Assembly (NCBI GenBank): GCA_947184155.2
Contig: CAMXCT020001862.1
Location: forward strand, 1-64,000
DNA length: 64,000 bases
Direction of reading: 5' to 3'
Source of the DNA: Cladocopium goreaui
Lineage: Eukaryota > Sar > Dinophyceae > Suessiales > Symbiodiniaceae
The translations under genes were made by a program, and so were the position numbers. Of this stretch, positions 1 through 64,000 are shown piece by piece. The notes below the pieces were generated by a model. The model saw nothing but the letters and a program-made list of their open reading frames with translations. It was not told the DNA's origin and did no database searches. Each line of letters opens with the position of its first letter. Position 1 is the first letter of the stretch.

Positions 1-2
1 GA

Positions 3-1385
3 CTGACGGAAGCCCCTCAAAACGATAACGGTTCACTATCCCATGCAGACCTTGGCAGTAAAGAGCTTGTTGCTGTCCCTCACCCACATGAAACTGAGGC
101 TTTGACACCAGTCAGTAGTAACGCAAGTGCCCGGTGTCCAACACATGAGCATGCACCAGCGGAGGCTGTCCGGTCACGCCCCAATGATAGTTGCAACGAG
201 ATAAACCCATCCTGTGGCTATGCTGAGAGTCTCCGCCCTCCAGTCAGTGGTGAAAGTGGTGCTTCCCATTGTTCCTTTGCGAAGGAGAAAGATGCATCCC
301 CTCCCAAAAGAGCTAAGTATTCCCAAGTTCACCCATACGCTATCATTAGCCTATTTGACGGTGTAGGCTCAGCTATTCCGGCCATCACTAAAGCTATCGG
401 ATGTGCCCCGCGCATCATCATTGTTGCAGAATGTGACCCCATCCTTAGACAACTCGTTGGTGAACAATTTGCTCTTCGCACTGATGGTGAATGGACCCAA
501 TCCAGCAAGGACACTTACACGCTTTATGCTGACGATGTGCGGCAGCTTCTTCGCAACCAATGTCGAATACTTAAGGAAGCATTTGCATTAGCTGGGCCAC
601 AGTGCCGCTGGTTTGTAATTGCTGGCTCACCCTGCCAGGATCTTACCCCAGCCGGCCCCCTGAAAGGACTCCTCGGACTCACTGGCCATTGTAGCTCCCT
701 CTTCTACTATGTCCACGTAATCCTGTGGCTTGTGCAAATGAACTATCCTCTGGAGTACATCCGCTTTCTGCTTGAGAATGCAGGTGCAATGCTTGATATC
801 CATCGTAAAGCAATCCTACGTGCCCTTGGACTGAACCCTGATTCGTCTCCCGATAACTTCCGCGTTGACCCCAAGAATACGCATGGCATAAGACGTAACA
901 GATTTTACTTTCGCAACTACCAAGACTGTGTCAAAGTCTCCAAAACGGTTGTCCTAGAACTGAGTGACATAGAAGGGCCGTTAGTAGACTTTAATGGTCA
1001 TCCGATTCCTTTCGGGCCCCTCCTACGAGTCAGGTCAGTCCTGGGATACAACGTGTATCAGCTATCTTGGACGGCATATCAACCAATTTCTCTTATATGG
1101 GACTACCTTTTCTGGGGGGATAAAGCTCAATTTCAACTCAAAGCCAATATGCATTCCAGTGATATCATCCCTGCCCTTGACTTAGAAATCTCTGCCGCCA
1201 CATTATCTGCGTGCATGGAATCGATTCCTGCAGTCTCTCCGACAAAAAAATGTGAGCACCATCGACAGAGACCGGCTTGTCCGTGCTATCCTGCCAATAT
1301 TCCATCATCCCCACATCAAAGCACCCATGAGAATCTTGCTTTGCGAGGAGGTCGAAAAGCTAGCTGGATTACACAACCATTTTGA
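3..1385 (+). CDS. DNMT3-like DNA (cytosine-5) methyltransferase, 5' partial, catalytic part
   Basis: The frame is open from the left edge, so the protein is N-terminally incomplete. Residues are counted from the TTG at 102. The first ~75 residues are low complexity. Motif I is SLFDGVGSA (83-91, S-adenosylmethionine binding), followed by an acidic VAECD (108-112). Motif IV is AGSPCQD with the catalytic Cys at 178. Motif VI is ENAG (225-228), and the motif VIII-like RRNRFYF is at 264-270. The order and spacing resemble DNMT3, which methylates cytosine C5. Motif IX/X is not in this frame but appears in the next one (GNSF near 1441), so the enzyme is split at an A7 run. The role in the element is inferred: self-methylation of element copies, as proposed for other dinoflagellate retrotransposon DNMTs. 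Confidence 0.8.
   Translation: MTEAPQNDNGSLSHADLGSKELVAVPHPHETEALTPVSSNASARCPTHEHAPAEAVRSRPNDSCNEINPSCGYAESLRPPVSGESGASHCSFAKEKDASPPKRAKYSQVHPYAIISLFDGVGSAIPAITKAIGCAPRIIIVAECDPILRQLVGEQFALRTDGEWTQSSKDTYTLYADDVRQLLRNQCRILKEAFALAGPQCRWFVIAGSPCQDLTPAGPLKGLLGLTGHCSSLFYYVHVILWLVQMNYPLEYIRFLLENAGAMLDIHRKAILRALGLNPDSSPDNFRVDPKNTHGIRRNRFYFRNYQDCVKVSKTVVLELSDIEGPLVDFNGHPIPFGPLLRVRSVLGYNVYQLSWTAYQPISLIWDYLFWGDKAQFQLKANMHSSDIIPALDLEISAATLSACMESIPAVSPTKKCEHHRQRPACPCYPANIPSSPHQSTHENLALRGGRKASWITQPF
1244..1250 (+). other. A7 homopolymer at the reading-frame break in the methyltransferase
   Basis: Seven A residues lie just before the point where methyltransferase homology moves from frame 3 to frame 1. 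One fewer A would keep the two parts in a single frame. This could be a real indel, a homopolymer sequencing error, or a slippage site. Confidence 0.6.
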
Positions 1386-2739
1386 CCGGGTACATGCTCA
1401 TCGCTCGCTGCTCACTGAGTTTACAGTTAGAAACTATTGCGGCAATAGCTTTCATCCAGAGTATATTCAGGCAGCCGTAGGACACCCTGAGCGTCTACGC
1501 GACTGGCTTACTGAACCTGCTGAAACAGCAACCAAGCATGCATGGTCTGGAGTCGTTCACCCGAAACAAGCTCGCGCTCAATATCAAGCCCTGCGTGAAC
1601 AAGTACAAACCCTGGCACGAGAACAACGTATCCGTGACTTCTCCTCCAAGCAAATTGGTCTTGACCCAATGCCGGAACTTCCAATTCATGCACTCGAAGG
1701 TCCCTTGACCCCAGTCATGCCAACTGTACTTCCTAAGCAATTGTTGCCTACCACCCGTAAGATTCACCCTGCTGATCTAGGCATCATGGACAACAGACCA
1801 CCATCGCAGCTTTCGCCAATTGCAATTCAGCTCCTTCAGGAAAAACAAATGCAAAGTATCCTCGTAGGAATGAGGTTTTTCGGAGCAGGAATTGGGAGAG
1901 CAGAAGATCTACTACAATTCTTCTTTGGTCATAATCATGATGCTGTAATTGAACGCCATTGTCCACAGGCCAAGGAATGGATCTCCCACAAACTTAAATC
2001 TGCTGGACAGTGCACCTCCACCATGGCACAAATTTTGCTTTGGTTGTACTCCTTATTACATCATGAGCAAGTTTCTGTTCATTTTGTTCATATTGCTGAC
2101 TGGGAAGATCAAGCGCATATTGCTACCTTCGGGGACGCCCCTGCCAAATGGACGGCCTACTGTGTTAAATTTCCACGCTCACGTACCTTTCACCTTGACA
2201 CAGCTGCGTGGAATTGTCATACCCGGGTTGACATCCCCTGGCAGCAACTGCCTCACCCAGTGGTTTTCACGGCTGCACCTATCCCGTTCCACTGCACCAA
2301 CCCCAACTGCATCTGGTTTGCTGTTCCTTATGGACCTAAAGGACAATATCTGATTTGCCATAGATTTATTGGCACATTCTTATATGACCAGTGCATTGGT
2401 TGCTTTTTGTCTCGTTTTGTCGAACAAGCCTCCTGCAATATCCATACGGCAGCTAGTTCTTATCCTGAACTCCATGGTTGTATGTTTATTGACAATGAAG
2501 GTAATGTCGCCGTTGCTGCTGCGCACGACTGGAAGCTTGATGACACTACAGGATACCAAACCTGCCTGATCAAAGCATCTATTGACTGCCGTGTTTTCAA
2601 GTACCCAGAGCATAGTGACACCCTTCCACATATTAATCCCATCGGGAAAATCAGTCAGGAACTCGCATGCAACTGGAACATAAACGATACTCCCCCAGAT
2701 GTTGCCTTTTTTGTTTGTTCCCTGATCGAGTGTCACTAG
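1252..2739 (+). CDS. Methyltransferase C-terminus (motif X) fused to an unidentified retroelement region
   Basis: The frame overlaps the preceding one by 134 bases and begins at a GTG, so it is probably not an independent start. Residues 60-72 contain NYCGNSFHPEYI, the motif X Gly-Asn-Ser-Phe signature of C5 methyltransferases, which completes the upstream enzyme. Beyond ~residue 85 I recognise no family. There is a charged helical stretch (95-125), a Pro-rich linker (~130-170), and a globular Cys/His/Trp-rich part (~185-480) with pairs such as CTNPNC and DQCIGC that could bind metal. It overlaps the next frame by 73 bases with another frame change. This part sits where a LINE often has a leader domain before its endonuclease. 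Confidence 0.65.
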   Translation: MSTIDRDRLVRAILPIFHHPHIKAPMRILLCEEVEKLAGLHNHFDRVHAHRSLLTEFTVRNYCGNSFHPEYIQAAVGHPERLRDWLTEPAETATKHAWSGVVHPKQARAQYQALREQVQTLAREQRIRDFSSKQIGLDPMPELPIHALEGPLTPVMPTVLPKQLLPTTRKIHPADLGIMDNRPPSQLSPIAIQLLQEKQMQSILVGMRFFGAGIGRAEDLLQFFFGHNHDAVIERHCPQAKEWISHKLKSAGQCTSTMAQILLWLYSLLHHEQVSVHFVHIADWEDQAHIATFGDAPAKWTAYCVKFPRSRTFHLDTAAWNCHTRVDIPWQQLPHPVVFTAAPIPFHCTNPNCIWFAVPYGPKGQYLICHRFIGTFLYDQCIGCFLSRFVEQASCNIHTAASSYPELHGCMFIDNEGNVAVAAAHDWKLDDTTGYQTCLIKASIDCRVFKYPEHSDTLPHINPIGKISQELACNWNINDTPPDVAFFVCSLIECH

Positions 2740-5489
2740 TAACAATGCAGCACCTCGGGACAGTTGCGAAACCTCTGCTGCTCGAATTTCGCAACGCGTG
2801 GTCCCGGCAAATTCGAGCGTTGTATTCACTCCAATTTATGACCAAATGTCCGAAAAACCTACACTGCCTACAGTCACTCTCTTTCTTGCCGCATGTACTC
2901 CAGATCCCCGCACCGTGGCCAATATTAGATATCCAGACAGTGGCTTATAAGTGTGGCATCCGCAGTGAATGTTTTACCCACTCTCGACAACTCCTTGCAC
3001 AATCACTGGCCGACTCTTCTGAGTTTAGCCTCCTTTGTGCGGAAGTCCTCAAATATCGTCTCGAAAAGAAACAAGATTGCTGTACTGCCCTCAGACAGTT
3101 AACCACATGGAATGTATCAGGTTGGAGAACGTTACAATGGACTAACCCTAAGACGCAAGCCATTCTCCGCCGGGCTCGACACGGCATTGTCTGCCTCCAA
3201 GAAACCAGATGGACTGCGAGTACTGCTACTAACTTTCTCCAAACCTATCCAGGCTTTAATATTGCGCACTCCCCATCGATCGCAACAGAAAACGGAGGCC
3301 TGTCGGGAGGAGTCGCCATATTGATTCCATGCTCCTTTAGACTACTACAAGAAATTGTTATCACGCCTGGCAAACTCATTGCTGCACAAGTCCAGACCAG
3401 AACCGATTGCTTTTGGGTGATTTCGGCATATTGTCATCCTAGCAGCGCTAAAGAAGACTGTGAAACGCTTGCCAGATGGCTATCTGATCATCAGGACCAT
3501 CCTGACCCCTTCTTCATCGTCGGAGACTTTAATCATGGTCATCACCTTTCCCTTGATGCCTGGCACCGTATTTTAAGTTGTGCTCAAGGAGACGATATTG
3601 TCAAGGATGAACCGACCTTCTGGGGCCCAAATGGCTCGCCAGCAATCGACAAAGTCATTCTTCCGACCGAATACATGAATCGTGGGCTAATCCAACATCA
3701 AGTGTTCTATGATCGTCTTTTTGAGTCTGCTGGGCATGCATGCATATCCATCCAATTGCGCCATAGGCCGCCAGTTTCGAGTAGCTCAGACCTGCCTCTG
3801 CATATGACCATACCAGCCAGTGTTTTTCAACCGGGTAAGGACCGACATGACACCCGACAAGTGTGGCCGTCACTCCAATCGCTGTTTCGCCGACTTTGCT
3901 TAGTCTCCCAGCCCACATTTGAATCCCTTCAGGCATTATTATGGCAATGGTGGATGTCACTCCCCAAGCGGCCCCGGGACTTCAACACTCTAAGGAAGCA
4001 TCTCCAATCTGATCGACCACTTCTCAACATCTCTAAACGGTTGCTACGAGAGCTTCTGTCGGCCCTTCCAGGCTTCCGCCCTGCCCTAGAAGAATATTGC
4101 CAAACATCCACGGTAATCACGGTTCCTCGTACCTTCCTTTGGAAGTGTTTCGAGCTCCTAGATCTGCAGCTACAACAACAGCATCTTATCACTAGGAATA
4201 GAGATGAAACTACCCGCAGTCGTGGCCTGGGCACTAATGCCCCTCTGTGGCAGAGATTACGAGCTAGCTGCCCGCGAACTGTCTTTTATAATGGTCCTAT
4301 TCTGGACGGTGCGGGCAACCAGTGCCAGACTGCCCTGGACTTGTCGGCAGCCATGCTCGCCACTCGCAAGTTCTGGTTCCAACCGCCTGTCAAATATGAT
4401 CCTGAGTGGACAGATTACCTGGAGCAGTATAAAGCACAAGCCCAGCCCTGGCCACATGTTCCCCCACCGGGCGCGGAAGACCTCATCAGAACTGTCCTTG
4501 CCACCAATGATTCCTCCCCAGGTCCAGACGGAATACCCTATGCAGCATGGCGACTCCACCCTGGAGTGTCATCTGATGCGATGATTACACATCTCAATGA
4601 TATCTGTAGATCCGCAGTCCCTCCCCCTTGCTCAGTCCAAGCATGGATCCCCAAAGCCAAAATGGGCCCCACTGCTGACAATTTCCGTCCATTGGGTATG
4701 CCATCGACATTTGAGAGAGTCATAGACGGAAGCATCGCGACAGTCATGACCAGAGCCATTGCTCCGCTCCTTCACCCCTCTCAAACGGTGTTAAATGTCT
4801 TCCGCGAACCGCAAAGTGCTGTCCAATCCGTTCAAGCTGTTCTAGACCAAGATGCACCATGCGCATGCCTGTCATTGGACCTTTCCAAAGCATTCGAGCG
4901 GATTAACCCCCACTGGATCTTGCAAATTTTATCAGCGTGTAAAGCCCCCTGGTGGATCATCATGTATACCCGGCACATCCTCCTTTTTCGGAGATGCAGG
5001 CACAAAGTCCAAGGCAAGTTGTTACCCTCAAAAATGATTGTCACAGGCGTTGACATGGGCCGATCTTTTTCAGTCCTGCTTTTTTGCGTTGCCATGGATC
5101 CAGTTTTGACCTACCTTAACCGAATCCCCGGCATGCTGACAGTTCAAGGATATGTTGATGACACCACAATGGTGGGAGATACTGCAGCAGGCATGCAATG
5201 GCTCTCGGATGCCTGGCAAGCCTGCGTACGTTTGAAATCCGCTGGCATCCAAATAGATGAACACCACTGCTGGCGAACCAGTGGGATCAATATGCACGCA
5301 GCTAGCTCTGGTCAGATCGACCAATACCCTCCATTAAACTGGACACAAAGTTTACCAGGACATGCTACATTGCGGCAAGCCTTGGTTCACAGAGCAGGTT
5401 ATAGCACCACCACCATAGTGTGCCGAGCAAATTTGTTTGTGTGTCTTACCCCAGCAGAGGTTGATTTAATATTTTCGGAGGGCATCTAG
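2667..5489 (+). CDS. LINE EEP endonuclease and reverse transcriptase
   Basis: This 940-aa frame starts at an ATG. Residues ~145-360 form an EEP (APE-type) endonuclease that nicks target DNA: TTWNVSGW (Asn149), CLQET (Glu179), SAYCH, VGDFNH (Asp287, Asn289), AIDKV (Asp328) and the terminal His in SAGHACI (358). The RT follows: SSPGPDGIP (616-624), AWIPKAK (659-665), motif A LSLDLSKAFERI (735-746), motif B GVDMGRSFS (794-802) and motif C YVDDT (829-833). Together they would carry out target-primed reverse transcription. YVDD is less usual in LINEs than F/YADD, and motif B departs from the common GxxQGxPxSP. The frame stops at 5489, while an open frame with the expected continuation begins at 5465 (-1 or +2 shift). 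Confidence 0.88.
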   Translation: MQLEHKRYSPRCCLFCLFPDRVSLVTMQHLGTVAKPLLLEFRNAWSRQIRALYSLQFMTKCPKNLHCLQSLSFLPHVLQIPAPWPILDIQTVAYKCGIRSECFTHSRQLLAQSLADSSEFSLLCAEVLKYRLEKKQDCCTALRQLTTWNVSGWRTLQWTNPKTQAILRRARHGIVCLQETRWTASTATNFLQTYPGFNIAHSPSIATENGGLSGGVAILIPCSFRLLQEIVITPGKLIAAQVQTRTDCFWVISAYCHPSSAKEDCETLARWLSDHQDHPDPFFIVGDFNHGHHLSLDAWHRILSCAQGDDIVKDEPTFWGPNGSPAIDKVILPTEYMNRGLIQHQVFYDRLFESAGHACISIQLRHRPPVSSSSDLPLHMTIPASVFQPGKDRHDTRQVWPSLQSLFRRLCLVSQPTFESLQALLWQWWMSLPKRPRDFNTLRKHLQSDRPLLNISKRLLRELLSALPGFRPALEEYCQTSTVITVPRTFLWKCFELLDLQLQQQHLITRNRDETTRSRGLGTNAPLWQRLRASCPRTVFYNGPILDGAGNQCQTALDLSAAMLATRKFWFQPPVKYDPEWTDYLEQYKAQAQPWPHVPPPGAEDLIRTVLATNDSSPGPDGIPYAAWRLHPGVSSDAMITHLNDICRSAVPPPCSVQAWIPKAKMGPTADNFRPLGMPSTFERVIDGSIATVMTRAIAPLLHPSQTVLNVFREPQSAVQSVQAVLDQDAPCACLSLDLSKAFERINPHWILQILSACKAPWWIIMYTRHILLFRRCRHKVQGKLLPSKMIVTGVDMGRSFSVLLFCVAMDPVLTYLNRIPGMLTVQGYVDDTTMVGDTAAGMQWLSDAWQACVRLKSAGIQIDEHHCWRTSGINMHAASSGQIDQYPPLNWTQSLPGHATLRQALVHRAGYSTTTIVCRANLFVCLTPAEVDLIFSEGI

Positions 5490-8400
5490 CTAAAATTGAC
5501 CCACTCTTCCTGGCACAGTGTAGCTGTTCCAACAAGTGCAGTGTACTGGTTAATCACCCTGCCTCCCATAGTACTCTGAATGCGCTTGAACGCTCCGACT
5601 GGGGAGCCCACCTAATTGAAGGAAAAACTACAGCGCTGGGTCTGCTCCTGTATGGTAAATATACCCGTAGTCATCAAGGGTGGACCCCAGTAGAGGAACT
5701 TATAGGCACACACGCCATTAACCCCAAAGCCATGTCCAAAGCTAACCATCGGCTTGCCCTCTTCGCCACACCTGCTCACTCTGTAGTGCAAAGAAGCCTT
5801 GCCAATAACTGTTTTATTCTGTCCCTTAATATTTACCAAAGTACATACTTTGGTTTCACTCCGGACGACATCAATTTATACCAACAACGCTCTGCGAAAC
5901 TTATTCTTGGCAGACCATGGCTGGCCGCACGGTACCTCCCACACATATTTCGGTGGTTAGGTATTGCTCCTGCACTAGACCCAGCGGTCACACTCACCGC
6001 AGCGTGCTTGGGTTATTGGCTTAGACAGAATGGCTCTACCGCCTTTCTCTCACCGGGGTACCCGGATGTAGGGACAAGGCAAGGAGCGGTTGTCCAACGC
6101 ATTTTCCGCACATGGATTCCCCTGCTCGGAATTGACACAGTCGGCAACTTGTTACGCATAATTGCAGGACACAACACCAGGAAACAACACTTCCAATTCC
6201 TCCGCCAGCTGAAACTCAGACTTTACGAAGCCATCCAAGTGCATGCACTGCAATATCTACAGTCTAGAGTTAGCTTGCAGCTTCTACCAGGCGGGGTATC
6301 GTGGGCTTGGTTGACCCAGTTAGCCACAGTGCCTAAACTTGCTGTTAATGGAGTTGCACGCTTTGCTGTCTTGCGGTGGGCGGTGAATGAGGATGACGAT
6401 GAATGCCTGCGGCTTCGACTTGCAGGCTCACTGCAGGCTGAGCAGCCATGCCAACTCTGTGGAATTCCTACCCGGCTGTACCCACTTGGACTCAATTTTG
6501 CACCAGCTTGTGAGAAATGCTGCCATGACCATGATATTAACGCTACCACTCTGTACAGCGGTGAGAGATGGGGGATCCCGACCGCATCCCCCTGGCATGC
6601 CATCGCAGAATCTGCTCGGGGATCTTTTCATATTCCTGCCTCATGGCGTGACCGTGCACGAGATCTAGCCCCCTGTGTAGCGTGCGGACATGGAGACAAT
6701 TCCTCTCAACACTGGGCTCGATTCTGCATAGTGCCTGTACTAGTTGCCAACGTTTTGTCACCTTCCCCCAACCCAGTGAAATCGTTGGACCAACTCGCCC
6801 GAGTCAACACAGCTGGATGCGTGATCGCGAGCCACATTCTGCATCAGTTCCGCCGACTCTTGCTTGAGCATGGAGGCATGCAACATGCGCCATCTTCAGT
6901 TCCCCTAAGTGTCCCTGAATGGCTAACCCGCCTACATGACAATGCTCTACAGGCAATCCCAACTCGATTCCTCCCGGAGCTTGTCTCTCCCGTCAGACCC
7001 CAGAGTGCAGGCGCAGACAACCCAAACCATCCTTGCTACATGCAAACCGCCGCCAACGAAGCAGTTACTCTCCACTCTGCAGCACTTCCTGATCTAGTTT
7101 GCACAGCTACTCAACTCATTGCCCCGGATCAGCCTATCGCTGTGCTCCCCCTTGGACATCCATGGCTTAGCCTCATTGCCCCAGCTCGAGCCCGGGTCGC
7201 TGGATTCCGCCCTAATGCTAAAATTGTACCAGCCTGCCCCAACTCGCCTGATTCCTTCTGTACTGTGACAGCTCTTCAATCCATCAGTCCTAATGAGTTG
7301 ATCTTAGCAATCCCTCCCGGTGATACACCATCCGAACCCTCGATACAGATCGTAGGCCAATTCGATGGCAGCTGTATGCACGAAGATGAATTAGGAGGAG
7401 CTGGCTATGTCATCTATGTAATAGAAGGTGGTCGGTCTCGCGTTATTGCATGTCGGTCAGTCGCTCTGCCACATTGTTCAGATAATATAGAAGCAGAAAT
7501 CATGGCCTGTTTGTATCTTGTTGAAGAAGTTGCTGTTGTCGTCAAGCAGCGTTTATCGAGCCGCGGCCTCACGCCCAAGGTAGTCATCCAAGGGGACATT
7601 CTTCCGGTCATTAAGTACTTTCAATTTGCAGGCCGTCTCCGGAGGATAGATATGCACCAACCATTGGAAAGCATTCGTTCAACCGTAAGTCTGCATCTCC
7701 CGAGTAGTTTATTCATATACCTGCCGAGAGTGGCCAACAGCATAGCAGATGACTTGGCTGGACAAGCCACCCAGTTCCTGTTGGCTAAATATAGGAGCAA
7801 CCCTGCTACCTTCAATCGGAATACTGGACCGGTGTCCATTAAACCATCATTCCCAACGGCCCTCTTCCAGGTCGGAGGCTTCCACATTCAGAGTTTTGAT
7901 CAACCCTGGAGCCAGCCCATACTTACTCTAGTAGAGAGGCCCAGTATCGATCACGGTCTTCTCCGAAAACACGTGACCCTCCACCCCCATCACCGCCAGC
8001 TGATTGAATCCTATCTCTCCCCGTGTCTACCGCAAAACTGCAGTATTGAAATTGACTACTCCCCCAAAGCTGCTGACAACCACGGACGAAAATATTGTTG
8101 CACCATAGGAGGCCAGCGACTACCACGAGCTGCCAGGCTGTTATTGTTCGGACAGAATCACTGCGAAATTGACCTCAAGGGATCGTTTTATGAACTTGTT
8201 CGACGCCTGGGACTACGTTTTGCGCCCGACTTTGTACCCCTCCCAACCATCGATGAGTTCCGCGCGCAGCTAGCTCGAGACCCCTATATTCGAAAAGTTG
8301 AAGCAGTCTGCCCTGACACCATCAAGCAACTCCCATTGAGAATTATCAATAGCTCCCTTGCTACTACATACCGATATCTAAGCTCTCTGGTTGATGACTC

Positions 8401-8929
8401 CCCCAGTGCGAGTGTCAGCGCAATCCTCTGCCAACTCGAGTCTTTGAGTACAACCCTGACTACTCAGTTGCTACCGCGTTTCCGCCCAGAGTTCCTGGTC
8501 AACCATAACGACAGCGCTTTTCGATTGCTAGAACATTTTGAAGCCACAATTGTCGAGGACACCATTCGTGCCCTTATTGCTCGCCACCCAACACAATCCT
8601 TGGTGTGGCTACACGATGGTTTCTTAGTTGCTCCCCCGCCTCCTGAACAAATGGTAAGGCAGATCGAGAAGGAAGTTCTGTCCAATCATCAGCTTTACTT
8701 TGGTCAAACATGGTTTAAAGTCACCTCCCTTAGCACGGCACGCAATGCATACGTAGACACCCTCAAGCATACCGCCAGTAGCCATACCCTATCCCTCACC
8801 CGTCGTGCACCCCACAGCTCCCAACGTAAGCAGCGCAGTGCTCAAGGATCGCCGCACGTCTGTGCCACGCCCTTGGAGGCCCTTTCCAAACTGCGTGCTC
8901 GACGCGAACGCCCGACGGGAGGGAGTTAA
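5465..8929 (+). CDS. Zinc-finger, RNase H and A-family-polymerase-like domains of the LINE-like element
   Basis: The frame is open from 5465; the first good ATG is at 5732, from which residues are counted (1065 aa). It probably continues the RT after a frameshift. Cys pairs at 240/243 and 260/263 precede a zinc-knuckle-like C315-x2-C318-x8-H327-x4-C332, typical downstream of LINE RTs. RNase H follows: QFDGS (Asp545), NIEAEI (Glu589), QGD (Asp622) and NSIADDLAGQA (Asp673/674). A further domain (~785-1000) has three motifs in A-family/T7-like order: CEIDLKGSFYEL (Asp814), DTIKQLPLRIINSS (Lys865, Arg870) and VWLHDGFLVAP (His961-Asp962). I infer a TV-Pol-like polymerase palm; this is unusual in a LINE. 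The tail is basic and low complexity. Confidence 0.75.
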   Translation, partial: FNIFGGHLAKIDPLFLAQCSCSNKCSVLVNHPASHSTLNALERSDWGAHLIEGKTTALGLLLYGKYTRSHQGWTPVEELIGTHAINPKAMSKANHRLALFATPAHSVVQRSLANNCFILSLNIYQSTYFGFTPDDINLYQQRSAKLILGRPWLAARYLPHIFRWLGIAPALDPAVTLTAACLGYWLRQNGSTAFLSPGYPDVGTRQGAVVQRIFRTWIPLLGIDTVGNLLRIIAGHNTRKQHFQFLRQLKLRLYEAIQVHALQYLQSRVSLQLLPGGVSWAWLTQLATVPKLAVNGVARFAVLRWAVNEDDDECLRLRLAGSLQAEQPCQLCGIPTRLYPLGLNFAPACEKCCHDHDINATTLYSGERWGIPTASPWHAIAESARGSFHIPASWRDRARDLAPCVACGHGDNSSQHWARFCIVPVLVANVLSPSPNPVKSLDQLARVNTAGCVIASHILHQFRRLLLEHGGMQHAPSSVPLSVPEWLTRLHDNALQAIPTRFLPELVSPVRPQSAGADNPNHPCYMQTAANEAVTLHSAALPDLVCTATQLIAPDQPIAVLPLGHPWLSLIAPARARVAGFRPNAKIVPACPNSPDSFCTVTALQSISPNELILAIPPGDTPSEPSIQIVGQFDGSCMHEDELGGAGYVIYVIEGGRSRVIACRSVALPHCSDNIEAEIMACLYLVEEVAVVVKQRLSSRGLTPKVVIQGDILPVIKYFQFAGRLRRIDMHQPLESIRSTVSLHLPSSLFIYLPRVANSIADDLAGQATQFLLAKYRSNPATFNRNTGPVSIKPSFPTALFQVGGFHIQSFDQPWSQPILTLVERPSIDHGLLRKHVTLHPHHRQLIESYLSPCLPQNCSIEIDYSPKAADNHGRKYCCTIGGQRLPRAARLLLFGQNHCEIDLKGSFYELVRRLGLRFAPDFVPLPTIDEFRAQLARDPYIRKVEAVCPDTIKQLPLRIINSSLATTYRYLSSLVDDSPSASVSAILCQLESLSTTLTTQLLPRFRPEFLVNHNDSAFRLLEHFEATIVEDTIRALIARHPTQSLVWLHDGFLVAPPPPEQMVRQIEKEVLSNHQLYFGQTWFKVTSLSTARNAYVDTLKHTASSHTLSLTRRAPHSSQRKQRSAQGSPHVCATPLEALSKLRARRERPTGGS

Positions 8930-9549
8930 AGCCAAGACCAACCCCAAGACCAACGGCCTGCCACTGCCCAGGCAGCTTTAGGCTGCTGCAACGTAGTTAT
9001 TGCTGATTGAGATCTCCTGTGACATCCGAGTAGCCCTCATCAGCTCACTACCTTATTTGTACCCACCCCCTGCCAATTTAGTTCTCATACCTCATGAACA
9101 CTGGTCAGTCCAGTGGGGGGGGCTCCCAGGGGTACCCTGGGTAGCTCTCCCCATCTGTGCAAGACCCATGAGGATATCGTAATCCTAAACCACTAGTCTC
9201 GGGTAGCCAAAGACCCATTCCATCATTGAGCAAACTAGCCCAAAGTGTTACATGCGCACCAGCTTTCACCTGGAGGACTTTCTAATATAGGCGACTTGTT
9301 GCGACCCACTAATGATAGGGCACTTCAAAGGGATTAAGTGGTCCTACAGAGAGGACCCAGGTCCAGCCGCTCGCGGAAACTCAGCTTAGCCTAAATATCA
9401 ATCGGCAACGCTATTAGAGTGCCAGGCTGTGGTAACTGCTCAACACGACCATGTCCACCGCACAGTTGGCCAGAAGTCCATCCCGCAGTATAGCTCCACT
9501 AGGTTTTGACCTCCTGTTTGCTTTTTTCTGGGAGTCCAGAGGGAATCAG
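8930..9549 (+). other. Putative 3' untranslated region of the LINE-like element
   Basis: No convincing ORF is present. The stretch contains the near-palindrome CCCAGGGGTACCCTGGG at 9125-9141, related to the palindromes of the following spacer. Confidence 0.45.
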
Positions 9550-9597
9550 CTTTCCACCCTGGGGAAATGGTGGAAAGTGGGAAAAACCAAAAAAAAA
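9550..9597 (+). repeat. Hairpin plus A-rich tract, candidate 3' end of the LINE-like element
   Basis: CTTTCCACC (9550-9558) and GGTGGAAAG (9569-9577) form a perfect 9-bp stem with a 10-base loop. They are followed within 15 bases by an A-rich tract (9589-9597). A 3' hairpin plus A tail is a common LINE 3'-end arrangement, so I take this as the likely element end. Confidence 0.4.
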
Positions 9598-10154
9598 TAA
9601 ATCCACTACGATACTCTCTGTACTCCAGCTCCTTAGCAATCACAGGCATTGTGAAGCATCGTGTGCATTTTTGCCCTAAGAGGATGGACGAGCGGATAGA
9701 GATCATCACTATGCAACTGCCATGCGACTATTTCTATTCCCAAGGGTACCTTGGGTAATGGAAACAGTTTCTCAGTGACCTCCATCGAGCGGCTAAGGCT
9801 CATTCGGACTGATATAAACTACGTAAAAAGCCGTAGTCACCTGTTGCTGTCTTTGAATCCCGTTTTCTGTCGGTCCGTAGGTATGTCCTGTACCATGCCA
9901 CATTCCACGATCCTCCGATCTACATGCGCATTGTACCCCACGACACAATTACAAGCTTCTAGGTTAGTTTTTGGAGCCATTTGCTTCGGGTCGTCCTACT
10001 CGAGTACTGTACCAATGGTTAGGTGTAGCAGTTGACGCTGAGCAATCTTGCCCCTCGGCATTACTTGCCACCTACATTGTTTCCTTTTCGAATGAAGCGT
10101 CTCGTAGTAAAAACGAGTGGATAACACTTCCCTGTCCACGTTCAGATGCCAACA

Positions 10155-10312
10155 AATGCTGGGTAGTTACGGATGATTCGCCTGTCCCAGGAAAAGATAT
10201 ATCTTCTCCGCTCCAACCATATTAGTTACCATCAATGCTGGGTAGTTACGGATGATTCGCCTGTCCCAGGAAAAGATATATCTTCTCCGCTCCAACCATA
10301 TTAGTTACCATC
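10155..10312. repeat. Perfect or near-perfect 79-bp tandem duplication
   Basis: The 79-base unit at 10155-10233 (starting AATGCTGGGTAGTTACGG) is repeated immediately at 10234-10312 with essentially no difference, which indicates a recent duplication. Confidence 0.85.
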
Positions 10313-10864
10313 AATGCACTACCCAAGCGCTCAACCCCTCATCTCCCACATTGTAGCTCACCCTGCGAGTGGATGTTGTAAACTGGCCCTGTTCCCAGAA
10401 ATAACTGTTGCCCAATTGTAATTAGTCCAGTTTACCACATCAAAGAGGGCCTGGTTCCCGATAGTTATAGCCCTGTTGGCAGCATCGCTAGGCTGAGCAA
10501 CGCTTATGCTTAGGGTCATTCTCCCATCATATCATCTTGCCAACTAGCGTACTATCTTACCTTAAGTCGTAGTACTATCATCCACGTGGCTATAAGAAAT
10601 TCCGTCGAACTATCCAATGAATGAAGGTTGCTCCCGGGTGTAGGACATCACTTCCCGCATCACACCGCTGAAGATCCAGGGCCATGCACCACCGACGCAG
10701 GACGAAGAAGTACCACGATGACGCCTCCCTCGTGCAGTATAATTGAGCCGGTAGGACATTCAGTGCCGCTAGCTTCCAGTGGATAGTGCTCTCGCCGCCC
10801 ATTGCACCTCATACTCAGAGCTTAATAGAGCCTAGGGTGCTAGCAGTTTAGGACAGCTGCTGTT

Positions 10865-11805
10865 CCCAAGGGCACCTTGGGTAATGGCGAGTTTCTCACT
10901 ACGACACTAAAATGCTGTACACTGTTCCAAACCGATGCTATCTTGGTGTTCTGTACTTAAGGCGCGCTGAAATAGCCTCTGATTTGCCGCATATAGATGA
11001 GGCATGCAGCTGTGAAGCTCTCATTTGTCAGCAAGTCTTGGCGCTGATGTCGTCGACGGAGTCTCATTAGAGTGCCAGGCACAGAAAGAAGCTCTGGCCA
11101 CGGGGAAATCTCCAGTTACCGTAGTAGAATCGAAATCACTATCTGTTCAAAGGGAAGACGTTGAACATGCTGTTTTTCCTAGCCCCCTTTTGTGCCCGAT
11201 GACTATCCTGTACTGTATGACCTCAATGTGATTATTTTTGGGTTCGAACATATCCATTTGTAGAGTATTGATTGCGGGCCTCGTGGTAGTAATGAGTGAC
11301 CAGTTAATTGTTCAATAATTATGCAATAACTTTCAGAAGTCAATGAACCCTTCAGACATGCTGCCAACAGCTGCAGGAAAGACTGGTGCTTCCTAATCTC
11401 TGGTAACACAGCTCCAGCAAGCGTCTTGCCAGTAACTATCATGGCCTGTTTCCTTGTCTAGTTGCAAAGCTCAACAAATCGATTGCCGACTAATTTGCCT
11501 CTTGGTAACCTGGAGGTACCATGCAGGACCTCAGCTACTGGACAATGACAAGGCAGCGTGTGCAACAGACATCGTGAAGCAACGTTTGCAACATTTTGCC
11601 CTTAGAGGACAAAGAAATACCACGATGACGCCTCCCTCGTGCGTACCTTGGGTAATGGCGAGTCTAACTACTACACTACAATGCGGTACACTGTTCCAAG
11701 CCGGTGCTATCTTAGTGTTCTGTACTGAAGTAGCGCTGAAATAGCCTTTGCCTCGCCCCATCTAGATGGCGGCATGCAGTGGTGAAGCCCTCCTTGGTCA
11801 GCAAG
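10865..11805. repeat. Degenerate direct repeat, two copies about 780 bp apart
   Basis: The segment at about 10865-11035 (palindrome, TAATGGCGAG, an ACTGTTCCAA segment, GCTGAAATAGCC, GGCATGCAG, GTCAGCAAG) recurs in the same order at about 11644-11805 with scattered substitutions and small indels. A separate shared block around CACGATGACGCCTCCCTCGTGC occurs at about 10715 and 11620. Confidence 0.7.
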
Positions 11806-12731
11806 CCCATTAGCGCAACTGCTGACCACGTTCGTGCCTTACTCCAGCAGATCTTTCTTTGTCCACCCTGTCAAACTTTTGACCGTGAGATTGCAGTACC
11901 AGTTGGATGAAACTATGAATGCCCTGGACGACACAGGGTTTGATGACATAGGGTTTTCCGGCACTCCATCATCTATCTAAGTCGTCCCGCATGCCCTCAC
12001 CCCCTGCTGTGCCCCCCACATCGGTAGGAACATGACACATGTGTCTGTTATTCCTCTACGGTTCCCAAGGGCACCTTGGGTAATGGTGAGGGCTCAGCTC
12101 CGTTTTCACCCTACCAGGTACTCATCTCACATGGTTCATGCCCTCGTGACTGCCACCTTCTTCCCAATCTCCCGACAGCTATCTATACTCTCAATAATGT
12201 GTACTCCTTGCTGATGATGCTCCTCAGTGTCCATCTCTTTTAGCATATCTTACACAGATAGCCACCCCCGCCTATCATGTGCTACTGCCCCACCACTTGC
12301 CTTGCCCCTTGCTACTCCCTCCTATGTCATGAATCTACTCCTGAACCACAATGAACCGTCCCTCCCATCCTGTCACCGGTCATATGTTGTACATATTTCC
12401 TACTGTTGCAGTGTCTGGTATTTTGTTCACTCTGCCTGGACTGAACATGATTCACTGTCTCCGTCAGCAGCCATTGGTTCGAACTGTGAGGACACCACAC
12501 CTGCATAAGCCAGGGTTGACTGGATCCTCATTTTTATCCAACTTCTAATTTGCTCGCCCGTTCATACTTTCAAGCCGACACGGGGTCCTCGTTGTTTGGC
12601 CGCTGCCCGCCTTTCGTTGTTTGGCCGCTGCCACGCAATTGCGAGTGGTTCCTGTCGTTTGGTCTTACTAGACGCCGTGCAATTGCCTCCACTTCGGCGA
12701 GTGCTGCCACTGCAGGGTACCTGTTGCTGGT

Positions 12732-14303
12732 ATGCCGAGGCAAAACCCTTTCCCGTCTGGCCAAATCAGTGTTTCTGATCAACACCTACTGGACATATCG
12801 GCTGGAATGAATTGGGACATGCCAGCAGCCAGCAGCGTTCGTTTTCTTGCAGTGAGGGGCACAATATGGGTAGGAGATTGCCAGACAACATATAATTTCA
12901 CGTTGGTAGAATACCACTTGCATATCGACGAGGTGCCATGGATCATCTTTTCGACCCTTGCCGACGCCCTTGAGAAAGAGTTTGACCCTGCCTTCTGGGA
13001 TACCGTTAATTATGGCCGAAAAGAGCGGTGGGGTTTCCTTGAACCACCCTGGGATGGAAAAGTCTACGGTGCTGCACCACAGTATGCCCAAGTCCGACTA
13101 TCCATCTTTAATCGTGACGCTCACACCATGCGTGTTGTGCAACCGTTTGTGTGGAACCATACTCACCTGAAAGTTCACCCGAACGGAGCAATGATTTTCC
13201 ATGATCAAAAACGATTAGCCTTCCTGCTGCCTTTGATAGTAGAAGCCCATGAGTTGCTGCCGCCTAAGCCATTGTTCTGGGTCAATAAAGACAATACCAT
13301 CCCATTGTGGAGAACCACCCTGTGGACGCATGACGAAACCATACAGTGGTTAGCTGAGACCGGAGAGCCGTACCCGCAGGAACTGCGAGATGAACTTCAG
13401 CCACGCATTGACCAACATAAGTCTTCGCAACATGCGAAACGGGCACTGCCTCCGCCTCCGCCGCTACCGACCAGGTGGACGGAGCGATCCGCAGCAAAAC
13501 AGCCAGTACCAAAAATGCAAGCAGATGCTCCACAGGACCCTAAATGTACTCAGAGCACGCCACAGCAAGTGGCTGACCGAGAGCGGCAATACATGGAACT
13601 GCAGTCTATTATTCATCAAGCAAACCAACAAACGTTGGCAGATAGCCGACCAGCGGCGACCAGACAGACCCACAAACCAGCCAATTTGCTGGCCGCAAGT
13701 CAACAAAGTACAGACAATACAGCAACCGCCGCATCGTCCAATCCCAGTACAGGCGTGGTGGCAGAAGCTCTAACCCCGCAGCAAAGCAAGCCACCTGACA
13801 AAATCAGTGCACAATCATTATTTCACAGAAGACCAGGCCCACCGTCGGCCCTTCCTGCGAACAAAGCGCAAACGGATACCCCGGGTACCGGCGTGTTATC
13901 CTCTGACTCTCACTCTGCAACTCACAGCAAAGATGATGAGCAACAACAACCTCCGGCACAGCTCGCAGCCCACGACGACACATCAACAGAAGAATCGTCG
14001 CCTGCAAATACACCCAAAGCATCGCCAGAGACTCAAGCAACTGACGCTGCTGGTGCTAGCAGCCCTGAGCCCGCCAGTGACTCCATGCAGGACGTCGACC
14101 TCGCCGCAGCGGACATCCCAACGTTACAGAACATGGAAAAGACAGCCTGTGAAAGAGTGGCCTCCTATGAAACGCGACTCCTCAATGCCCGCGAGCACCT
14201 TACTCGCATTAGAAAGCGCCTTAAAAGAATGCAAGATGACCACTCACCAGGCACTCCGCAACCCTCTCCTGTTGCAGATATGGAAATGGAAATCATTGAC
14301 TGA
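12732..14303 (+). CDS. Unidentified 523-aa protein with globular N-terminus and coiled-coil C-terminus
   Basis: The frame starts at an ATG and is intronless. I do not recognise a family. Residues ~30-215 look globular and aromatic-rich (many Trp, Tyr and Phe, for example WVGDCQTTYNF and ERWGFLEPPWDG). Residues ~240-460 are Gln/Pro/Ser/Thr-rich and probably disordered. The last ~60 residues (LQNMEKTACERV onward) have heptad-like charged helices consistent with a coiled coil. It is the first gene of a same-strand cluster with the 2015-aa helicase and 720-aa protein, with the same C-rich third positions. By position and shape it could be a Gag/ORF1-like structural protein of a large element, but that is only inference. 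Confidence 0.6.
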   Translation: MPRQNPFPSGQISVSDQHLLDISAGMNWDMPAASSVRFLAVRGTIWVGDCQTTYNFTLVEYHLHIDEVPWIIFSTLADALEKEFDPAFWDTVNYGRKERWGFLEPPWDGKVYGAAPQYAQVRLSIFNRDAHTMRVVQPFVWNHTHLKVHPNGAMIFHDQKRLAFLLPLIVEAHELLPPKPLFWVNKDNTIPLWRTTLWTHDETIQWLAETGEPYPQELRDELQPRIDQHKSSQHAKRALPPPPPLPTRWTERSAAKQPVPKMQADAPQDPKCTQSTPQQVADRERQYMELQSIIHQANQQTLADSRPAATRQTHKPANLLAASQQSTDNTATAASSNPSTGVVAEALTPQQSKPPDKISAQSLFHRRPGPPSALPANKAQTDTPGTGVLSSDSHSATHSKDDEQQQPPAQLAAHDDTSTEESSPANTPKASPETQATDAAGASSPEPASDSMQDVDLAAADIPTLQNMEKTACERVASYETRLLNAREHLTRIRKRLKRMQDDHSPGTPQPSPVADMEMEIID

Positions 14304-14941
14304 CCGTACAGACAGCTAGCACTGTGTGCACCTGACTGTGTGAAATCACCTGATCAGTGCCATTTCTAATGCCGTCTACTCCGTAGATGCGCCAAGAGAA
14401 AAGCAGCTGCGTGCCAGGCTAATACCCCCCAAACCTACTGTAAGGGAGAGTACCCACTTAAGTATGACCCCCATAAACTGGGGCAAAGGGATTTATGGGT
14501 TTTTCAATTCGTTTGGACTGTCTGATAAGTTTCTGTGTGTGTCCCGGGTCCTGTCACCGTTGGTCACCTCAACGTCTGTCGAACTAACATGTACTTTGGG
14601 TAAGTAGGTTGCATAAACTGTTAGTGGCTCAATTGCTCGCACTGCAGCTTTTGTGGCTCCACTGGTTTTCATAGCTGGGTCAGCCATCTGACATCAATTC
14701 GCACACTAAGGTGTAAGACAAACCCTGATTGTTTTGTTTCCTACCTGGTTCACCTCCAACGCATTGGCCCTGCACGGGGGAACCCTGACCCCGGGTGCCG
14801 GGTGTTCAGGGCTTCCTTAGCCTAGCCAATCCTGTTGATATACTTTTGCACTCGCTGCCCGTATAGCTTTCACTATCTTCGGCTAGTCACTTGGCACCTG
14901 ACGCCCGGGCACCGGTTGTTCAGGGTCAAGCTGGCGTCAAC
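14304..14941. other. Intergenic region with a duplicated 28-base GC-rich element
   Basis: No gene is seen. CCTGACCCCGGGTGCC with a GGTGTTCAGGG tail (14784-14811) recurs with small changes at 14897-14925, just before the first ATG of the helicase gene at 14942. Each copy carries CCTGA and TCAGG at its ends and could fold back. This may be a 5' regulatory or leader element of the large gene. Confidence 0.4.
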
Positions 14942-17900
14942 ATGCTGCAACAGCTAATGACACCAAATAGGTTCATTTCCTTGACGTCGCCTGACCCTGA
15001 TGATTCAGAGACAGACATCGAACCAGCAGAGCCAACCGCCCCAGATAACACAGTCGAGGATGTGTCAATGCACAGTGACACAGAATACTTTGACGCCCTC
15101 GAGACAGATGATGACGTTCCATATTTCCAACAAGGGACTGAGCCTCCCCCAAAGGAGAAGTGGGAAATTGCCGCACCTATCGATTTCTTGAATGTCCAAG
15201 AGGTTACACAGTTAAGCCACCAGCTTGACCAACTGTTCCTCTCGCAAAAAGAAGTTGAGACCCCGCTCGGCATGGACGACATAAAACAAAGGTGGAAATG
15301 GGACGATGTCGGCTCCTGTCGAATGCCCCGGTCACCTCTGACATACCCTGCACTCATGGTGGACGAAGGGAACGGCATCCAACGCCCCGCAGCCAGCCAG
15401 GTCCATCATAGAACGCTCTTCCAGTGGATAACAGATAATCTCTCATGGTTACCTCAGTATGCCACCGTCTATGTTTATGTGGACAACCGCAAACTGTCAG
15501 GCACTGATCCTCCAGCCTACTGGCCGCATTTCGCACCCTGGATCAAAGGCCGATGTACAGTGACTGGCCCTTACCGGGAGAAAACTACTGCGATCCATTT
15601 TCCCATTCATGCTGACACAGGTTTGCATCAGGTCCATTATACCTGGGCTGGTGCTGCAGCTCTGGAGGCGCTGTGTTTAATGTTCCCCACTGTGAATTTT
15701 GCTCTCATCGACTCTGACTGCGTGCCGACCTCATTGTTCGAAATAGCCGAGCTAGTCAATCTCATGACGGATAAGGCAAGCAGAGCCGCAGCAATGCAAC
15801 ATAACACAATGGCCAGCTCTAACCAGTGCCCTCCAGCAGTCCTCCTTGCCACAGAAGCCAAAGCCGAACTTAATGCCGGCTTGATCATTGTGACAGGGCA
15901 CATCCCGACCGAGGCAACTGATGTAGAAATGGCCCGAGCAACCTCGGAAGCATGTATGCCACCAGCCCCTGCCCAAAGCTCCTCTCCGAGTGCTGCACCC
16001 GCCCCAAAGGCACGACGAATAGCCCACCCTGCCAATCGCACAGCAGATGACTGGGTTACCGCACTCCAGGATAGCAGAGCCAGTTTCCTAGCTACAACCG
16101 CTGTGCCAGAAGACCCTGCGGAAGCAATGAGGGGAGGACTGCTTCTCACCCCCCTACTCGGCTGTAGGGCTAGAACCCCACTTGACTGGACACATGCATG
16201 GGCAATGTTGGGCGAATGGGCGGGAGCCATTGCATTCCCCATCCCGGAGCGAGGAGAATGGCCGCGTCACGGGGATGGCCGATACCTTAGACCGGACTTT
16301 GTCGAGCGGACCCCGCCATTCCTTACCTGGGCACGCCCCATTTTCGAACAAGGTGCACTCTCCCCTCTGTCAGTTTTCCCAGCCGACTTCCCCATACTGT
16401 GTCTTCCAGGAGACAAATTGTTCCAAAGCAAGGAGTTAACCATAGGGTATAGCCTGCCGCCAATAGTTCACGCCTTCCATGGGAGCAAAGTAGGCCTAGG
16501 ACAACAACTCCAACAGTGGCTAAACAAAGGGCTGCAACCGCTTGCTGTGTCGCTCATAGGAGTGGACGAGGAACCACCTTTGTGGACACACCCCACAGGC
16601 TGCGATTTTGTTAGAGGGAGTAAACTAATCGCCAAGCCGCATGTCCTGCAAAACAGAAGCCTTACCAAGCTGCAGGTGTTGCTTCTTCAGAGTCTTTGGA
16701 CACCGGTGGAAGCCCCCAACAACAGCAATGACCATACACCTTGGTCCAAGACTTGCGATCCTGCCATTGTTTTCTGCGGTCAGCACGCGAGCCTCCAGCT
16801 CCCCAGTGCCCCAATCCTCCCTCTGCTGGAAGCGCTGCAACGGCGACTGGGCATTGACCCTGGCAACGCAGAACTGGCAATCAACGAAGTGCTTGCTAGC
16901 CATACTGACCCCCAATACACCGATTGGAAGATCACTGTCATGGATAACACCTCCTGGCAACTCAATGACGCTGACCCAGGGTCCCTGGAAGTTCAGTGCA
17001 CTGGGTTGGGTGGAGGAGAACTTGATGAAGACTGGGACGTACTGCTAGCCTGCAAAAAGGAAGCACATGTTTACGGGCCATCCCTTAGCAAACAGGACGA
17101 TTGGAATGCAAGAGCTGGCACAGTAGCAGGCACTGCTCACACACAAGAATACTTGCTCCTGCACATCGCCATGTTTCCCATAGGTGCACACTTCTGGTGC
17201 CGCGTCTTAGGAATGCCCAGTGCGAACCAATTGCAAGCGCAGATCATCAGTCGGGCCATGAAACTGTTGCGCTTCTGTCCCATCATCCCAGCACACAGGA
17301 AACCGCCGTGGCCCGGGTACATACATGGCCTGCGACTTTTCACTAAGTTGCTAGTTGCACATCCGCTAGTCGGAGTATGTCTGCCCCCTGAAATCCGCCC
17401 AGTCGATCTTCTGAGATTAACAGGATACATGGTAGGCTCCATCTACATTCGAGGGCACAGCGCTGGCTCGTACGCAGGAATGGTATGGGAAACTATCCTC
17501 TCAGAATTCCCAGACGTTGGTGGCAAAACCGTGCTAGCAGCCATTGCGCTACCACCATCGCTTCTCACGACATGCAATTTATCTCAGCTGAGAGAGATCC
17601 ACCTCATTCACCATGCAGATGACAGGCTCTGCGTATGGAACCCGTCGAACTATGACCTCAAGCTGCTTAGGCAACGGGGCTTTAAAATTACGCATATCAC
17701 AGGATGGAGAGCGTACCTCGGTACTGCACAACATAACTACTCGCATTGGACAAGAGTTGCCCTCCCAGAAGGACGACCAGATATGGAGCAGTTAGAAGGT
17801 ACCCCTGGAGTGCTCCCCTTCGAAGTGTACTCGCAGGCTCCCCTCCGTCTGATCTCATGGTGCAGCTTTGAGCTCCCAAGAACTGCCAGAAAACTCCTGC

Positions 17901-20900
17901 GTGAATTAGCGGAAATGTGCGAGCTACCTGAAACCACGACACAGGCACTTGTTACACACATTGCTGCCCATAATTCAGAGGTCAAAACTGAGCAAGAGGC
18001 AACCCAATACTTAGCCACGTTGGCAACAGTCACCATCTCCTCAAGGACCAAGTTGCTCAACTATACCACCATGGTACAACATTTCCTTGGCACCTTGCAA
18101 TTGCCCCTGGCTGTCTACATGTTAGACTACTACTTGCCCATGCTCAGTCCAAATGAAGGCTATAATGAAACAGGGTTAACAATGCAAAGTGCAGGCCCTA
18201 TCCGGCAACCATCGCAACCCATCGCCCTTGAATTCCTCTTCAAAGGCAGCGAGTTTGGACACTGGAAAGTTAAAGGCGGACAGGATGCATTCGCGTTCCG
18301 ACACCCCAGCCTGGGCAAAACTGAAGTGTTCAGCCTGCTAGCTAGTGATGCGCACCATCACAAAGTCAGCCCCATTGGCACGGGTAGGCTCATTGCCATG
18401 GTGGGTACAGCGGACGCACTAGCTTATGATGGAGATGACCTTCAAATCCTTTTTGGCTTGGTCCTTGCCATCACGCCACGCGCAGCCAAAAAAAAGGATG
18501 AACTGGCTGCCTCACGCATATACAGACAGTGCAACCCTAAATTCATCGAAGTTGCTTTCCTCTCAGGACCGGCCATTGAGTTTTTTGCAAAGGAACAACT
18601 GGAAGCCCTCCAAGACCTGTATAGTGCCTCCGGCCAGTACCTGGACCCCATTGATGCGACCGTCCAGGGACAGAAAAGCCCGGTCCCCCAGACCTTCTTT
18701 CTAAATACAATGTGGATGTTCGGATGTACTAAGCCTACCCGAGAGCTTACCGCAGTCGCGCAAACCCCCCCGTGCAGGTACCACCTATTAGGCATCTACA
18801 ATGTCCAAACGGCAGTAGAAGGAATGGAGGGCAACAAAAGATCACATTTCTTGCATTTGTGTGGCCAGTTGCTCCGCCTAGTACTAATTCCATGTCACGT
18901 GGAGGGCGAGCTTCACCCTTGGACTCGCTCCACTGCACTGTCCTTTGCCGCTGAGCTTGACGGACACGTTTTAGGCACACTCTGCGCAGTGACAATGGCG
19001 TTACTCACCAACCGGCTAGATTTGTGCACCCAAGGGCTTTTCGGAGCAGGCAAGTCGAAATCGATGGCAATCCTTATCCTGGCCTTGATTGAAATCGACA
19101 CTACCGACAGCCTCAAAATATTGTTCATTTGCAAAGAGAACTCCGGCACTCGATCCTTTGCTGACCTCCTCCTATGGCTCGACCCCCCGTCGGGGGTGTT
19201 TGGGCGCGTAGGTAGGCTGGTAGGAGACCAAGAGCGCAACAAAAGCAGTTACTCGCACACGAAATTTGATATCCACCCGAGAGAAAGAAGGCAAATGCTG
19301 AACAAGTGTCAGTTAATATTAGCCACTGGGGGAACGGTAGCCCAGGATCTTACCATGCAATGGTCCACAATGAGTGGTTTTATGCAAGAGCTCTCCCTCC
19401 TGGTCATTGATGAAGGCCAGCAGTATGGCACTGACCGCGAAATTGCAGTTATCAGCCTGCTGAAACAGCAACCCCTGGTCCTGTGGACAGGAGACTCTGA
19501 GCAGACACCTGGCGGTATTGATCGGGCAGCTCGCAACGCAAAACGGTCACGACAACTACTGTTAGCTAAAAAGCATGGCCTGCGAAGCGACCGCAACTAC
19601 TACATGCCAGCCAACCTTGCCGATGCAATGATCCGACTGCTAGATGGTTCGGCGAATGAAGGCTTAACGGTTCTTAGTCAAATCCTCAAACGAGGCCAGT
19701 CCACATTAGGTCAGCTATGGACAAGTCACCTCTCGCCGCAGGATGAGGAAGACCTCAGGGCAGCCAGCACTGTGCTCCCAGGCCTCAAAGCCGTATTTGA
19801 AGCAGCCCAACCAAATATGCAACGACACTCCCGATTCGTAGACTCGGAACTGCTGGCGGGTACCGCTCTCAATTTTCCACGGTCTCTTGTGCGCCTTGCC
19901 TGGATTTTGCAGCATGCCGCTACCCTCCTGCCCATGGCTGGTGACATACAAGCAGTCTTAAACTCCCAGACCGCCGGCGTAAGCGACATCCATGCCTGGG
20001 GGTTAATGCTTCCGTCCAGCTCCAGGGTTAGTCCTGTGACATACCATGCAGTGGTTGCAGTTAGATATCCTAATCTTTGCAGGAAGATCAATGGCCTATG
20101 GGAACTAGGAAGTTTTGCTTCGGGAGGCCTTCCCGACAAGCCACCAGGGTTCCAACTAGTGCTCTGGGATACTAATGCTAGGATTAACGGTTTGGTAGCG
20201 ACGGATTTAGAAACTCTTGTGTCAGAAGTACTCAGCCCCTTTCCTCACAATGCTGGATTTGCAGATGGACTTTTCACAATGACCACAGCAACTGATCATA
20301 AGAACAATTTGAACCGCTCCGTGCTCAAAAGGGATTATGTTCGCACCCTGCGTGTCGAAACAATAGCCAATTCGGCAGGAGGAACAGCGCAGGTATCAAT
20401 CGTAGCTCAGCCCAGTATTGGATTTCTCAACACTAAGTATTACTCCAATGGCTCTCCTACAGAAGATACTGAAGACTGCCTTGGCAGAATCACTGTCGGA
20501 CTCACCCGGTCCAAATCGTTAACCCTGCTGGTCTCCCCGCTAGACATGATGGGGCTCATGGGCATGGCACAGGTGATTGCTGCAATTGCATATGGCATCC
20601 GGGGCCTACGGAGAGGAGAAACGACATGGAGCATGCCAAAATTTGACCCTGACCCAGTCCAAGAGAATTTAGCACAGCTAAGCCGGTGGTCACTCAATTC
20701 GGCACCAACCTGGGAGTACCCTCCCCTCGCAATTGCCAATCAATACTACAATCAGCAAGCTGACGAAGTGAAGCGAGCAAGATATCGGCTGATATTGGTG
20801 CGAGGGTCCGACCTTAGATGGCTGAACAGGGAGCGCTTCCAAGAAGTTCAAGCAGGGTTACGAGCTCAACACAAGTGGCTCCCCGAGCAAAATCTCCCTT

Positions 20901-20989
20901 TCTCTGAAGTTGTTCTATATGCCTACGCTGCTGATCGCACACACTTTCCCACCTACGTGTGCCTACTGCCTACCCTCAGGACTGTATAA
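14942..20989 (+). CDS. Giant multidomain protein: GT-like region, alpha/beta-hydrolase, SF1 helicase
   Basis: I start at the ATG at 14942 (2015 aa); the frame is open slightly further upstream without another ATG. Residues ~1-80 are acidic. Residues ~170-275 include an ALIDSDCVP segment (DxD-like, 257-259), and HAFHGSK lies near 510; together they recall glycosyltransferases (weak). Residues ~800-940 look like an alpha/beta-hydrolase: RGHSAGSYAG (nucleophile elbow, Ser840), HHADD (Asp893/894) and HNYSHW (His935). Residues ~1330-1870 form an SF1, Upf1-like helicase: GLFGAGKS (1365-1372), VIDEGQQ (DEGQ, 1490-1493), WTGDSEQTP (motif III) and VGLTRSK (motif VI, ~1852). The functions are ATP-driven nucleic-acid unwinding plus a possible ester or peptide hydrolase. 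This fusion is unfamiliar to me. It overlaps the next gene. Confidence 0.75.
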   Translation: MLQQLMTPNRFISLTSPDPDDSETDIEPAEPTAPDNTVEDVSMHSDTEYFDALETDDDVPYFQQGTEPPPKEKWEIAAPIDFLNVQEVTQLSHQLDQLFLSQKEVETPLGMDDIKQRWKWDDVGSCRMPRSPLTYPALMVDEGNGIQRPAASQVHHRTLFQWITDNLSWLPQYATVYVYVDNRKLSGTDPPAYWPHFAPWIKGRCTVTGPYREKTTAIHFPIHADTGLHQVHYTWAGAAALEALCLMFPTVNFALIDSDCVPTSLFEIAELVNLMTDKASRAAAMQHNTMASSNQCPPAVLLATEAKAELNAGLIIVTGHIPTEATDVEMARATSEACMPPAPAQSSSPSAAPAPKARRIAHPANRTADDWVTALQDSRASFLATTAVPEDPAEAMRGGLLLTPLLGCRARTPLDWTHAWAMLGEWAGAIAFPIPERGEWPRHGDGRYLRPDFVERTPPFLTWARPIFEQGALSPLSVFPADFPILCLPGDKLFQSKELTIGYSLPPIVHAFHGSKVGLGQQLQQWLNKGLQPLAVSLIGVDEEPPLWTHPTGCDFVRGSKLIAKPHVLQNRSLTKLQVLLLQSLWTPVEAPNNSNDHTPWSKTCDPAIVFCGQHASLQLPSAPILPLLEALQRRLGIDPGNAELAINEVLASHTDPQYTDWKITVMDNTSWQLNDADPGSLEVQCTGLGGGELDEDWDVLLACKKEAHVYGPSLSKQDDWNARAGTVAGTAHTQEYLLLHIAMFPIGAHFWCRVLGMPSANQLQAQIISRAMKLLRFCPIIPAHRKPPWPGYIHGLRLFTKLLVAHPLVGVCLPPEIRPVDLLRLTGYMVGSIYIRGHSAGSYAGMVWETILSEFPDVGGKTVLAAIALPPSLLTTCNLSQLREIHLIHHADDRLCVWNPSNYDLKLLRQRGFKITHITGWRAYLGTAQHNYSHWTRVALPEGRPDMEQLEGTPGVLPFEVYSQAPLRLISWCSFELPRTARKLLRELAEMCELPETTTQALVTHIAAHNSEVKTEQEATQYLATLATVTISSRTKLLNYTTMVQHFLGTLQLPLAVYMLDYYLPMLSPNEGYNETGLTMQSAGPIRQPSQPIALEFLFKGSEFGHWKVKGGQDAFAFRHPSLGKTEVFSLLASDAHHHKVSPIGTGRLIAMVGTADALAYDGDDLQILFGLVLAITPRAAKKKDELAASRIYRQCNPKFIEVAFLSGPAIEFFAKEQLEALQDLYSASGQYLDPIDATVQGQKSPVPQTFFLNTMWMFGCTKPTRELTAVAQTPPCRYHLLGIYNVQTAVEGMEGNKRSHFLHLCGQLLRLVLIPCHVEGELHPWTRSTALSFAAELDGHVLGTLCAVTMALLTNRLDLCTQGLFGAGKSKSMAILILALIEIDTTDSLKILFICKENSGTRSFADLLLWLDPPSGVFGRVGRLVGDQERNKSSYSHTKFDIHPRERRQMLNKCQLILATGGTVAQDLTMQWSTMSGFMQELSLLVIDEGQQYGTDREIAVISLLKQQPLVLWTGDSEQTPGGIDRAARNAKRSRQLLLAKKHGLRSDRNYYMPANLADAMIRLLDGSANEGLTVLSQILKRGQSTLGQLWTSHLSPQDEEDLRAASTVLPGLKAVFEAAQPNMQRHSRFVDSELLAGTALNFPRSLVRLAWILQHAATLLPMAGDIQAVLNSQTAGVSDIHAWGLMLPSSSRVSPVTYHAVVAVRYPNLCRKINGLWELGSFASGGLPDKPPGFQLVLWDTNARINGLVATDLETLVSEVLSPFPHNAGFADGLFTMTTATDHKNNLNRSVLKRDYVRTLRVETIANSAGGTAQVSIVAQPSIGFLNTKYYSNGSPTEDTEDCLGRITVGLTRSKSLTLLVSPLDMMGLMGMAQVIAAIAYGIRGLRRGETTWSMPKFDPDPVQENLAQLSRWSLNSAPTWEYPPLAIANQYYNQQADEVKRARYRLILVRGSDLRWLNRERFQEVQAGLRAQHKWLPEQNLPFSEVVLYAYAADRTHFPTYVCLLPTLRTV

Positions 20990-23081
20990 AGCACGCACCG
21001 GGCACATAGTAGCACAGACGGGCCCAGACCAGGAGATCCTGTCCCTGCCCGGCATATACTTCTTTGATGGATGGCGATTACACCCGAAGCTGCCAATCCC
21101 AGACCACTTGCCACGCGCAAAAGAGGCGCCAGTCCAGGGTACCGCTCTCAATGCACCTGCACCAGATACGGAACCCAAACGGTCGCCAGAAGAAGAGGCA
21201 CGAGATATCCTCGCAGTAGCTGCCAAGAACCAGCCCGAAGATGGGCCAAGCACAAGAAGAGCAGCTGTTCGCGCATGCAAGTACTTACGGGCCATGGTCA
21301 GCCAATATGAAACTACCATCCAAGCCGTGCACAGTGCCGCCCGCACCCACACGCAAAGAAGCAAAGGCACGGTGGGACCTGCGGTTGACTATCGCCCACA
21401 AGGAGAAGCCCTCCCAGTCATCTCGGCGGACCTAACCTCCGAATTGTTGCATTGTTTATCCACGCTCCCAGACCCATGGCCCCTAGCCCTAGCTAAGATC
21501 ACCATAGACATGGAGAAACCGAGCCAATGGGTCTCAAAGTTGTGCAGACTTTACTTTGCTGACGAGTATGCCAAGCGAACAGTTGGATTGCCCTCGCGTA
21601 GGCATGTTCCGGACATCGCGGGTGCACTACGAGCAGTTCAAGCCATCCTCCCTAAACTCGAAGTCAAAATGATTGAGTTCTTAGCTGAATGGATGGTAAC
21701 TCTTCTAATGCCAGCCTCGCACGTATTGGAAGTGAGGGCACCTCACCTTTCCTTTATGATGCTAAAGGAATACTGGTTTAGAGAACTGTATCCAGGCCTG
21801 AAAGTCACAGCGTCCTTCGACCGCTCTGAATCATACACCAGAGTGATCGATGGCCAAGTAAGATGTATCACGCCTGAAGTCAAGCCGCAGAATTTGCAGG
21901 TTATCTGGAATGTGCAGTTCATCACAGTCTTTGTGCCGGCATGGATGATCCCGCCCGTCTACCATAGCCTGCGCAGAGAAAGCATTAAAACTACGAGTTC
22001 TGCAAGTCCCATAGGAGTCCAGTCAGTCCGTCCCACCTGGTTTGAAGACACAACACCCAGGGACACTACATCCCAGCAACCTCAAGACCCTCAAAAAGAG
22101 CAACCCCAGCCACTGCATGGGCTGAAGTTAGTCATCAAAGAAGAGGTGCTACCAGCGACTGACCAACCACAATTCCAGTCACTTGAGCTGCTGGCTGGCA
22201 GAGGTCTCTTAGCACCTGACACATGGAAGTGCAAACGTGCACAAGTCAGCCTCAAAGCAACTATTGATGTCCCAATGTTGGGTACAATCATAGAGGAAAA
22301 TGGTGACGGACTCCTGGAAGATTCCCATATGCCTGTGGGATGGCCACTTCACATCGATGGCGCTGTCAGACAATGCTGTATTCACAGAGCTGCTAGCTTA
22401 CAAGAATTAGATGATATGCTCAAAGAATATGACATGAAAAGGGATTCAGTAGAAATCAACCGTGACGCGCCCCAATGGTCCCATCATGCAGTATGGAACC
22501 GAAAGTATATGGAACCGAGACCAGGATACACACTGGAGCAACTATGGACCGACTCCGAACCTGCCATAAGCAAAAAAACGACCACGTCATATGATGTACA
22601 AACAAATGACGTGCAACGTGCAGTAGCGGCCATTCAGCATTTCCCATCCCCCGTTCCCCCTGATAGCCCCTTCATACGAACACTAGGGACACCGGCTGCC
22701 CTAAAAGCCCCACCGCAGACGGACACCCTAGCGCAAAGAGCTCTGGAAGAATGGGAACGCACTTTGTGTGAAAACAAGGCAGTGGCAATCCTCGCCGAGA
22801 TCCAAGCCGGCCGACCAACTATAATCCACAAAGATGGGGGTGAAATGCTCATTGCCATTGTCCTTGATAGGCCACTGGCGGAAGCGAAAGCACTAGTGGA
22901 TGACCCTGCGGCATTCACTCGCGAAATGACGCGGATCCTACGTGACAAACAAACCCACCCGCTTATCGCCCAAATGATGAAACCAGCGGCAAGCAGTGAT
23001 CCACCCCCCGCTGCTGCTGCAGCCAGTGGTGCTAGTAGCAGTGGAGAGCCTCGCGCTGCCTCACACGAGCAGTTCCAGTGA
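20919..23081 (+). CDS. Unidentified 720-aa protein overlapping the helicase gene
   Basis: The first ATG in frame is at 20919, within the last 71 bases of the helicase gene in the +1 frame, so it is either a separately started protein or a frameshifted extension of the helicase. I recognise no family. Visible features are an early LPGIYFFDGWRLHP block (~46-59), an acidic/Pro linker, a helical region (~85-300), a globular middle with WFRELYPGLKVTASFDR and VIWNVQFITVFVPAWM (~285-350), a Pro/Gln linker (~370-405), and a C-terminal helical region ending in an Ala/Ser-rich tail. Composition matches its upstream neighbours, so it belongs to the same unit. Confidence 0.6.
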   Translation: MPTLLIAHTFPPTCAYCLPSGLYKARTGHIVAQTGPDQEILSLPGIYFFDGWRLHPKLPIPDHLPRAKEAPVQGTALNAPAPDTEPKRSPEEEARDILAVAAKNQPEDGPSTRRAAVRACKYLRAMVSQYETTIQAVHSAARTHTQRSKGTVGPAVDYRPQGEALPVISADLTSELLHCLSTLPDPWPLALAKITIDMEKPSQWVSKLCRLYFADEYAKRTVGLPSRRHVPDIAGALRAVQAILPKLEVKMIEFLAEWMVTLLMPASHVLEVRAPHLSFMMLKEYWFRELYPGLKVTASFDRSESYTRVIDGQVRCITPEVKPQNLQVIWNVQFITVFVPAWMIPPVYHSLRRESIKTTSSASPIGVQSVRPTWFEDTTPRDTTSQQPQDPQKEQPQPLHGLKLVIKEEVLPATDQPQFQSLELLAGRGLLAPDTWKCKRAQVSLKATIDVPMLGTIIEENGDGLLEDSHMPVGWPLHIDGAVRQCCIHRAASLQELDDMLKEYDMKRDSVEINRDAPQWSHHAVWNRKYMEPRPGYTLEQLWTDSEPAISKKTTTSYDVQTNDVQRAVAAIQHFPSPVPPDSPFIRTLGTPAALKAPPQTDTLAQRALEEWERTLCENKAVAILAEIQAGRPTIIHKDGGEMLIAIVLDRPLAEAKALVDDPAAFTREMTRILRDKQTHPLIAQMMKPAASSDPPPAAAAASGASSSGEPRAASHEQFQ

Positions 23082-23402
23082 GCCACATCAAGTGACGCAG
23101 AGTCCCCAAGTTTATCATCCATGCATTTAGCGTGTAACTTGCCTCAGGTTGAGCGGTGTTGTCACCATGGGGTACTCATGGTTGATTACCACCCGCTGCA
23201 ATTACTTTTGCTGTCAGCATGTCGGAGCCAATCTGGGAAGGGAGGCGGTTGGGGGCGGGTATCATAATCCTTTTTAATTTGTATTTGTTCATGTTGTGCT
23301 ACATTAATTGTTGCATGGTAGGTTAGTGCGATGTCAAAGTACATCAAGCCATGGCGCCCGTTGCTGTTTTGCTCAGTGCAATCCAGTACCTGCATTGCTT
23401 GA
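23082..23402. other. Short intergenic stretch
   Basis: I see no gene or repeat here. Confidence 0.4.
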
Positions 23403-23858
23403 ATGCCACCTGACCATATGAGTTCCGTGCAACCAAGTGAAGTAGTATACCTGCCTCAAGAACCCCAGACTCACAATGAGGCACAGGATCTCCTCCTTTT
23501 GCAGGACTATGTGCACAGACTGACGAATACTCTCAGAACTTTGGAAGACACCCACGCCGTATTGCAGCAAACTGAACTCCTTGCAGGTGTTATCAACGAG
23601 CAAGACTGCAGAGACATTCGCACAGCCTGCTGTTGCATAAGAAGTCTGCGCATTCGAGTCGAAGCCCGTGCCAATGTCACAGAACGTGAAGTGATAAGTC
23701 GACAGCTACAGCTCATGCATGCGAGCGTACAGCATTACCGGACTGAGGACCTTAACACAGCTGACACAAGTTGCCTGTCCAGAACCTCTTTTGAACACTT
23801 TGAGGATAGACCTGGTCCCTGGGCAGAGAAAAACGCTCGTATTCCTACACCAATGTAA
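23403..23858 (+). CDS. Small helical protein, 151 aa, unknown function
   Basis: The frame starts at an ATG. Residues ~25-115 are rich in Leu, Glu, Gln and Arg with heptad-like spacing (QDYVHRLTNTLRTLEDTH and RSLRIRVEARANVTEREV), suggesting a helical bundle or coiled coil. The Cys cluster ACCCIRS lies near 78. It is on the same strand as the large genes and ~320 bases downstream. No family is recognised. It could be the last gene of the large cluster. Confidence 0.45.
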   Translation: MPPDHMSSVQPSEVVYLPQEPQTHNEAQDLLLLQDYVHRLTNTLRTLEDTHAVLQQTELLAGVINEQDCRDIRTACCCIRSLRIRVEARANVTEREVISRQLQLMHASVQHYRTEDLNTADTSCLSRTSFEHFEDRPGPWAEKNARIPTPM

Positions 23859-23893
23859 CTGAGCCAGCTACCATGATCACCTGACCGCCTCTA

Positions 23894-24319
23894 ATGCAGT
23901 TGATTTCAACACCTGCTAAGTTGACCGCTCGAGCTGCGCAACGCTTGCAAGCCTGCATCCATGCTGTCGAGCTCGCCCTTCGCGAACTCGATCGCATTGG
24001 ATTCAGTTTTGAAAGCGGTATACACCGCCAGAGTGCACTGCAGCTCCCATATATGGGTACAATCTCCCATATCACGAAGATGCATTACAAGAGCACTAGC
24101 ATAGTAGTGCTACTCACAATTTTGTTGCAATATGATGATTGGAAAAGCAGTACTGAGCGGACTCTGAGGGTACCTGAGTGCTGTTACCGCGCCGTCTTTT
24201 TCACCTTAGATCACGTTTCACTCTCCTGTTTCACTGCGGTAGTTTCTCACCACTTTGTTGTGACCCGGCGTTGTCGGTGTTTGCTTCAAAGTGTCAGGGT
24301 GTTGAATGTCATGCCGTGA
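23894..24319 (+). CDS. Possible small ORF, 141 aa, 3' part running into a dispersed repeat
   Basis: The frame starts at an ATG. The first ~55 residues are helical (RAAQRLQACIHAVELALREL) and plausible as protein. The remainder runs into the dispersed repeat that begins about 24131, so the natural C-terminus was probably lost. The alternative is that the frame is fortuitous. Confidence 0.25.
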   Translation: MQLISTPAKLTARAAQRLQACIHAVELALRELDRIGFSFESGIHRQSALQLPYMGTISHITKMHYKSTSIVVLLTILLQYDDWKSSTERTLRVPECCYRAVFFTLDHVSLSCFTAVVSHHFVVTRRCRCLLQSVRVLNVMP

Positions 24320-24857
24320 AGGCTGCTCGGTGTGATCTCGGGGATCCTGGCTGGGGGGATCCCTGGTTTCTGCATTGAGCCTTGTTGCTTCCCACACCCT
24401 TCAAGTGGCCCATGGTGATTTCGTCTTTGGTCTTGTTGTTGTTTAATTTTATGGGCCTGCCAACATGACACACAAGTTGTCATCTGCATGCGCTGAGATG
24501 ATAACAAGCTATCACCTCTCGCCTCAACAGATCTGTTTCACCCATAAACTGGAATCTGTCACGTCACGGTTTTGTGGCCTTGTGGCTGTTTTTCTTTTGT
24601 GTGGTTTTTGTTTGTTGTTTGGGTTTGTTTTGGTGTTTTTGTTTTGCTTTGGTTTTTTGTTTTTCGGTTTTTGTTCTCCGTTTTTGAACCCTGGAACGTG
24701 ACAAAGCCTTTGGACTATGTATCGGTCCTCTTCCAGTTTACTTTTGCGGCCACTACAGCATCGGCCCCTGTGCGAATTAAATAATTAATCTCATTTGCAA
24801 CAGGCTTGGATAGCTGTTGAACGACCTGGCGGAAGCCACATGGCGTTGGACGGAAAA
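24131..24857 (+). repeat. Dispersed repeat family, copy 1 (ends in a short A-tract)
   Basis: This copy shares with 36184-36880 an ATGATT-GGAAAAGCA start, GATCTCGGGGATCCTGGC followed by a G-run and GATCCCTGGTTTC, a long T/G-rich stretch, TGGACTATGTA-C-GGTCC, and a tail AACGACCTGGCG-AAGCCA-GGCGTTGGAC followed by As. The A-ended tail suggests a SINE-like or LINE-derived non-autonomous element. It abuts the copia LTR directly. Confidence 0.65.
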
Positions 24858-25382
24858 AATCGTGAGAAGATCGTAGAATTCATTTTGTGACTTCGGAAGA
24901 AGGAACTTTGTTTGACATTGATCGGAGAAGTTTAGTTCGTTTTGTCTCTCAATGATGATAGCGAGAGCAACGTTCTGAAAGGCATTCAGAACCAGAGTTG
25001 CCAACAGATCTGAGGGAGACATCATGAATCATGTTTTGGTGCTTGAAATGTTTCAACGTTTTTCAAACACTCAAACTTATTTAAACAAACAAACCATGTC
25101 TTGATGTAAAGACTTTTTGTCACGACATGTGTTTTTGATCGCTTTTGTGAAGTTGACAGAAAGATGTCAACTGGCGACTCCGCATCATTTTGTGTCAAGG
25201 CGTGACACACCAACAAGAACCATAGCGACATGAGCAAACATCTTGTTCCTGTGCTTGTGTGTGTAAAAGTGGCTGAGCTCTGGGAGTGGTTGACTTGGTT
25301 GCGTGGACGGTCTTAGTGAGTTAAGGACGACGTCCTGGACGCTGACCCAAGTAGAGGTTTCGAAGGCCTGTAGCCTTCCGCA
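24858..25382 (+). repeat. 5' LTR of the copia element (525 bp present, outer end truncated)
   Basis: Identical to 34324-34848 except for three substitutions. It ends in CA directly before the primer binding site. Its left edge meets the A-tail of the dispersed repeat instead of a TG terminus, so the outer U3 part is missing if the 3' LTR starts at 33988. Confidence 0.85.
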
Positions 25383-25394
25383 TGGTAGCGGAGC
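25383..25394 (+). promoter_or_regulatory. Primer binding site, initiator-tRNA-Met type
   Basis: TGGTAGCGGAGC immediately follows the CA end of the 5' LTR. It resembles the complement of the initiator tRNA-Met 3' end used by many copia elements. The same 12-mer starts the second copia element at 38230. Confidence 0.75.
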
Positions 25395-25427
25395 TGCCTG
25401 CTTGCAGCTCGTAGAGGCGTAGTAGGA

Positions 25428-25937
25428 ATGGATCCAGGTAGTGTGAGCCAAGGTGTGCAAGGTTGTCCTAGTCCTGGTATGGCTGAAAGAGGTGAAGGAA
25501 ATGGTGGTTGTAACCGTGGTGACGGATTGCCACCTGGCACCGGAAATGGTGGTTGTAACCGTAGTGACGGATTGCCGCCAGTGCCTAGAACGCCTAGTCA
25601 GCAAGGTAGTGGATCTGGGATGGATGGACAAACGCCTGAAACAAGTAACATGCCCCAGCAGCAGCCACAGCAACAACAAGCAAATGTGTCACAGAACGTA
25701 CAGGGATTTGCGAGCACGACAAACCTGGATGCAAGTGGTCAAGGGTATCCGGTGCAGGGATGTCAACAAGGAAACATGCCCGTAATGCAAGGACAGGGAC
25801 CAGCATGGTTTGGTGCGCAATGGATTCCCCAACAACAAACGTTTATGCAACAGAATTCGCAAGCGTGTGTACCAAGTTTTGGTTGTGCGAGTATGCCTGG
25901 TGGACCAAGGTCTGGAAGTTCCAAACTTAGGCAATGA
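25428..25937 (+). CDS. Copia leader/Gag-like ORF1, Gln/Gly-rich, 169 aa
   Basis: The frame starts at an ATG 34 bases after the primer binding site. The protein is low complexity (Gly, Gln, Pro, Asn) with two copies of a 16-residue unit, GNGGCNRxDGLPP, encoded by a 48-base duplication around 25498-25590. It ends in TGA overlapping the ATG of the next frame as ATGA (25934-25937), so the next frame lies at -1. It is probably the N-terminal segment of Gag, expressed as its own product or joined by frameshift or reinitiation. No domain is recognisable. Confidence 0.65.
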   Translation: MDPGSVSQGVQGCPSPGMAERGEGNGGCNRGDGLPPGTGNGGCNRSDGLPPVPRTPSQQGSGSGMDGQTPETSNMPQQQPQQQQANVSQNVQGFASTTNLDASGQGYPVQGCQQGNMPVMQGQGPAWFGAQWIPQQQTFMQQNSQACVPSFGCASMPGGPRSGSSKLRQ

Positions 25938-28900
25938 GTTGCCAAGGAAACATGCCGAGTGGCCCGGTTGGAGCGAGCTTGGGAGGTTTGACGCCTCAGG
26001 CGGCGCAGATCCAAGAGGTCATGGCCATGTTAGGTAGCATGAGTGAGGGACAGCTACAGACAGTGCAGCAGCATATGCAAGATCGTTTTGTAACTATGCA
26101 ACAGAGAAGAGGGGTTCCAGAAGTGTTTGGTGATGGTCTTGGTAGGGCAGCTGATTCGTCGTTTGTGACTCCGCAGCCATTTGATGTTTTGCCTGGTTTT
26201 GGTGTTCAACAATCAAATCATGGAAATTCACAGCAATTGGATGTCTTCGCCAAAAGCGAAAAATGGTTGACACCGGCACCAACACCAGTAGGAACTTGGA
26301 AGACAAGAGAAGAAGAGGTGTTAGGTTGGGCTGGCTATTTGGATGAGTTGTCATCCTGGGCAGCTGGTGGAAGTTTAGAATTTTCTGTCGAAATCCAGCA
26401 TAGTAGCCGTTGGCCCGGTCCTATCAGATGGAGTGCTCTCAGTGGAGCACAACAGGCAAGGTCTCGAAGGCTTATGTCCATCTTAAAAGCTGCGTTTCAC
26501 GACAACCCCAGGTGTGTGGCGTTGGTGAACGCCTTCAGTGAGGGTGTGGCATTACATGGAGTAGGATCTAGTGACAGAGTGGCAGTGGCAGTAAACCAAC
26601 AAGCAAACGGGTTTGAGCTGCTTAGGCAACTTACTCTTGAATTTTCTCTGAGGTCAAGATCCGAAGCGCTCTCACTAAGGACGCAGATTGCAGGGAGATC
26701 CTTTGTCCTGGCGGCAACACAAACATCGCCGAGTTCCTTGGTTAGTGATACTATCAGAAGAATTGATTATGAAGCCGCAAGGTTCTCAAGGTTGCTAGGA
26801 ACTCTCCCTATGCAGGTGGACACCACAGGACTGAAGCTGGCAGACTCAGACATGCTAGTTGTTCTGCTGAAAAGCCTGCCTGAAACAGTGAAGAATTATG
26901 TCCTCCACCACAGCGGCGCAGACAACTATGAGTCTTACCGGAACGCTGCGATGCGGTGGGAAGAGCAACAGCGCCTGTTCAGCGATTTCGAGACAACAGG
27001 TAACAATAAGAAAGTGAACTCTCTGGAGGGGAATGTTGCAGAGAACCATTCCTTTGATGAGTTCAGCGTCGACGCGGTTGAAGGCCGATGCGGGAAGTGC
27101 GGAAGCAGAAAGCACACTGCAGGTTCATGCAACGCGGACGTCAGTAAGATCCGATGCTTTCGATGTGGGAAAGCAGGACATGTCAGTTTCAATTGCCCTG
27201 GGAATGGAAAAGGTAAGGGAATTGTAAAATCTGACACGTGGGACAAGAAAGGTTCCAAAGGAAAAGGCTCTAAAGGTAGCAAAGGAACAGGAAAGAAAGG
27301 CAAGTTGAATGAAGTTTCAGAGGATTGGACCGACTGGACTGCTGAGAGTTGGGACGATGATGACTATTGGTGGCATGACCAGTGGCCGGAGAGCTGTGAT
27401 GGTCAATGGGGAGTTTCGCAGACATGGTGGGACGATGGTTCTGGATGGTATTGCGACGGGTATGGATATACCTGGCAACAGGGACCAGTCCAAAGTGCGG
27501 AACCGAGTGCAAGTCACGACAATAGGTCTGATGTCCAAAAGACTGGCAGTGTCGGCAGCATGATCATAAATCCTTTGTTGTTTGACATGACATGTGAAAC
27601 CACTGGAGGTCTTAGGTTTGTGCATGAGCATGAGTTTGCTGACATGGAAACCGAGAATAGGCTTGTGGTTGATTGCAAAGAGTTTGAAAATGAACTGACT
27701 GACACGGGTTGTGTGCTGGCAAGGAGTTACGACAGCTGTACTCGTGAGTCAGGAGTGCTGGAAAATAAACTGGCTGACATGGGTTGTGTGCTGGCAAGGA
27801 GTTGCGACAGCTGTACTCATGAGTCAGAAGAAGAAGAAGAAGTTGAACTGGCTGACATGGGTTGTGTGCTGGCAAGAGGTCGCGACAGCTGTACTCATGA
27901 GTCAGAGTTTTCAGAAGATGAACTGGCTGACACGGGTTGTGTGCTGGCAAGAGGTTGCGACAGCTGTACTCGTGAGTCAGAAGGATTGGAAAGTGAAGTG
28001 GCTGACATGGGTTGTGTGCTGGCAAAGAGGTGCGACAGCTGTACTCATGAGCCATGGTTTTGTGGTTTGAAGTTTGGAGATGAAGTTGGACTTGGTGATA
28101 GTTCCAACTTAGAAACACGTTTTGCTAATGACCCCAGCCGAGACTTGTGTGCCACTGTACCGATGAAAGTCGTTTTGGTGCGTGCACATGACTGGTTTGA
28201 CGACCACAGTGAGGTTTCGGTTGAACAACAGATTGAACCTTATTTGAAGTTTTTGCGACCTCTGCTTTCACAGGTCGCTGACAACACTGATGCTTCTTGG
28301 TGGCTTCTTGACTCTGGTGCATCTACAAGTGTTTTGGCTGAGTCGAACTTGTCAGCCTTCAGGTCAGTGCTGCGGGACAGTGAGGGGTTAGGTGGCTACA
28401 AAGCTGCCAATGGATCCTCAGTCAACATGTCAGGCACTGCTGAGATTGGAGTACAGATGCACATGTCAGGCACATCAGGTGATGATTGGTGTTGGAAGAA
28501 AGCACGTTTGAATGTTTTGGTGGGTTCCATCCGGCACAACATTTTGTCAATCACTTCATTGGCAGATTCGGGATGGAGGTTCACACAAGGTCCGAAAGGT
28601 CTTGATTTGTTTCATGAGAAGCTTGGAATGCATTGTCTTGACGTTGCTTATTTTGCCAATTGTCCTTGGGTTCGTTTGTATCCAGATGTTGATAGTAGTA
28701 GTGCATACAGGTCTGACTTGACTGTGAGTAATACTCATGACTTTCCTGTCGCAGCTGTGTCTGGAGGAGACGACAATGAACTGGCACGTCACCGGAGACA
28801 GGGACATATTCCATTCAATCCGAATTGCTTGGAATGTGCCAAAGGTCGTTCCGTTTTTCAGCACAGAAGAGACAAAGGTGACAGGAAAGAGGTTTCAATT

Positions 28901-29749
28901 CAGGCCGATTTTGCATTCCTCAAGACAACAGGCGAGATCGCTGCAGACGAACTCCCAGGTTCTGTGAAGATCCTTGTGTTAACTGAGATGATGTCGAGGT
29001 GCATTGGCTATGTGGTGGTTGGAGAAGATGTCGCAGCAGCCAGGAGACAGATTGTTGTATGGCTTCAACATGTTGGGTTGACTTCGAAGGCAGTCTCCAT
29101 TGATGTCCACACCGATAGCGAGAGGGCCGTGGGAGAGATCATTGGAAATTCCACTGGTCGATACACGTTCGCTATTCGCAGAGCCGCGCCACAACAACAT
29201 CGATCAATTGGGTCGGCTGAGCGAGCAGTTAGGGAATTAAAAGAATCCTTTTCTGTGTTAAGAGCTGATCTGAATGCACAAGGGTTGGATGTCACGTTTT
29301 CACATGAGAATTTGGTTGATGTTTTGACGTATTTGGCTTTGTGCAACAACCATTTTTCAACATCGAGAGGTTCAGACAGAAGTCCATTGGAAATGGTTTC
29401 AGGAAGGAAGTTATCCAAACCAGTTTCGACTTTGTTTGGTGCTCAGGTTTTGGCAGAAATTCCTGATTCAATTCGGCAGCATTCACCACTTTCAACAAGG
29501 AATGTTGAGTGTACCTTCATTCACATGGGATTGGAACGAGGTCCAGTTGTGCAGGGTCTCATTCGTGTGGATGGCAAAGCTGAATTGATGCGTTTTGTAG
29601 CTAGGAACATCAGGGCTATTTCACCTTTGAGATGGGATTTGAATTCGGGACAGGGAGTTTTGACGCAGTTTGACACTGGGACTGTAGGTAGTAGACCCCA
29701 AATTGTGAATGACAGTGGAACTGCACCAGGGCTGGACCAGCTGATATGA
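25934..29749 (+). CDS. Copia Gag, protease and integrase polyprotein, 1271 aa
   Basis: A Gag-like helical region (~110-350) is followed by two CCHC knuckles (C386-C399 and C408-C421) and a Lys/Gly-rich nucleic-acid-binding tail. Next comes an acidic Trp/Asp stretch (~475-520) and a five-unit Cys repeat (~587-707). The aspartic protease site WLLDSGAST is near 793. The integrase has an HxxxxH..CxxC zinc site (~954-970) and a DDE core: ADFAF (~991), HTDSE (~1060) and GSAERAV (~1096). These make virion proteins, cut the polyprotein and insert the cDNA. The TGA stop overlaps the pol ATG as ATGA. Start and stop both sit in 4-base overlaps, which is unusual for copia. Confidence 0.88.
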   Translation: MSCQGNMPSGPVGASLGGLTPQAAQIQEVMAMLGSMSEGQLQTVQQHMQDRFVTMQQRRGVPEVFGDGLGRAADSSFVTPQPFDVLPGFGVQQSNHGNSQQLDVFAKSEKWLTPAPTPVGTWKTREEEVLGWAGYLDELSSWAAGGSLEFSVEIQHSSRWPGPIRWSALSGAQQARSRRLMSILKAAFHDNPRCVALVNAFSEGVALHGVGSSDRVAVAVNQQANGFELLRQLTLEFSLRSRSEALSLRTQIAGRSFVLAATQTSPSSLVSDTIRRIDYEAARFSRLLGTLPMQVDTTGLKLADSDMLVVLLKSLPETVKNYVLHHSGADNYESYRNAAMRWEEQQRLFSDFETTGNNKKVNSLEGNVAENHSFDEFSVDAVEGRCGKCGSRKHTAGSCNADVSKIRCFRCGKAGHVSFNCPGNGKGKGIVKSDTWDKKGSKGKGSKGSKGTGKKGKLNEVSEDWTDWTAESWDDDDYWWHDQWPESCDGQWGVSQTWWDDGSGWYCDGYGYTWQQGPVQSAEPSASHDNRSDVQKTGSVGSMIINPLLFDMTCETTGGLRFVHEHEFADMETENRLVVDCKEFENELTDTGCVLARSYDSCTRESGVLENKLADMGCVLARSCDSCTHESEEEEEVELADMGCVLARGRDSCTHESEFSEDELADTGCVLARGCDSCTRESEGLESEVADMGCVLAKRCDSCTHEPWFCGLKFGDEVGLGDSSNLETRFANDPSRDLCATVPMKVVLVRAHDWFDDHSEVSVEQQIEPYLKFLRPLLSQVADNTDASWWLLDSGASTSVLAESNLSAFRSVLRDSEGLGGYKAANGSSVNMSGTAEIGVQMHMSGTSGDDWCWKKARLNVLVGSIRHNILSITSLADSGWRFTQGPKGLDLFHEKLGMHCLDVAYFANCPWVRLYPDVDSSSAYRSDLTVSNTHDFPVAAVSGGDDNELARHRRQGHIPFNPNCLECAKGRSVFQHRRDKGDRKEVSIQADFAFLKTTGEIAADELPGSVKILVLTEMMSRCIGYVVVGEDVAAARRQIVVWLQHVGLTSKAVSIDVHTDSERAVGEIIGNSTGRYTFAIRRAAPQQHRSIGSAERAVRELKESFSVLRADLNAQGLDVTFSHENLVDVLTYLALCNNHFSTSRGSDRSPLEMVSGRKLSKPVSTLFGAQVLAEIPDSIRQHSPLSTRNVECTFIHMGLERGPVVQGLIRVDGKAELMRFVARNIRAISPLRWDLNSGQGVLTQFDTGTVGSRPQIVNDSGTAPGLDQLI
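27692..28053 (+). repeat. Five-unit coding tandem repeat, Cys-rich
   Basis: Units of 25-26 codons share a 20-residue core of the type ELADMGCVLARSCDSCTHES, joined by variable acidic linkers of 5-6 residues. Each core carries GCVLA and DSCT cysteines. The array lies between nucleocapsid and protease. The conserved cores with variable linkers suggest selection on the core or recent amplification. Confidence 0.85.
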
Positions 29750-32325
29750 GTCAGCTACCTCCTGAAGAGTTGCGAAAATTGAAAGGTCAGAGTTTGCCGG
29801 CACCTTCACAGCCCAAACTTGTCTTGCCAGAGTCCAGCAGTGTGAAGAAGAAATCTGGTGAGTTGCGTTTGGCGCCAGCAGTGCCATTGGCAAGATCGAA
29901 CGTTGTCGTGACTCCACAGGAAGTTCCAGCAGAGCCGTCTCGAGTTTCTGTCACTCCATCTCCTACGTCACCAGCAGATACTGCAGATGTAGCCATTGGT
30001 AGTCCTGAGAGTTCTGAAAGAACTCCACCTGACATACCACGTTTTGAACCGACTCGTCGATGTCCAGCATGTGAGAGTGGCATGGAAGCACCTGGTATTA
30101 GGCACAATAAGGAATGTAGGAAGCGTTTTTCTGAGTTTGAGGAACAACGGAGAAAGGAAAGGCGTATTGAGCCCGCACTCTCTCCGGAGAGCCCTGTAGT
30201 TGTACCCCAGGTTCAGGTACCAGTGCAAGAGGTCGATGATGATGATGTGGTACCGACACCTGAGTCCGCTCGGCGACAGCCGGAAACACAGGTTGAGTAC
30301 ACTAGAAGGTTTAAAAGGAAAGCTGAGACCGACCGAGAACAGTTGGAAAGAGAGATCCGTGAAGATTCTGAGGAACTGCTTCAAACAAACATGGATTTTG
30401 ACTGGTTTTGGGTTGGTAGTGGTGAACCTGTGTTGGTTGCGAGTTTGGGTACACTTGAAGGTCCAGCGTCTTTTGCTCCGGCAACATCTCCAGAAATGTT
30501 TTCTGGTTCTCTTGATTCTGTTTGTTTCAATCAAGGCAATGAGCATGATTTTGTGAAGATGCGTCTTGGAGGTCAAGATGTCTTGGTTTGGAAACCGGAC
30601 AGTATCATTGATGACCAGAGTCTGCAAGAGCTTGATTTGGAACAAGGTTTCAAAGGTATGCAAGAGGAGGTTAGGAACTTGGAACACTGCAAGACTGGCC
30701 GCATCATCACCCAGTCAGAACTGGACGACATGAAGAAGGCTGTTCCGAACCTTCGTTTGATCCAGTCGAGGTGGGTTGCAGCTTACAAAAGCAGTGAGAG
30801 GGTTCGAACCAGGATTGTTGCGAAGGACTTCAATCGTGGCTCCTCAGCTAGATCTTTGGGATTTAGTAGTCCTACCCCTTCAATTGAAAGTGTTCATTTG
30901 GTGCTTGCAATGGCAGCGACACGGAAGATGCTTTTGCGTGCATTGGACGTGAGTCATGCCTTCATGCATAGCCCATTGGGAACTGGCGTACATGTTGTCT
31001 TGAAAATGCCGTTGTCGATTAGTTTCCCATCAGGTGAAGCGACCTACTATTTGCTTGAAAAGGCATTGAACGGGTTACGTGATGCTTCACTGGCATGGTT
31101 GCAGCTTTTGACATTTAGGGTTGAACATGTAGGCCTTTGGTCTGATTCGTTGGAACCATGTGTGTATGGTGGACAGATTGTGAAAGATGGTCATGAAATT
31201 GGATTTTGCTTGTGTGTAGTGTATGTTGATGACATCTTGTTGTTGTCGACCACGAAGGAAGCCGAAGAACATGTGGTTGCAACTTTGTCGTCTGTAGTGC
31301 CTGTGAAGACAACTGGAGAGATCGGAGAAGAGGGAGGATCCCTGACCTTTATTGGTCGTGTTATCAAGAGAGAAAGAGATTCCTCTGAGATCACTCTGGG
31401 TGTTGATCCACATTATCTTGACTCTACGTTTCTGGATTATGGTGTTACCCGTGGGTCTGAGAATGTGCCTGACATTTCGGGACATCTTGAGAAGACACTC
31501 ACGGATAGCAACTTTCAGAAACCTTTGTCAGATGAAGCATACTCACGCTTCAGGAAGGCGTTGGGAAAATTGCTTTGGTTGTCACAGGTGCGTCATGACT
31601 TGAAGACATGGATGTCTGTTCTTGGGACGCAGCAAGCGAAACCGATGCACGGAACTGAACAAGCATTGAAAGCAGTCTTGAGATTCTTGTATGTTGACAT
31701 GCATGCATGCTTGTGTCTACCGAGCAGAGATGAGACCATCATGAGTCAGGTTGACGATACTCAACTGAGATCAGTCCATCTCCACTCTTTCAGCGACGCT
31801 TCACATGCGCCGTATCGTTTCAACAACCGCAAAGGTGTTAGCGGTGGAGCTGTTTTCTTTGAGAGGTCATTGGTAAGGTCTCTGAGCCGACAGCAACAAG
31901 CTTTGAGCTTGAGTTCATGTGAGGCAGAGCTCTATGGTTTGCAATCAGTGTGTCAAGAAAGTGTTGCGTTTGGAAGACTGGTTCACCGTCTTCTTTTTGC
32001 ACTTCATGAGATCGATGAGCCAGAAGAAGTTGTGATTTGGCTGGAGAGCGATTCAAGCTCCGCATTGCAACTTGTGAGGTCCATGGACGTGCCACGACGT
32101 TCACGACACATTGAAATAAGATTGCATTGGTTACGAGAGCAGATGAGAGAGGGTTTGTTGAAATTGAGACACAGAAGTGGTGTTGAAAATCCAGCAGATC
32201 TTTTCACTAAATGCTTGAGTGCTAAAGCTTTCTATAAGCACCGATATGCTCTTGGGATTGTTGTTCCAGATGGTTTGACAGCTGAGTTAGCAGAACTTCT
32301 CAGGGTTCTTCAATTGCGATTGTAG
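29746..32325 (+). CDS. Copia reverse transcriptase and RNase H, 859 aa
   Basis: The ATG overlaps the upstream TGA (ATGA). An N-terminal zinc-like RCPACESG..RHNKEC (C-x2-C-x11-H-x3-C) near 104-124 is followed by a charged region. The RT (RVT_2 type) has RWVAAYK, motif A LRALDVSHAFMH (~400) and YVDDILL (~493). RNase H has HSFSDASHA (~681), SSCEAELYG (~724), WLESDSSSA (~767) and a final NPADLFTK (~816). Together they copy the element RNA and remove the RNA strand. It is uninterrupted, so this copy may be active. It lies in the -1 frame to integrase. Confidence 0.93.
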   Translation: MSQLPPEELRKLKGQSLPAPSQPKLVLPESSSVKKKSGELRLAPAVPLARSNVVVTPQEVPAEPSRVSVTPSPTSPADTADVAIGSPESSERTPPDIPRFEPTRRCPACESGMEAPGIRHNKECRKRFSEFEEQRRKERRIEPALSPESPVVVPQVQVPVQEVDDDDVVPTPESARRQPETQVEYTRRFKRKAETDREQLEREIREDSEELLQTNMDFDWFWVGSGEPVLVASLGTLEGPASFAPATSPEMFSGSLDSVCFNQGNEHDFVKMRLGGQDVLVWKPDSIIDDQSLQELDLEQGFKGMQEEVRNLEHCKTGRIITQSELDDMKKAVPNLRLIQSRWVAAYKSSERVRTRIVAKDFNRGSSARSLGFSSPTPSIESVHLVLAMAATRKMLLRALDVSHAFMHSPLGTGVHVVLKMPLSISFPSGEATYYLLEKALNGLRDASLAWLQLLTFRVEHVGLWSDSLEPCVYGGQIVKDGHEIGFCLCVVYVDDILLLSTTKEAEEHVVATLSSVVPVKTTGEIGEEGGSLTFIGRVIKRERDSSEITLGVDPHYLDSTFLDYGVTRGSENVPDISGHLEKTLTDSNFQKPLSDEAYSRFRKALGKLLWLSQVRHDLKTWMSVLGTQQAKPMHGTEQALKAVLRFLYVDMHACLCLPSRDETIMSQVDDTQLRSVHLHSFSDASHAPYRFNNRKGVSGGAVFFERSLVRSLSRQQQALSLSSCEAELYGLQSVCQESVAFGRLVHRLLFALHEIDEPEEVVIWLESDSSSALQLVRSMDVPRRSRHIEIRLHWLREQMREGLLKLRHRSGVENPADLFTKCLSAKAFYKHRYALGIVVPDGLTAELAELLRVLQLRL

Positions 32326-32351
32326 AACTGTGTTGTTCGGAACATTCGAAC

Positions 32352-32948
32352 TTGAGAAAGGTTTGTGAAGTTTCAAAGGTCCCGTACATTGGTGTAATTG
32401 CTAAGGTGCAGAGTTCTGGAACGTTGAGTCGTGTAGCTGTTTGCATTCGACAGTGGAAGAACTCGTCATGTCCACCTTGGGTGCATATTCATGCATCGAC
32501 TCCTTGTGGAAGTGGAAGTCCGCTTCGCAATTTCAATCCGGACTCAGTCACTGAAAAGGACCAGGAATGGGATGAGATCATCAACGCGATTGGTGGTTAC
32601 TTCAAACATGCAGACTCATGTTCGTTTGAGCTTCCAGAACGAAATACCATTTGGTCCCGACCTGAGACAGTGAATCTTTTGGAGAGTTTTGACATGAGGC
32701 ATGAGGCTTTGGTGAGGTTGTGCAAGACTGGATGTCAGAACAAGGATGGTATTCCGATTGGAAAGACATTGAAGTTTGTTTCCAATTCAGCTTGGTTTGC
32801 ATTAAATCTCCACTCCAAACTTTCTACATGTACACGCCAGACACACGCAGAACTCTATCAAATCAACTATACTGAAACAGCGTTTTACAACCAAAAGTTG
32901 GCAAGATACATTTTGATTGCGGTCAAACATGCTTCGAAGAAGAGTTGA
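32352..32948 (+). CDS. Accessory ORF 3' of copia pol, about 198 aa, unknown
   Basis: The frame is open from upstream of the pol stop (at least 32313) and lies at -1 to pol, continuing the -1 pattern of the other junctions. There is no ATG near its beginning, so it may be reached by frameshift or readthrough. The protein has a compact middle: VHIHASTPCGSGSPLRNF, then WDEIINAIGGYF, CSFELPERNTIW and GIPIGKTLKFVSNSA. Similar HISTPC-SGSPLR proteins seem familiar from dinoflagellate copia elements, but I cannot assign a function. It is inside the LTRs, so it is element cargo. Confidence 0.55.
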   Translation: MRKVCEVSKVPYIGVIAKVQSSGTLSRVAVCIRQWKNSSCPPWVHIHASTPCGSGSPLRNFNPDSVTEKDQEWDEIINAIGGYFKHADSCSFELPERNTIWSRPETVNLLESFDMRHEALVRLCKTGCQNKDGIPIGKTLKFVSNSAWFALNLHSKLSTCTRQTHAELYQINYTETAFYNQKLARYILIAVKHASKKS

Positions 32949-33276
32949 ATTTGCGTTTGAAAGGGGGCCCTGTGATTGTGAGAGAGAGACAGAAGTTGAC
33001 TTCACGTTTCATTTTCCTGTTTGTGCATTTTGTTTTAAACAAACGTTGCCAAAGACAAACAGGAGTTTTCACTGTGTTGCATTTTGTGCAGAGTTTTGTT
33101 GCGCGATGCTGTAAGATGCGGTGTGCGCAGCGCAGAACAATCTGAAAGGTCACTGATCCTATCACGAGAGTGATGGCGGTTCGACACTTCGTTTCACGTT
33201 CTAGGTTGATTGCTCCTAAGAGTTTAGCCACGGTCTAGTGCTTTTTCACTACCGGACGCGGTTTGATTTTCCAGCC

Positions 33277-33778
33277 ATGGCGTCATCCAATTGGAGCATT
33301 GAGGATGAGCAGATGTTTCAACAGTTGGCACAGCGTCGTACTTCTCAGATGCCTTTGCCGACAACTGAAGCTAGTGGTGCAATGACCGATGCATCAAAGC
33401 GCAGATTTGAAGATGCAGAGTTTGAGGTCGACACAGCCAGATTGGGTGGTTGGAAGTAGTTTCATGGAGCCCGTGGGAGGCACCGAAGATTTGGCCACAA
33501 AGGCCTTGCTTCCAGCTGGTATTACAAATATGGCTATGTGGGGAAAGACCAAGTTTGCATTTGGAAAGTATAAGGAAGAGAAGAAGAGTTACAAGACTGT
33601 CTTCGAGGAAGACCCCAGCTATGTTTCATGGTGTCGAAAACATTTGACCAAAGACTCAGCGAAGGGTCCTGCCTGGGATTGGTCCAGGTACATTAAGGCC
33701 CGAGATTTGGTGGACTGCAAAGCGGCTAATGTGCCATTCTATGCAGGAACTACCTTGCGTCGAGAATTTTGTGATTGA
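33277..33778 (+). pseudogene. Accessory ORF with an ExoX-C-like (FGKYK) domain, frame-broken
   Basis: An ATG at 33277 opens a frame that ends at 33459. An overlapping frame (33389-33778) continues with sensible protein, so a +1 shift near 33450 separates the two halves (or a small intron lies there). The second half contains KFAFGKYKEEKKSYK, EEDPSYVSWCRKHL and WDWSRYIKARD. The FGKYK..DPSYxxW pattern resembles the small C-terminal domain of exonuclease X-like proteins. It lies between RNase H and the 3' LTR. Function in the element is unknown; DNA binding is a guess. Confidence 0.45.
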
Positions 33779-33978
33779 TGACACTGTGATGGTGGTTGGA
33801 TCTATACAGGATCTCATTCTATGTGGACAACTGTAGTTTGCAGGATTGTTGAACTGGATGAGTGGTCACTATGTAGCCCTTCGGCTAAGGGCATCTTTAT
33901 GGATTGGCCTGTCGAGCTTGGGCGATATGTGCTGAAGTCTGGATGGGTTACAGCTATACATGGAATGGAGTTCATCTC

Positions 33979-33987
33979 AAAAGGGGG
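33979..33987 (+). promoter_or_regulatory. Candidate polypurine tract of the copia element
   Basis: AAAAGGGGG directly precedes TGTGAAAATATG, a plausible LTR start. It would prime plus-strand synthesis and sets the 3' LTR start at 33988. Confidence 0.55.
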
Positions 33988-34848
33988 TGTGAAAATATGA
34001 CATCTGTGAGGAGATGTCCGACATCTGTGGTGAGATGAATCCATTTGATCTTTTCTGCATTGGAAGAAGTGAATTTGGTTTTCACCTTGATGGTGAGCTC
34101 AACCGTGATGGTTGACATTGTATTTGCACGTTTCATGTTCTGCACGTTTTATTGGAGATGACGAAACCCAACAACGATATACTTTTCGTCTTCTTTGAGT
34201 ACTTTGATTGCACGGAGAACATCGTGAGGATTTGAATTTGTATAGTGACATGGAAAATCAAACCATTTTCCATATGTTTTGCTTTAGTTTTGCCGGCAGA
34301 ATGAACGCAGAAGTACACGAAGGAATCGTGAGAAGATCGTAGAATTCATTTTGTGACTTCGGAAGAAGGAACTTTGTTTGACATTGATCGGAGAAGTTTA
34401 GTTCGTTTTGTCTCTCAATGATGATAGCGAGAGCAACGTTCTGAAAGGCATTCAGAACCAGAGTTGCCAACAGATCTGAGAGAGACATCATGAATCATGC
34501 TTTGGTGCTTGAAATGTTTCAACGTTTTTCAAACACTCAAACTTATTTAAACAAACAAACCATGTCTTGATGTAAAGACTTTTTGTGACGACATGTGTTT
34601 TTGATCGCTTTTGTGAAGTTGACAGAAAGATGTCAACTGGCGACTCCGCATCATTTTGTGTCAAGGCGTGACACACCAACAAGAACCATAGCGACATGAG
34701 CAAACATCTTGTTCCTGTGCTTGTGTGTGTAAAAGTGGCTGAGCTCTGGGAGTGGTTGACTTGGTTGCGTGGACGGTCTTAGTGAGTTAAGGACGACGTC
34801 CTGGACGCTGACCCAAGTAGAGGTTTCGAAGGCCTGTAGCCTTCCGCA
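33988..34848 (+). repeat. 3' LTR of the copia element (861 bp by polypurine-tract placement)
   Basis: It runs from TGTGAAAATATG after the polypurine tract to the CA end. The last 525 bases match the 5' LTR (3 differences). The first 336 bases have no counterpart at the 5' end. If the true LTR is only 525 bp, it would start at 34324 without a TG terminus. Confidence 0.65.
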
Positions 34849-35045
34849 GAGAGGGAAATGACACAATGAATATCTCTAAGTGAATTCATTTTAACTAGAG
34901 ACAATTTCTCAGAAAGAATTTACCATTTTGGCAGTTGGTGACGCTTAGCGGAGGTGCGCTGTTTGCTAGTTGAAAACTACTCCAATTCCCGTCAAGTTTG
35001 ATCGTCAATTTGTTTGCTTTTGTCTGTTTTGTTTGTTGATGATGA
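34849..35045. other. Flank of the 3' LTR
   Basis: AT-rich sequence without a gene; no clear target-site duplication with the 5' side is visible. Confidence 0.4.
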
Positions 35046-35203
35046 CGGCTTATTGGACTATGTACAGGTCCTTCACCAGTTCTCTTTTGTGGCCCTCAAT
35101 CAGCAGACGGCCTCGCGCGTTAATTTGGAAATTAATGATTTTGCGATCCATAGAGCGTGTTGAACGACCTGGCGAAAGCCATGAAGGCGTTGGACGGAAA
35201 AAC
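35046..35203 (+). repeat. Dispersed repeat family, 3' part only (copy 2)
   Basis: TGGACTATGTACAGGTCC followed by TTTTGTGGCC and the tail AACGACCTGGCGAAAGCCA with GGCGTTGGACGGAAAAA. It matches the 3' ends of the copies at 24131 and 36184, so it looks 5'-truncated. Confidence 0.65.
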
Positions 35204-35426
35204 AACTTGGAAATGCATTGGTCGACTTGCAAGTGTGAACACAGCCGATAAGCTGTGATGTTCGTTTTGCGTTTGTTTTGTGTTTCGCTTGTTTTGGTTT
35301 GTTGGTGAAAGAAACAAAGTTTGAGTTTAGATCTCAGAGAAAGACATTCTGAGATTTAAAGGCGGGGTGCTAAACTTTGGTGTCCACACTACAGTTTGTA
35401 CCTAACTGTATAGATATTTTTTTTTC

Positions 35427-35462
35427 CGTCCAACGCTAGATGGCTCTCGCCAGGTCGTTTAT
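35427..35462 (-). repeat. Inverted fragment of the same dispersed repeat tail
   Basis: TTTTTTTTCCGTCCAACGC followed by GGCTCTCGCCAGGTCGTT is the reverse complement of the repeat tail, inverted relative to the copy ending at 35203. Confidence 0.6.
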
Positions 35463-36183
35463 CAATCCGGAAAGACAATTGCATTGTACAAATTCACCGA
35501 ATTAATGCAGTAGCAACATTGGTCATAATGAATGTGATACAAAAGAGAACTGAATAACTGTATAGATATTTTGTTTCTACAGCACTCTAAAATATAGTGA
35601 AGCTGAGAGTAGTCAATGCCATAGGGCATGACCACTGCGCAAGAATGACACACTACGGACAAGCCCTTTGTGTGCTCAAAAGTGGTGCTACCGTTGCAAA
35701 AATAGAGGAGTCATTCAAGTAGCTGATGAGACTGATGTGAATGAGATGGAACAGGAAGGAGGCGAGGAAGAAGAAACAAAAATTGATCAGGAGACAGTCT
35801 TTGTACCTGAAGTCTCCGACCTGAGCCAGACTACAACAACTTTCAGTATGCCAACCAACTCAGAGAGAGGGCCTAGCTGCCAGGCTGAAACTGTAGATGT
35901 TTGAAGTGCAAGTGAATGAACACGCCGGGGAATGATTTGCACAATTGCTGCCAGCTACGAAGTTAGTCAAGCGCAAAAAGCACTGCTACTCATGCCGCGT
36001 ACAGCTAGGGTTGCAAGCACATCATCCGGTGAATTGAACGCACAGGTATCATTGCCAACAGATGATGAATATCATGCCCCTCACAATCAAGACCAGCTCC
36101 AAGAACACTAGCGCAGTGGAAGCTAGGGAACGTCATACATCTCACAAGAAGGTCACCTTCAAGCACTGATGTACTCCCCACTT
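35463..36183. other. Region without a supported gene
   Basis: A 78-codon open frame at 35668-35904 has an acidic, Glu-rich stretch but no ATG and no family. AACACGCCGGGGAATGATT near 35920 recurs near 36892. Confidence 0.3.
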
Positions 36184-36880
36184 TTTATGATTATTGGAAA
36201 AGCACTACTGAGCGGAATCTGAGAGTGCCTTGAGTGCCTTAGTTTAGATCGCTCGACACCTTTTCTCACCCTAGATCCTTCTCACCGCCGTTTTCACTGT
36301 TGTCTCACCACTTCAGTTGCTACACGGCGTTGTCGTTGCTAGCATCGAAGTGTTCTCTTATTGTGAGTTGTTATGCCTTGATGGCTTGCTCTATGTGATC
36401 TCGGGGATCCTGGCTGGGGGGATCCCTGGTTTCCGCATAGTGCTGTGTTGCTTCACTCACACGGTGGTATGGCGATGTGTTTTTTGTGTTTTCGGTTTTC
36501 TCTTTTGTCTTGTTTTCTGCCATACCAATACCTGAGCTGATACAATGTTATCACCTCACCTTCTTCATTAGTCTCTGGACTGGACCGCCGATCACTTTCC
36601 AAGTTGCTTGTTTGTTTTGTTTGGGTGGGTTGTTTGGTTTGTTTGTTTTTTGTGTTGTTTTTGTTGCTTTTGGTGTGGTCTGGTTGTTTGCTGTTTTTCT
36701 CAACGGATCGTGACGGCTGCTGGACTATGTACAGGTCCCTTACCAGTTCACTTTTGTGGCTTCCATCCCTGATGGCGGCTCTTGTATGCATTAATTAGTT
36801 AATTTACCGGTTCTATGCAACATGCAACTGAACGTGTGGAACGACCTGGCGAAAGCCAAGAGGCGTTGGACAGAAAAAAA
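36184..36880 (+). repeat. Dispersed repeat family, copy 3
   Basis: Shares the same blocks, in the same order, with 24131-24857, including the BamHI-like GGGGATCCTGGC block, the long T/G-rich stretch and the GACCTGGCGAAAGCCA tail followed by As. Copies 1 and 3 therefore flank the copia element and its downstream sequence. Confidence 0.65.
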
Positions 36881-36900
36881 GAACACGCCGGGGAATGATT

Positions 36901-36993
36901 GCAACTCCCCGTTATCGAAATGCCACCTTTGCAAAGCAAAGAGCCTTTTTTCATGCCGGCGAATAGTGGCAACTCCCCGTTATCCAAATGCCA
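36901..36993. repeat. Two copies of a 25-base direct repeat
   Basis: CAACTCCCCGTTATC-AAATGCCAC occurs at about 36901-36925 and 36969-36993, differing at one central base. Confidence 0.7.
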
Positions 36994-37339
36994 CTAGGAT
37001 CCAAAAAAAATCTCAGAGAAACTTTGCAGTGAGACTCAAAGCGCAGATGCCGTGCCAAAGGTGTGCAAATGAAAGCCACATTCCACATTTGCAAGAAGGA
37101 GTCCGAAAGTTTGAGCACCCTAGTCATCTCCATGCATGGCCCCTGCGGAAGGATGACATTCATTGCAATTTCCGCTTTGGCATCTTCACATTTTGTCAGA
37201 GACAGTTGATGCAAAATGCATTGAATCGTTGACGCCCTGTGGATCAAGCAAACAGGCCCGTACTGCACCTTGAAGTTTCGCAGATATTGTCAACGTAGGG
37301 TTTTGGAGGAAATTTCGTAGAATAGCTTCGTTTTCAAGC

Positions 37340-37552
37340 TTGGAGAAAGACAGAGAGATAGACAGACCGATAGAAAGAGACATAGAGAGACAGATAGAAA
37401 GACAACCAGATAGATTGACAGGTAGATAGAGAAGACCGATAGATAGATAGAGAGATGGATGGACGGATGGATGGATGGACGGATAGAAGGATGGATGGAT
37501 GGATGTATGGATGGATGGATGGATGGATGGATGGATAGTTAGACAGACAGAT
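37340..37552. repeat. GATA/GACA/GATG tetranucleotide simple repeat
   Basis: About 210 bases of impure tetranucleotide repeat, moving from GATA/GACA to GATG units. Reverse-strand frames here are only translated repeats. Confidence 0.9.
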
Positions 37553-38229
37553 AGATAACCCGACACTCCAACTACCGTTTTGTCCATCATTGGGTTTGCT
37601 CTGCCATCCATGATTCACAACAACCAACCTCTCCTACAGCTTTCCTATCCTTGAAACTTCCGCAGCCGCCATGTGCAGTACTGTACTATTGGTATCCAAG
37701 GGGAATCAATTTTTGCAAAAAGGTTGCTATGCAGGCTATGCATCATCTAAGTTTTCAAGAAATGAGATTGCTGCACTCGGTTGTGGCACAGGATTTAAAT
37801 TTTGAAATAGGTTGAAGGGAAGGGTTTTAGCCTGATGTCAGGGGACAGGACAATAATTTCGGTCCTCGATCAAGACGGGGGGGAAAGTGGTTCAATTTCG
37901 AACAGGTAGAAACCCATTAAATCAAAAAAAATAGTTTCCCTGACTGGACCCTCCCGGATAGTACCAGCGGGATCTTGTATGGTGTTGTCGGGTTTCCCAC
38001 GAGCATTGGGTGGTTCCCCCAAATTATATCAAAATCTTCCTGTAAGGAAATGTGAATGGATTTGACCCAATCCACATCCCATATATATCAATGTAAACAG
38101 TTGCATGCATTGGCATTTCACTTGGACATGTGACTTCAACACGTTGTCATTTGCAGTTGCCATGACATGCATGTACAGGTGAATCATACATATATCCACA
38201 GGCGTTTCGCTTTCAAGGAAAAAGAATCA
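37553..38229 (+). other. Non-coding stretch containing the end of a second copia 5' LTR
   Basis: No gene is seen. The sequence ends in CA directly before a primer binding site identical to that of the first copia element, so its 3' part must be the 5' LTR of copia element 2. The LTR start cannot be placed because no second LTR copy is visible. Confidence 0.5.
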
Positions 38230-40124
38230 TGGTAGCGGAGCCCTAGCCAATGTGCAGGGCATCCGATCTAGGACCAGGTTGTTAGGCAGCTTCTGTCTTT
38301 AGGACATGGCTTCACTGACTCCTGAAGAAATTTCCAAACTGGTTCAAGCAGCAAGTGATGCAGCTCAGGCCGCTAGCAGTGCAGCCCAAGCTCTACGAGA
38401 TCAACAGCAGTCCAGGTCAAGCGCTTCGAAGTTTCATGAGGCATCAAAGGTTGTTAGACAGCCTGATCCCTTTGGCTCAGAGGTCCATGACACAGACTTG
38501 AACAACTGGCAGGATTTTAGCACAAATTTTCGAGCATGGTTGTTCTACGCCAACCCCAGCTTTGAGTTAGATTTGCACAGGATTGAAGTCACCCATGCTG
38601 ACCAGCCCATTGTGAACGTTACAGGTGAACCTGCTGAGACTCAGGATCGTTGCAGTCAACTGTATAGCGTTCTCACTGGATTGTTGCGTGGGAAGCCACT
38701 TAGAATGCTGAGGCAAATTGAAGGCAGAAATGGATTTGAAGTTTGGCGTCAGCTTGTGCAGTTGTTTCAGCCAAAGACCAAGTCTCGAGCTATCTCTACA
38801 CTTAGCGCTTTGATGAACATCCCTAGATTCACTCAGAAAGACCGCACTCTGCTTGACCAGATTCTTGGATTGGAGAGACTGCGCACTGAGTATGTCAGAG
38901 CAAGTGGATCAGACATTGCCGATGACATCATGCTTTCTGTTTTGGTGCGTGCTTTGCCAAAGGCCATTCAGCAGCACATTCAGTTGCAGATGAACGAGAA
39001 CTCCACATATGCTCAAGTGCGTTCCTTGGTTGTTGGATATGAAAAGACAACAACAAGTTGGTCTACCACAAAGATACATAGCGAGTTAGGCATTTTGCCT
39101 GTTTCCTCAAGTGTTTCCCCCTCAAATTATGGTGGTGTAGCCCCAATGGAAGTTGATCGTTTTGAAAAAGGGAAATCCAAAGGAAAAGAGAAGGGAAAAT
39201 CAAAGAGTAAGGACCCACAAAAGGGTAAAGGGAAATCAAAGAGCGACAAGGGCAAAGGCAAAGGTGGGAAACCATCCCAGCGCAGTGCCACTTCAAGTGA
39301 CCAATGTCTTCATTGCGGAAAATATGGACATTTCAAGCGTGATTGCTGGAAGCTTCATGGCAAACCTGATGGGAAGAGCGTGAATCAAGTTTTTGGTGGT
39401 GATCAGCAAGCTTCTCCACCTGCTGCTAGTTCTTCTGGTGCCAGCACTGTTTCTAGCATGCCGCCTTCGGCTTCTGTGCGTTTGGTGACCTGCCCTGAGC
39501 CCTTGATTGAAGAGCTTTCTTCAGATGCTTCTGAGACGAAGCTTCATGATTTGACAATGATTGATAGCTATGGTGGTTTCTGCAACATGGTTTCACAGCA
39601 CGATGCATTGGACTCCACTGACCTTCCAGCTTCATGCGTATATACAGAGCGTTGTGAACATTTTGACATTGCATATTCAGACTTTGATGATGACTGGACT
39701 TATTATGATGAACAATATATGTTGTCTGAAGAGTTGCATGACGATGTTCACAATTTTCACAATTTTCACTGTATTAGAGCGTTTGGTTTTTCAGAACCCA
39801 AAAGCGTGGAGGTGGTATTGGACTCAGGGGCCGACGGCTCAGTCCTCCCCTTGGAGTATGCCAATGTTGGATGTGTTGACAAAAGTTTTGATGGTTCATC
39901 ATACATAGATGCACAAGGGAAACCAATTTCAGTCAATGGTGCAAGGATTGCAGAAGTACGTTTTGGCCCTGTTTTTTTTTCGTGAGCGTTTCATTATAGC
40001 AGCTGTCACTTCTCCTTTGATTTCAATGGGAAGGTTGTTGAAAGATGGATGGCATTTGCAGAATGAGGATGTCACCCTTTTGAAAAAAGATGAAAGCCTT
40101 ATTTCTCCAAACAAAAATTTGTGA
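38230..40124 (+). mobile_element. Second Ty1/copia element, 5' fragment (Gag-protease only)
   Basis: A primer binding site (TGGTAGCGGAGC, 38230-38241), Gag with a CCHC knuckle and the protease active site are present. Integrase, RT, RNase H and a 3' LTR are not. The Gag sequence is unlike that of the first element, so it is a different copia family. Confidence 0.75.
38306..39985 (+). CDS. Copia Gag and protease, truncated by a homopolymer frameshift
   Basis: This 559-aa frame starts at an ATG 64 bases after the primer binding site. An Ala-rich helical N-terminus is followed by a UBN2/retrotran_gag-like helical domain (~65-255, with LRGKPLRMLRQIEGRNGFEVW and EVWRQLVQLFQPK), a Lys/Gly-rich basic tract (~285-325), one CCHC knuckle CLHCGKYGHFKRDC (~335-348), a Ser/Ala linker and the protease site VVLDSGADGS (~510). 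The frame changes at a T9 run (39972-39980). The continuation (RERFIIAAVTSPLISMGRLL) runs in the next frame to 40124. Gag would form the particle; protease would mature it. This copy is dead because the rest of pol is absent. Confidence 0.82.
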   Translation: MASLTPEEISKLVQAASDAAQAASSAAQALRDQQQSRSSASKFHEASKVVRQPDPFGSEVHDTDLNNWQDFSTNFRAWLFYANPSFELDLHRIEVTHADQPIVNVTGEPAETQDRCSQLYSVLTGLLRGKPLRMLRQIEGRNGFEVWRQLVQLFQPKTKSRAISTLSALMNIPRFTQKDRTLLDQILGLERLRTEYVRASGSDIADDIMLSVLVRALPKAIQQHIQLQMNENSTYAQVRSLVVGYEKTTTSWSTTKIHSELGILPVSSSVSPSNYGGVAPMEVDRFEKGKSKGKEKGKSKSKDPQKGKGKSKSDKGKGKGGKPSQRSATSSDQCLHCGKYGHFKRDCWKLHGKPDGKSVNQVFGGDQQASPPAASSSGASTVSSMPPSASVRLVTCPEPLIEELSSDASETKLHDLTMIDSYGGFCNMVSQHDALDSTDLPASCVYTERCEHFDIAYSDFDDDWTYYDEQYMLSEELHDDVHNFHNFHCIRAFGFSEPKSVEVVLDSGADGSVLPLEYANVGCVDKSFDGSSYIDAQGKPISVNGARIAEVRFGPVFFS

Positions 40125-40334
40125 AGCCTCACAAAAGGATCAACATGAATCATCTCTGGTTGGTGGTAAACAAACGTTTGTTAAGGGTTGAAACATCCAA
40201 CCAAATGTGGAGACGCAAACAATTTGGCGTTCAACTTCGATGTGGCATTCAATAATTCCATTGGAAACAACCACATCCTTCACACGTCACATCATCATTT
40301 GTAATGCTGTGACTTTTCCCAATCAAGTGGTGGG
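40125..40334. other. Sequence after the truncated copia element
   Basis: No gene is seen. It may include the 3' breakpoint of copia element 2. Confidence 0.3.
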
Positions 40335-40378
40335 AGGGCGGGAGTCCCTTTTAAATAAGGGCGGGAGTCCCTTTTAAA
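40335..40378. repeat. Short tandem duplication, 21-base unit
   Basis: AGGGCGGGAGTCCCTTTTAAA is present at 40335-40355 and again at 40358-40378. Confidence 0.85.
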
Positions 40379-41880
40379 ATGAAAGTGAAAGCAGTGATGA
40401 CGATTTTTGTTAGATCGCTGACCAGTGGGGACTTGTAATTTTTTTCAACTTTTTCTGGAATCATTTTCACAGTTGGAACACGCTGTCGACTTCGCTTTGC
40501 AGCTCCTTTCCTTTTCGGACATACTGTATTTCACAGGGGATGGTTCGGGTATGTCCATTTGCAATTTTTCTTATTGGTCCCTGGTTGGAAATTGATCCAA
40601 GTGCAAGCGAACAATTTTGGCTAAACAAACAATTTGGGCCAAATGCGGAACGTTTTACTGATGTCTGGGTGTTGACCTATTTTTGCATGCCAGCTTGCTC
40701 TTTATTGGCCATTCGTCGCTTATTGGAGGCGAATTTTCAGCAGTACTTCTGTTGGGTCGTAGACTTCATGTTTCAGCAGGTGGTTTTGCAAGTCCGTCGA
40801 GAGCTTCAGCGTTCAATTGTGGTTCGCGCCCTGCGTGATTGGTTTTGCACTTTTGGGAACTGTCACATTGTCCGCACGTGGCAGACGGGGAGTGTTTTTT
40901 CTCAGTGGAGCCAGACATCGAAGCAACTTGGTATCAATGGCGACTCTTGTCAGCCAACTGACCCCGGAAGTATCGCAATTGTGGGTCTCTACAGGACTAT
41001 CTGCGAGTGGGAAACATTCCACTGCGTCGTCCTTTTGAGGTCCTGGTTCGATTTTCACTCGACGTGCAGCCAGTTCGTGCGTCCCGACTCAGGGAGATTT
41101 TTGGCCCAGTTGCGACTCCGATTTGGAAGTTCTCTACCAATGTTGGGTCACTTCGCAGGTACTGCTTTCCCTTTTCCATTTACTATTTGATAGATGACCA
41201 ACAGGGGGGGGCAAAGGGTATGGGGCAAAGTAGGATTTGCTCAGATTGCATCTATATAGCTCAACTAGTTAAGATATAATATATCAAAGATATTCAAACA
41301 TGATCATTTGAGACAAATTGAATCTCATTGAGGCTCGTTGAGGCTCATCGAGTCTCATTGATACTCATTGGGTCTCAGAGGTTTGAAACCATTGGGGTTG
41401 CGCACAACGAGCCACCTTTTTGGGCTCAAAACTGATGTCCTGAACTGGTGGATGGCTGATTCCGAAGCCAAGCTGCAAATTCGTGAGTGGTGGGGATAAT
41501 GACCGATAGGTTTTAAGATCACATCACTTACTATAGTTGCCACTAGCTTAAGTCAACAAAATCATGGGCATGATTCTGATTCTATGCTGGCACCCGGCTT
41601 CATAAGGAGATGGATGAAGATGATCCTGGTGAGTTTCGCTCTGTGGTACGTTGCTCGACTGCCAGTCATTGGATGAAGCTGATGATGATGATGATGAATG
41701 ATGATGATGCTGATGATGATGATCATGATGATGATGATGATGATGATGGTTGTGATTGTGATAGTGATGATGAACGGAGTCTACACGTAGCATATAATAT
41801 AGCAGAAGGTGTAGCTGCGCAAAACTGTATTTTCATTATTCAGAGATGTCAAGAACAAGGCCTCAAGTCTTAGGAAACCA
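40379..41880. other. Mostly non-coding region with simple repeats
   Basis: An open frame of 216 codons (40540-41190) begins with an ATG but is Phe/Trp/Cys-rich, resembles no family, and overlaps another frame of similar length; I do not accept it as a gene. Degenerate CTCATTGAGG-like 12-mers occur at 41325-41380 and a GAT repeat at 41675-41775. Confidence 0.4.
41675..41775. repeat. GAT trinucleotide simple repeat
   Basis: Impure (GAT)n. The minus-strand His-rich frame over it is a translation artefact. Confidence 0.9.
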
Positions 41881-42254
41881 TTGGTTCAGTTCCCATCGCG
41901 TCTTAAGGTTCCTTCAACTTTGGCTTCGCATCAGGGCGACGGTCTCTGCAAGTGGTGCCAGCAAACCCGGGGCAGCAAAGCCAATGGCTGTTGTCGGGGG
42001 TGGCTCACAATTTCTATGAGACTAGCAAAACCAAACGAGCAAGGGCATCACTTAGAGCAGCTTACCACCATGCTTCTGAGTGCCATCGGAAATTATGGCC
42101 GGGTATTCAAGTGCCACCAATTCAAACCACCACGGGTTCTGATCAAGATGGCACTGATGCTTGTATATGCACATCACTGTTGGTGGCCTACATAACACAC
42201 ATGGTGACACCATCAAAGCGAAGTGCACAGTTTTGACATCGGTCGTATGAACTT
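41881..42254 (+). other. Possible exon sequence, frame undecided
   Basis: Two overlapping frames are open. Neither shows a known domain. A segment with the character of coding sequence (ASECHRKLWPGIQ) lies in frame with 41952-42236. It may be an upstream exon of the following ORF. Confidence 0.2.
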
Positions 42255-42860
42255 TTGAAATCTTTGATTGAACAGCTTGCAGTTCATGGTCCCAAACTCG
42301 ACTTCATGATGTCAGACATTCAGGGGAGGTCGTACTGGATGACTCAAACACTGGCTACCCCCCATGCATGCATGCCGTGGACAAAGGAATTTTTCCAGCG
42401 CCACCTTCAAATGACTTGGATGACCGATTTGGCAAACAAAGATATTCCTTGGGTTACATCGTATCCCACTCAAGGTCAAATTCACTTGGCTGATTGGTTG
42501 GCATTCAGTCTGGATATTCCAGCTTGGGTGGCGAACAAAAAAGCGAACAAAGAAATTCTTTGGGCTAAACAAATTGTAGAACGGTCTGCACTGGCTGTGG
42601 TTACCCAGTTAGCTCTACGCATTGAAGAGAACATCCACAACGTGACGGTGGCACTGAACCCTGTGAAAAAACAGAAACGCTTGAGGATTCCAAAGGCTGT
42701 CAAATGGAGTTATGTGGCAAGTGCTATGGACATGGTCTTTTCCGGGCATGATTCTAAGCTTGTCAATTCAGCTTCACCTTTCATTTCAACCAAAGTTAAG
42801 TTTCAGTTCCTAATGGGATCCCTAACTTATCGAGCAAATGATATAGATCAATCAGAATAA
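42255..42860 (+). CDS. Exon-like ORF, about 201 codons, unknown
   Basis: The frame is open for 200 codons with amphipathic, Trp-rich protein character (HLADWLAFSLDIPAWVA and ALAVVTQLALRIEENIHN) and a basic segment (KKQKRLRIPKAVKW). There is no ATG at its start and no recognised family. A short coding-like stretch in the same direction follows at 42859-42980 (NFRPATEERFLKKALTRV), which may be its next exon. It could be an upstream exon of the methyltransferase gene at 45.2 kb. Confidence 0.4.
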   Translation: MKSLIEQLAVHGPKLDFMMSDIQGRSYWMTQTLATPHACMPWTKEFFQRHLQMTWMTDLANKDIPWVTSYPTQGQIHLADWLAFSLDIPAWVANKKANKEILWAKQIVERSALAVVTQLALRIEENIHNVTVALNPVKKQKRLRIPKAVKWSYVASAMDMVFSGHDSKLVNSASPFISTKVKFQFLMGSLTYRANDIDQSE

Positions 42861-42980
42861 TTTCCGACCGGCGACTGAGGAACGGTTCCTCAAGAAAGCT
42901 TTAACTCGAGTTGGCGGGGACAAGATCACGGTGCCATCTGCAGCTTTTCGGGTCACTGCTCCTCGGAACTACTTATGAAC

Positions 42981-45215
42981 CAAAGATGACATGATGAGTC
43001 AAAGATAAAGAATCTTCAAAGAACAGGTAAGTATAATGTATTATTGAATTGGAATGCCAAGAAATGTTTTTGTTTTAGGTAGTCGAATCCTGGCAATAAA
43101 ATAGCCTTGGTCCTACTTACTTTCTGTTCCTGCTGAGTAAGGTGAATGCGATTGCAGTGGCGCGTCGCCAGTTGGTGGGCCAAAACCACATCAAGGCATT
43201 TGTAGTTCCTACGGTCACAGGTAGCTGTGGTGATTAGATTGGAGGTTCAACTCATCTGAATCTGGTCGGGTCTGGTCCATCAATCATACATACGTCATCA
43301 CAACGTTAAGTTGGGCAACTGCTTTGTTGACTTATTTCCCCAAAACCTGGTTCAATCAGAATACATTATCATCATACTGTAAGTTAAAAAGGGGGTTTTC
43401 AATGTTTTTCATCTTCGGCTCTTAGAATAGATGTTTGTCAATCCAATCATGTCTCTTTAAAACCCACTCAGCAACTTGTATTATAGCCAGTGGACACTGG
43501 ACACTGGCACGCCAGATACTCTTTGATGGCTCCGATGTTGCTGGCGAGCCCACGGAACTGTTCTACGTTGTCGCACCTCTCCTCGGAAAAGGTGCATACA
43601 GCACTCCTCTTGCCCGGTGCCACAGTCCGCTAATGAGGGGGCTCGGCTGGGGCCTGTGATGTCAATGGAGGAGAGTTATAATATTCACATTCCAGGATAT
43701 TCAATGATGATGACAAATTTTGACTCGACTCTTATTAATATTATCACCCAATTTTCAGTTGAAACAACAATGGATTCTGAAAAGGAGTCACTTCAACTTT
43801 CAACTATTGATTTTCCAGTTGGTGTGGTGCCTCCAAACAAAGACCTCCAGAGCCGATCAAGTGGGCTGTGATGATTTTTTTTGGGGGCGCCAAGCCGATT
43901 GCCCTCAGCGCCAGCTTTTATTCAGCAACGCGTTGGCCCCAGCAGAGTCAGCCATCTGCGCCACCCAAATCAATTCTAGTTCAGGACCGGCTAAATAACA
44001 GAGTCACTACTGAGAACCGATTGATGAAGCAACAAGCTTCAGAAACTGATGTGCGAAACCAAAGTGTCAATTTATATAATGTTTAATTGATATGCTTTCT
44101 GGGTGATGACCATACTCACTGATAGACAGAATTTTGTGCTGTCACGTCATCAAGCGATTCAATGATTATGTTTTTTTCACCAATCAATGACATATCATAC
44201 AGTAGAAGTTATGTTAGATGCAGACCCACACACTTATTTATTTTATCTATTTCGAACATCGTCCTCAACTCAGCAACATGGCGGCTGCCTCTGCTGATGC
44301 CTGCAGCCTCACCCGGGTCACTGTCACCGACACGTCAGCTGCTGATCCTGTGCCAACGCAAAGCTCTGTCATGTCAGCGGCTCCGTTTCAGGAGTCTTGT
44401 CAGGATGTGGGTGGGGAGGGGTTCTAAGAAAACCTTATATATAGATAAATATATATACTGTATATCAAAAAACAAAACATTGGCTGAGAAGGTGTCAATG
44501 TAGTGACAGCTGAACCAAAAAAAATCAGTGGCATATCCAAAACATGTAGAATCAAGACATGGTCCGGTCATATGGTCTTTCAGCTGATCCCTGCATAAGT
44601 TCGACTTAGGTTCAGGAGGACGACACAATGTTGAGCACGTCAGCACGATCCCTGCAAATGGCTTGGGAAGTGGTTCGGAAGTCTGTGCCTAGAGAATGCC
44701 TCAAGGCACATGAAATCACTTGAACAATATTACTTGTGTTTGCCAGTGTATGGCTTCACATCATTGTATACCCAATCACTTTCTGTCTCGAACTTTGTTG
44801 ATGTAAATTATTATTCCCTCAGCATGTTTTTCATTTTCATTTTATTTTTCCAATCCGGGTCGCTCTCACTGCCCACCCAAGTCAGTGACAGGCCTCGCTG
44901 CTGACCCAAGCTCGTTTCATGTCGTCCTCGTGCACCGGTGTCTTTACAGCTGAAGTATGTGCTTGTCTCATTCAAAAAGTTGTGAACTCTTCAGCGTGTG
45001 GCCTTTATGTAAGTCTTCGCAGTGAGCGCTGCCACGAATCTTTGCAATCATTATTCATGGCATGTTATATTTATTATGTTTTGAGAAAATACTGGTTATA
45101 TAAGTGGTTAGTGAGGTAAGTCAGTTTAGTTTAATTGATATTGTTTGAGAGGGGGTCGCTACAAGTTTCAGGGTTTCCACTGTCTGTCAGATTGAATTGC
45201 CAGCTGCGCCCTTAG
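42981..45215 (+). other. Intron-like region with possible short exons
   Basis: AT-rich sequence. Short stretches that could be exons are at ~43500-43640 (SDVAGEPTELFYVVAPLLGK), ~44279-44425 (ATG at 44279, Ala/Ser/Thr-rich) and ~44905-45015. None has a recognisable domain, and their boundaries cannot be fixed here. Confidence 0.25.
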
Positions 45216-45608
45216 GAGTACAACGCGCGAGCACAGCAGGCCATACATGATCACTACAGGTGGGTCAATGAATGGGTCGGCAGTCTGAGACCAGCCCCTC
45301 ATGTCTTCAGTGATGTGAAGGGAATGGTGCCGGAGGGAAGTTTCAATCCGGATGATGACTTTGCAACACAGGCTCAGTCCATCGATAGAGCAATGATGTC
45401 TACATCACAACACTGTGTGACACATGGTGGGCATTGTACACTGTTGAAACCAGTGGATTTTGATGTTTCTGGTCTTCCATGTGAAGAGAACAGCCGGGCA
45501 AATTGCAAACGAAAGTATTTGCAAGGGCGGTTTGGCTCCCTCTACCTGGTTTGGTCTAAGTACCACAGAACTATGAGAACACCAATGGTGATTTTGGAGA
45601 ACACCCCA
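45216..45608 (+). CDS. Cytosine-5 DNA methyltransferase exon (motifs IV and VI)
   Basis: The exon starts after an AG at 45214-45215. It encodes HYRWVNEWVGSLRPAPH, then HCTLLKPVDFDVSGLPCEE with the motif IV Pro-Cys pair that supplies the catalytic Cys, then ENSRANCKRKYLQGRFG and RTPMVILENTP. ENT corresponds to motif VI ENV. This is a C5 methyltransferase fold clearly different from the retroelement DNMT3-like enzyme at 3-1385. The exon is best ended at 45608, before GAATCT: joining to 45773 then gives ILENTPDVEADAV, matching the usual ENTPD continuation. I cannot see motif I upstream, so the protein may lack it or it lies in unrecognised exons. Confidence 0.7.
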
Positions 45609-45772
45609 GAATCTTGTCAATGTTGGTACTGAGTTCAGCTTTTCTATGCAATGCTTGACTTTCACTTATGTTAAACTTATGTTACCAAAATTCACTTCTG
45701 GGTAATTATTGGGCCAACGAAAATATTATATAACTATACAAGTAATACCCTGAACGAACTGTATCTGCTAAG
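45609..45772 (+). other. Intron with non-canonical GA donor and AG|G acceptor (164 bp)
   Basis: Ending the upstream exon at 45608 and resuming at 45773 keeps frame and methyltransferase homology. The intron then begins GAATCT and ends CTAAG before G. A GT at 45626 exists but gives the wrong phase for the downstream frame. GA and GC donors with AG|G acceptors are known in Symbiodinium. Confidence 0.6.
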
Positions 45773-46050
45773 GATGTGGAAGCAGATGCAGTGTTGGCTA
45801 TGCTTGGCCCCGAGTACGCCAAAGTGCAGTTGTTTGTGAACCCTTCTGATGCGGGTCATGATGGCGTGGCTAGGCCTAGAACCTACATCATCTACTACAA
45901 CAAGGTGAAACTCGAGTATAAGTTTGATGCGTTTGAACTTTACCACCAAATCTCCCGTGAAATCAAAAAGGTTGTGGCGACGAAGCCCCAGGATTATTTG
46001 GTTTCATTGCCATCCACACGGGCACTTGATCTTTTGGCACTTGCTCGAAA
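45773..46050 (+). CDS. Cytosine-5 DNA methyltransferase exon (motif VIII region)
   Basis: This exon continues the methyltransferase: LAMLGPEYAKVQLFVNPSDA, GHDGVARPRTYIIYYN (the RPRxY motif VIII-like element) and VVATKPQDYLVSLPS. The frame runs on to a stop at 46087. A GC donor at 46051 (GCGTGG) would join in phase to the exon at 46232. A different end is possible. Confidence 0.65.
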
Positions 46051-46231
46051 GCGTGGGGTGGTTTTCCATGAAGTTCCTTGCCTCTAAAATAACACAAAAC
46101 ATCATGAAACATACTTTTTGGGAAGTGGATGGAAATAGAATGACATCCTCATGTGCTACCATGTGCTACGGGTATGTTCCACTGGGGAGGTTGCTAGCAC
46201 TCACACGGCTGGTTGATCCTGATCTACCCAG

Positions 46232-46661
46232 GGCATCAATGTCATTGACTCCTCGTGAGCGGTTTCTGGTCTACCAGTATGACATTGCCTACCAGGAGAT
46301 CTACAGGTCCCCCGCAATCAGCAATCAATCGTTGGTGTACTTCTTGGGGGACAGATTTGAGTTTAGCAAGACATGGTCAGCCCATTCCGGGCGCATACCC
46401 ACGTACCGAAAGAACTCAGCAAAGTACCTTCACAGGAGTTCAATGCAGGTTTACACAGGGCAAGACAAGCTTTGCTCATTGGGGTGGCCGGTCAACAGCA
46501 AGTTGGCAAGGAACATGTTGACTAGCCCAATGCCAAGCATTGACCCCGATCGAAGTGATTTTTTAGCTGGGAACAGCATGCATGTAGCTAACTGTTCAAT
46601 TGTCATGCTTGTGGCCCTGTCTTGCTTTGGCTACCATAGTTGTGGCCCCGTGTGCAAATGA
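46232..46661 (+). CDS. Cytosine-5 DNA methyltransferase last exon (motif X)
   Basis: The exon encodes SLTPRERFLVYQYDIAY, SLVYFLGDRFEFSKTWSAHS, GRIPTYRKNSAKYL, CSLGWPVNSKLARNML and FLAGNSMHVANCSIVMLVAL, then a TGA at 46659-46661. AGNSMH is the motif X Gly-Asn-Ser signature. The same frame is open upstream into 46.1 kb, so the true exon start could be at the acceptor before 46191 or 46232. With motifs IV, VI, VIII and X the gene could be functional. It is intron-bearing, so it is a host gene or a domesticated one. Confidence 0.65.
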
Positions 46662-46980
46662 TGCTTCACTTCACTGTCCGATGCAGATCAAAACACTTGA
46701 CTGGCTTATTTAGGCAGGTTGTTTGGGTGATTGCTTCATTTTGAAATTTGTGAGGTTTTTTGTGGTCAAATCAAAGTGACCAAATTGTTCAGTGACAAAG
46801 TTGTAAACTGCAAACTTTGATTCATTCCGGCGACTGTACATATGACGTCAAGATGCAAACACTACACGAGTTGAGTTGCACCCAAGTTCTTGTTACTATT
46901 GTCCAGTTTGACTCACTATCTCAAGCCTAGTCAGTCGTGTGCCCCTTGCTGTTCTCTTCGGTTCACCCGTTTGTTGAGAT
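46662..46980. other. Intergenic, AT-rich
   Basis: No gene or repeat is seen. It contains the presumed 3' end of the methyltransferase gene and the upstream region of the next ATG. Confidence 0.4.
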
Positions 46981-47302
46981 ATGGCTGGGAGGGTGCCTGG
47001 TTATGGTCGAGGGTACCCTCCTGCAAAACCAATGATGCCTGTCTTTCCTGGGCCACCGGGGCCACCCAAAGCAGCAGCATGGGGTCGCCCCCCCCACCCG
47101 GCCATTATGCCCCGACCAGCACCGACAACGATGTATGGGAAGGCTGTGACTGTCACAGGTGTTGCTCCTGCTGTCAAACTTGGGGGTGTGCCTACCAACC
47201 CAGTCCCTGCTGCTTCTGTGAGTACCGCCATGGTTCCCTGGAACCCCTCTCCACCGCCTCCAGCAGCACCAGCTCCAGCAGCACCAGCTCCATCGATCTT
47301 CG
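46981..47302 (+). CDS. Proline-rich first exon of an unidentified gene
   Basis: An ATG at 46981 opens a Gly/Pro/Ala-rich sequence (MAGRVPGYGRGYPPAKPMM and later PPPPAAPAPAAPAPS). A GT donor at 47303 follows. Likely a disordered N-terminus. It begins a series of same-strand exon-like ORFs extending to 58.8 kb, which could be one long gene or several. Confidence 0.45.
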
Positions 47303-47768
47303 GTTTCGAATTAAGTTTAATTGACTTCTGACTTCAGGAAACTAATTACTTACTAAGGATGATTCGTGGTCAACTGGCTAAAACGATGAGTGAACCCACG
47401 CATCAATCAACCAGTTTCATTTCAATTTCACGCTGAACTTGACTTACTTGGAGTCAAAGACTGAGTTTGACTGATTTGGTGACGTAGATTTAATTTGAGT
47501 TTTGCACATGTACTACTAGTTACTAATTATATTCCTGAAAAACGAACCATGCCATGGGTTTGTTCATAAACCTTGATGCATATTTATTGTCAGGTAAATA
47601 CCGTTTCAAATTATATATAATTTATTTCATACTTATAATTATTATATGTAAGTATATGCATATTTGTTATACACATATGTATATATAATATGACTGCATG
47701 TGAATGTCTAGGTGATGTTTTTTACCTAGTAACACCACCTGTCAGACAGTGGTTTCTTGCCTGCCAAG
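47303..47768. other. Probable intron, AT-rich
   Basis: Contains TATATA-rich stretches and no coding character. Confidence 0.4.
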
Positions 47769-47966
47769 GACAATTTCATGGCCTGGTGGTGCATCTACGG
47801 CTGATGTGGTGGATACTTCGGCTGTTCCCGCTCCGAAAGCAGCAGGCAAAGCACGTGCAGCGCCCAGATTGACAAGTTCAGGCGGTGGCAAGAAGAAGGA
47901 CATGGAGAAGTACTCTACATCCTACACCTCGATCTCCCTTGTTCCCGAACCTCGCCCTAATGTTGT
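47769..47966 (+). CDS. Exon-like ORF, Ala/Lys-rich
   Basis: After an AG|G at 47767-47769, the frame reads SWPGGASTADVVDTSAVPA then Lys-rich SSGGGKKKDMEKYSTSYTS. Low complexity with a basic patch; boundaries are approximate. Confidence 0.35.
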
Positions 47967-48186
47967 TACATTTTGTGTTTCAACATGTCTGTCTCAGTTC
48001 AGGTTTCAAGTGAAACCATAGTTTTGAAAGACCTCGCTGTCACAGTAATGATAAGCAATGCTGCACCACTGAAAGACTGATGTTGATCGTGTCACTGAGT
48101 CATTGCATCGAAACTGCGATTGAACGTTCTTGTTACTTGGGGCAAGATACAGGGTTGACATTTGACCCTGATGCACTCAGAATCAG

Positions 48187-48345
48187 CACATCTGCGATTG
48201 GTTGCATCATATCAACCCTGATCGCTTCACTCGATTGTTCTTGGGTAAGCTGCACAGAGATGCACTGCTTTCATTCCTCTATCTGAGCACGGGCGTGGTG
48301 CCTGGCGACCGGCTCCCTTCGAGCCTGGGCTATTCATCGACCGTA
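48187..48345 (+). CDS. Short exon-like ORF
   Basis: Encodes ICDWLHHINPDRFTRLFLG and DALLSFLYLSTGVVPGDRL. Amphipathic helical character; no family. Followed by three copies of a 16-base TTTAGTGTGGCTTAG-type repeat (48373-48412). Confidence 0.3.
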
Positions 48346-48468
48346 TGTTTTCTTTTGGGCCTTGGGGGTTTTAGTGTGGCTTAGTTTAGTGTGGCTTAGT
48401 TTAGTGTGGCTTGATGCTGGTTTCAAATCAGGTACTCAATTTGAGTGACCAATTTAGTACTTTCTGAG

Positions 48469-49024
48469 GTGGTTCAAGCAAGAGGTGATGGACTCTCTTC
48501 TTGCAGAGTATGAGCGATTGGGGAGGCCACTAGATTCGTGTGACCTGAACCCTGACACCATTGTCGAGTTCGTGGGTCAGCACTTTGCATCAGGTGCTGC
48601 TGCTTCATCATTTGCAGACCCCCCTCGCCCACCTGCTTCTGGGAATTCTCACCCGGGTGCTGGGATGCCAGCGTCATCAATGGGCATGGGTGCACCCAAT
48701 GCGGAGGCTGCAGAGCAGATGGCAGTGTTCTACGTGGTGAATAATGCCAACCCGCAAGGCGAGTGGCAATTGCATGCATTCAGTGCGGGGGATGGGCAAC
48801 TGGTCCATTCGGTTTCTTTGCCTCACCCTGGTGTAGCGGGGTACTACTCCCTAGTCTTCAGTGGGGGTGAGTTTGCTGTTGCGATGTCTGGTCAGCAGCC
48901 GGTTCCATGTCAAGATCTGTTGGTGGGCTTTGAGAGTGAAGGGTCCCTCGCGCCCCCTGCTGGTGTTGCTGCTCATTCGACCATGCTACCGGGAATGACA
49001 CCACATGGTACTGCTCCAGGCGGG
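48469..49024 (+). CDS. Exon-like ORF, about 185 codons, unknown
   Basis: The exon begins after AG|G at 48467-48469 and ends before a GTAAGG donor at 49025. It encodes a helical start (SLLAEYERLGRPLDSCDLN), a Gly/Ala/Pro/Met-rich linker, and a compact beta-like part (VFYVVNNANPQGEWQLHAFS followed by YYSLVFSGGEFAVAMSG). This last part recurs loosely in the exon at 49.75 kb (HYDGHVLDLPVGFSW, SGEYFVATPG), suggesting an internal repeat of a small domain. Function unknown. Confidence 0.5.
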
Positions 49025-49732
49025 GTAAGGGAATGACAATGACAATGACGAAGATTTCAATTACTTTGTGAAAGTTGAATGATCATCAATATACATGGGT
49101 TGGAATTTTTGAGATCCAGGGGTTCAAGATTGACTCAAGTGAGATTAACTAAATATTATATAGTTATATAATATATGAGTCTTTTAACTGTCACTGGTGG
49201 GTTTCTGTTGTGGTTGAAGGTGGAATGATGGCTCTTGAAGATGGAACTGACGATGCTGTTCCGCCTGCTGATGAAGCCGAGGACATGGATCCAGGATTGA
49301 GTCTGCGTCTAATTTTTTGTGGCACAGGGGTGTCCCCAAAGTAACTACAAGTATTATAGCATAGCCACACAAAACAGTTGGTCAATAATATTGATTCATT
49401 ACCAAAGAGCTTGCAGCTTCTGACTCGCCAAGAACTTACTGTAATATAACTTACATAAATAATAAGTATCAAATAATAAAAAGCCACCCACTGATCAATT
49501 CGATGATATGTACTAGCTAGGTATAGCTCTCAGTAAACTTATGCTGCATACTGTTACGTGCATTATATTCACATATTTCGTATCTGCTAAGCTGGCTGTC
49601 CCAACACTCCTGGGTGTAATTTAAATTAATTATGGGGTTGTGCATGCATCAATATAATTTATATTAATAATAATGCACTTACTACTGTAATTTAATGACA
49701 AGTCAAATAGTTTTTACTTCTGTCCCGACCTT
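49025..49732 (+). other. Probable intron sequence with one possible small exon
   Basis: AT-rich. A short acidic coding-like stretch (ALEDGTDDAVPPADEAEDMD) lies at about 49224-49290. Confidence 0.3.
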
Positions 49733-49965
49733 ATTTCCCTGACGAGGACTTCTCACCTGATCCTTGGGAACCAATGCCGCCAACAATTGAGACGAGCACT
49801 GATGGGACCCAAACTTTGCATTATGATGGCCATGTGCTGGATCTTCCTGTTGGTTTCTCTTGGGCCCTGGATCTTATCTCCGGGGAGTATTTCGTCGCTA
49901 CCCCTGGCAAGACCCCCAAGTCGGTTAAGGGACTGATGAAGTTGAAGAGAGTCAGAAAGACACTT
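49733..49965 (+). CDS. Exon-like ORF resembling part of the 48.5-kb exon
   Basis: Encodes FPDEDFSPDPWEPMPP and LHYDGHVLDLPVGFSWALDL with ISGEYFVATPG. The pattern of a short strand, LPxGxS and SGEYFVA is like the end of the 48469-49024 exon. Boundaries are approximate. Confidence 0.35.
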
Positions 49966-50099
49966 GGCTGGTGGGGGTCTGGGAATCTGGGATGGGGGGG
50001 TTGGATCGAGGTCTGTTGGCTTGTTTGAGTAGGCCGCTGGGTGACTGATTTCCATACATTTCCATTCAATCCCTGATGCTTTTGAAAGATTTTGATAGA

Positions 50100-50310
50100 T
50101 TTTGAGAGACTCAAACCCTCTCAGGCACTCCCCAAACCCTCTCAAACTCTCTCAAAATCTCTCTCAAACTCTCTCAAAACCTCTCAAACACAAGCTAAAT
50201 CCAGCAGTTTGGCTGGTTTGGGGTAGATTCATGGTGGACATCTCCAAAAAGATTCAAAAAAACTCCAAAAAGATTCAAAAAAACTCCAAAAAGATTCAAA
50301 AAAACTCCAA
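50100..50310. repeat. CTCTCAAA-type and AAAAAGATTCAAAAAAACTCC repeats
   Basis: First an irregular CTCTCAAA(C/A) repeat (50117-50192), then a 21-base A-rich unit repeated three times (about 50245-50308). Intronic in context. Confidence 0.75.
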
Positions 50311-50394
50311 ATTTTCAAGAAACCCATTCCATCACCACAGATTTCCCTGGCTCGAGTGAGTGGTTCGGCAGTCCTGGCTTCTCGTTCCTCCAGC

Positions 50395-50570
50395 AATGGC
50401 TCCACCATCCATCCTGTCGGCAGCGGCTATCTCCAAACCCGTCAAGCGAAAGGCACAGGCAATGGAGTTTGTTGGGATGGAAATTGATCATTCTGATTCT
50501 CATCATGAATCGTGGTGGATTTGTGAATCAGAAGAGTTCTGGAGGACCCTCGACTCAGCCAGTTTAAGTT
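50395..50570 (+). CDS. Short exon-like ORF, Ser/Lys then Trp/Glu-rich
   Basis: Encodes PPSILSAAAISKPVKRKAQA and ESWWICESEEFWRTLDSAS. The basic KPVKRK patch could be a nuclear localisation signal. No family. Confidence 0.3.
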
Positions 50571-50774
50571 TGATTTTGGTTCCAGTGGTTAACTATGTGC
50601 ATTGTCTTGTTGGTTTCAAGGTAGCACTTACTTACATGTATGCCTGTGCCATTTTATATCATCCAAAGTCATTGCACGATAATATCAACAATAAAACAAA
50701 CAACTAACTTAGAGATTTAGTTCACACACACACACTGATATTCTTCAAATCGAAAACAAACGAAACAACATTAA

Positions 50775-51197
50775 ATGCCAAGGTCAGCCTGGACTACACC
50801 AGCATCAGCAATCCACATGATGGTGCCATCGGAGTTTGAGCATTTTCGTGACCCAGAATCTGATGATGACTGTGGTCGCAGCCGGTCCCCACGTAGACAA
50901 ATGAATGGTGATAGTGATGGTGAACCGGTGCTTGGGCTCAACACACCCCAATCGCCTATGTCAGATATTTCAGGGTGGGAAGGGCCTGAATCCATTGCCA
51001 TGACTCCTGAAGGCTACTACAGTGACAGGTCTGAAGGAGGTGACGTTCTGTTTTCAATTCCCAGAACCCCACCAACACCACCAGGTGGTTTTGGCAATAT
51101 GGTGCCCAGAACCCCACCTATGCCGATCTATTTGCCACAGACTCCGCCAGAGCTTTTGTTGATGGCCTGTGCGCCAAAGACGCCAGAGAGCCAGTAG
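50775..51197 (+). CDS. Exon-like ORF, SR-like and Pro/Thr-rich
   Basis: A 140-codon frame with an acidic/Ser segment (FRDPESDDDCGRSRSPRRQ, an RS-type motif), followed by repeated (R/Q)TPP motifs (IPRTPPTPPGGF, VPRTPPMPIY, LPQTPPELLL, PKTPES). TP sites could be proline-directed phosphorylation targets. Low complexity; function unknown. Confidence 0.4.
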   Translation: MPRSAWTTPASAIHMMVPSEFEHFRDPESDDDCGRSRSPRRQMNGDSDGEPVLGLNTPQSPMSDISGWEGPESIAMTPEGYYSDRSEGGDVLFSIPRTPPTPPGGFGNMVPRTPPMPIYLPQTPPELLLMACAPKTPESQ

Positions 51198-51900
51198 GTT
51201 TGAGTTTGGCAGGCTCCATGATGCTGTATCCCAATTGCATGTCATTATATACGAATCGTTGACTTTGCCAACACTAAGTCATAAACAACGTAAACATTCA
51301 AAATGGATTTGCAATGGTCAAGTTGTAGATGTAAGTCAGAATGAAGTAGCCAGCGAGCCAGCTCTTTTGAAATCGAAATCCACTTCAAAAAGAAGTGGCA
51401 TATCCTCATTTTACTTATGGTGTTCTTGGATCGTGACCCATGTCATTCATCCATATGATGATTGAATTGAACCAATCTTTAGAGATTGGATTCTTGGCCA
51501 AGACAGACAAGCCAGATGATGACATTGTGACGATGTTTCTGCCCCGGCGTGAAAACAAATGACTCCAGGTGAAGCAAGTTTTCCTCAATAATACACCAAA
51601 TAAGTAAGCAAGCATCATAAGAGGCCACCCACCGACTCAGTCATGAACCAGGTGTAGAAATTATGAACGATGGAGTTGATTGATGCAGTGTGCATTGTAA
51701 TTAAAAGCACATACCACATATTGTCGATTGCATTGCACTGTGTTGATGTTCAATACACTTGGGATGCCTTAAAACTACTGACATTTGAGAATTCGGTGCA
51801 TCATTCACGATAAGTTACCCAAATATGACTGCATATCAAGATGCATGTGAAAGCACATGTCTAATTATCAACAATTCAATATGGAAAGTATGTTGCATGA
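51198..51900. other. Probable intron sequence
   Basis: AT-rich with no coding character. Confidence 0.35.
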
Positions 51901-51919
51901 TCTTTCCACAATTTCATGG

Positions 51920-52270
51920 GTCTCCAAGGTGGGAACCTGGGGCAGACACGCCACCTGGACCTGTCACTCCGACGGATGCCCCTGCACCTAATGAACCTGA
52001 ACCTGAAGCGCCTGTGGGAGCTGTTGAAGCCGAGCCTGCGAAAGCAGCTGCGCTGATGCTGCCGCCGCCTCCACCTGTGCCGCCACAGAATGGATGTGCT
52101 GCTGATGCTGCTACTGAGCCAAAGGCATCCGACCCGAAGCCATGTCCATCCAAGCCTTCTGAACCGAAGCCACCTCAGCCACCTACTCCAAAGCCAGAAG
52201 AGCCGAAGGCAAAGGCTAGTGAGTCAAAGGCAGGCAAGGGCAAGGGTGCTTCAAAGGCTTTGCCAAAGTG
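51920..52270 (+). CDS. Exon-like ORF, Pro/Glu/Ala/Lys-rich
   Basis: A biased disordered sequence with PEPEAPVGAVEAEPA, PPPPPVPPQ and repeated (S)(E/D)PKP units, ending in a Lys/Gly basic patch (KAGKGKGASKALPK). Probably part of the same disordered gene region. Confidence 0.4.
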
Positions 52271-53107
52271 AGTACTTCGACATGAGTTGACATGTCTGAT
52301 ATCTGGCTAATGTTTTTCCTTGCAATCTTGGCTCGTCTACCATCAACTTTGAATATGGTTGAATTCAACTTATATATATAGTTTCTCAAATTGGATCCAA
52401 GCGAGCCAGCATCACAGTGAGGACGCTGCCAGCTATGTGACTCAGCTTCACCCATCTCATTTTGATTTATTATGGGCGAATAATATGTGCGCAATTGTGG
52501 TCATGATGACTGGTTTAGTTTAATAATACCCACTGTTGTTCTCAGCTTCTGAGGTGGGGCGCTGATTTTTTGATAACCGGCCACTTACGTCAAGTGACAG
52601 GATTGACGATCTGATATTGACGTTGGCTGCCAAAAAAAAAGTGTGGCCGCCAGTCTGTCCTTGGGGGTTGTATTGGTGGACCAGTGGAATCGAATCAAAA
52701 TCAAACAAAAACTCCAACGTTTTAAGTTTTCCAGGGGTCAACCTTCTTAGAATTTTGATTTTGCACCACGGTGTTCCTCGGCCGGCCCTAGGCCCTGGAC
52801 CCCTTTGCCTTGTTTCGGGACAGCGAGGAGGCTCGCATGTTCAGGCCTGGGAATGGAATGACTGGGGAAAAGGCTGAATGTAACAGTCTCACCCTTCTTA
52901 TTATTATACAGTTGATTTATATTGATTGGTTGTTCTTATTAATATTGATTTCAACTGAAATGAATTGAAGATGAATTCAGAATGAAGGAAGTAACCTAGG
53001 ACCCATGAGTGGCTGAGTGAGAAATGGCAACAAATCGCATTTGAATGGTTTTGTCTGATCTGTAATGGGTCATTGCATTTGTTACTTTCAACATTCAATC
53101 AATCATT
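52271..53107. other. Non-coding stretch
   Basis: No coding character is seen. It may be intron sequence or an intergenic gap between two genes. Confidence 0.35.
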
Positions 53108-53222
53108 GATGATTCTGATGATGATGATGATGATGAAGGTGATGATGATGATGATGACGATGATGATGATGATGTTCAACCCATCATCATCGTCGCCATC
53201 ATCATCATCATCATCGTCATCA
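53108..53222. repeat. (GAT)n followed by (ATC)n, inverted simple repeat
   Basis: Roughly 60 bases of GAT units are followed by about 50 bases of ATC units with a short spacer (GTTCAACCC), so the two arms could pair into a long hairpin. Confidence 0.85.
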
Positions 53223-53289
53223 TGACCTGAGTTGACAAACACACTTTTACAAGACATGACTGAAAGACCACCCACGCCTACATTCAGGA

Positions 53290-53510
53290 TTGAATGAATG
53301 AACGAATGAAATGAATTTCATTCGTTCATTCATTTCATTCATTCATTCATTCATTCATTCATTCATTCATTCAGTCAGTCAGTCAGTCATTCATTCATTC
53401 ATTCATTCATTCATTCATTCATTCATTCAGTCATTATTCATTCATTCATTCATTCGTTCATTCACTCACTCATTAGGTCGTTCCTTCGTTCGGTCAGTCA
53501 GTCCGTCACT
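53290..53510. repeat. (ATTC)n simple repeat with a palindromic start
   Basis: GAATGAATGAACGAATGAAA runs into its own reverse complement (TTTCATTCGTTCATTC) before a long ATTC array that ends in GTTC/GTCA variants. The start can fold back. Confidence 0.85.
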
Positions 53511-53920
53511 CGTCACCAATCTATGATTCCCCCCGGACCCAACAACATTGAGTTACCCAATTTGATTCTTTACTTACTTTATATAGATATCGAAGATTTG
53601 GTTACCTGTTTGTAAATTCATTCTGGTAGAGTTCAGTCCGTCCTGGGTGATAATGATAAAGTATTTGACATGATGTGGCTTGTTCGACGACTTGACTTGT
53701 TCAACCTTTTTATATTTTGGATCATTATTGGCAATGGCATGGTTCTGAAAACATGCAACAGCGATGAGCTAGGCAATTGAATTTCAAGTCAGTATGAACT
53801 TGACCAGTCACAAATAAAATCTTGACAAATAATCCAACAAACAAACCATCCAATTAAACCGATAGATAACCAGAAATTCCGCTTTGTTCCACCAACCAGT
53901 CAACCCATTGACTACTGTTC
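53511..53920. other. Non-coding stretch
   Basis: AT-rich, with no gene seen. Confidence 0.35.
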
Positions 53921-53926
53921 GAACAC

Positions 53927-54125
53927 ATGAACTCAATGTTTTTGAGCAAGTTACTTCCAAAACACATCACTGGGCACTGGGGTCTTGCTTTATCTCTTCT
54001 TGGCCACAGGTCATTCAACAAGAAAGTCAGCAACGCTGTCTATGTGCCTTGTCTAAGCCACCCATGGGTGATTCGGGAAATCTGTAGAATCAATCGAAAT
54101 GAAATCGGACATGCTACCATCATTC
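53927..54125 (+). CDS. Possible exon
   Basis: Encodes ITGHWGLALSLLGHRSFNKK and VSNAVYVPCLSHPWVIREIC in one frame. Plausible coding character but no family; boundaries unknown. Confidence 0.3.
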
Positions 54126-54193
54126 AACATGTCTTTCATGTTTCTCTGACTTGACCATAACATGTTTATGTCATAGTGAACCACTACTCGCAG

Positions 54194-54360
54194 GTGCTGA
54201 TGCGGGGCATGAACCACTCGCTTCACTTGCTGACTGGCAACTGTCTCGAGCACTTCATGATCAAGAATCCTTTGCCTCAGTTGGGCACGGCTGGTGTTGA
54301 ACAGGGGCCGGCCATATCTCCACTGGCAGATCGACCGCTTTTGACAATGGCCCCTCATAC
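54194..54360 (+). CDS. Possible exon
   Basis: Starts after CTCGCAG|G. Encodes VLMRGMNHSLHLLTGNCLEH and FMIKNPLPQLGTAGVEQGPA. No family. Confidence 0.35.
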
Positions 54361-54718
54361 TTATTTAATTTGGATCAATGTCATCAATGTCATTTTTTTG
54401 TTGACCAACCACCGGAGTCAGTCGGGGTCAAGGTAGGATATTGATGTGCAGTGGCGTGCACATCATCGACCGGATCAGAATTATTCATTCAGATGTAATT
54501 TTGATTTCCTGCACACATGACATACATTACATCACATACATGTATATTGCACAATGTTGAATATAATAATACGGTATTAATAAAAAAATATGTCCACGCT
54601 GCCTGTATTATCACCCTGACTGTTTGATCTTATATTGAATCAAGTAAAGGCACCGTAAATCATGATTACATGCCTAGGCTGGCCCACTGCCTGCGACTTA
54701 CTTCTAAAATCTTCTAAG

Positions 54719-55114
54719 GCAGCAGAGGAGGAGGCAGTGGGCTTCAGGTGCTTCAACATCCTGCTTTCATTGGGGCTTCGGGGGCTAGCGGTTCCTGACT
54801 CTGCCCACCAACAGTGGGGAGACTACGGCCGTGCACTTGTGGCTTGTGGACTAAAAGGAGCATCCCTGAAACTCACCCTCATATGTCAGTGTGGTTCGGG
54901 CCCTTACACCAGTGGAAGAAATCACTTCACCAATCACGCTGCCGCTGAACTTCTTTTGGAGGGGAAGGACCATGAGTGGTTTGAACAGTTTACCCATGAC
55001 TACTGCTTCGACCAGCGTGTTGGGGAAGGTGATCTCATTCTTACTGCAGATGATTGGATGGCATCGCCTGGCATCACTGGGAGGCTCAAGCAGGCCATCC
55101 ATACCTTAAATTAA
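54719..55114 (+). CDS. Exon-like ORF, about 130 codons, unknown
   Basis: Begins after CTAAG|G. Encodes EEAVGFRCFNILLSLGLRGL, CGLKGASLKLTLICQCGSG, NHFTNHAAAELLLEGKDHEW and DLILTADDWMASPGITGRLK. Good globular-protein character; stop at 55114 may be past the true donor. Precedes the better-supported exons at 55.95-58.8 kb and may belong to the same gene. Confidence 0.45.
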   Translation, partial: AAEEEAVGFRCFNILLSLGLRGLAVPDSAHQQWGDYGRALVACGLKGASLKLTLICQCGSGPYTSGRNHFTNHAAAELLLEGKDHEWFEQFTHDYCFDQRVGEGDLILTADDWMASPGITGRLKQAIHTLN

Positions 55115-55379
55115 AACATTTTTAGCCAAGCCGTGTAAATATTTGAAATACATGCGTTCAGAAAAAAACGGGTCAAGTTGTTGTCTGGTTCAACCACATG
55201 ATTCCGGCCGATTTCGGCTGACTTACGACTTAGCCCCCATCCCTTGTCTAAAATTATTAAGGAGCCGTACATCACCGTCGTGGATTAATGATAACCATGA
55301 GTCATGCATGGGGAAATCAACTACCCATCGGTCCGTACATAATGCTATGGACGGTTTCTATTTCAACTAATGACGTCCA

Positions 55380-55612
55380 CGGGAGCAACCCACCCAGTCC
55401 CTGCGAGGCAAAAAACAAGAGCTGGTTCGGCTGCATCGAGGCTTTCCGCATGTTGGACTCATGCTGGACTGTCCTGAGCGAAACATCTCGGTTTGCACAG
55501 ACAGAGCTGGACAACCTTGATGATGCTAATGAGTGGTGGGATGACGGCGATGAACAAGGTGATGAAGACACTCAGCCTTTTTTTGAGCATCACCAATACT
55601 TCACATCTATGC
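55380..55612 (+). CDS. Exon-like ORF with acidic C-terminal part
   Basis: Encodes NKSWFGCIEAFRMLDSCWTV, LSETSRFAQTELDNL and acidic DDANEWWDDGDEQGDEDTQP. A GT donor is present near 55616. Function unknown. Confidence 0.45.
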
Positions 55613-55951
55613 GTGGGTCATGATAAGACCAATGTTTGCACACACATTCAATCAGAGTTTAAGTCATGCGTACCATGATACCTATACTGTGCACACTTAC
55701 ACGGCACATCCCCCGTGTAATTAAATGGAAAGATATTGACCATTGGTTCATCCCTGTCCCTCACCTACCAGGTGTGAGCAATTTATTGTTGTTATTGAAC
55801 AATGAAAAGCTTGAGCCATTGGATAATATATTATATTGGGAAAGCATTTTTTCCCCCAGTGAATTGCCCAGTCATGCAAACACAACATAATATTCAAAAC
55901 ATCCCTTCGTATATATTGCTTACCCCCCCTTGCCAGACCTTGCGCAGTCAG

Positions 55952-57074
55952 GACCCAGCAGCTGAATCCGCGGAGCTTCTTGATCCTCAGACAATGAAGC
56001 AGCTGCAGCTTTTGCGAGAGAACTACAGCAACACTGCGGCGTTTGCCGCTGATCTTCTACAGGATCGGACTTTGCAAAAGCAAGCCAGGCTGATTTGTCA
56101 TGTTTTGAATCCTTTGCATTCGGAATATCAAAGTGATCTGAAAGCTCACAGTGATGGTCAAACCTATGTTCTCTATTGGCATGGTGACCGTGCCAGTGGT
56201 ACCTACTACAGGAACACGGTGGTCAAAATGTTTGAACTGTTGAAAGACACGAGCATTGTCTCTTTGTTGGGTTTGCGGCAACAACCATCTCTTCATGGTC
56301 AAATCATGGAGCCTTCAAGCCCTTTACTTGAGACTGATACCAAGTTGGTGCAACAGTTTTTTCGTTTTGTGATGGAGCTTGGGGCCAACCGTTGCTGGAG
56401 TCAGAGTTTTTGGACTTTGTTGTTTCCATACAACATTGCCGGCCTCTATGCAACCGACACTACTGACCGTCGTCGCTGCCAAATGCTGTGCAAGAGACTG
56501 GCCAATGCACTGTTGGCACTGGAAGATGCAATCCAGAAGTCGCCAGCAAATCATGACCTCAGAGTTTTGCGTGACTCACTGGGCACAGCGGACTGGGCAC
56601 TGGTAAGAGAAATTCTGAAACAAGGTCACGATTGCGATTGGGACCCAAATGATGCAGAACTTCGTCTCTTGGTGTTTACGTTGTTTGCTGGACCAGGATC
56701 CACAAAAGACTCTTTAGAGAGCGCATTCAACTTTCTCAAGGACAGTGTCAAATCTTCCAAGAGCAAGAAGATGGGCCCCTTTACCAGGTTTTTTTACACG
56801 CTGGCGAATCCCTATGCCCGCCATGCAGGGGTCGAACAGATCCGACCAACCATGGAGCATTTCAAGGATCTGTTGCAGGAAGGGTTCAAAGACAATGAAG
56901 TGTTGCAGCACCACCTCTTTGCCTACAAGGAAACACCCCTGGGGAAGAATTTTCCTCGGCCCGAACAACTCATGAATGCCAAGGTTCGCACAGCTGGCTT
57001 CCATTCCAATCGGAATGCGGCAGCAGCGGCTGCATTCATGCTCCATGATGCTGCACATGGCTTCAGTCACGCTG
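55952..57074 (+). CDS. Long exon, unidentified dinoflagellate-type gene
   Basis: Starts after GTCAG|G (phase 0) and ends at 57074 with one base of a split Gly codon, before a GTCAGT donor. The 374 codons encode a helical protein: QLQLLRENYSNTAAFAADLL, VLYWHGDRASGTYYRNTVVK, GANRCWSQSFWTLLFPYNIA, FAGPGSTKDSLESAFNFLKD and KMGPFTRFFYTLANPYARH. I recognise no catalytic motif. The join to the next exon reads HGFSHAG-CLFKRGEVYFNE and keeps frame, so the model is good. Ala-rich AAAAAAFML near the end. Confidence 0.7.
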
Positions 57075-57390
57075 GTCAGTGTTGGCCAGGCTAGGGTTTG
57101 TGTTTCTTTTGGTTGTGTGATGTCACTATCAGTGCTTTTCCTGAGTTTTTGCATATTATGACTCGCATTACTTATCTCAGATAGTTTTGTTTCTGCGTTG
57201 TATTGTTCAAGATGACCTAGTGCACCATGTGTACTTAGCCAAATAATATAAGTCTGTCTATGATGTCTGGATTCTGTCATGTCTGTGTGTCTGCATATCT
57301 GTATGAGGGTGGTACGACATATCAAAAAATGGACATGATTCATGTACTATTTTGTGATTTGCACTTTGCCAACATAACTGAAATTGGCAG
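57075..57390 (+). other. Canonical GT-AG|G intron (316 bp)
   Basis: GTCAGT donor and TTGGCAG acceptor followed by G. Frame 2 joins frame 3 in phase. Confidence 0.7.
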
Positions 57391-58461
57391 GCTGCCTTTT
57401 CAAACGGGGCGAGGTGTACTTCAACGAGCAAACCGAAGAGTACCACTTGAGTCTGGGCTTCATGGCCTATGGTTGCTTGACCATTTCTGCTCGCAGACAT
57501 GAGGACCATAGACCAAAAATCTCATGGTCTTCCTTGTTTGGTTTCAAGGGTTGCAACAAACCAAATTTATTGATGTCTCATGAACGAATGTTTGATTTTT
57601 TTGTTCCAGCTTCAGCCCTCTCTGTTCAGGACATCATCACTCTTGAACCGAAGGAGCGGCGTTTCCCCAAGTGGGTCTTCAACTATATGATTGGAGACGG
57701 GTGTCCATTCAAAGCCATCCCAACCACCGTGGTTCCACCAGCTTGTATCCCGACAAACCTGGGTAGCCTGCCACTGGCTATTAAGATCACTGGGGAACCT
57801 GAATCAGTGGTGATCGCATCTTTGAGAACAGGTATCTTCTTGACGGTCAAACAAGTACAATCAATCATCACAGCTTTCAAAATTGAGGAGCCTTTGCCAG
57901 GTTCTGGTTCGGGAAAGGGCGGGCGGGTCATCAAAGTTGACCATTGTACTGCTTTGGTTACTGGGCTGTTCCCCCTTGCCTCCGAACAAGAGAAGGCTTT
58001 CATGATTACATCTCTGATGGTGAGAAAGCAGGTGCGACCTGAAGACGCCCCTGAGTATCTCCTCAAGTTGACTTCAATGCTTGACACGAATGAGGCCCAG
58101 CACTTCTCACATGTCCGCAAGGCTGCAATTGATGAGTTGAAGGTGGCAGCAATGCGTGCCAACATCGCAAAATGCAAACAGGGGAAACATGAGGATGATG
58201 ATGAGGCAGAAGAGAAAACACGCGGTCGAAAGCCCAAACGAGGTTTGGAACAAGATGAACCTGAATCATCGGGGGCATCGGGATCGAGATCCAAAGCTCC
58301 ACGAACAGGTGATGAATCAAAAGATCATGAAGAGAAGTTGCAGCGTTTGAACATCAGAGCTCCACCCGAATTTTTGAAGTTTTTCCCACTGGTCAGTTAC
58401 TGCTACTTCAAGTGGGCGCCAAAGAACTTCCGTGTCACTGTGGAGTTTGTTCAGAAAGAGC
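57391..58461 (+). CDS. Long internal exon of the same unidentified gene
   Basis: About 357 codons: CLFKRGEVYFNEQTEEYHLS, FVPASALSVQDIITLEPKER, IVIASL-type beta segments around SVVIASLRTGIFLTVKQVQS, a Gly-rich GSGSGKGG loop, helical KAFMITSLMVRKQV, then an acidic and basic disordered part (EDDDEAEEKTRGRKPKRGLE) with a likely nuclear localisation signal, and PPEFLKFFPLVSYCYFKWAP. It ends with one base of an Arg codon before GTATCT. Function unknown; a nuclear protein is inferred from the basic patch. Confidence 0.7.
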
Positions 58462-58555
58462 GTATCTTGACTTTTTCATACATCACTTTTAATTTCAATT
58501 GTGTCATTTTTTTTCGGGAGCAAAAATCTTATTTGAACCAATCTCAGAATCTCAG
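58462..58555 (+). other. Canonical GT-AG|G intron (94 bp)
   Basis: GTATCT donor and ATCTCAG acceptor followed by G; joins VEFVQKE-R-MGAAQRTRSQ in phase. Confidence 0.7.
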
Positions 58556-58785
58556 GTATGGGTGCGGCCCAGAGAACCCGGTCCCAACGGTGGTATGAGA
58601 AAGAGAAAGATCCAGCCAAAACAATCGAGAGCAAACTAGATGCCCTTGAGGCTGTTTTTGAATTTGTGGCAATGACCTACAAGAGGTTCTGGAAAGAAGA
58701 ACCTGACTTTGATTCGTCTTACACCCCTCCTGCCCGGTCAGACCTCAAAGAGGCATTGGCTAAGATGGAGGAACGATTGGCGTGA
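58556..58785 (+). CDS. Last exon of the unidentified gene
   Basis: Encodes the end of the protein: QRWYEKEKDPAKTIESKLDA, LEAVFEFVAMTYKRFWKEEP and LKEALAKMEERLA, then TGA. Helical and charged. The block from PPEFLKFF to KRFWKEEPDF looks like a conserved unit that I believe recurs in dinoflagellate proteins, but I cannot name it. Confidence 0.7.
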
Positions 58786-59239
58786 AGCGCAGTGGAAAGA
58801 AGGGGTGGGTTCATGAGCCAGCCACCGCTGACATTTAATTCATTCATAGCACTTAACATCCCAACTCATGTGTTTGTGATCATTGGTCGTTTATGGTGAT
58901 CGAATGGTCGTGTTTTCTCAATTCAACTCAACCGTATGTTGCTGAGGTGGTTTTGAGTAAAACTAACTTTCACCCCTACCACTTGACCCCTACCTACTGA
59001 TCCCCTATCACTATTGACAGTATTGTGGACAAAGTTATCTACATGGACTGTGTTTGTCGCCACTGTTACACTTCGATACAACGGCTGGTCGGACAGCGCT
59101 CCAGCTTACAACCCTGGGCGTGTTTATGCTTCATGAGCTTCCAGCTAGCAGATGAGCAAACCGGGGACCGGACTATCTCGGCAGTACAGACGAGTGCCTT
59201 GGACCTGGAGGAGATTCATCTGCAAACAACGGCACTTCG
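58786..59239. other. Intergenic region
   Basis: No convincing gene is seen; overlapping 60-90 codon frames conflict with each other. Confidence 0.4.
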
Positions 59240-60130
59240 ATGTCATGGCTGGTGCCTGTTCTTTGTTCAGCGATCAGTTTATTTGCCACTTGGGTAGTTC
59301 GAAAGTGGTGGAAATTTTTGCCACCAGAAACTACCATGGAGGAAGTTGATTATGCCACACTTGGGTCAGCATTCGATCGCATCAACAGTGAGAACAATTG
59401 TTTGAGACGAGAAGTGAGCTCCTTGAATGGTGCGCTTTCGGAATTATTCTCCGCCGTTGGAAGGCTCCGGGAGGACCTCGATGGGATTACTGCAGATCAC
59501 GACCGTCTGGCCGAGCAAGTTGGATGGCAGCACGTTGGAATGGTACGCCTTGGAGGTTTCAATCCCTATCAGAGCTTATCAATCCAACAAAGACAACAAT
59601 TTTTTGCCCGGGAGAGACGGAACATGATGGCATACCGCGCTATGGGCCAGGACGGGTTTATGTCAACGGTTCTTCACCAAGATAGGTTGTTGGGCCTGCA
59701 AAGCGACTTCAATGTAGTTGGAGGGGTTGGTGCAAGGTTGGATTACCCCAGGGAGGAGGCAACTGCAGACACCCAACTTCTCATTGAATTCAATGATGTG
59801 GGGGACGGATCATCGTTGCCTCGGGACGTTCTCTGGGCGATCGCACGCAACAAACTACAAATAGAGTTGTACAACTGCTTGGTGAGGGAAGATTTTACCA
59901 GAGCTCGCCTATTTCAGCAGGCGCTCCTATTTCAGCAGGCGCTCCTATTCTTCATAGATGTTTCCCATCAAGATAGGCTTCTGAATCGACAAGACCAGGT
60001 TCGTCTATTTGCATATCTGGGGGACCACCTCGAGAGCTTGTCGGATGGGCTCCGTGGAGAAGATGAAGCTCGAGCCAACGACTATCTAGCCTTGGCTGGC
60101 AGGTTTCGTAGAGTGGCCTCATCACACTGA
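59240..60130 (+). CDS. Membrane-anchored coiled-coil protein, 296 aa, unknown
   Basis: The frame starts at an ATG and is a single exon. Residues ~3-20 (WLVPVLCSAISLFATWVV) form a probable signal anchor or transmembrane helix, followed by basic RKWWK. Residues ~45-95 are a coiled coil (INSENNCLRREVSSLNGALS onward). The rest is helical and charged with no known family. An 18-base in-frame tandem duplication near 59910-59946 gives LFQQAL twice. Inferred membrane protein with a cytosolic or lumenal coiled-coil part. Confidence 0.6.
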   Translation: MSWLVPVLCSAISLFATWVVRKWWKFLPPETTMEEVDYATLGSAFDRINSENNCLRREVSSLNGALSELFSAVGRLREDLDGITADHDRLAEQVGWQHVGMVRLGGFNPYQSLSIQQRQQFFARERRNMMAYRAMGQDGFMSTVLHQDRLLGLQSDFNVVGGVGARLDYPREEATADTQLLIEFNDVGDGSSLPRDVLWAIARNKLQIELYNCLVREDFTRARLFQQALLFQQALLFFIDVSHQDRLLNRQDQVRLFAYLGDHLESLSDGLRGEDEARANDYLALAGRFRRVASSH

Positions 60131-60480
60131 ACCCAGAGGTCGTGGAGGACGCGGTCAAAGCACACTGTGATCCTGTTGGACGGCAATACATTGACCAGAG
60201 TGAACGGTTGGAAGAGTCCGGTTTTGTCGTGTAGCCGAGTTGTTTTGAAATTTAGTGTCAGAGTTTAGGGACACTAATCTCGATTGTATAGGTCGAGAGT
60301 TTGGAATCCAGGTAACAGAGGCCTATTATCTGTTTGACATATCATACATCTCATGACTCACAGTGATTCCAAGCATGCTGGATGAAACTAAGTTGTCACG
60401 AGGTATTCAGTAAGGCCCGGAGTTTTTTCATGAATGTCCAGTCACGAAATGCTACTTCAGTTCCATGCTGGAACCAAGTT
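60131..60480. other. Intergenic region
   Basis: No gene is seen. Confidence 0.4.
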
Positions 60481-60744
60481 CCGGACAAGCATGCAGTCGG
60501 GAATTTGGTGTTCAGTTTTCATTCAGGTTCAAGTTTCCGGCAATCATGCAGTCAGGAAGTGGACGTTCGATTTTCTTTCAAAATCAAGCTTCTGACAATC
60601 ACGCAGTCAGGAATTGGATGTTCTGAAGTGGCAAGAACCGCATAGTTCTCAGTCAGGCTGACGTCTCCGACAATCATGCTGTCAGGAACTCGAAGCCCAT
60701 TTTCTTTTCAAGTCACAACTTCTGACCATCATGCAGTCAGGAAT
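60481..60744. repeat. Five degenerate direct repeats with core TC(C/T)GACAATCATGCAGTCAGGAA
   Basis: Cores begin near 60481, 60537, 60592, 60666 and 60722, spaced 55-75 bases. The separating sequence is also partly repeated (GTTCAG/TTTTC(A/T)TTC). It lies directly upstream of the P-loop ORF, so it could be upstream regulatory sequence or a decayed minisatellite. Confidence 0.75.
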
Positions 60745-60812
60745 TGATATGTTGGTTTTTGCAACAACCACATAAGCTTGAGGTTTCTTGGGACCCGCGA
60801 CATTTGTTTGCC

Positions 60813-61685
60813 ATGAGTCGTAGGTTCGCAGGGAAACCGCCACCTTTATCGACTCATCCAAGCGGCAAGTATTAGTATTGGGGTAAACCTCCTGCTTTGA
60901 CGCCGCCTGGGCACAAAGGCAAAGGAAAGGCCAGCGGCAATGTCCTTTCCGCACCAGAGGAATCCATATGTGACACGATCGACCACAGCAATTTGCGAGG
61001 AATTTTACGAGACCTTTGCTACTGGCAGAGCCACGTCACGACAGTGGAAGAGCTTGCTGGCAAAGTGACGTCTGCCGATTGGTACCCCTACCTTTTGGAC
61101 AAGCTTGCTGAGTCGGTCGTCGTAATATCAGGTGCCCCCAATGTCGGCAAATCCAGCCTAGCAGTTCACCTGGCCAAGACCTTGGGTTTGACGCGTACAA
61201 AGACTACGAGCAAAAATTTCTGGTTATTTGCGCGCAACAAGAGGCCTTATTTTTCCCTTTGGGTATACTGCACAGATTCATTTTGGAGTGAAGATCAACC
61301 GGCGTGGCCTCGGATGCGGCAATCTATATCATCTGTTACCTCGAACGAAGAATTCCAAACAGGAGCAGTCATTCTCGAAGGTCATCGAATTTTCGCTTTT
61401 CCAGATTATGCCGAATTGGCCACAACTGTTGTTTACCTGGCGGCTACGGACAAACTTTTGTTTGAGCGAGGAACAGAATCAAATTCAATCCGGAAGCACA
61501 AGCTTTTCCTATCGAATGTACTGGACCAACTGCAGGAGCTCAACAAGATGATCATTCTGGAAGGCGAAAAATCGCAGGTCTACCTGGTGTGCCAGGCCTT
61601 ACAAATCACCCTCCTAGAGGACGCGGCCCTGGACGCATCACATCTATCGGCGGACATCGAACTCGATGGGAGGTGGACATTTTAA
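60813..61685 (+). pseudogene. P-loop kinase-like ORF interrupted by one in-frame TAG
   Basis: An ATG at 60813 opens a frame that runs in register to 61685 except for TAG at 60873. The short N-terminus (FAGKPPPLSTHPSGKY) and the sequence after the stop (YWGKPPALTPPGHKGKGK) are alike, supporting one original frame. The main part has a Walker A GAPNVGKSS (about 61130-61155), a GAVILEGHRIFAFPD segment like the EGhxxF strand of uridine-kinase/NMP-kinase folds, and VYLAATDKLLFERGTES. I infer a small-molecule or nucleotide kinase-like P-loop protein. A downstream start or stop readthrough could still give product. Confidence 0.6.
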
Positions 61686-61960
61686 ATTTCCTTGTGCGTA
61701 TCCACAGATCTGGCGAGTCAGGGTCGACTCAGGAAGTTTTGTTCGTGCTTAACTATGAACCGACAATTCATGGCACAATTTCCAAGTTTCACAATTCACT
61801 GGCCAACTTTTGGCTTTCCTTGACGCATACTATTCTTTCGGGCCGTGACAATCGCTGTGTATCACTCAGGCAGGTACAAACCTCAAAGCAGGACAATCAT
61901 GTGGTCCAGAGAAAGTTTGCCTTCAACCGTCAATTTGTTCGGGGGTCAGTCGGGACGCCT
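61686..61960. other. Non-coding stretch
   Basis: No supported gene is seen. Confidence 0.35.
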
Positions 61961-62104
61961 GAAGGCATTTCAAGCATTTCAGGCAACCATTGGATCCAGT
62001 GTCGGGCGCCTTTACTTTGGATCTTGAATCCTGAAAGCATCCCAAGCATTTCAAGAAACCATTGGATTCATTGTCTAGCGCCTTTTATTTTGGATCTTGG
62101 ACCC
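61961..62104. repeat. 72-base tandem duplication, diverged
   Basis: Two adjacent units (61961-62032, 62033-62104) share GCATTTCAAGCATTTCA-G, ACCATTGGAT, GCGCCTTT and TTGGATCTTG blocks with roughly one change per eight bases. Confidence 0.8.
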
Positions 62105-62435
62105 TCGAGGGCTTCGGATTGTGAACTTTTGTGCTATTCAAATCATCCGTGTGGATCGTTTGGATGTTAGACATCGGACCCGATCGTGTTTTATCTGGTT
62201 AAATCCTTGAGGGGAAATACACTTCTCACTAAAGGAACTGATAGCCATGTTTGCAAAGGTAGGTTTTTGCAACTTACAAGGACAACAGGTTCGGTAGAAC
62301 CCTATGGAATGAAGAGATTAGTCTCTGCCGGTAGAAGTTCCATGCTTTGTTGCCTGGCTGTGTATTCAACCGCTTTCTGATTAACAGACGACACAAGCTG
62401 ACACACCATAACTCAGGTATACCCTGAAATTCGGA
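62105..62435. other. Non-coding stretch
   Basis: No supported gene is seen. Confidence 0.35.
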
Positions 62436-63032
62436 ATGACCCTGTTGTGGTGTATTGCTATCTTAGCACCCAGTTTCCTTTCTATTAAAATGTTGGCTCG
62501 CAGCTCTAAGCATTGTGAATATCCGGACCAATCTCGAGGAAACCATTTCACCATGCTGACGCCCAGAGAGAACCTGGATGTCGACAGCGAAGATTCGGAA
62601 CCAGCACCCCACAGGCACTCGGGTTTCAGAGTCGTTGCCGAGGGCGGCCTTCAGCTATCGCAGTTCCTCACCAGGATCTCTAACAAGAGGTCAAGTGAGA
62701 TCCGAGTCTACTCCTTTCAATCGAGAAAGCCACTCCCAATGACCACAAAGATGGGTGACCTTCCTTTGAAGATGTCAATACAAATCTGGTCAGAAGATTT
62801 GGCCAAAGCCATCGAAGACGGCTTGAAATCCTGCCATGTGAAGAGCGCCGACAAGGACGATGCCAAGGATTACAAAGTCTTCTTCATCAGGCATATCTCC
62901 TCATGGGAATTTTTCGACAGTTGTGAGACAGACCGAGCTCAACAAGATCGTCGCATTCAACAACTCTCCGACGAGGTGAACAGTCTCCGCACCAGGTTGG
63001 AGAACTTGGAGCGGGCCCAAGGCACTCGATGA
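62436..63032 (+). CDS. Coiled-coil protein with N-terminal hydrophobic segment, 198 aa
   Basis: The frame starts at an ATG. Residues 2-20 (TLLWCIAILAPSFLSIKML) are a possible signal peptide or anchor, though an internal Met at position 40 (MLTPREN) would give a soluble protein. The middle (~60-160) looks globular (RHSGFRVVAEGGLQLSQFLT, KVFFIRHISSWEFF). The C-terminal 35 residues (RRIQQLSDEVNSLRTRLENL) are a clear coiled coil. No family is recognised. Confidence 0.5.
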   Translation: MTLLWCIAILAPSFLSIKMLARSSKHCEYPDQSRGNHFTMLTPRENLDVDSEDSEPAPHRHSGFRVVAEGGLQLSQFLTRISNKRSSEIRVYSFQSRKPLPMTTKMGDLPLKMSIQIWSEDLAKAIEDGLKSCHVKSADKDDAKDYKVFFIRHISSWEFFDSCETDRAQQDRRIQQLSDEVNSLRTRLENLERAQGTR

Positions 63033-64000
63033 GGGGGGGGGCTACCTCATGATAGGAGGGCATTTTTTCCCTTCGGCTCTGCTTCGAGAGGCGCTCGCCC
63101 CGCACTGCTGTGACTTTGGGTGGCTGATCCCTGGCGGTCAAGATTCACAGCTGTGCCACGCTTAGGAAACGAGGGCTTTCAGAAGTTTCATTCACAATTC
63201 ATTGGCCGTTACAATTACAGTGGACTACGTTTTGGACTACGGCTTCCTGCGTTTTCGTTTACAATTACATGTGGCAACCTTACAGTTGGACCTTTTCGTT
63301 TATAATTGCTTGTGGCAACATTACAGTGGGACTACGTTTTGAACGATGGCTTCCAGCTTTACCGTTTACAAATGAATGTGGCCACGCGGTTCTTCTCAGT
63401 GGAATGTCCAGGTTCTCGAGGAAACCTTCCAGAGAGTTACGCTGGAAAGCCGACTCAAGGGGCCACTAATGGACTTGGAAAACCATCTGATGAAAAGCAT
63501 CAGTGGCATTCTGCTGAACCCGTCTGGTAAAGTGGTCCGTATTTCGGAGCTTACATTTCTTGCGGATTCTGGCATTCTGGCACTGGCTTTGGTGACTGCG
63601 TACGTCTCCGCAACCGTACGCTACCCTGCAAATTTTTCCAGGGTTATTCAGAGCGTACCATACTGACTGCCTTATTTTGGATACTCCATCTTGGCATCTA
63701 TGGGGGAATTCGCTGGACGCACCTTTGTCCAGTGGGCCAGACATAGACAGTTTTCTCCTGGACGCTTTCTGCTGGTATGGACGTCATTACGGGAGTGCCT
63801 ACAACCCCCTTTTTTTTCTGCTTCCCTCAATTTCCATTCTGCCGATGGATCCCAGCGGGGGACAAACAGGTTTGTTTTGCATCCTACACCTGAAGGACCT
63901 TTCCATGAACGATCTTTCAGCTGTATGATGCACATCTATACTGCACGGCATTTTATGGCTCAACCTTTTTTCCATTGTACGAACTCGAAACATTTCCAGT
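63033..64000. other. Region with short repeats and no supported gene
   Basis: Related units around GTTTACAATTACATGTGGCA, TTACAGTGG-ACTACGTTTT and GGCTTCC(T/A)GC occur at about 63200-63395. A 96-codon frame at 63376-63666 has some protein character but no ATG support or family. Confidence 0.4.

What the first reader, a model, noticed from the sequence alone, without database searches (positions are those of the whole stretch)
14942..20989. Giant protein joining an alpha/beta-hydrolase to an SF1 helicase
One 2015-aa intronless frame contains a Ser-Asp-His alpha/beta-hydrolase signature (GHSAG, HADD, NYSHW) and a full set of SF1 helicase motifs (GxxGxGKS, DEGQ, GDSEQ, LTRSK), preceded by a DxD/HGSK region recalling glycosyltransferases. 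I know of no family with this arrangement. Long uninterrupted coding suggests selection. Beside other intronless large genes and retroelements, it may be core machinery of a large mobile element or virus-like element.
Basis: partly seen in the sequence, partly recalled or inferred. Interest (0 to 1): 0.88.

Follow-up and report, generated by a model that had tools for sequence, protein, structure and literature searches.

The report
Giant hydrolase-helicase protein of mobile DNA
A very large, intronless, high-copy gene, probably from a dinoflagellate alga, makes one protein that joins an esterase-like enzyme to a DNA/RNA-unwinding motor, and it sits beside a methyltransferase-carrying LINE retrotransposon, hinting at an unusually large and complex selfish element.

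The parts
14942..20989 (+).
20910..23081 (+). ORF encoding the C-terminal part of the same protein (homology 20967-22982); separated from the front part by a frame break near 20966 in this copy; function unknown
   Evidence: tblastn of P0007, P0008, P0013, P0014, P0029, P0033, P0034, P0045 continues from 20965 to 20967; sequences around the break
15164..16621 (+). N-terminal conserved region (residues about 75-560) with D257-x-D259, N311, H510/G514/K516; possible but unproven GT-A glycosyltransferase
   Evidence: conservation; no Pfam or PDB match, low-confidence model
16589..17776 (+). alpha/beta-hydrolase (esterase-like) domain, residues about 550-945; triad Ser840 (17459-17461), Asp894 (17621-17623), His931 (17732-17734)
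18944..20611 (+). SF1 helicase domain, residues about 1335-1890: motif I GLFGAGKS (19034-19057), II DEGQ (19409-19420), III GDSEQ (19490-19504), VI TR (20504-20509)
   Evidence: motif table, conservation, hhalign, weak sub-threshold Pfam DEAD/AAA_30/AAA_19
12732..14303 (+). 523-aa ORF just upstream, same strand, unknown function; possibly part of the same unit
   Evidence: only a weak Pfam match (Snapin_Pallidin, E 0.081, below cut-off)
23403..23858 (+). 151-aa ORF just downstream, same strand; not searched; possibly part of the same unit
   Evidence: sequence
102..1385 (+). DNMT3-like cytosine methyltransferase ORF (ISLFDGVGSA, SPCQDLT, LENAG; motif identities recalled) of the neighbouring LINE; overlaps ORF 1252-2739 in another frame
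   Evidence: phmmer: 21 of 22 PDB rows at E<=1 are DNMT3A/B/C, best E 0.12; Pfam DNA_methylase E 0.13, below cut-off
2745..8914 (+). LINE ORF2 (apurinic-type endonuclease, reverse transcriptase, RNase H-like, conserved extra C-terminal domain), with a frame break near 5477
   Evidence: Pfam; relatives span the break
9100..12100 (+). stretch without an ORF of 150 aa between LINE ORF2 and ORF 12732, with four copies of a bulged hairpin (9125, 9739, 10865, 12064)

Best explanation
It is the front part of a giant accessory protein of about 2,700 aa carried by a high-copy mobile element of a dinoflagellate, most likely the element that also encodes the adjacent DNMT-bearing LINE. Shown here: the protein joins a serine alpha/beta-hydrolase (esterase-like) to an SF1 helicase, both with their catalytic residues conserved down to about 30% identity, and it belongs to a large family of copies, some of them decayed. 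Inferred: the helicase unwinds the element's RNA, or the RNA-cDNA hybrid, during reverse transcription or integration, or counters RNA-based silencing, as proposed for SF1 helicases in insect LINEs. The hydrolase cleaves an acyl ester on a lipid or protein and helps the element's ribonucleoprotein meet membranes or a host factor, as proposed for the esterases of rotifer Terminons. The N-terminal region may be a third enzyme. The dinoflagellate host is inferred from the LINE type. That LINE and giant ORF form one unit is inferred.
Against: Linkage with the LINE is thin: one shared contig length among 47 and 59, where chance gives 0.06-0.6. About 3.8 kb without a sizeable ORF separates them, AT skew differs between the two halves, and no target-site duplication was found. 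The published SymbioLINE-Dnmt description seen in passages mentions no such ORF. Foldseek gave no hit at E<=0.001, and its list is mixed; the overall model is poor (mean pLDDT 47.9). hhalign probabilities other than RecD's are low; RecB, also SF1, ranks only ninth, and TmcA, which I recall to hold a RecD-like domain, is not in the nine rows printed. The helicase has only sub-threshold Pfam matches and no helicase among its PDB sequence matches. The function of each domain is untested.
Confidence: 0.6

Rival explanations
1. The giant ORF (with ORFs 12732-14303 and 23403-23858) is a separate mobile or virus-derived element of about 11 kb that inserted beside the LINE by chance.
For: Only one contig length shared between the two families; different AT skew and a 3.8-kb gap between the ORF sets; insects and rotifers show that helicases and esterases occur in several element types.
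Against: No integrase, transposase, polymerase or capsid among the Pfam matches of the three large ORFs of 12.7-23.1 kb (ORF 23403-23858 was not scanned), and no terminal repeat of 30 nt or more there; same strand and same sign of GC skew as the LINE up to about 24 kb.
Confidence: 0.3
2. It is a host gene family expanded by retroposition or tandem duplication, as is common in dinoflagellates (recalled), with no role in mobility.
For: Intronless, and hundreds of members per cluster could be amplified host genes; hydrolase and helicase are ordinary cellular activities.
Against: Clusters of up to 801 members, frame breaks at different places in different copies, location next to retroelements, and no spliced-leader relict found.
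Confidence: 0.1

Closest known systems
SymbioLINE-Dnmt (de Mendoza et al. 2018, PMC5890265; passages seen)
   Same: The neighbouring unit has the same plan: a DNMT ORF upstream of an ORF with Exo_endo_phos, RVT_1 and RNase H.
   Different: The passages describe no giant hydrolase-helicase ORF; here one lies 3' of the LINE on the same strand; membership is unproven.
TRAS- and Jockey-type LINEs with SF1 helicase (Morozov et al. 2017, PMC5563155; passages seen)
   Same: LINE association of an SF1 helicase with a full set of motifs.
   Different: There the helicase is fused to ORF1 or ORF2 and is virga-like; here it sits in a separate giant protein with a hydrolase, nearest to RecD/Dda among the few controls tried.
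Terminons of rotifers (PMC6431247; passages seen)
   Same: Giant retroelements, up to 40 kb, with accessory esterase and nucleic-acid enzymes.
   Different: Those are Penelope-like, endonuclease-deficient, telomeric, and use GDSL esterases and Rep proteins; the RT next door here is a LINE with its own endonuclease, and the hydrolase is of the alpha/beta kind.
YpfH / LYPLAL1 / acyl-protein thioesterase group of alpha/beta-hydrolases
   Same: Among the nearest fold and profile matches; Ser-Asp-His in the same order (order in those enzymes recalled).
   Different: Those are chains of about 210-230 aa; here the domain is embedded in about 2,700 aa and its substrate is unknown.

Membership tests
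alpha/beta-hydrolase superfamily | alpha/beta-hydrolase fold | tested here: met
alpha/beta-hydrolase superfamily | nucleophile elbow GxSxG and Ser-Asp-His in order | tested here: met
   Ser840 34 of 34, Asp894 37 of 38, His931 40 of 40 covering sequences, query included; elbow strand-Ser-helix in the model
alpha/beta-hydrolase superfamily | hydrolytic activity | not testable with these tools
   needs purified protein
SF1 helicase | motifs I, II, III and VI in order | tested here: met
   K1371 43 of 43, E1491 37 of 37, G1517 34 of 35, D1518 35 of 35, Q1521 35 of 35, R1856 31 of 31; motif II starts D in 33 and E in 4 of 37
SF1 helicase | profile similarity to known SF1 members above controls | tested here: met
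   RecD, Dda, UvrD, Rep rank 1-4 of 27 (69.8, 15.9, 7.6, 1.5% probability); RecB only rank 9; Pfam below cut-off
SF1 helicase | two RecA-like domains in a structure | tested here: inconclusive
   only the second half (in P0045) was modelled, mean pLDDT 47.4; no SF1 match among the rows shown
glycosyltransferase (GT8-like, recalled motifs) | GT-A fold or profile match | tested here: inconclusive
   no Pfam or PDB match; WaaJ and WaaO (GT8) not among the nine rows printed of 27; model of this region mostly under pLDDT 50; a weak BFVD row, a glycosyltransferase 2-like protein at E 0.17
SymbioLINE-Dnmt | DNMT ORF upstream of endonuclease-RT-RNase H ORF | tested here: met
   for the neighbouring LINE at 102-8914, not for the giant ORF itself; the DNMT call itself rests on motifs and weak matches
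SymbioLINE-Dnmt | giant ORF is part of the unit, with conserved UTRs and target-site duplications | tested here: inconclusive
   no duplication found; the 5' end of the LINE was not located; one shared contig length
Terminon / Penelope-like element | endonuclease-deficient Penelope-type RT | tested here: not met
   the neighbouring RT ORF has Exo_endo_phos, E 1.9e-9, and RVT_1, E 6.6e-15
TRAS-type SF1H LINE | helicase fused in the LINE ORF | tested here: not met
   helicase and RT lie in separate ORFs here; no similarity between 59 LINE hits and 48 giant-family proteins at E 1e-4

The most novel reading that the evidence does not exclude
The window holds one giant non-LTR retroelement of at least 23 kb, several times the size of usual LINEs (recalled), coding for a DNMT3-like methyltransferase, an endonuclease-RT-RNase H replicase with an extra C-terminal domain, and a separate protein of about 2,700 aa fusing an N-terminal enzyme-like domain, an esterase and an SF1 helicase: a LINE that carries its own epigenetic, lipid-active and unwinding machinery.
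Probability: 0.42. Interest if true: 0.82.

Novelty: new variant of a known kind. Interest (0 to 1): 0.66.

Why it matters
SF1 helicases and esterases are each known as accessory domains of retroelements in insects and rotifers, and DNMTs in dinoflagellate LINEs. Finding the first two fused in one strongly conserved giant protein, next to the third, would point to convergent recruitment of the same tools and to a size class of LINE not described in the passages I saw. Because triad and helicase residues are nearly invariant across the 31-43 sequences that cover them, the family gives a direct enzymatic handle on what esterases do for retroelements, an open question.

Tried and rejected
Virus-like origin: three viral-contig scans (P0001, LINE RT, alignment A4) and one genome-contig scan found no relative; PHROGs gave one match at E 0.34; BFVD gave none at E<=0.001, with weak rows such as a Megaviridae glycosyltransferase 2-like protein (E 0.17) and giant-virus lipase and alpha/beta-hydrolase entries (E 1.1 and 3.0). 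Glycosyltransferase: Pfam and PDB searches of the N-terminal alignment found nothing; no GT8 protein in the nine hhalign rows printed. C-terminal part and RecA2 (model of P0045): low confidence, no usable fold match; the absence of a listed fold is not evidence of a new one. Programmed frameshift at the end of the 2,015-aa frame: rejected, because of 17 relatives printed P0002 and P0004 break before the site, 15 read past it, and P0021, P0024, P0012 and P0017 appear to break later, at different places. Polymerase-like palm in the C-terminal domain of LINE ORF2: conserved motifs but no hhalign signal to PolA, T7 gp5 or T7 RNAP. DNMT by hhalign to Dcm: only 18 columns, rank 2 of 34 behind an unrelated protein, not significant. 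Target-site duplications: longest repeat 12 nt, near chance. Spliced-leader relict: best 15 of 21 (leader sequence recalled). Rfam: none. PDB profile searches with A1 and A6: nothing relevant. NCBIfam: none. Literature searches showed no paper on this architecture in the rows listed; only the top rows of each search were seen, and the library misses most subscription journals.

Full report
CHECK OF THE OBSERVATION. The frame 14942-20989 encodes 2,015 aa, far beyond chance for its composition (about 10^-37). A search of about 5.8 billion proteins (7,992 candidates scored) returned 44 clusters at 33-99% identity, holding 3,639 member sequences, all from ENA contigs without names. A second search from P0043 added P0046, P0047 and P0048. 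The start at 14942 coincides with the first residue of P0002, P0007, P0010 and P0015. The stop at 20989 does not mark a natural end: P0007, P0008, P0013, P0014, P0029, P0033, P0034 and P0045 align up to 20965 and go on from 20967 into ORF 20910-23081, and P0008 shows a length of 2,707 aa. Other copies have breaks elsewhere, so these look like separate decays of single copies.

HELICASE. Motifs I, Ia, II, III, V and VI occur in order in the distant relatives. Counts: Lys1371 43 of 43, Glu1491 37 of 37, Gly1517 34 of 35, Asp1518 and Gln1521 35 of 35, Thr1855 and Arg1856 31 of 31; motif II begins with Asp in 33 and Glu in 4 of 37. Pfam matches are weak: DEAD 2e-4 and AAA_30 0.011 in 1 of 4 members, AAA_19 0.083 in 2 of 4, all below cut-off, and the profile finds no helicase in the PDB (2 unrelated rows at E<=10). 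In a 27-protein hhalign panel the top four are RecD (69.8%), Dda (15.9%), UvrD (7.6%) and Rep (1.5%). RecB, also SF1, is ninth; the SF2 helicase RhlB, and TmcA, which I recall to hold a RecD-like domain, are not in the nine rows printed. Seven further controls scored no higher than 20.8, against 46.1 for RecD. I take it as an SF1 helicase, nearer to the SF1B members tried.

N- AND C-TERMINAL PARTS. The N-terminal region keeps D257, D259, N311, H510, G514 and K516 in 18-23 of 20-24 covering sequences. Its resemblance to GT8 signatures is recalled only; Pfam, PDB and hhalign do not support it, and the model is too poor to decide. The C-terminal 700 aa remain unassigned.

SURROUNDINGS. Upstream on the same strand, 102-1385 has cytosine-methyltransferase motifs (recalled); phmmer against the PDB lists 22 chains at E<=1, of which 21 are DNMT3A/B/C, best E 0.12; Pfam DNA_methylase is sub-threshold at 0.13 and hhalign to E. 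coli Dcm is not significant. ORF 2667-5489 has an apurinic-type endonuclease and a reverse transcriptase, and 5732-8929 an RNase H-like domain (RVT_3, E 2.6e-4, just below its cut-off). Relatives read across the break near 5477, so they form one ORF2; the overlap of ORFs 102-1385 and 1252-2739 may be another break and was not checked against relatives. This is the SymbioLINE-Dnmt plan described for Symbiodinium (PMC5890265, passages), which is why I infer a dinoflagellate host. Downstream lies a Copia element with 98% identical repeats at 24853 and 34319.

ONE ELEMENT OR TWO. For one element: same strand, negative GC skew from 1 to 24 kb that ends near the Copia flank, one break checked in each of the two largest ORFs, and one contig length shared between the two hit lists. 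The lists hold 47 and 59 contigs; chance would give 0.06-0.6 matches for 10 to 1 Gb of searched genome, so this is only suggestive. Against: the 3.8-kb gap without a sizeable ORF, the difference in AT skew, and no duplication found. The window's own genome could not be searched, as the tool was busy at all ten tries. I put one element at 0.42.

HOW IT MIGHT WORK. Precedents: SF1 helicases within insect LINE proteins, proposed to aid reverse transcription or suppress RNA silencing (PMC5563155, PMC6338049; passages), and GDSL esterases in rotifer Terminons, suggested to help cross membranes (PMC6431247, passages). By analogy I propose that the helicase clears structured RNA or RNA-cDNA hybrids and that the hydrolase acts on an acyl ester, coupling the element's particle to membranes or a host target. 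These steps are inferred.

VERDICT. A real, conserved and unusual protein of probable mobile DNA; no entry with this fusion was found in the libraries searched here, while each of its two identified enzymes has a precedent in retroelements.

Noticed in passing
9125, 9739, 10865, 12064: Four bulged hairpins (7-bp stem, 3-nt loop, one-base 3' bulge, lower stem of 12, 8, 7 and 3 bp) with shared core CCCARGGGYACCYTGGGTA and differing but paired lower stems; the other three 7-bp hairpins of this kind on the + strand have lower stems of 0-1 bp, and none on the - strand has 4 bp or more; a partial copy of the core at 11642.
   Followed up: partly
about 7800-8830: C-terminal domain of LINE ORF2 after RNase H with conserved E.D..G.YE..R and WLHDG motifs in 40 relatives, recalling a polymerase palm; no hhalign signal to PolA, T7 gp5 or T7 RNAP.
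   Followed up: partly
24853-34618: Copia-type element with 300-nt repeat copies 98% identical (young insertion) and ORFs with zinc-knuckle, Pol_BBD (weak) and RVT_2 matches.
   Followed up: no
38306-39985: 559-aa ORF with weak Retrotran_gag_2 and zinc-knuckle similarity, possibly another Copia remnant.
   Followed up: no
10155-10317: Perfect 79-bp tandem duplication (2.1 copies) in the stretch between the LINE and ORF 12732.
   Followed up: no
59240-60130: 296-aa ORF with a weak leucine-zipper (HALZ) match, E 4.7e-5, below cut-off.
   Followed up: no
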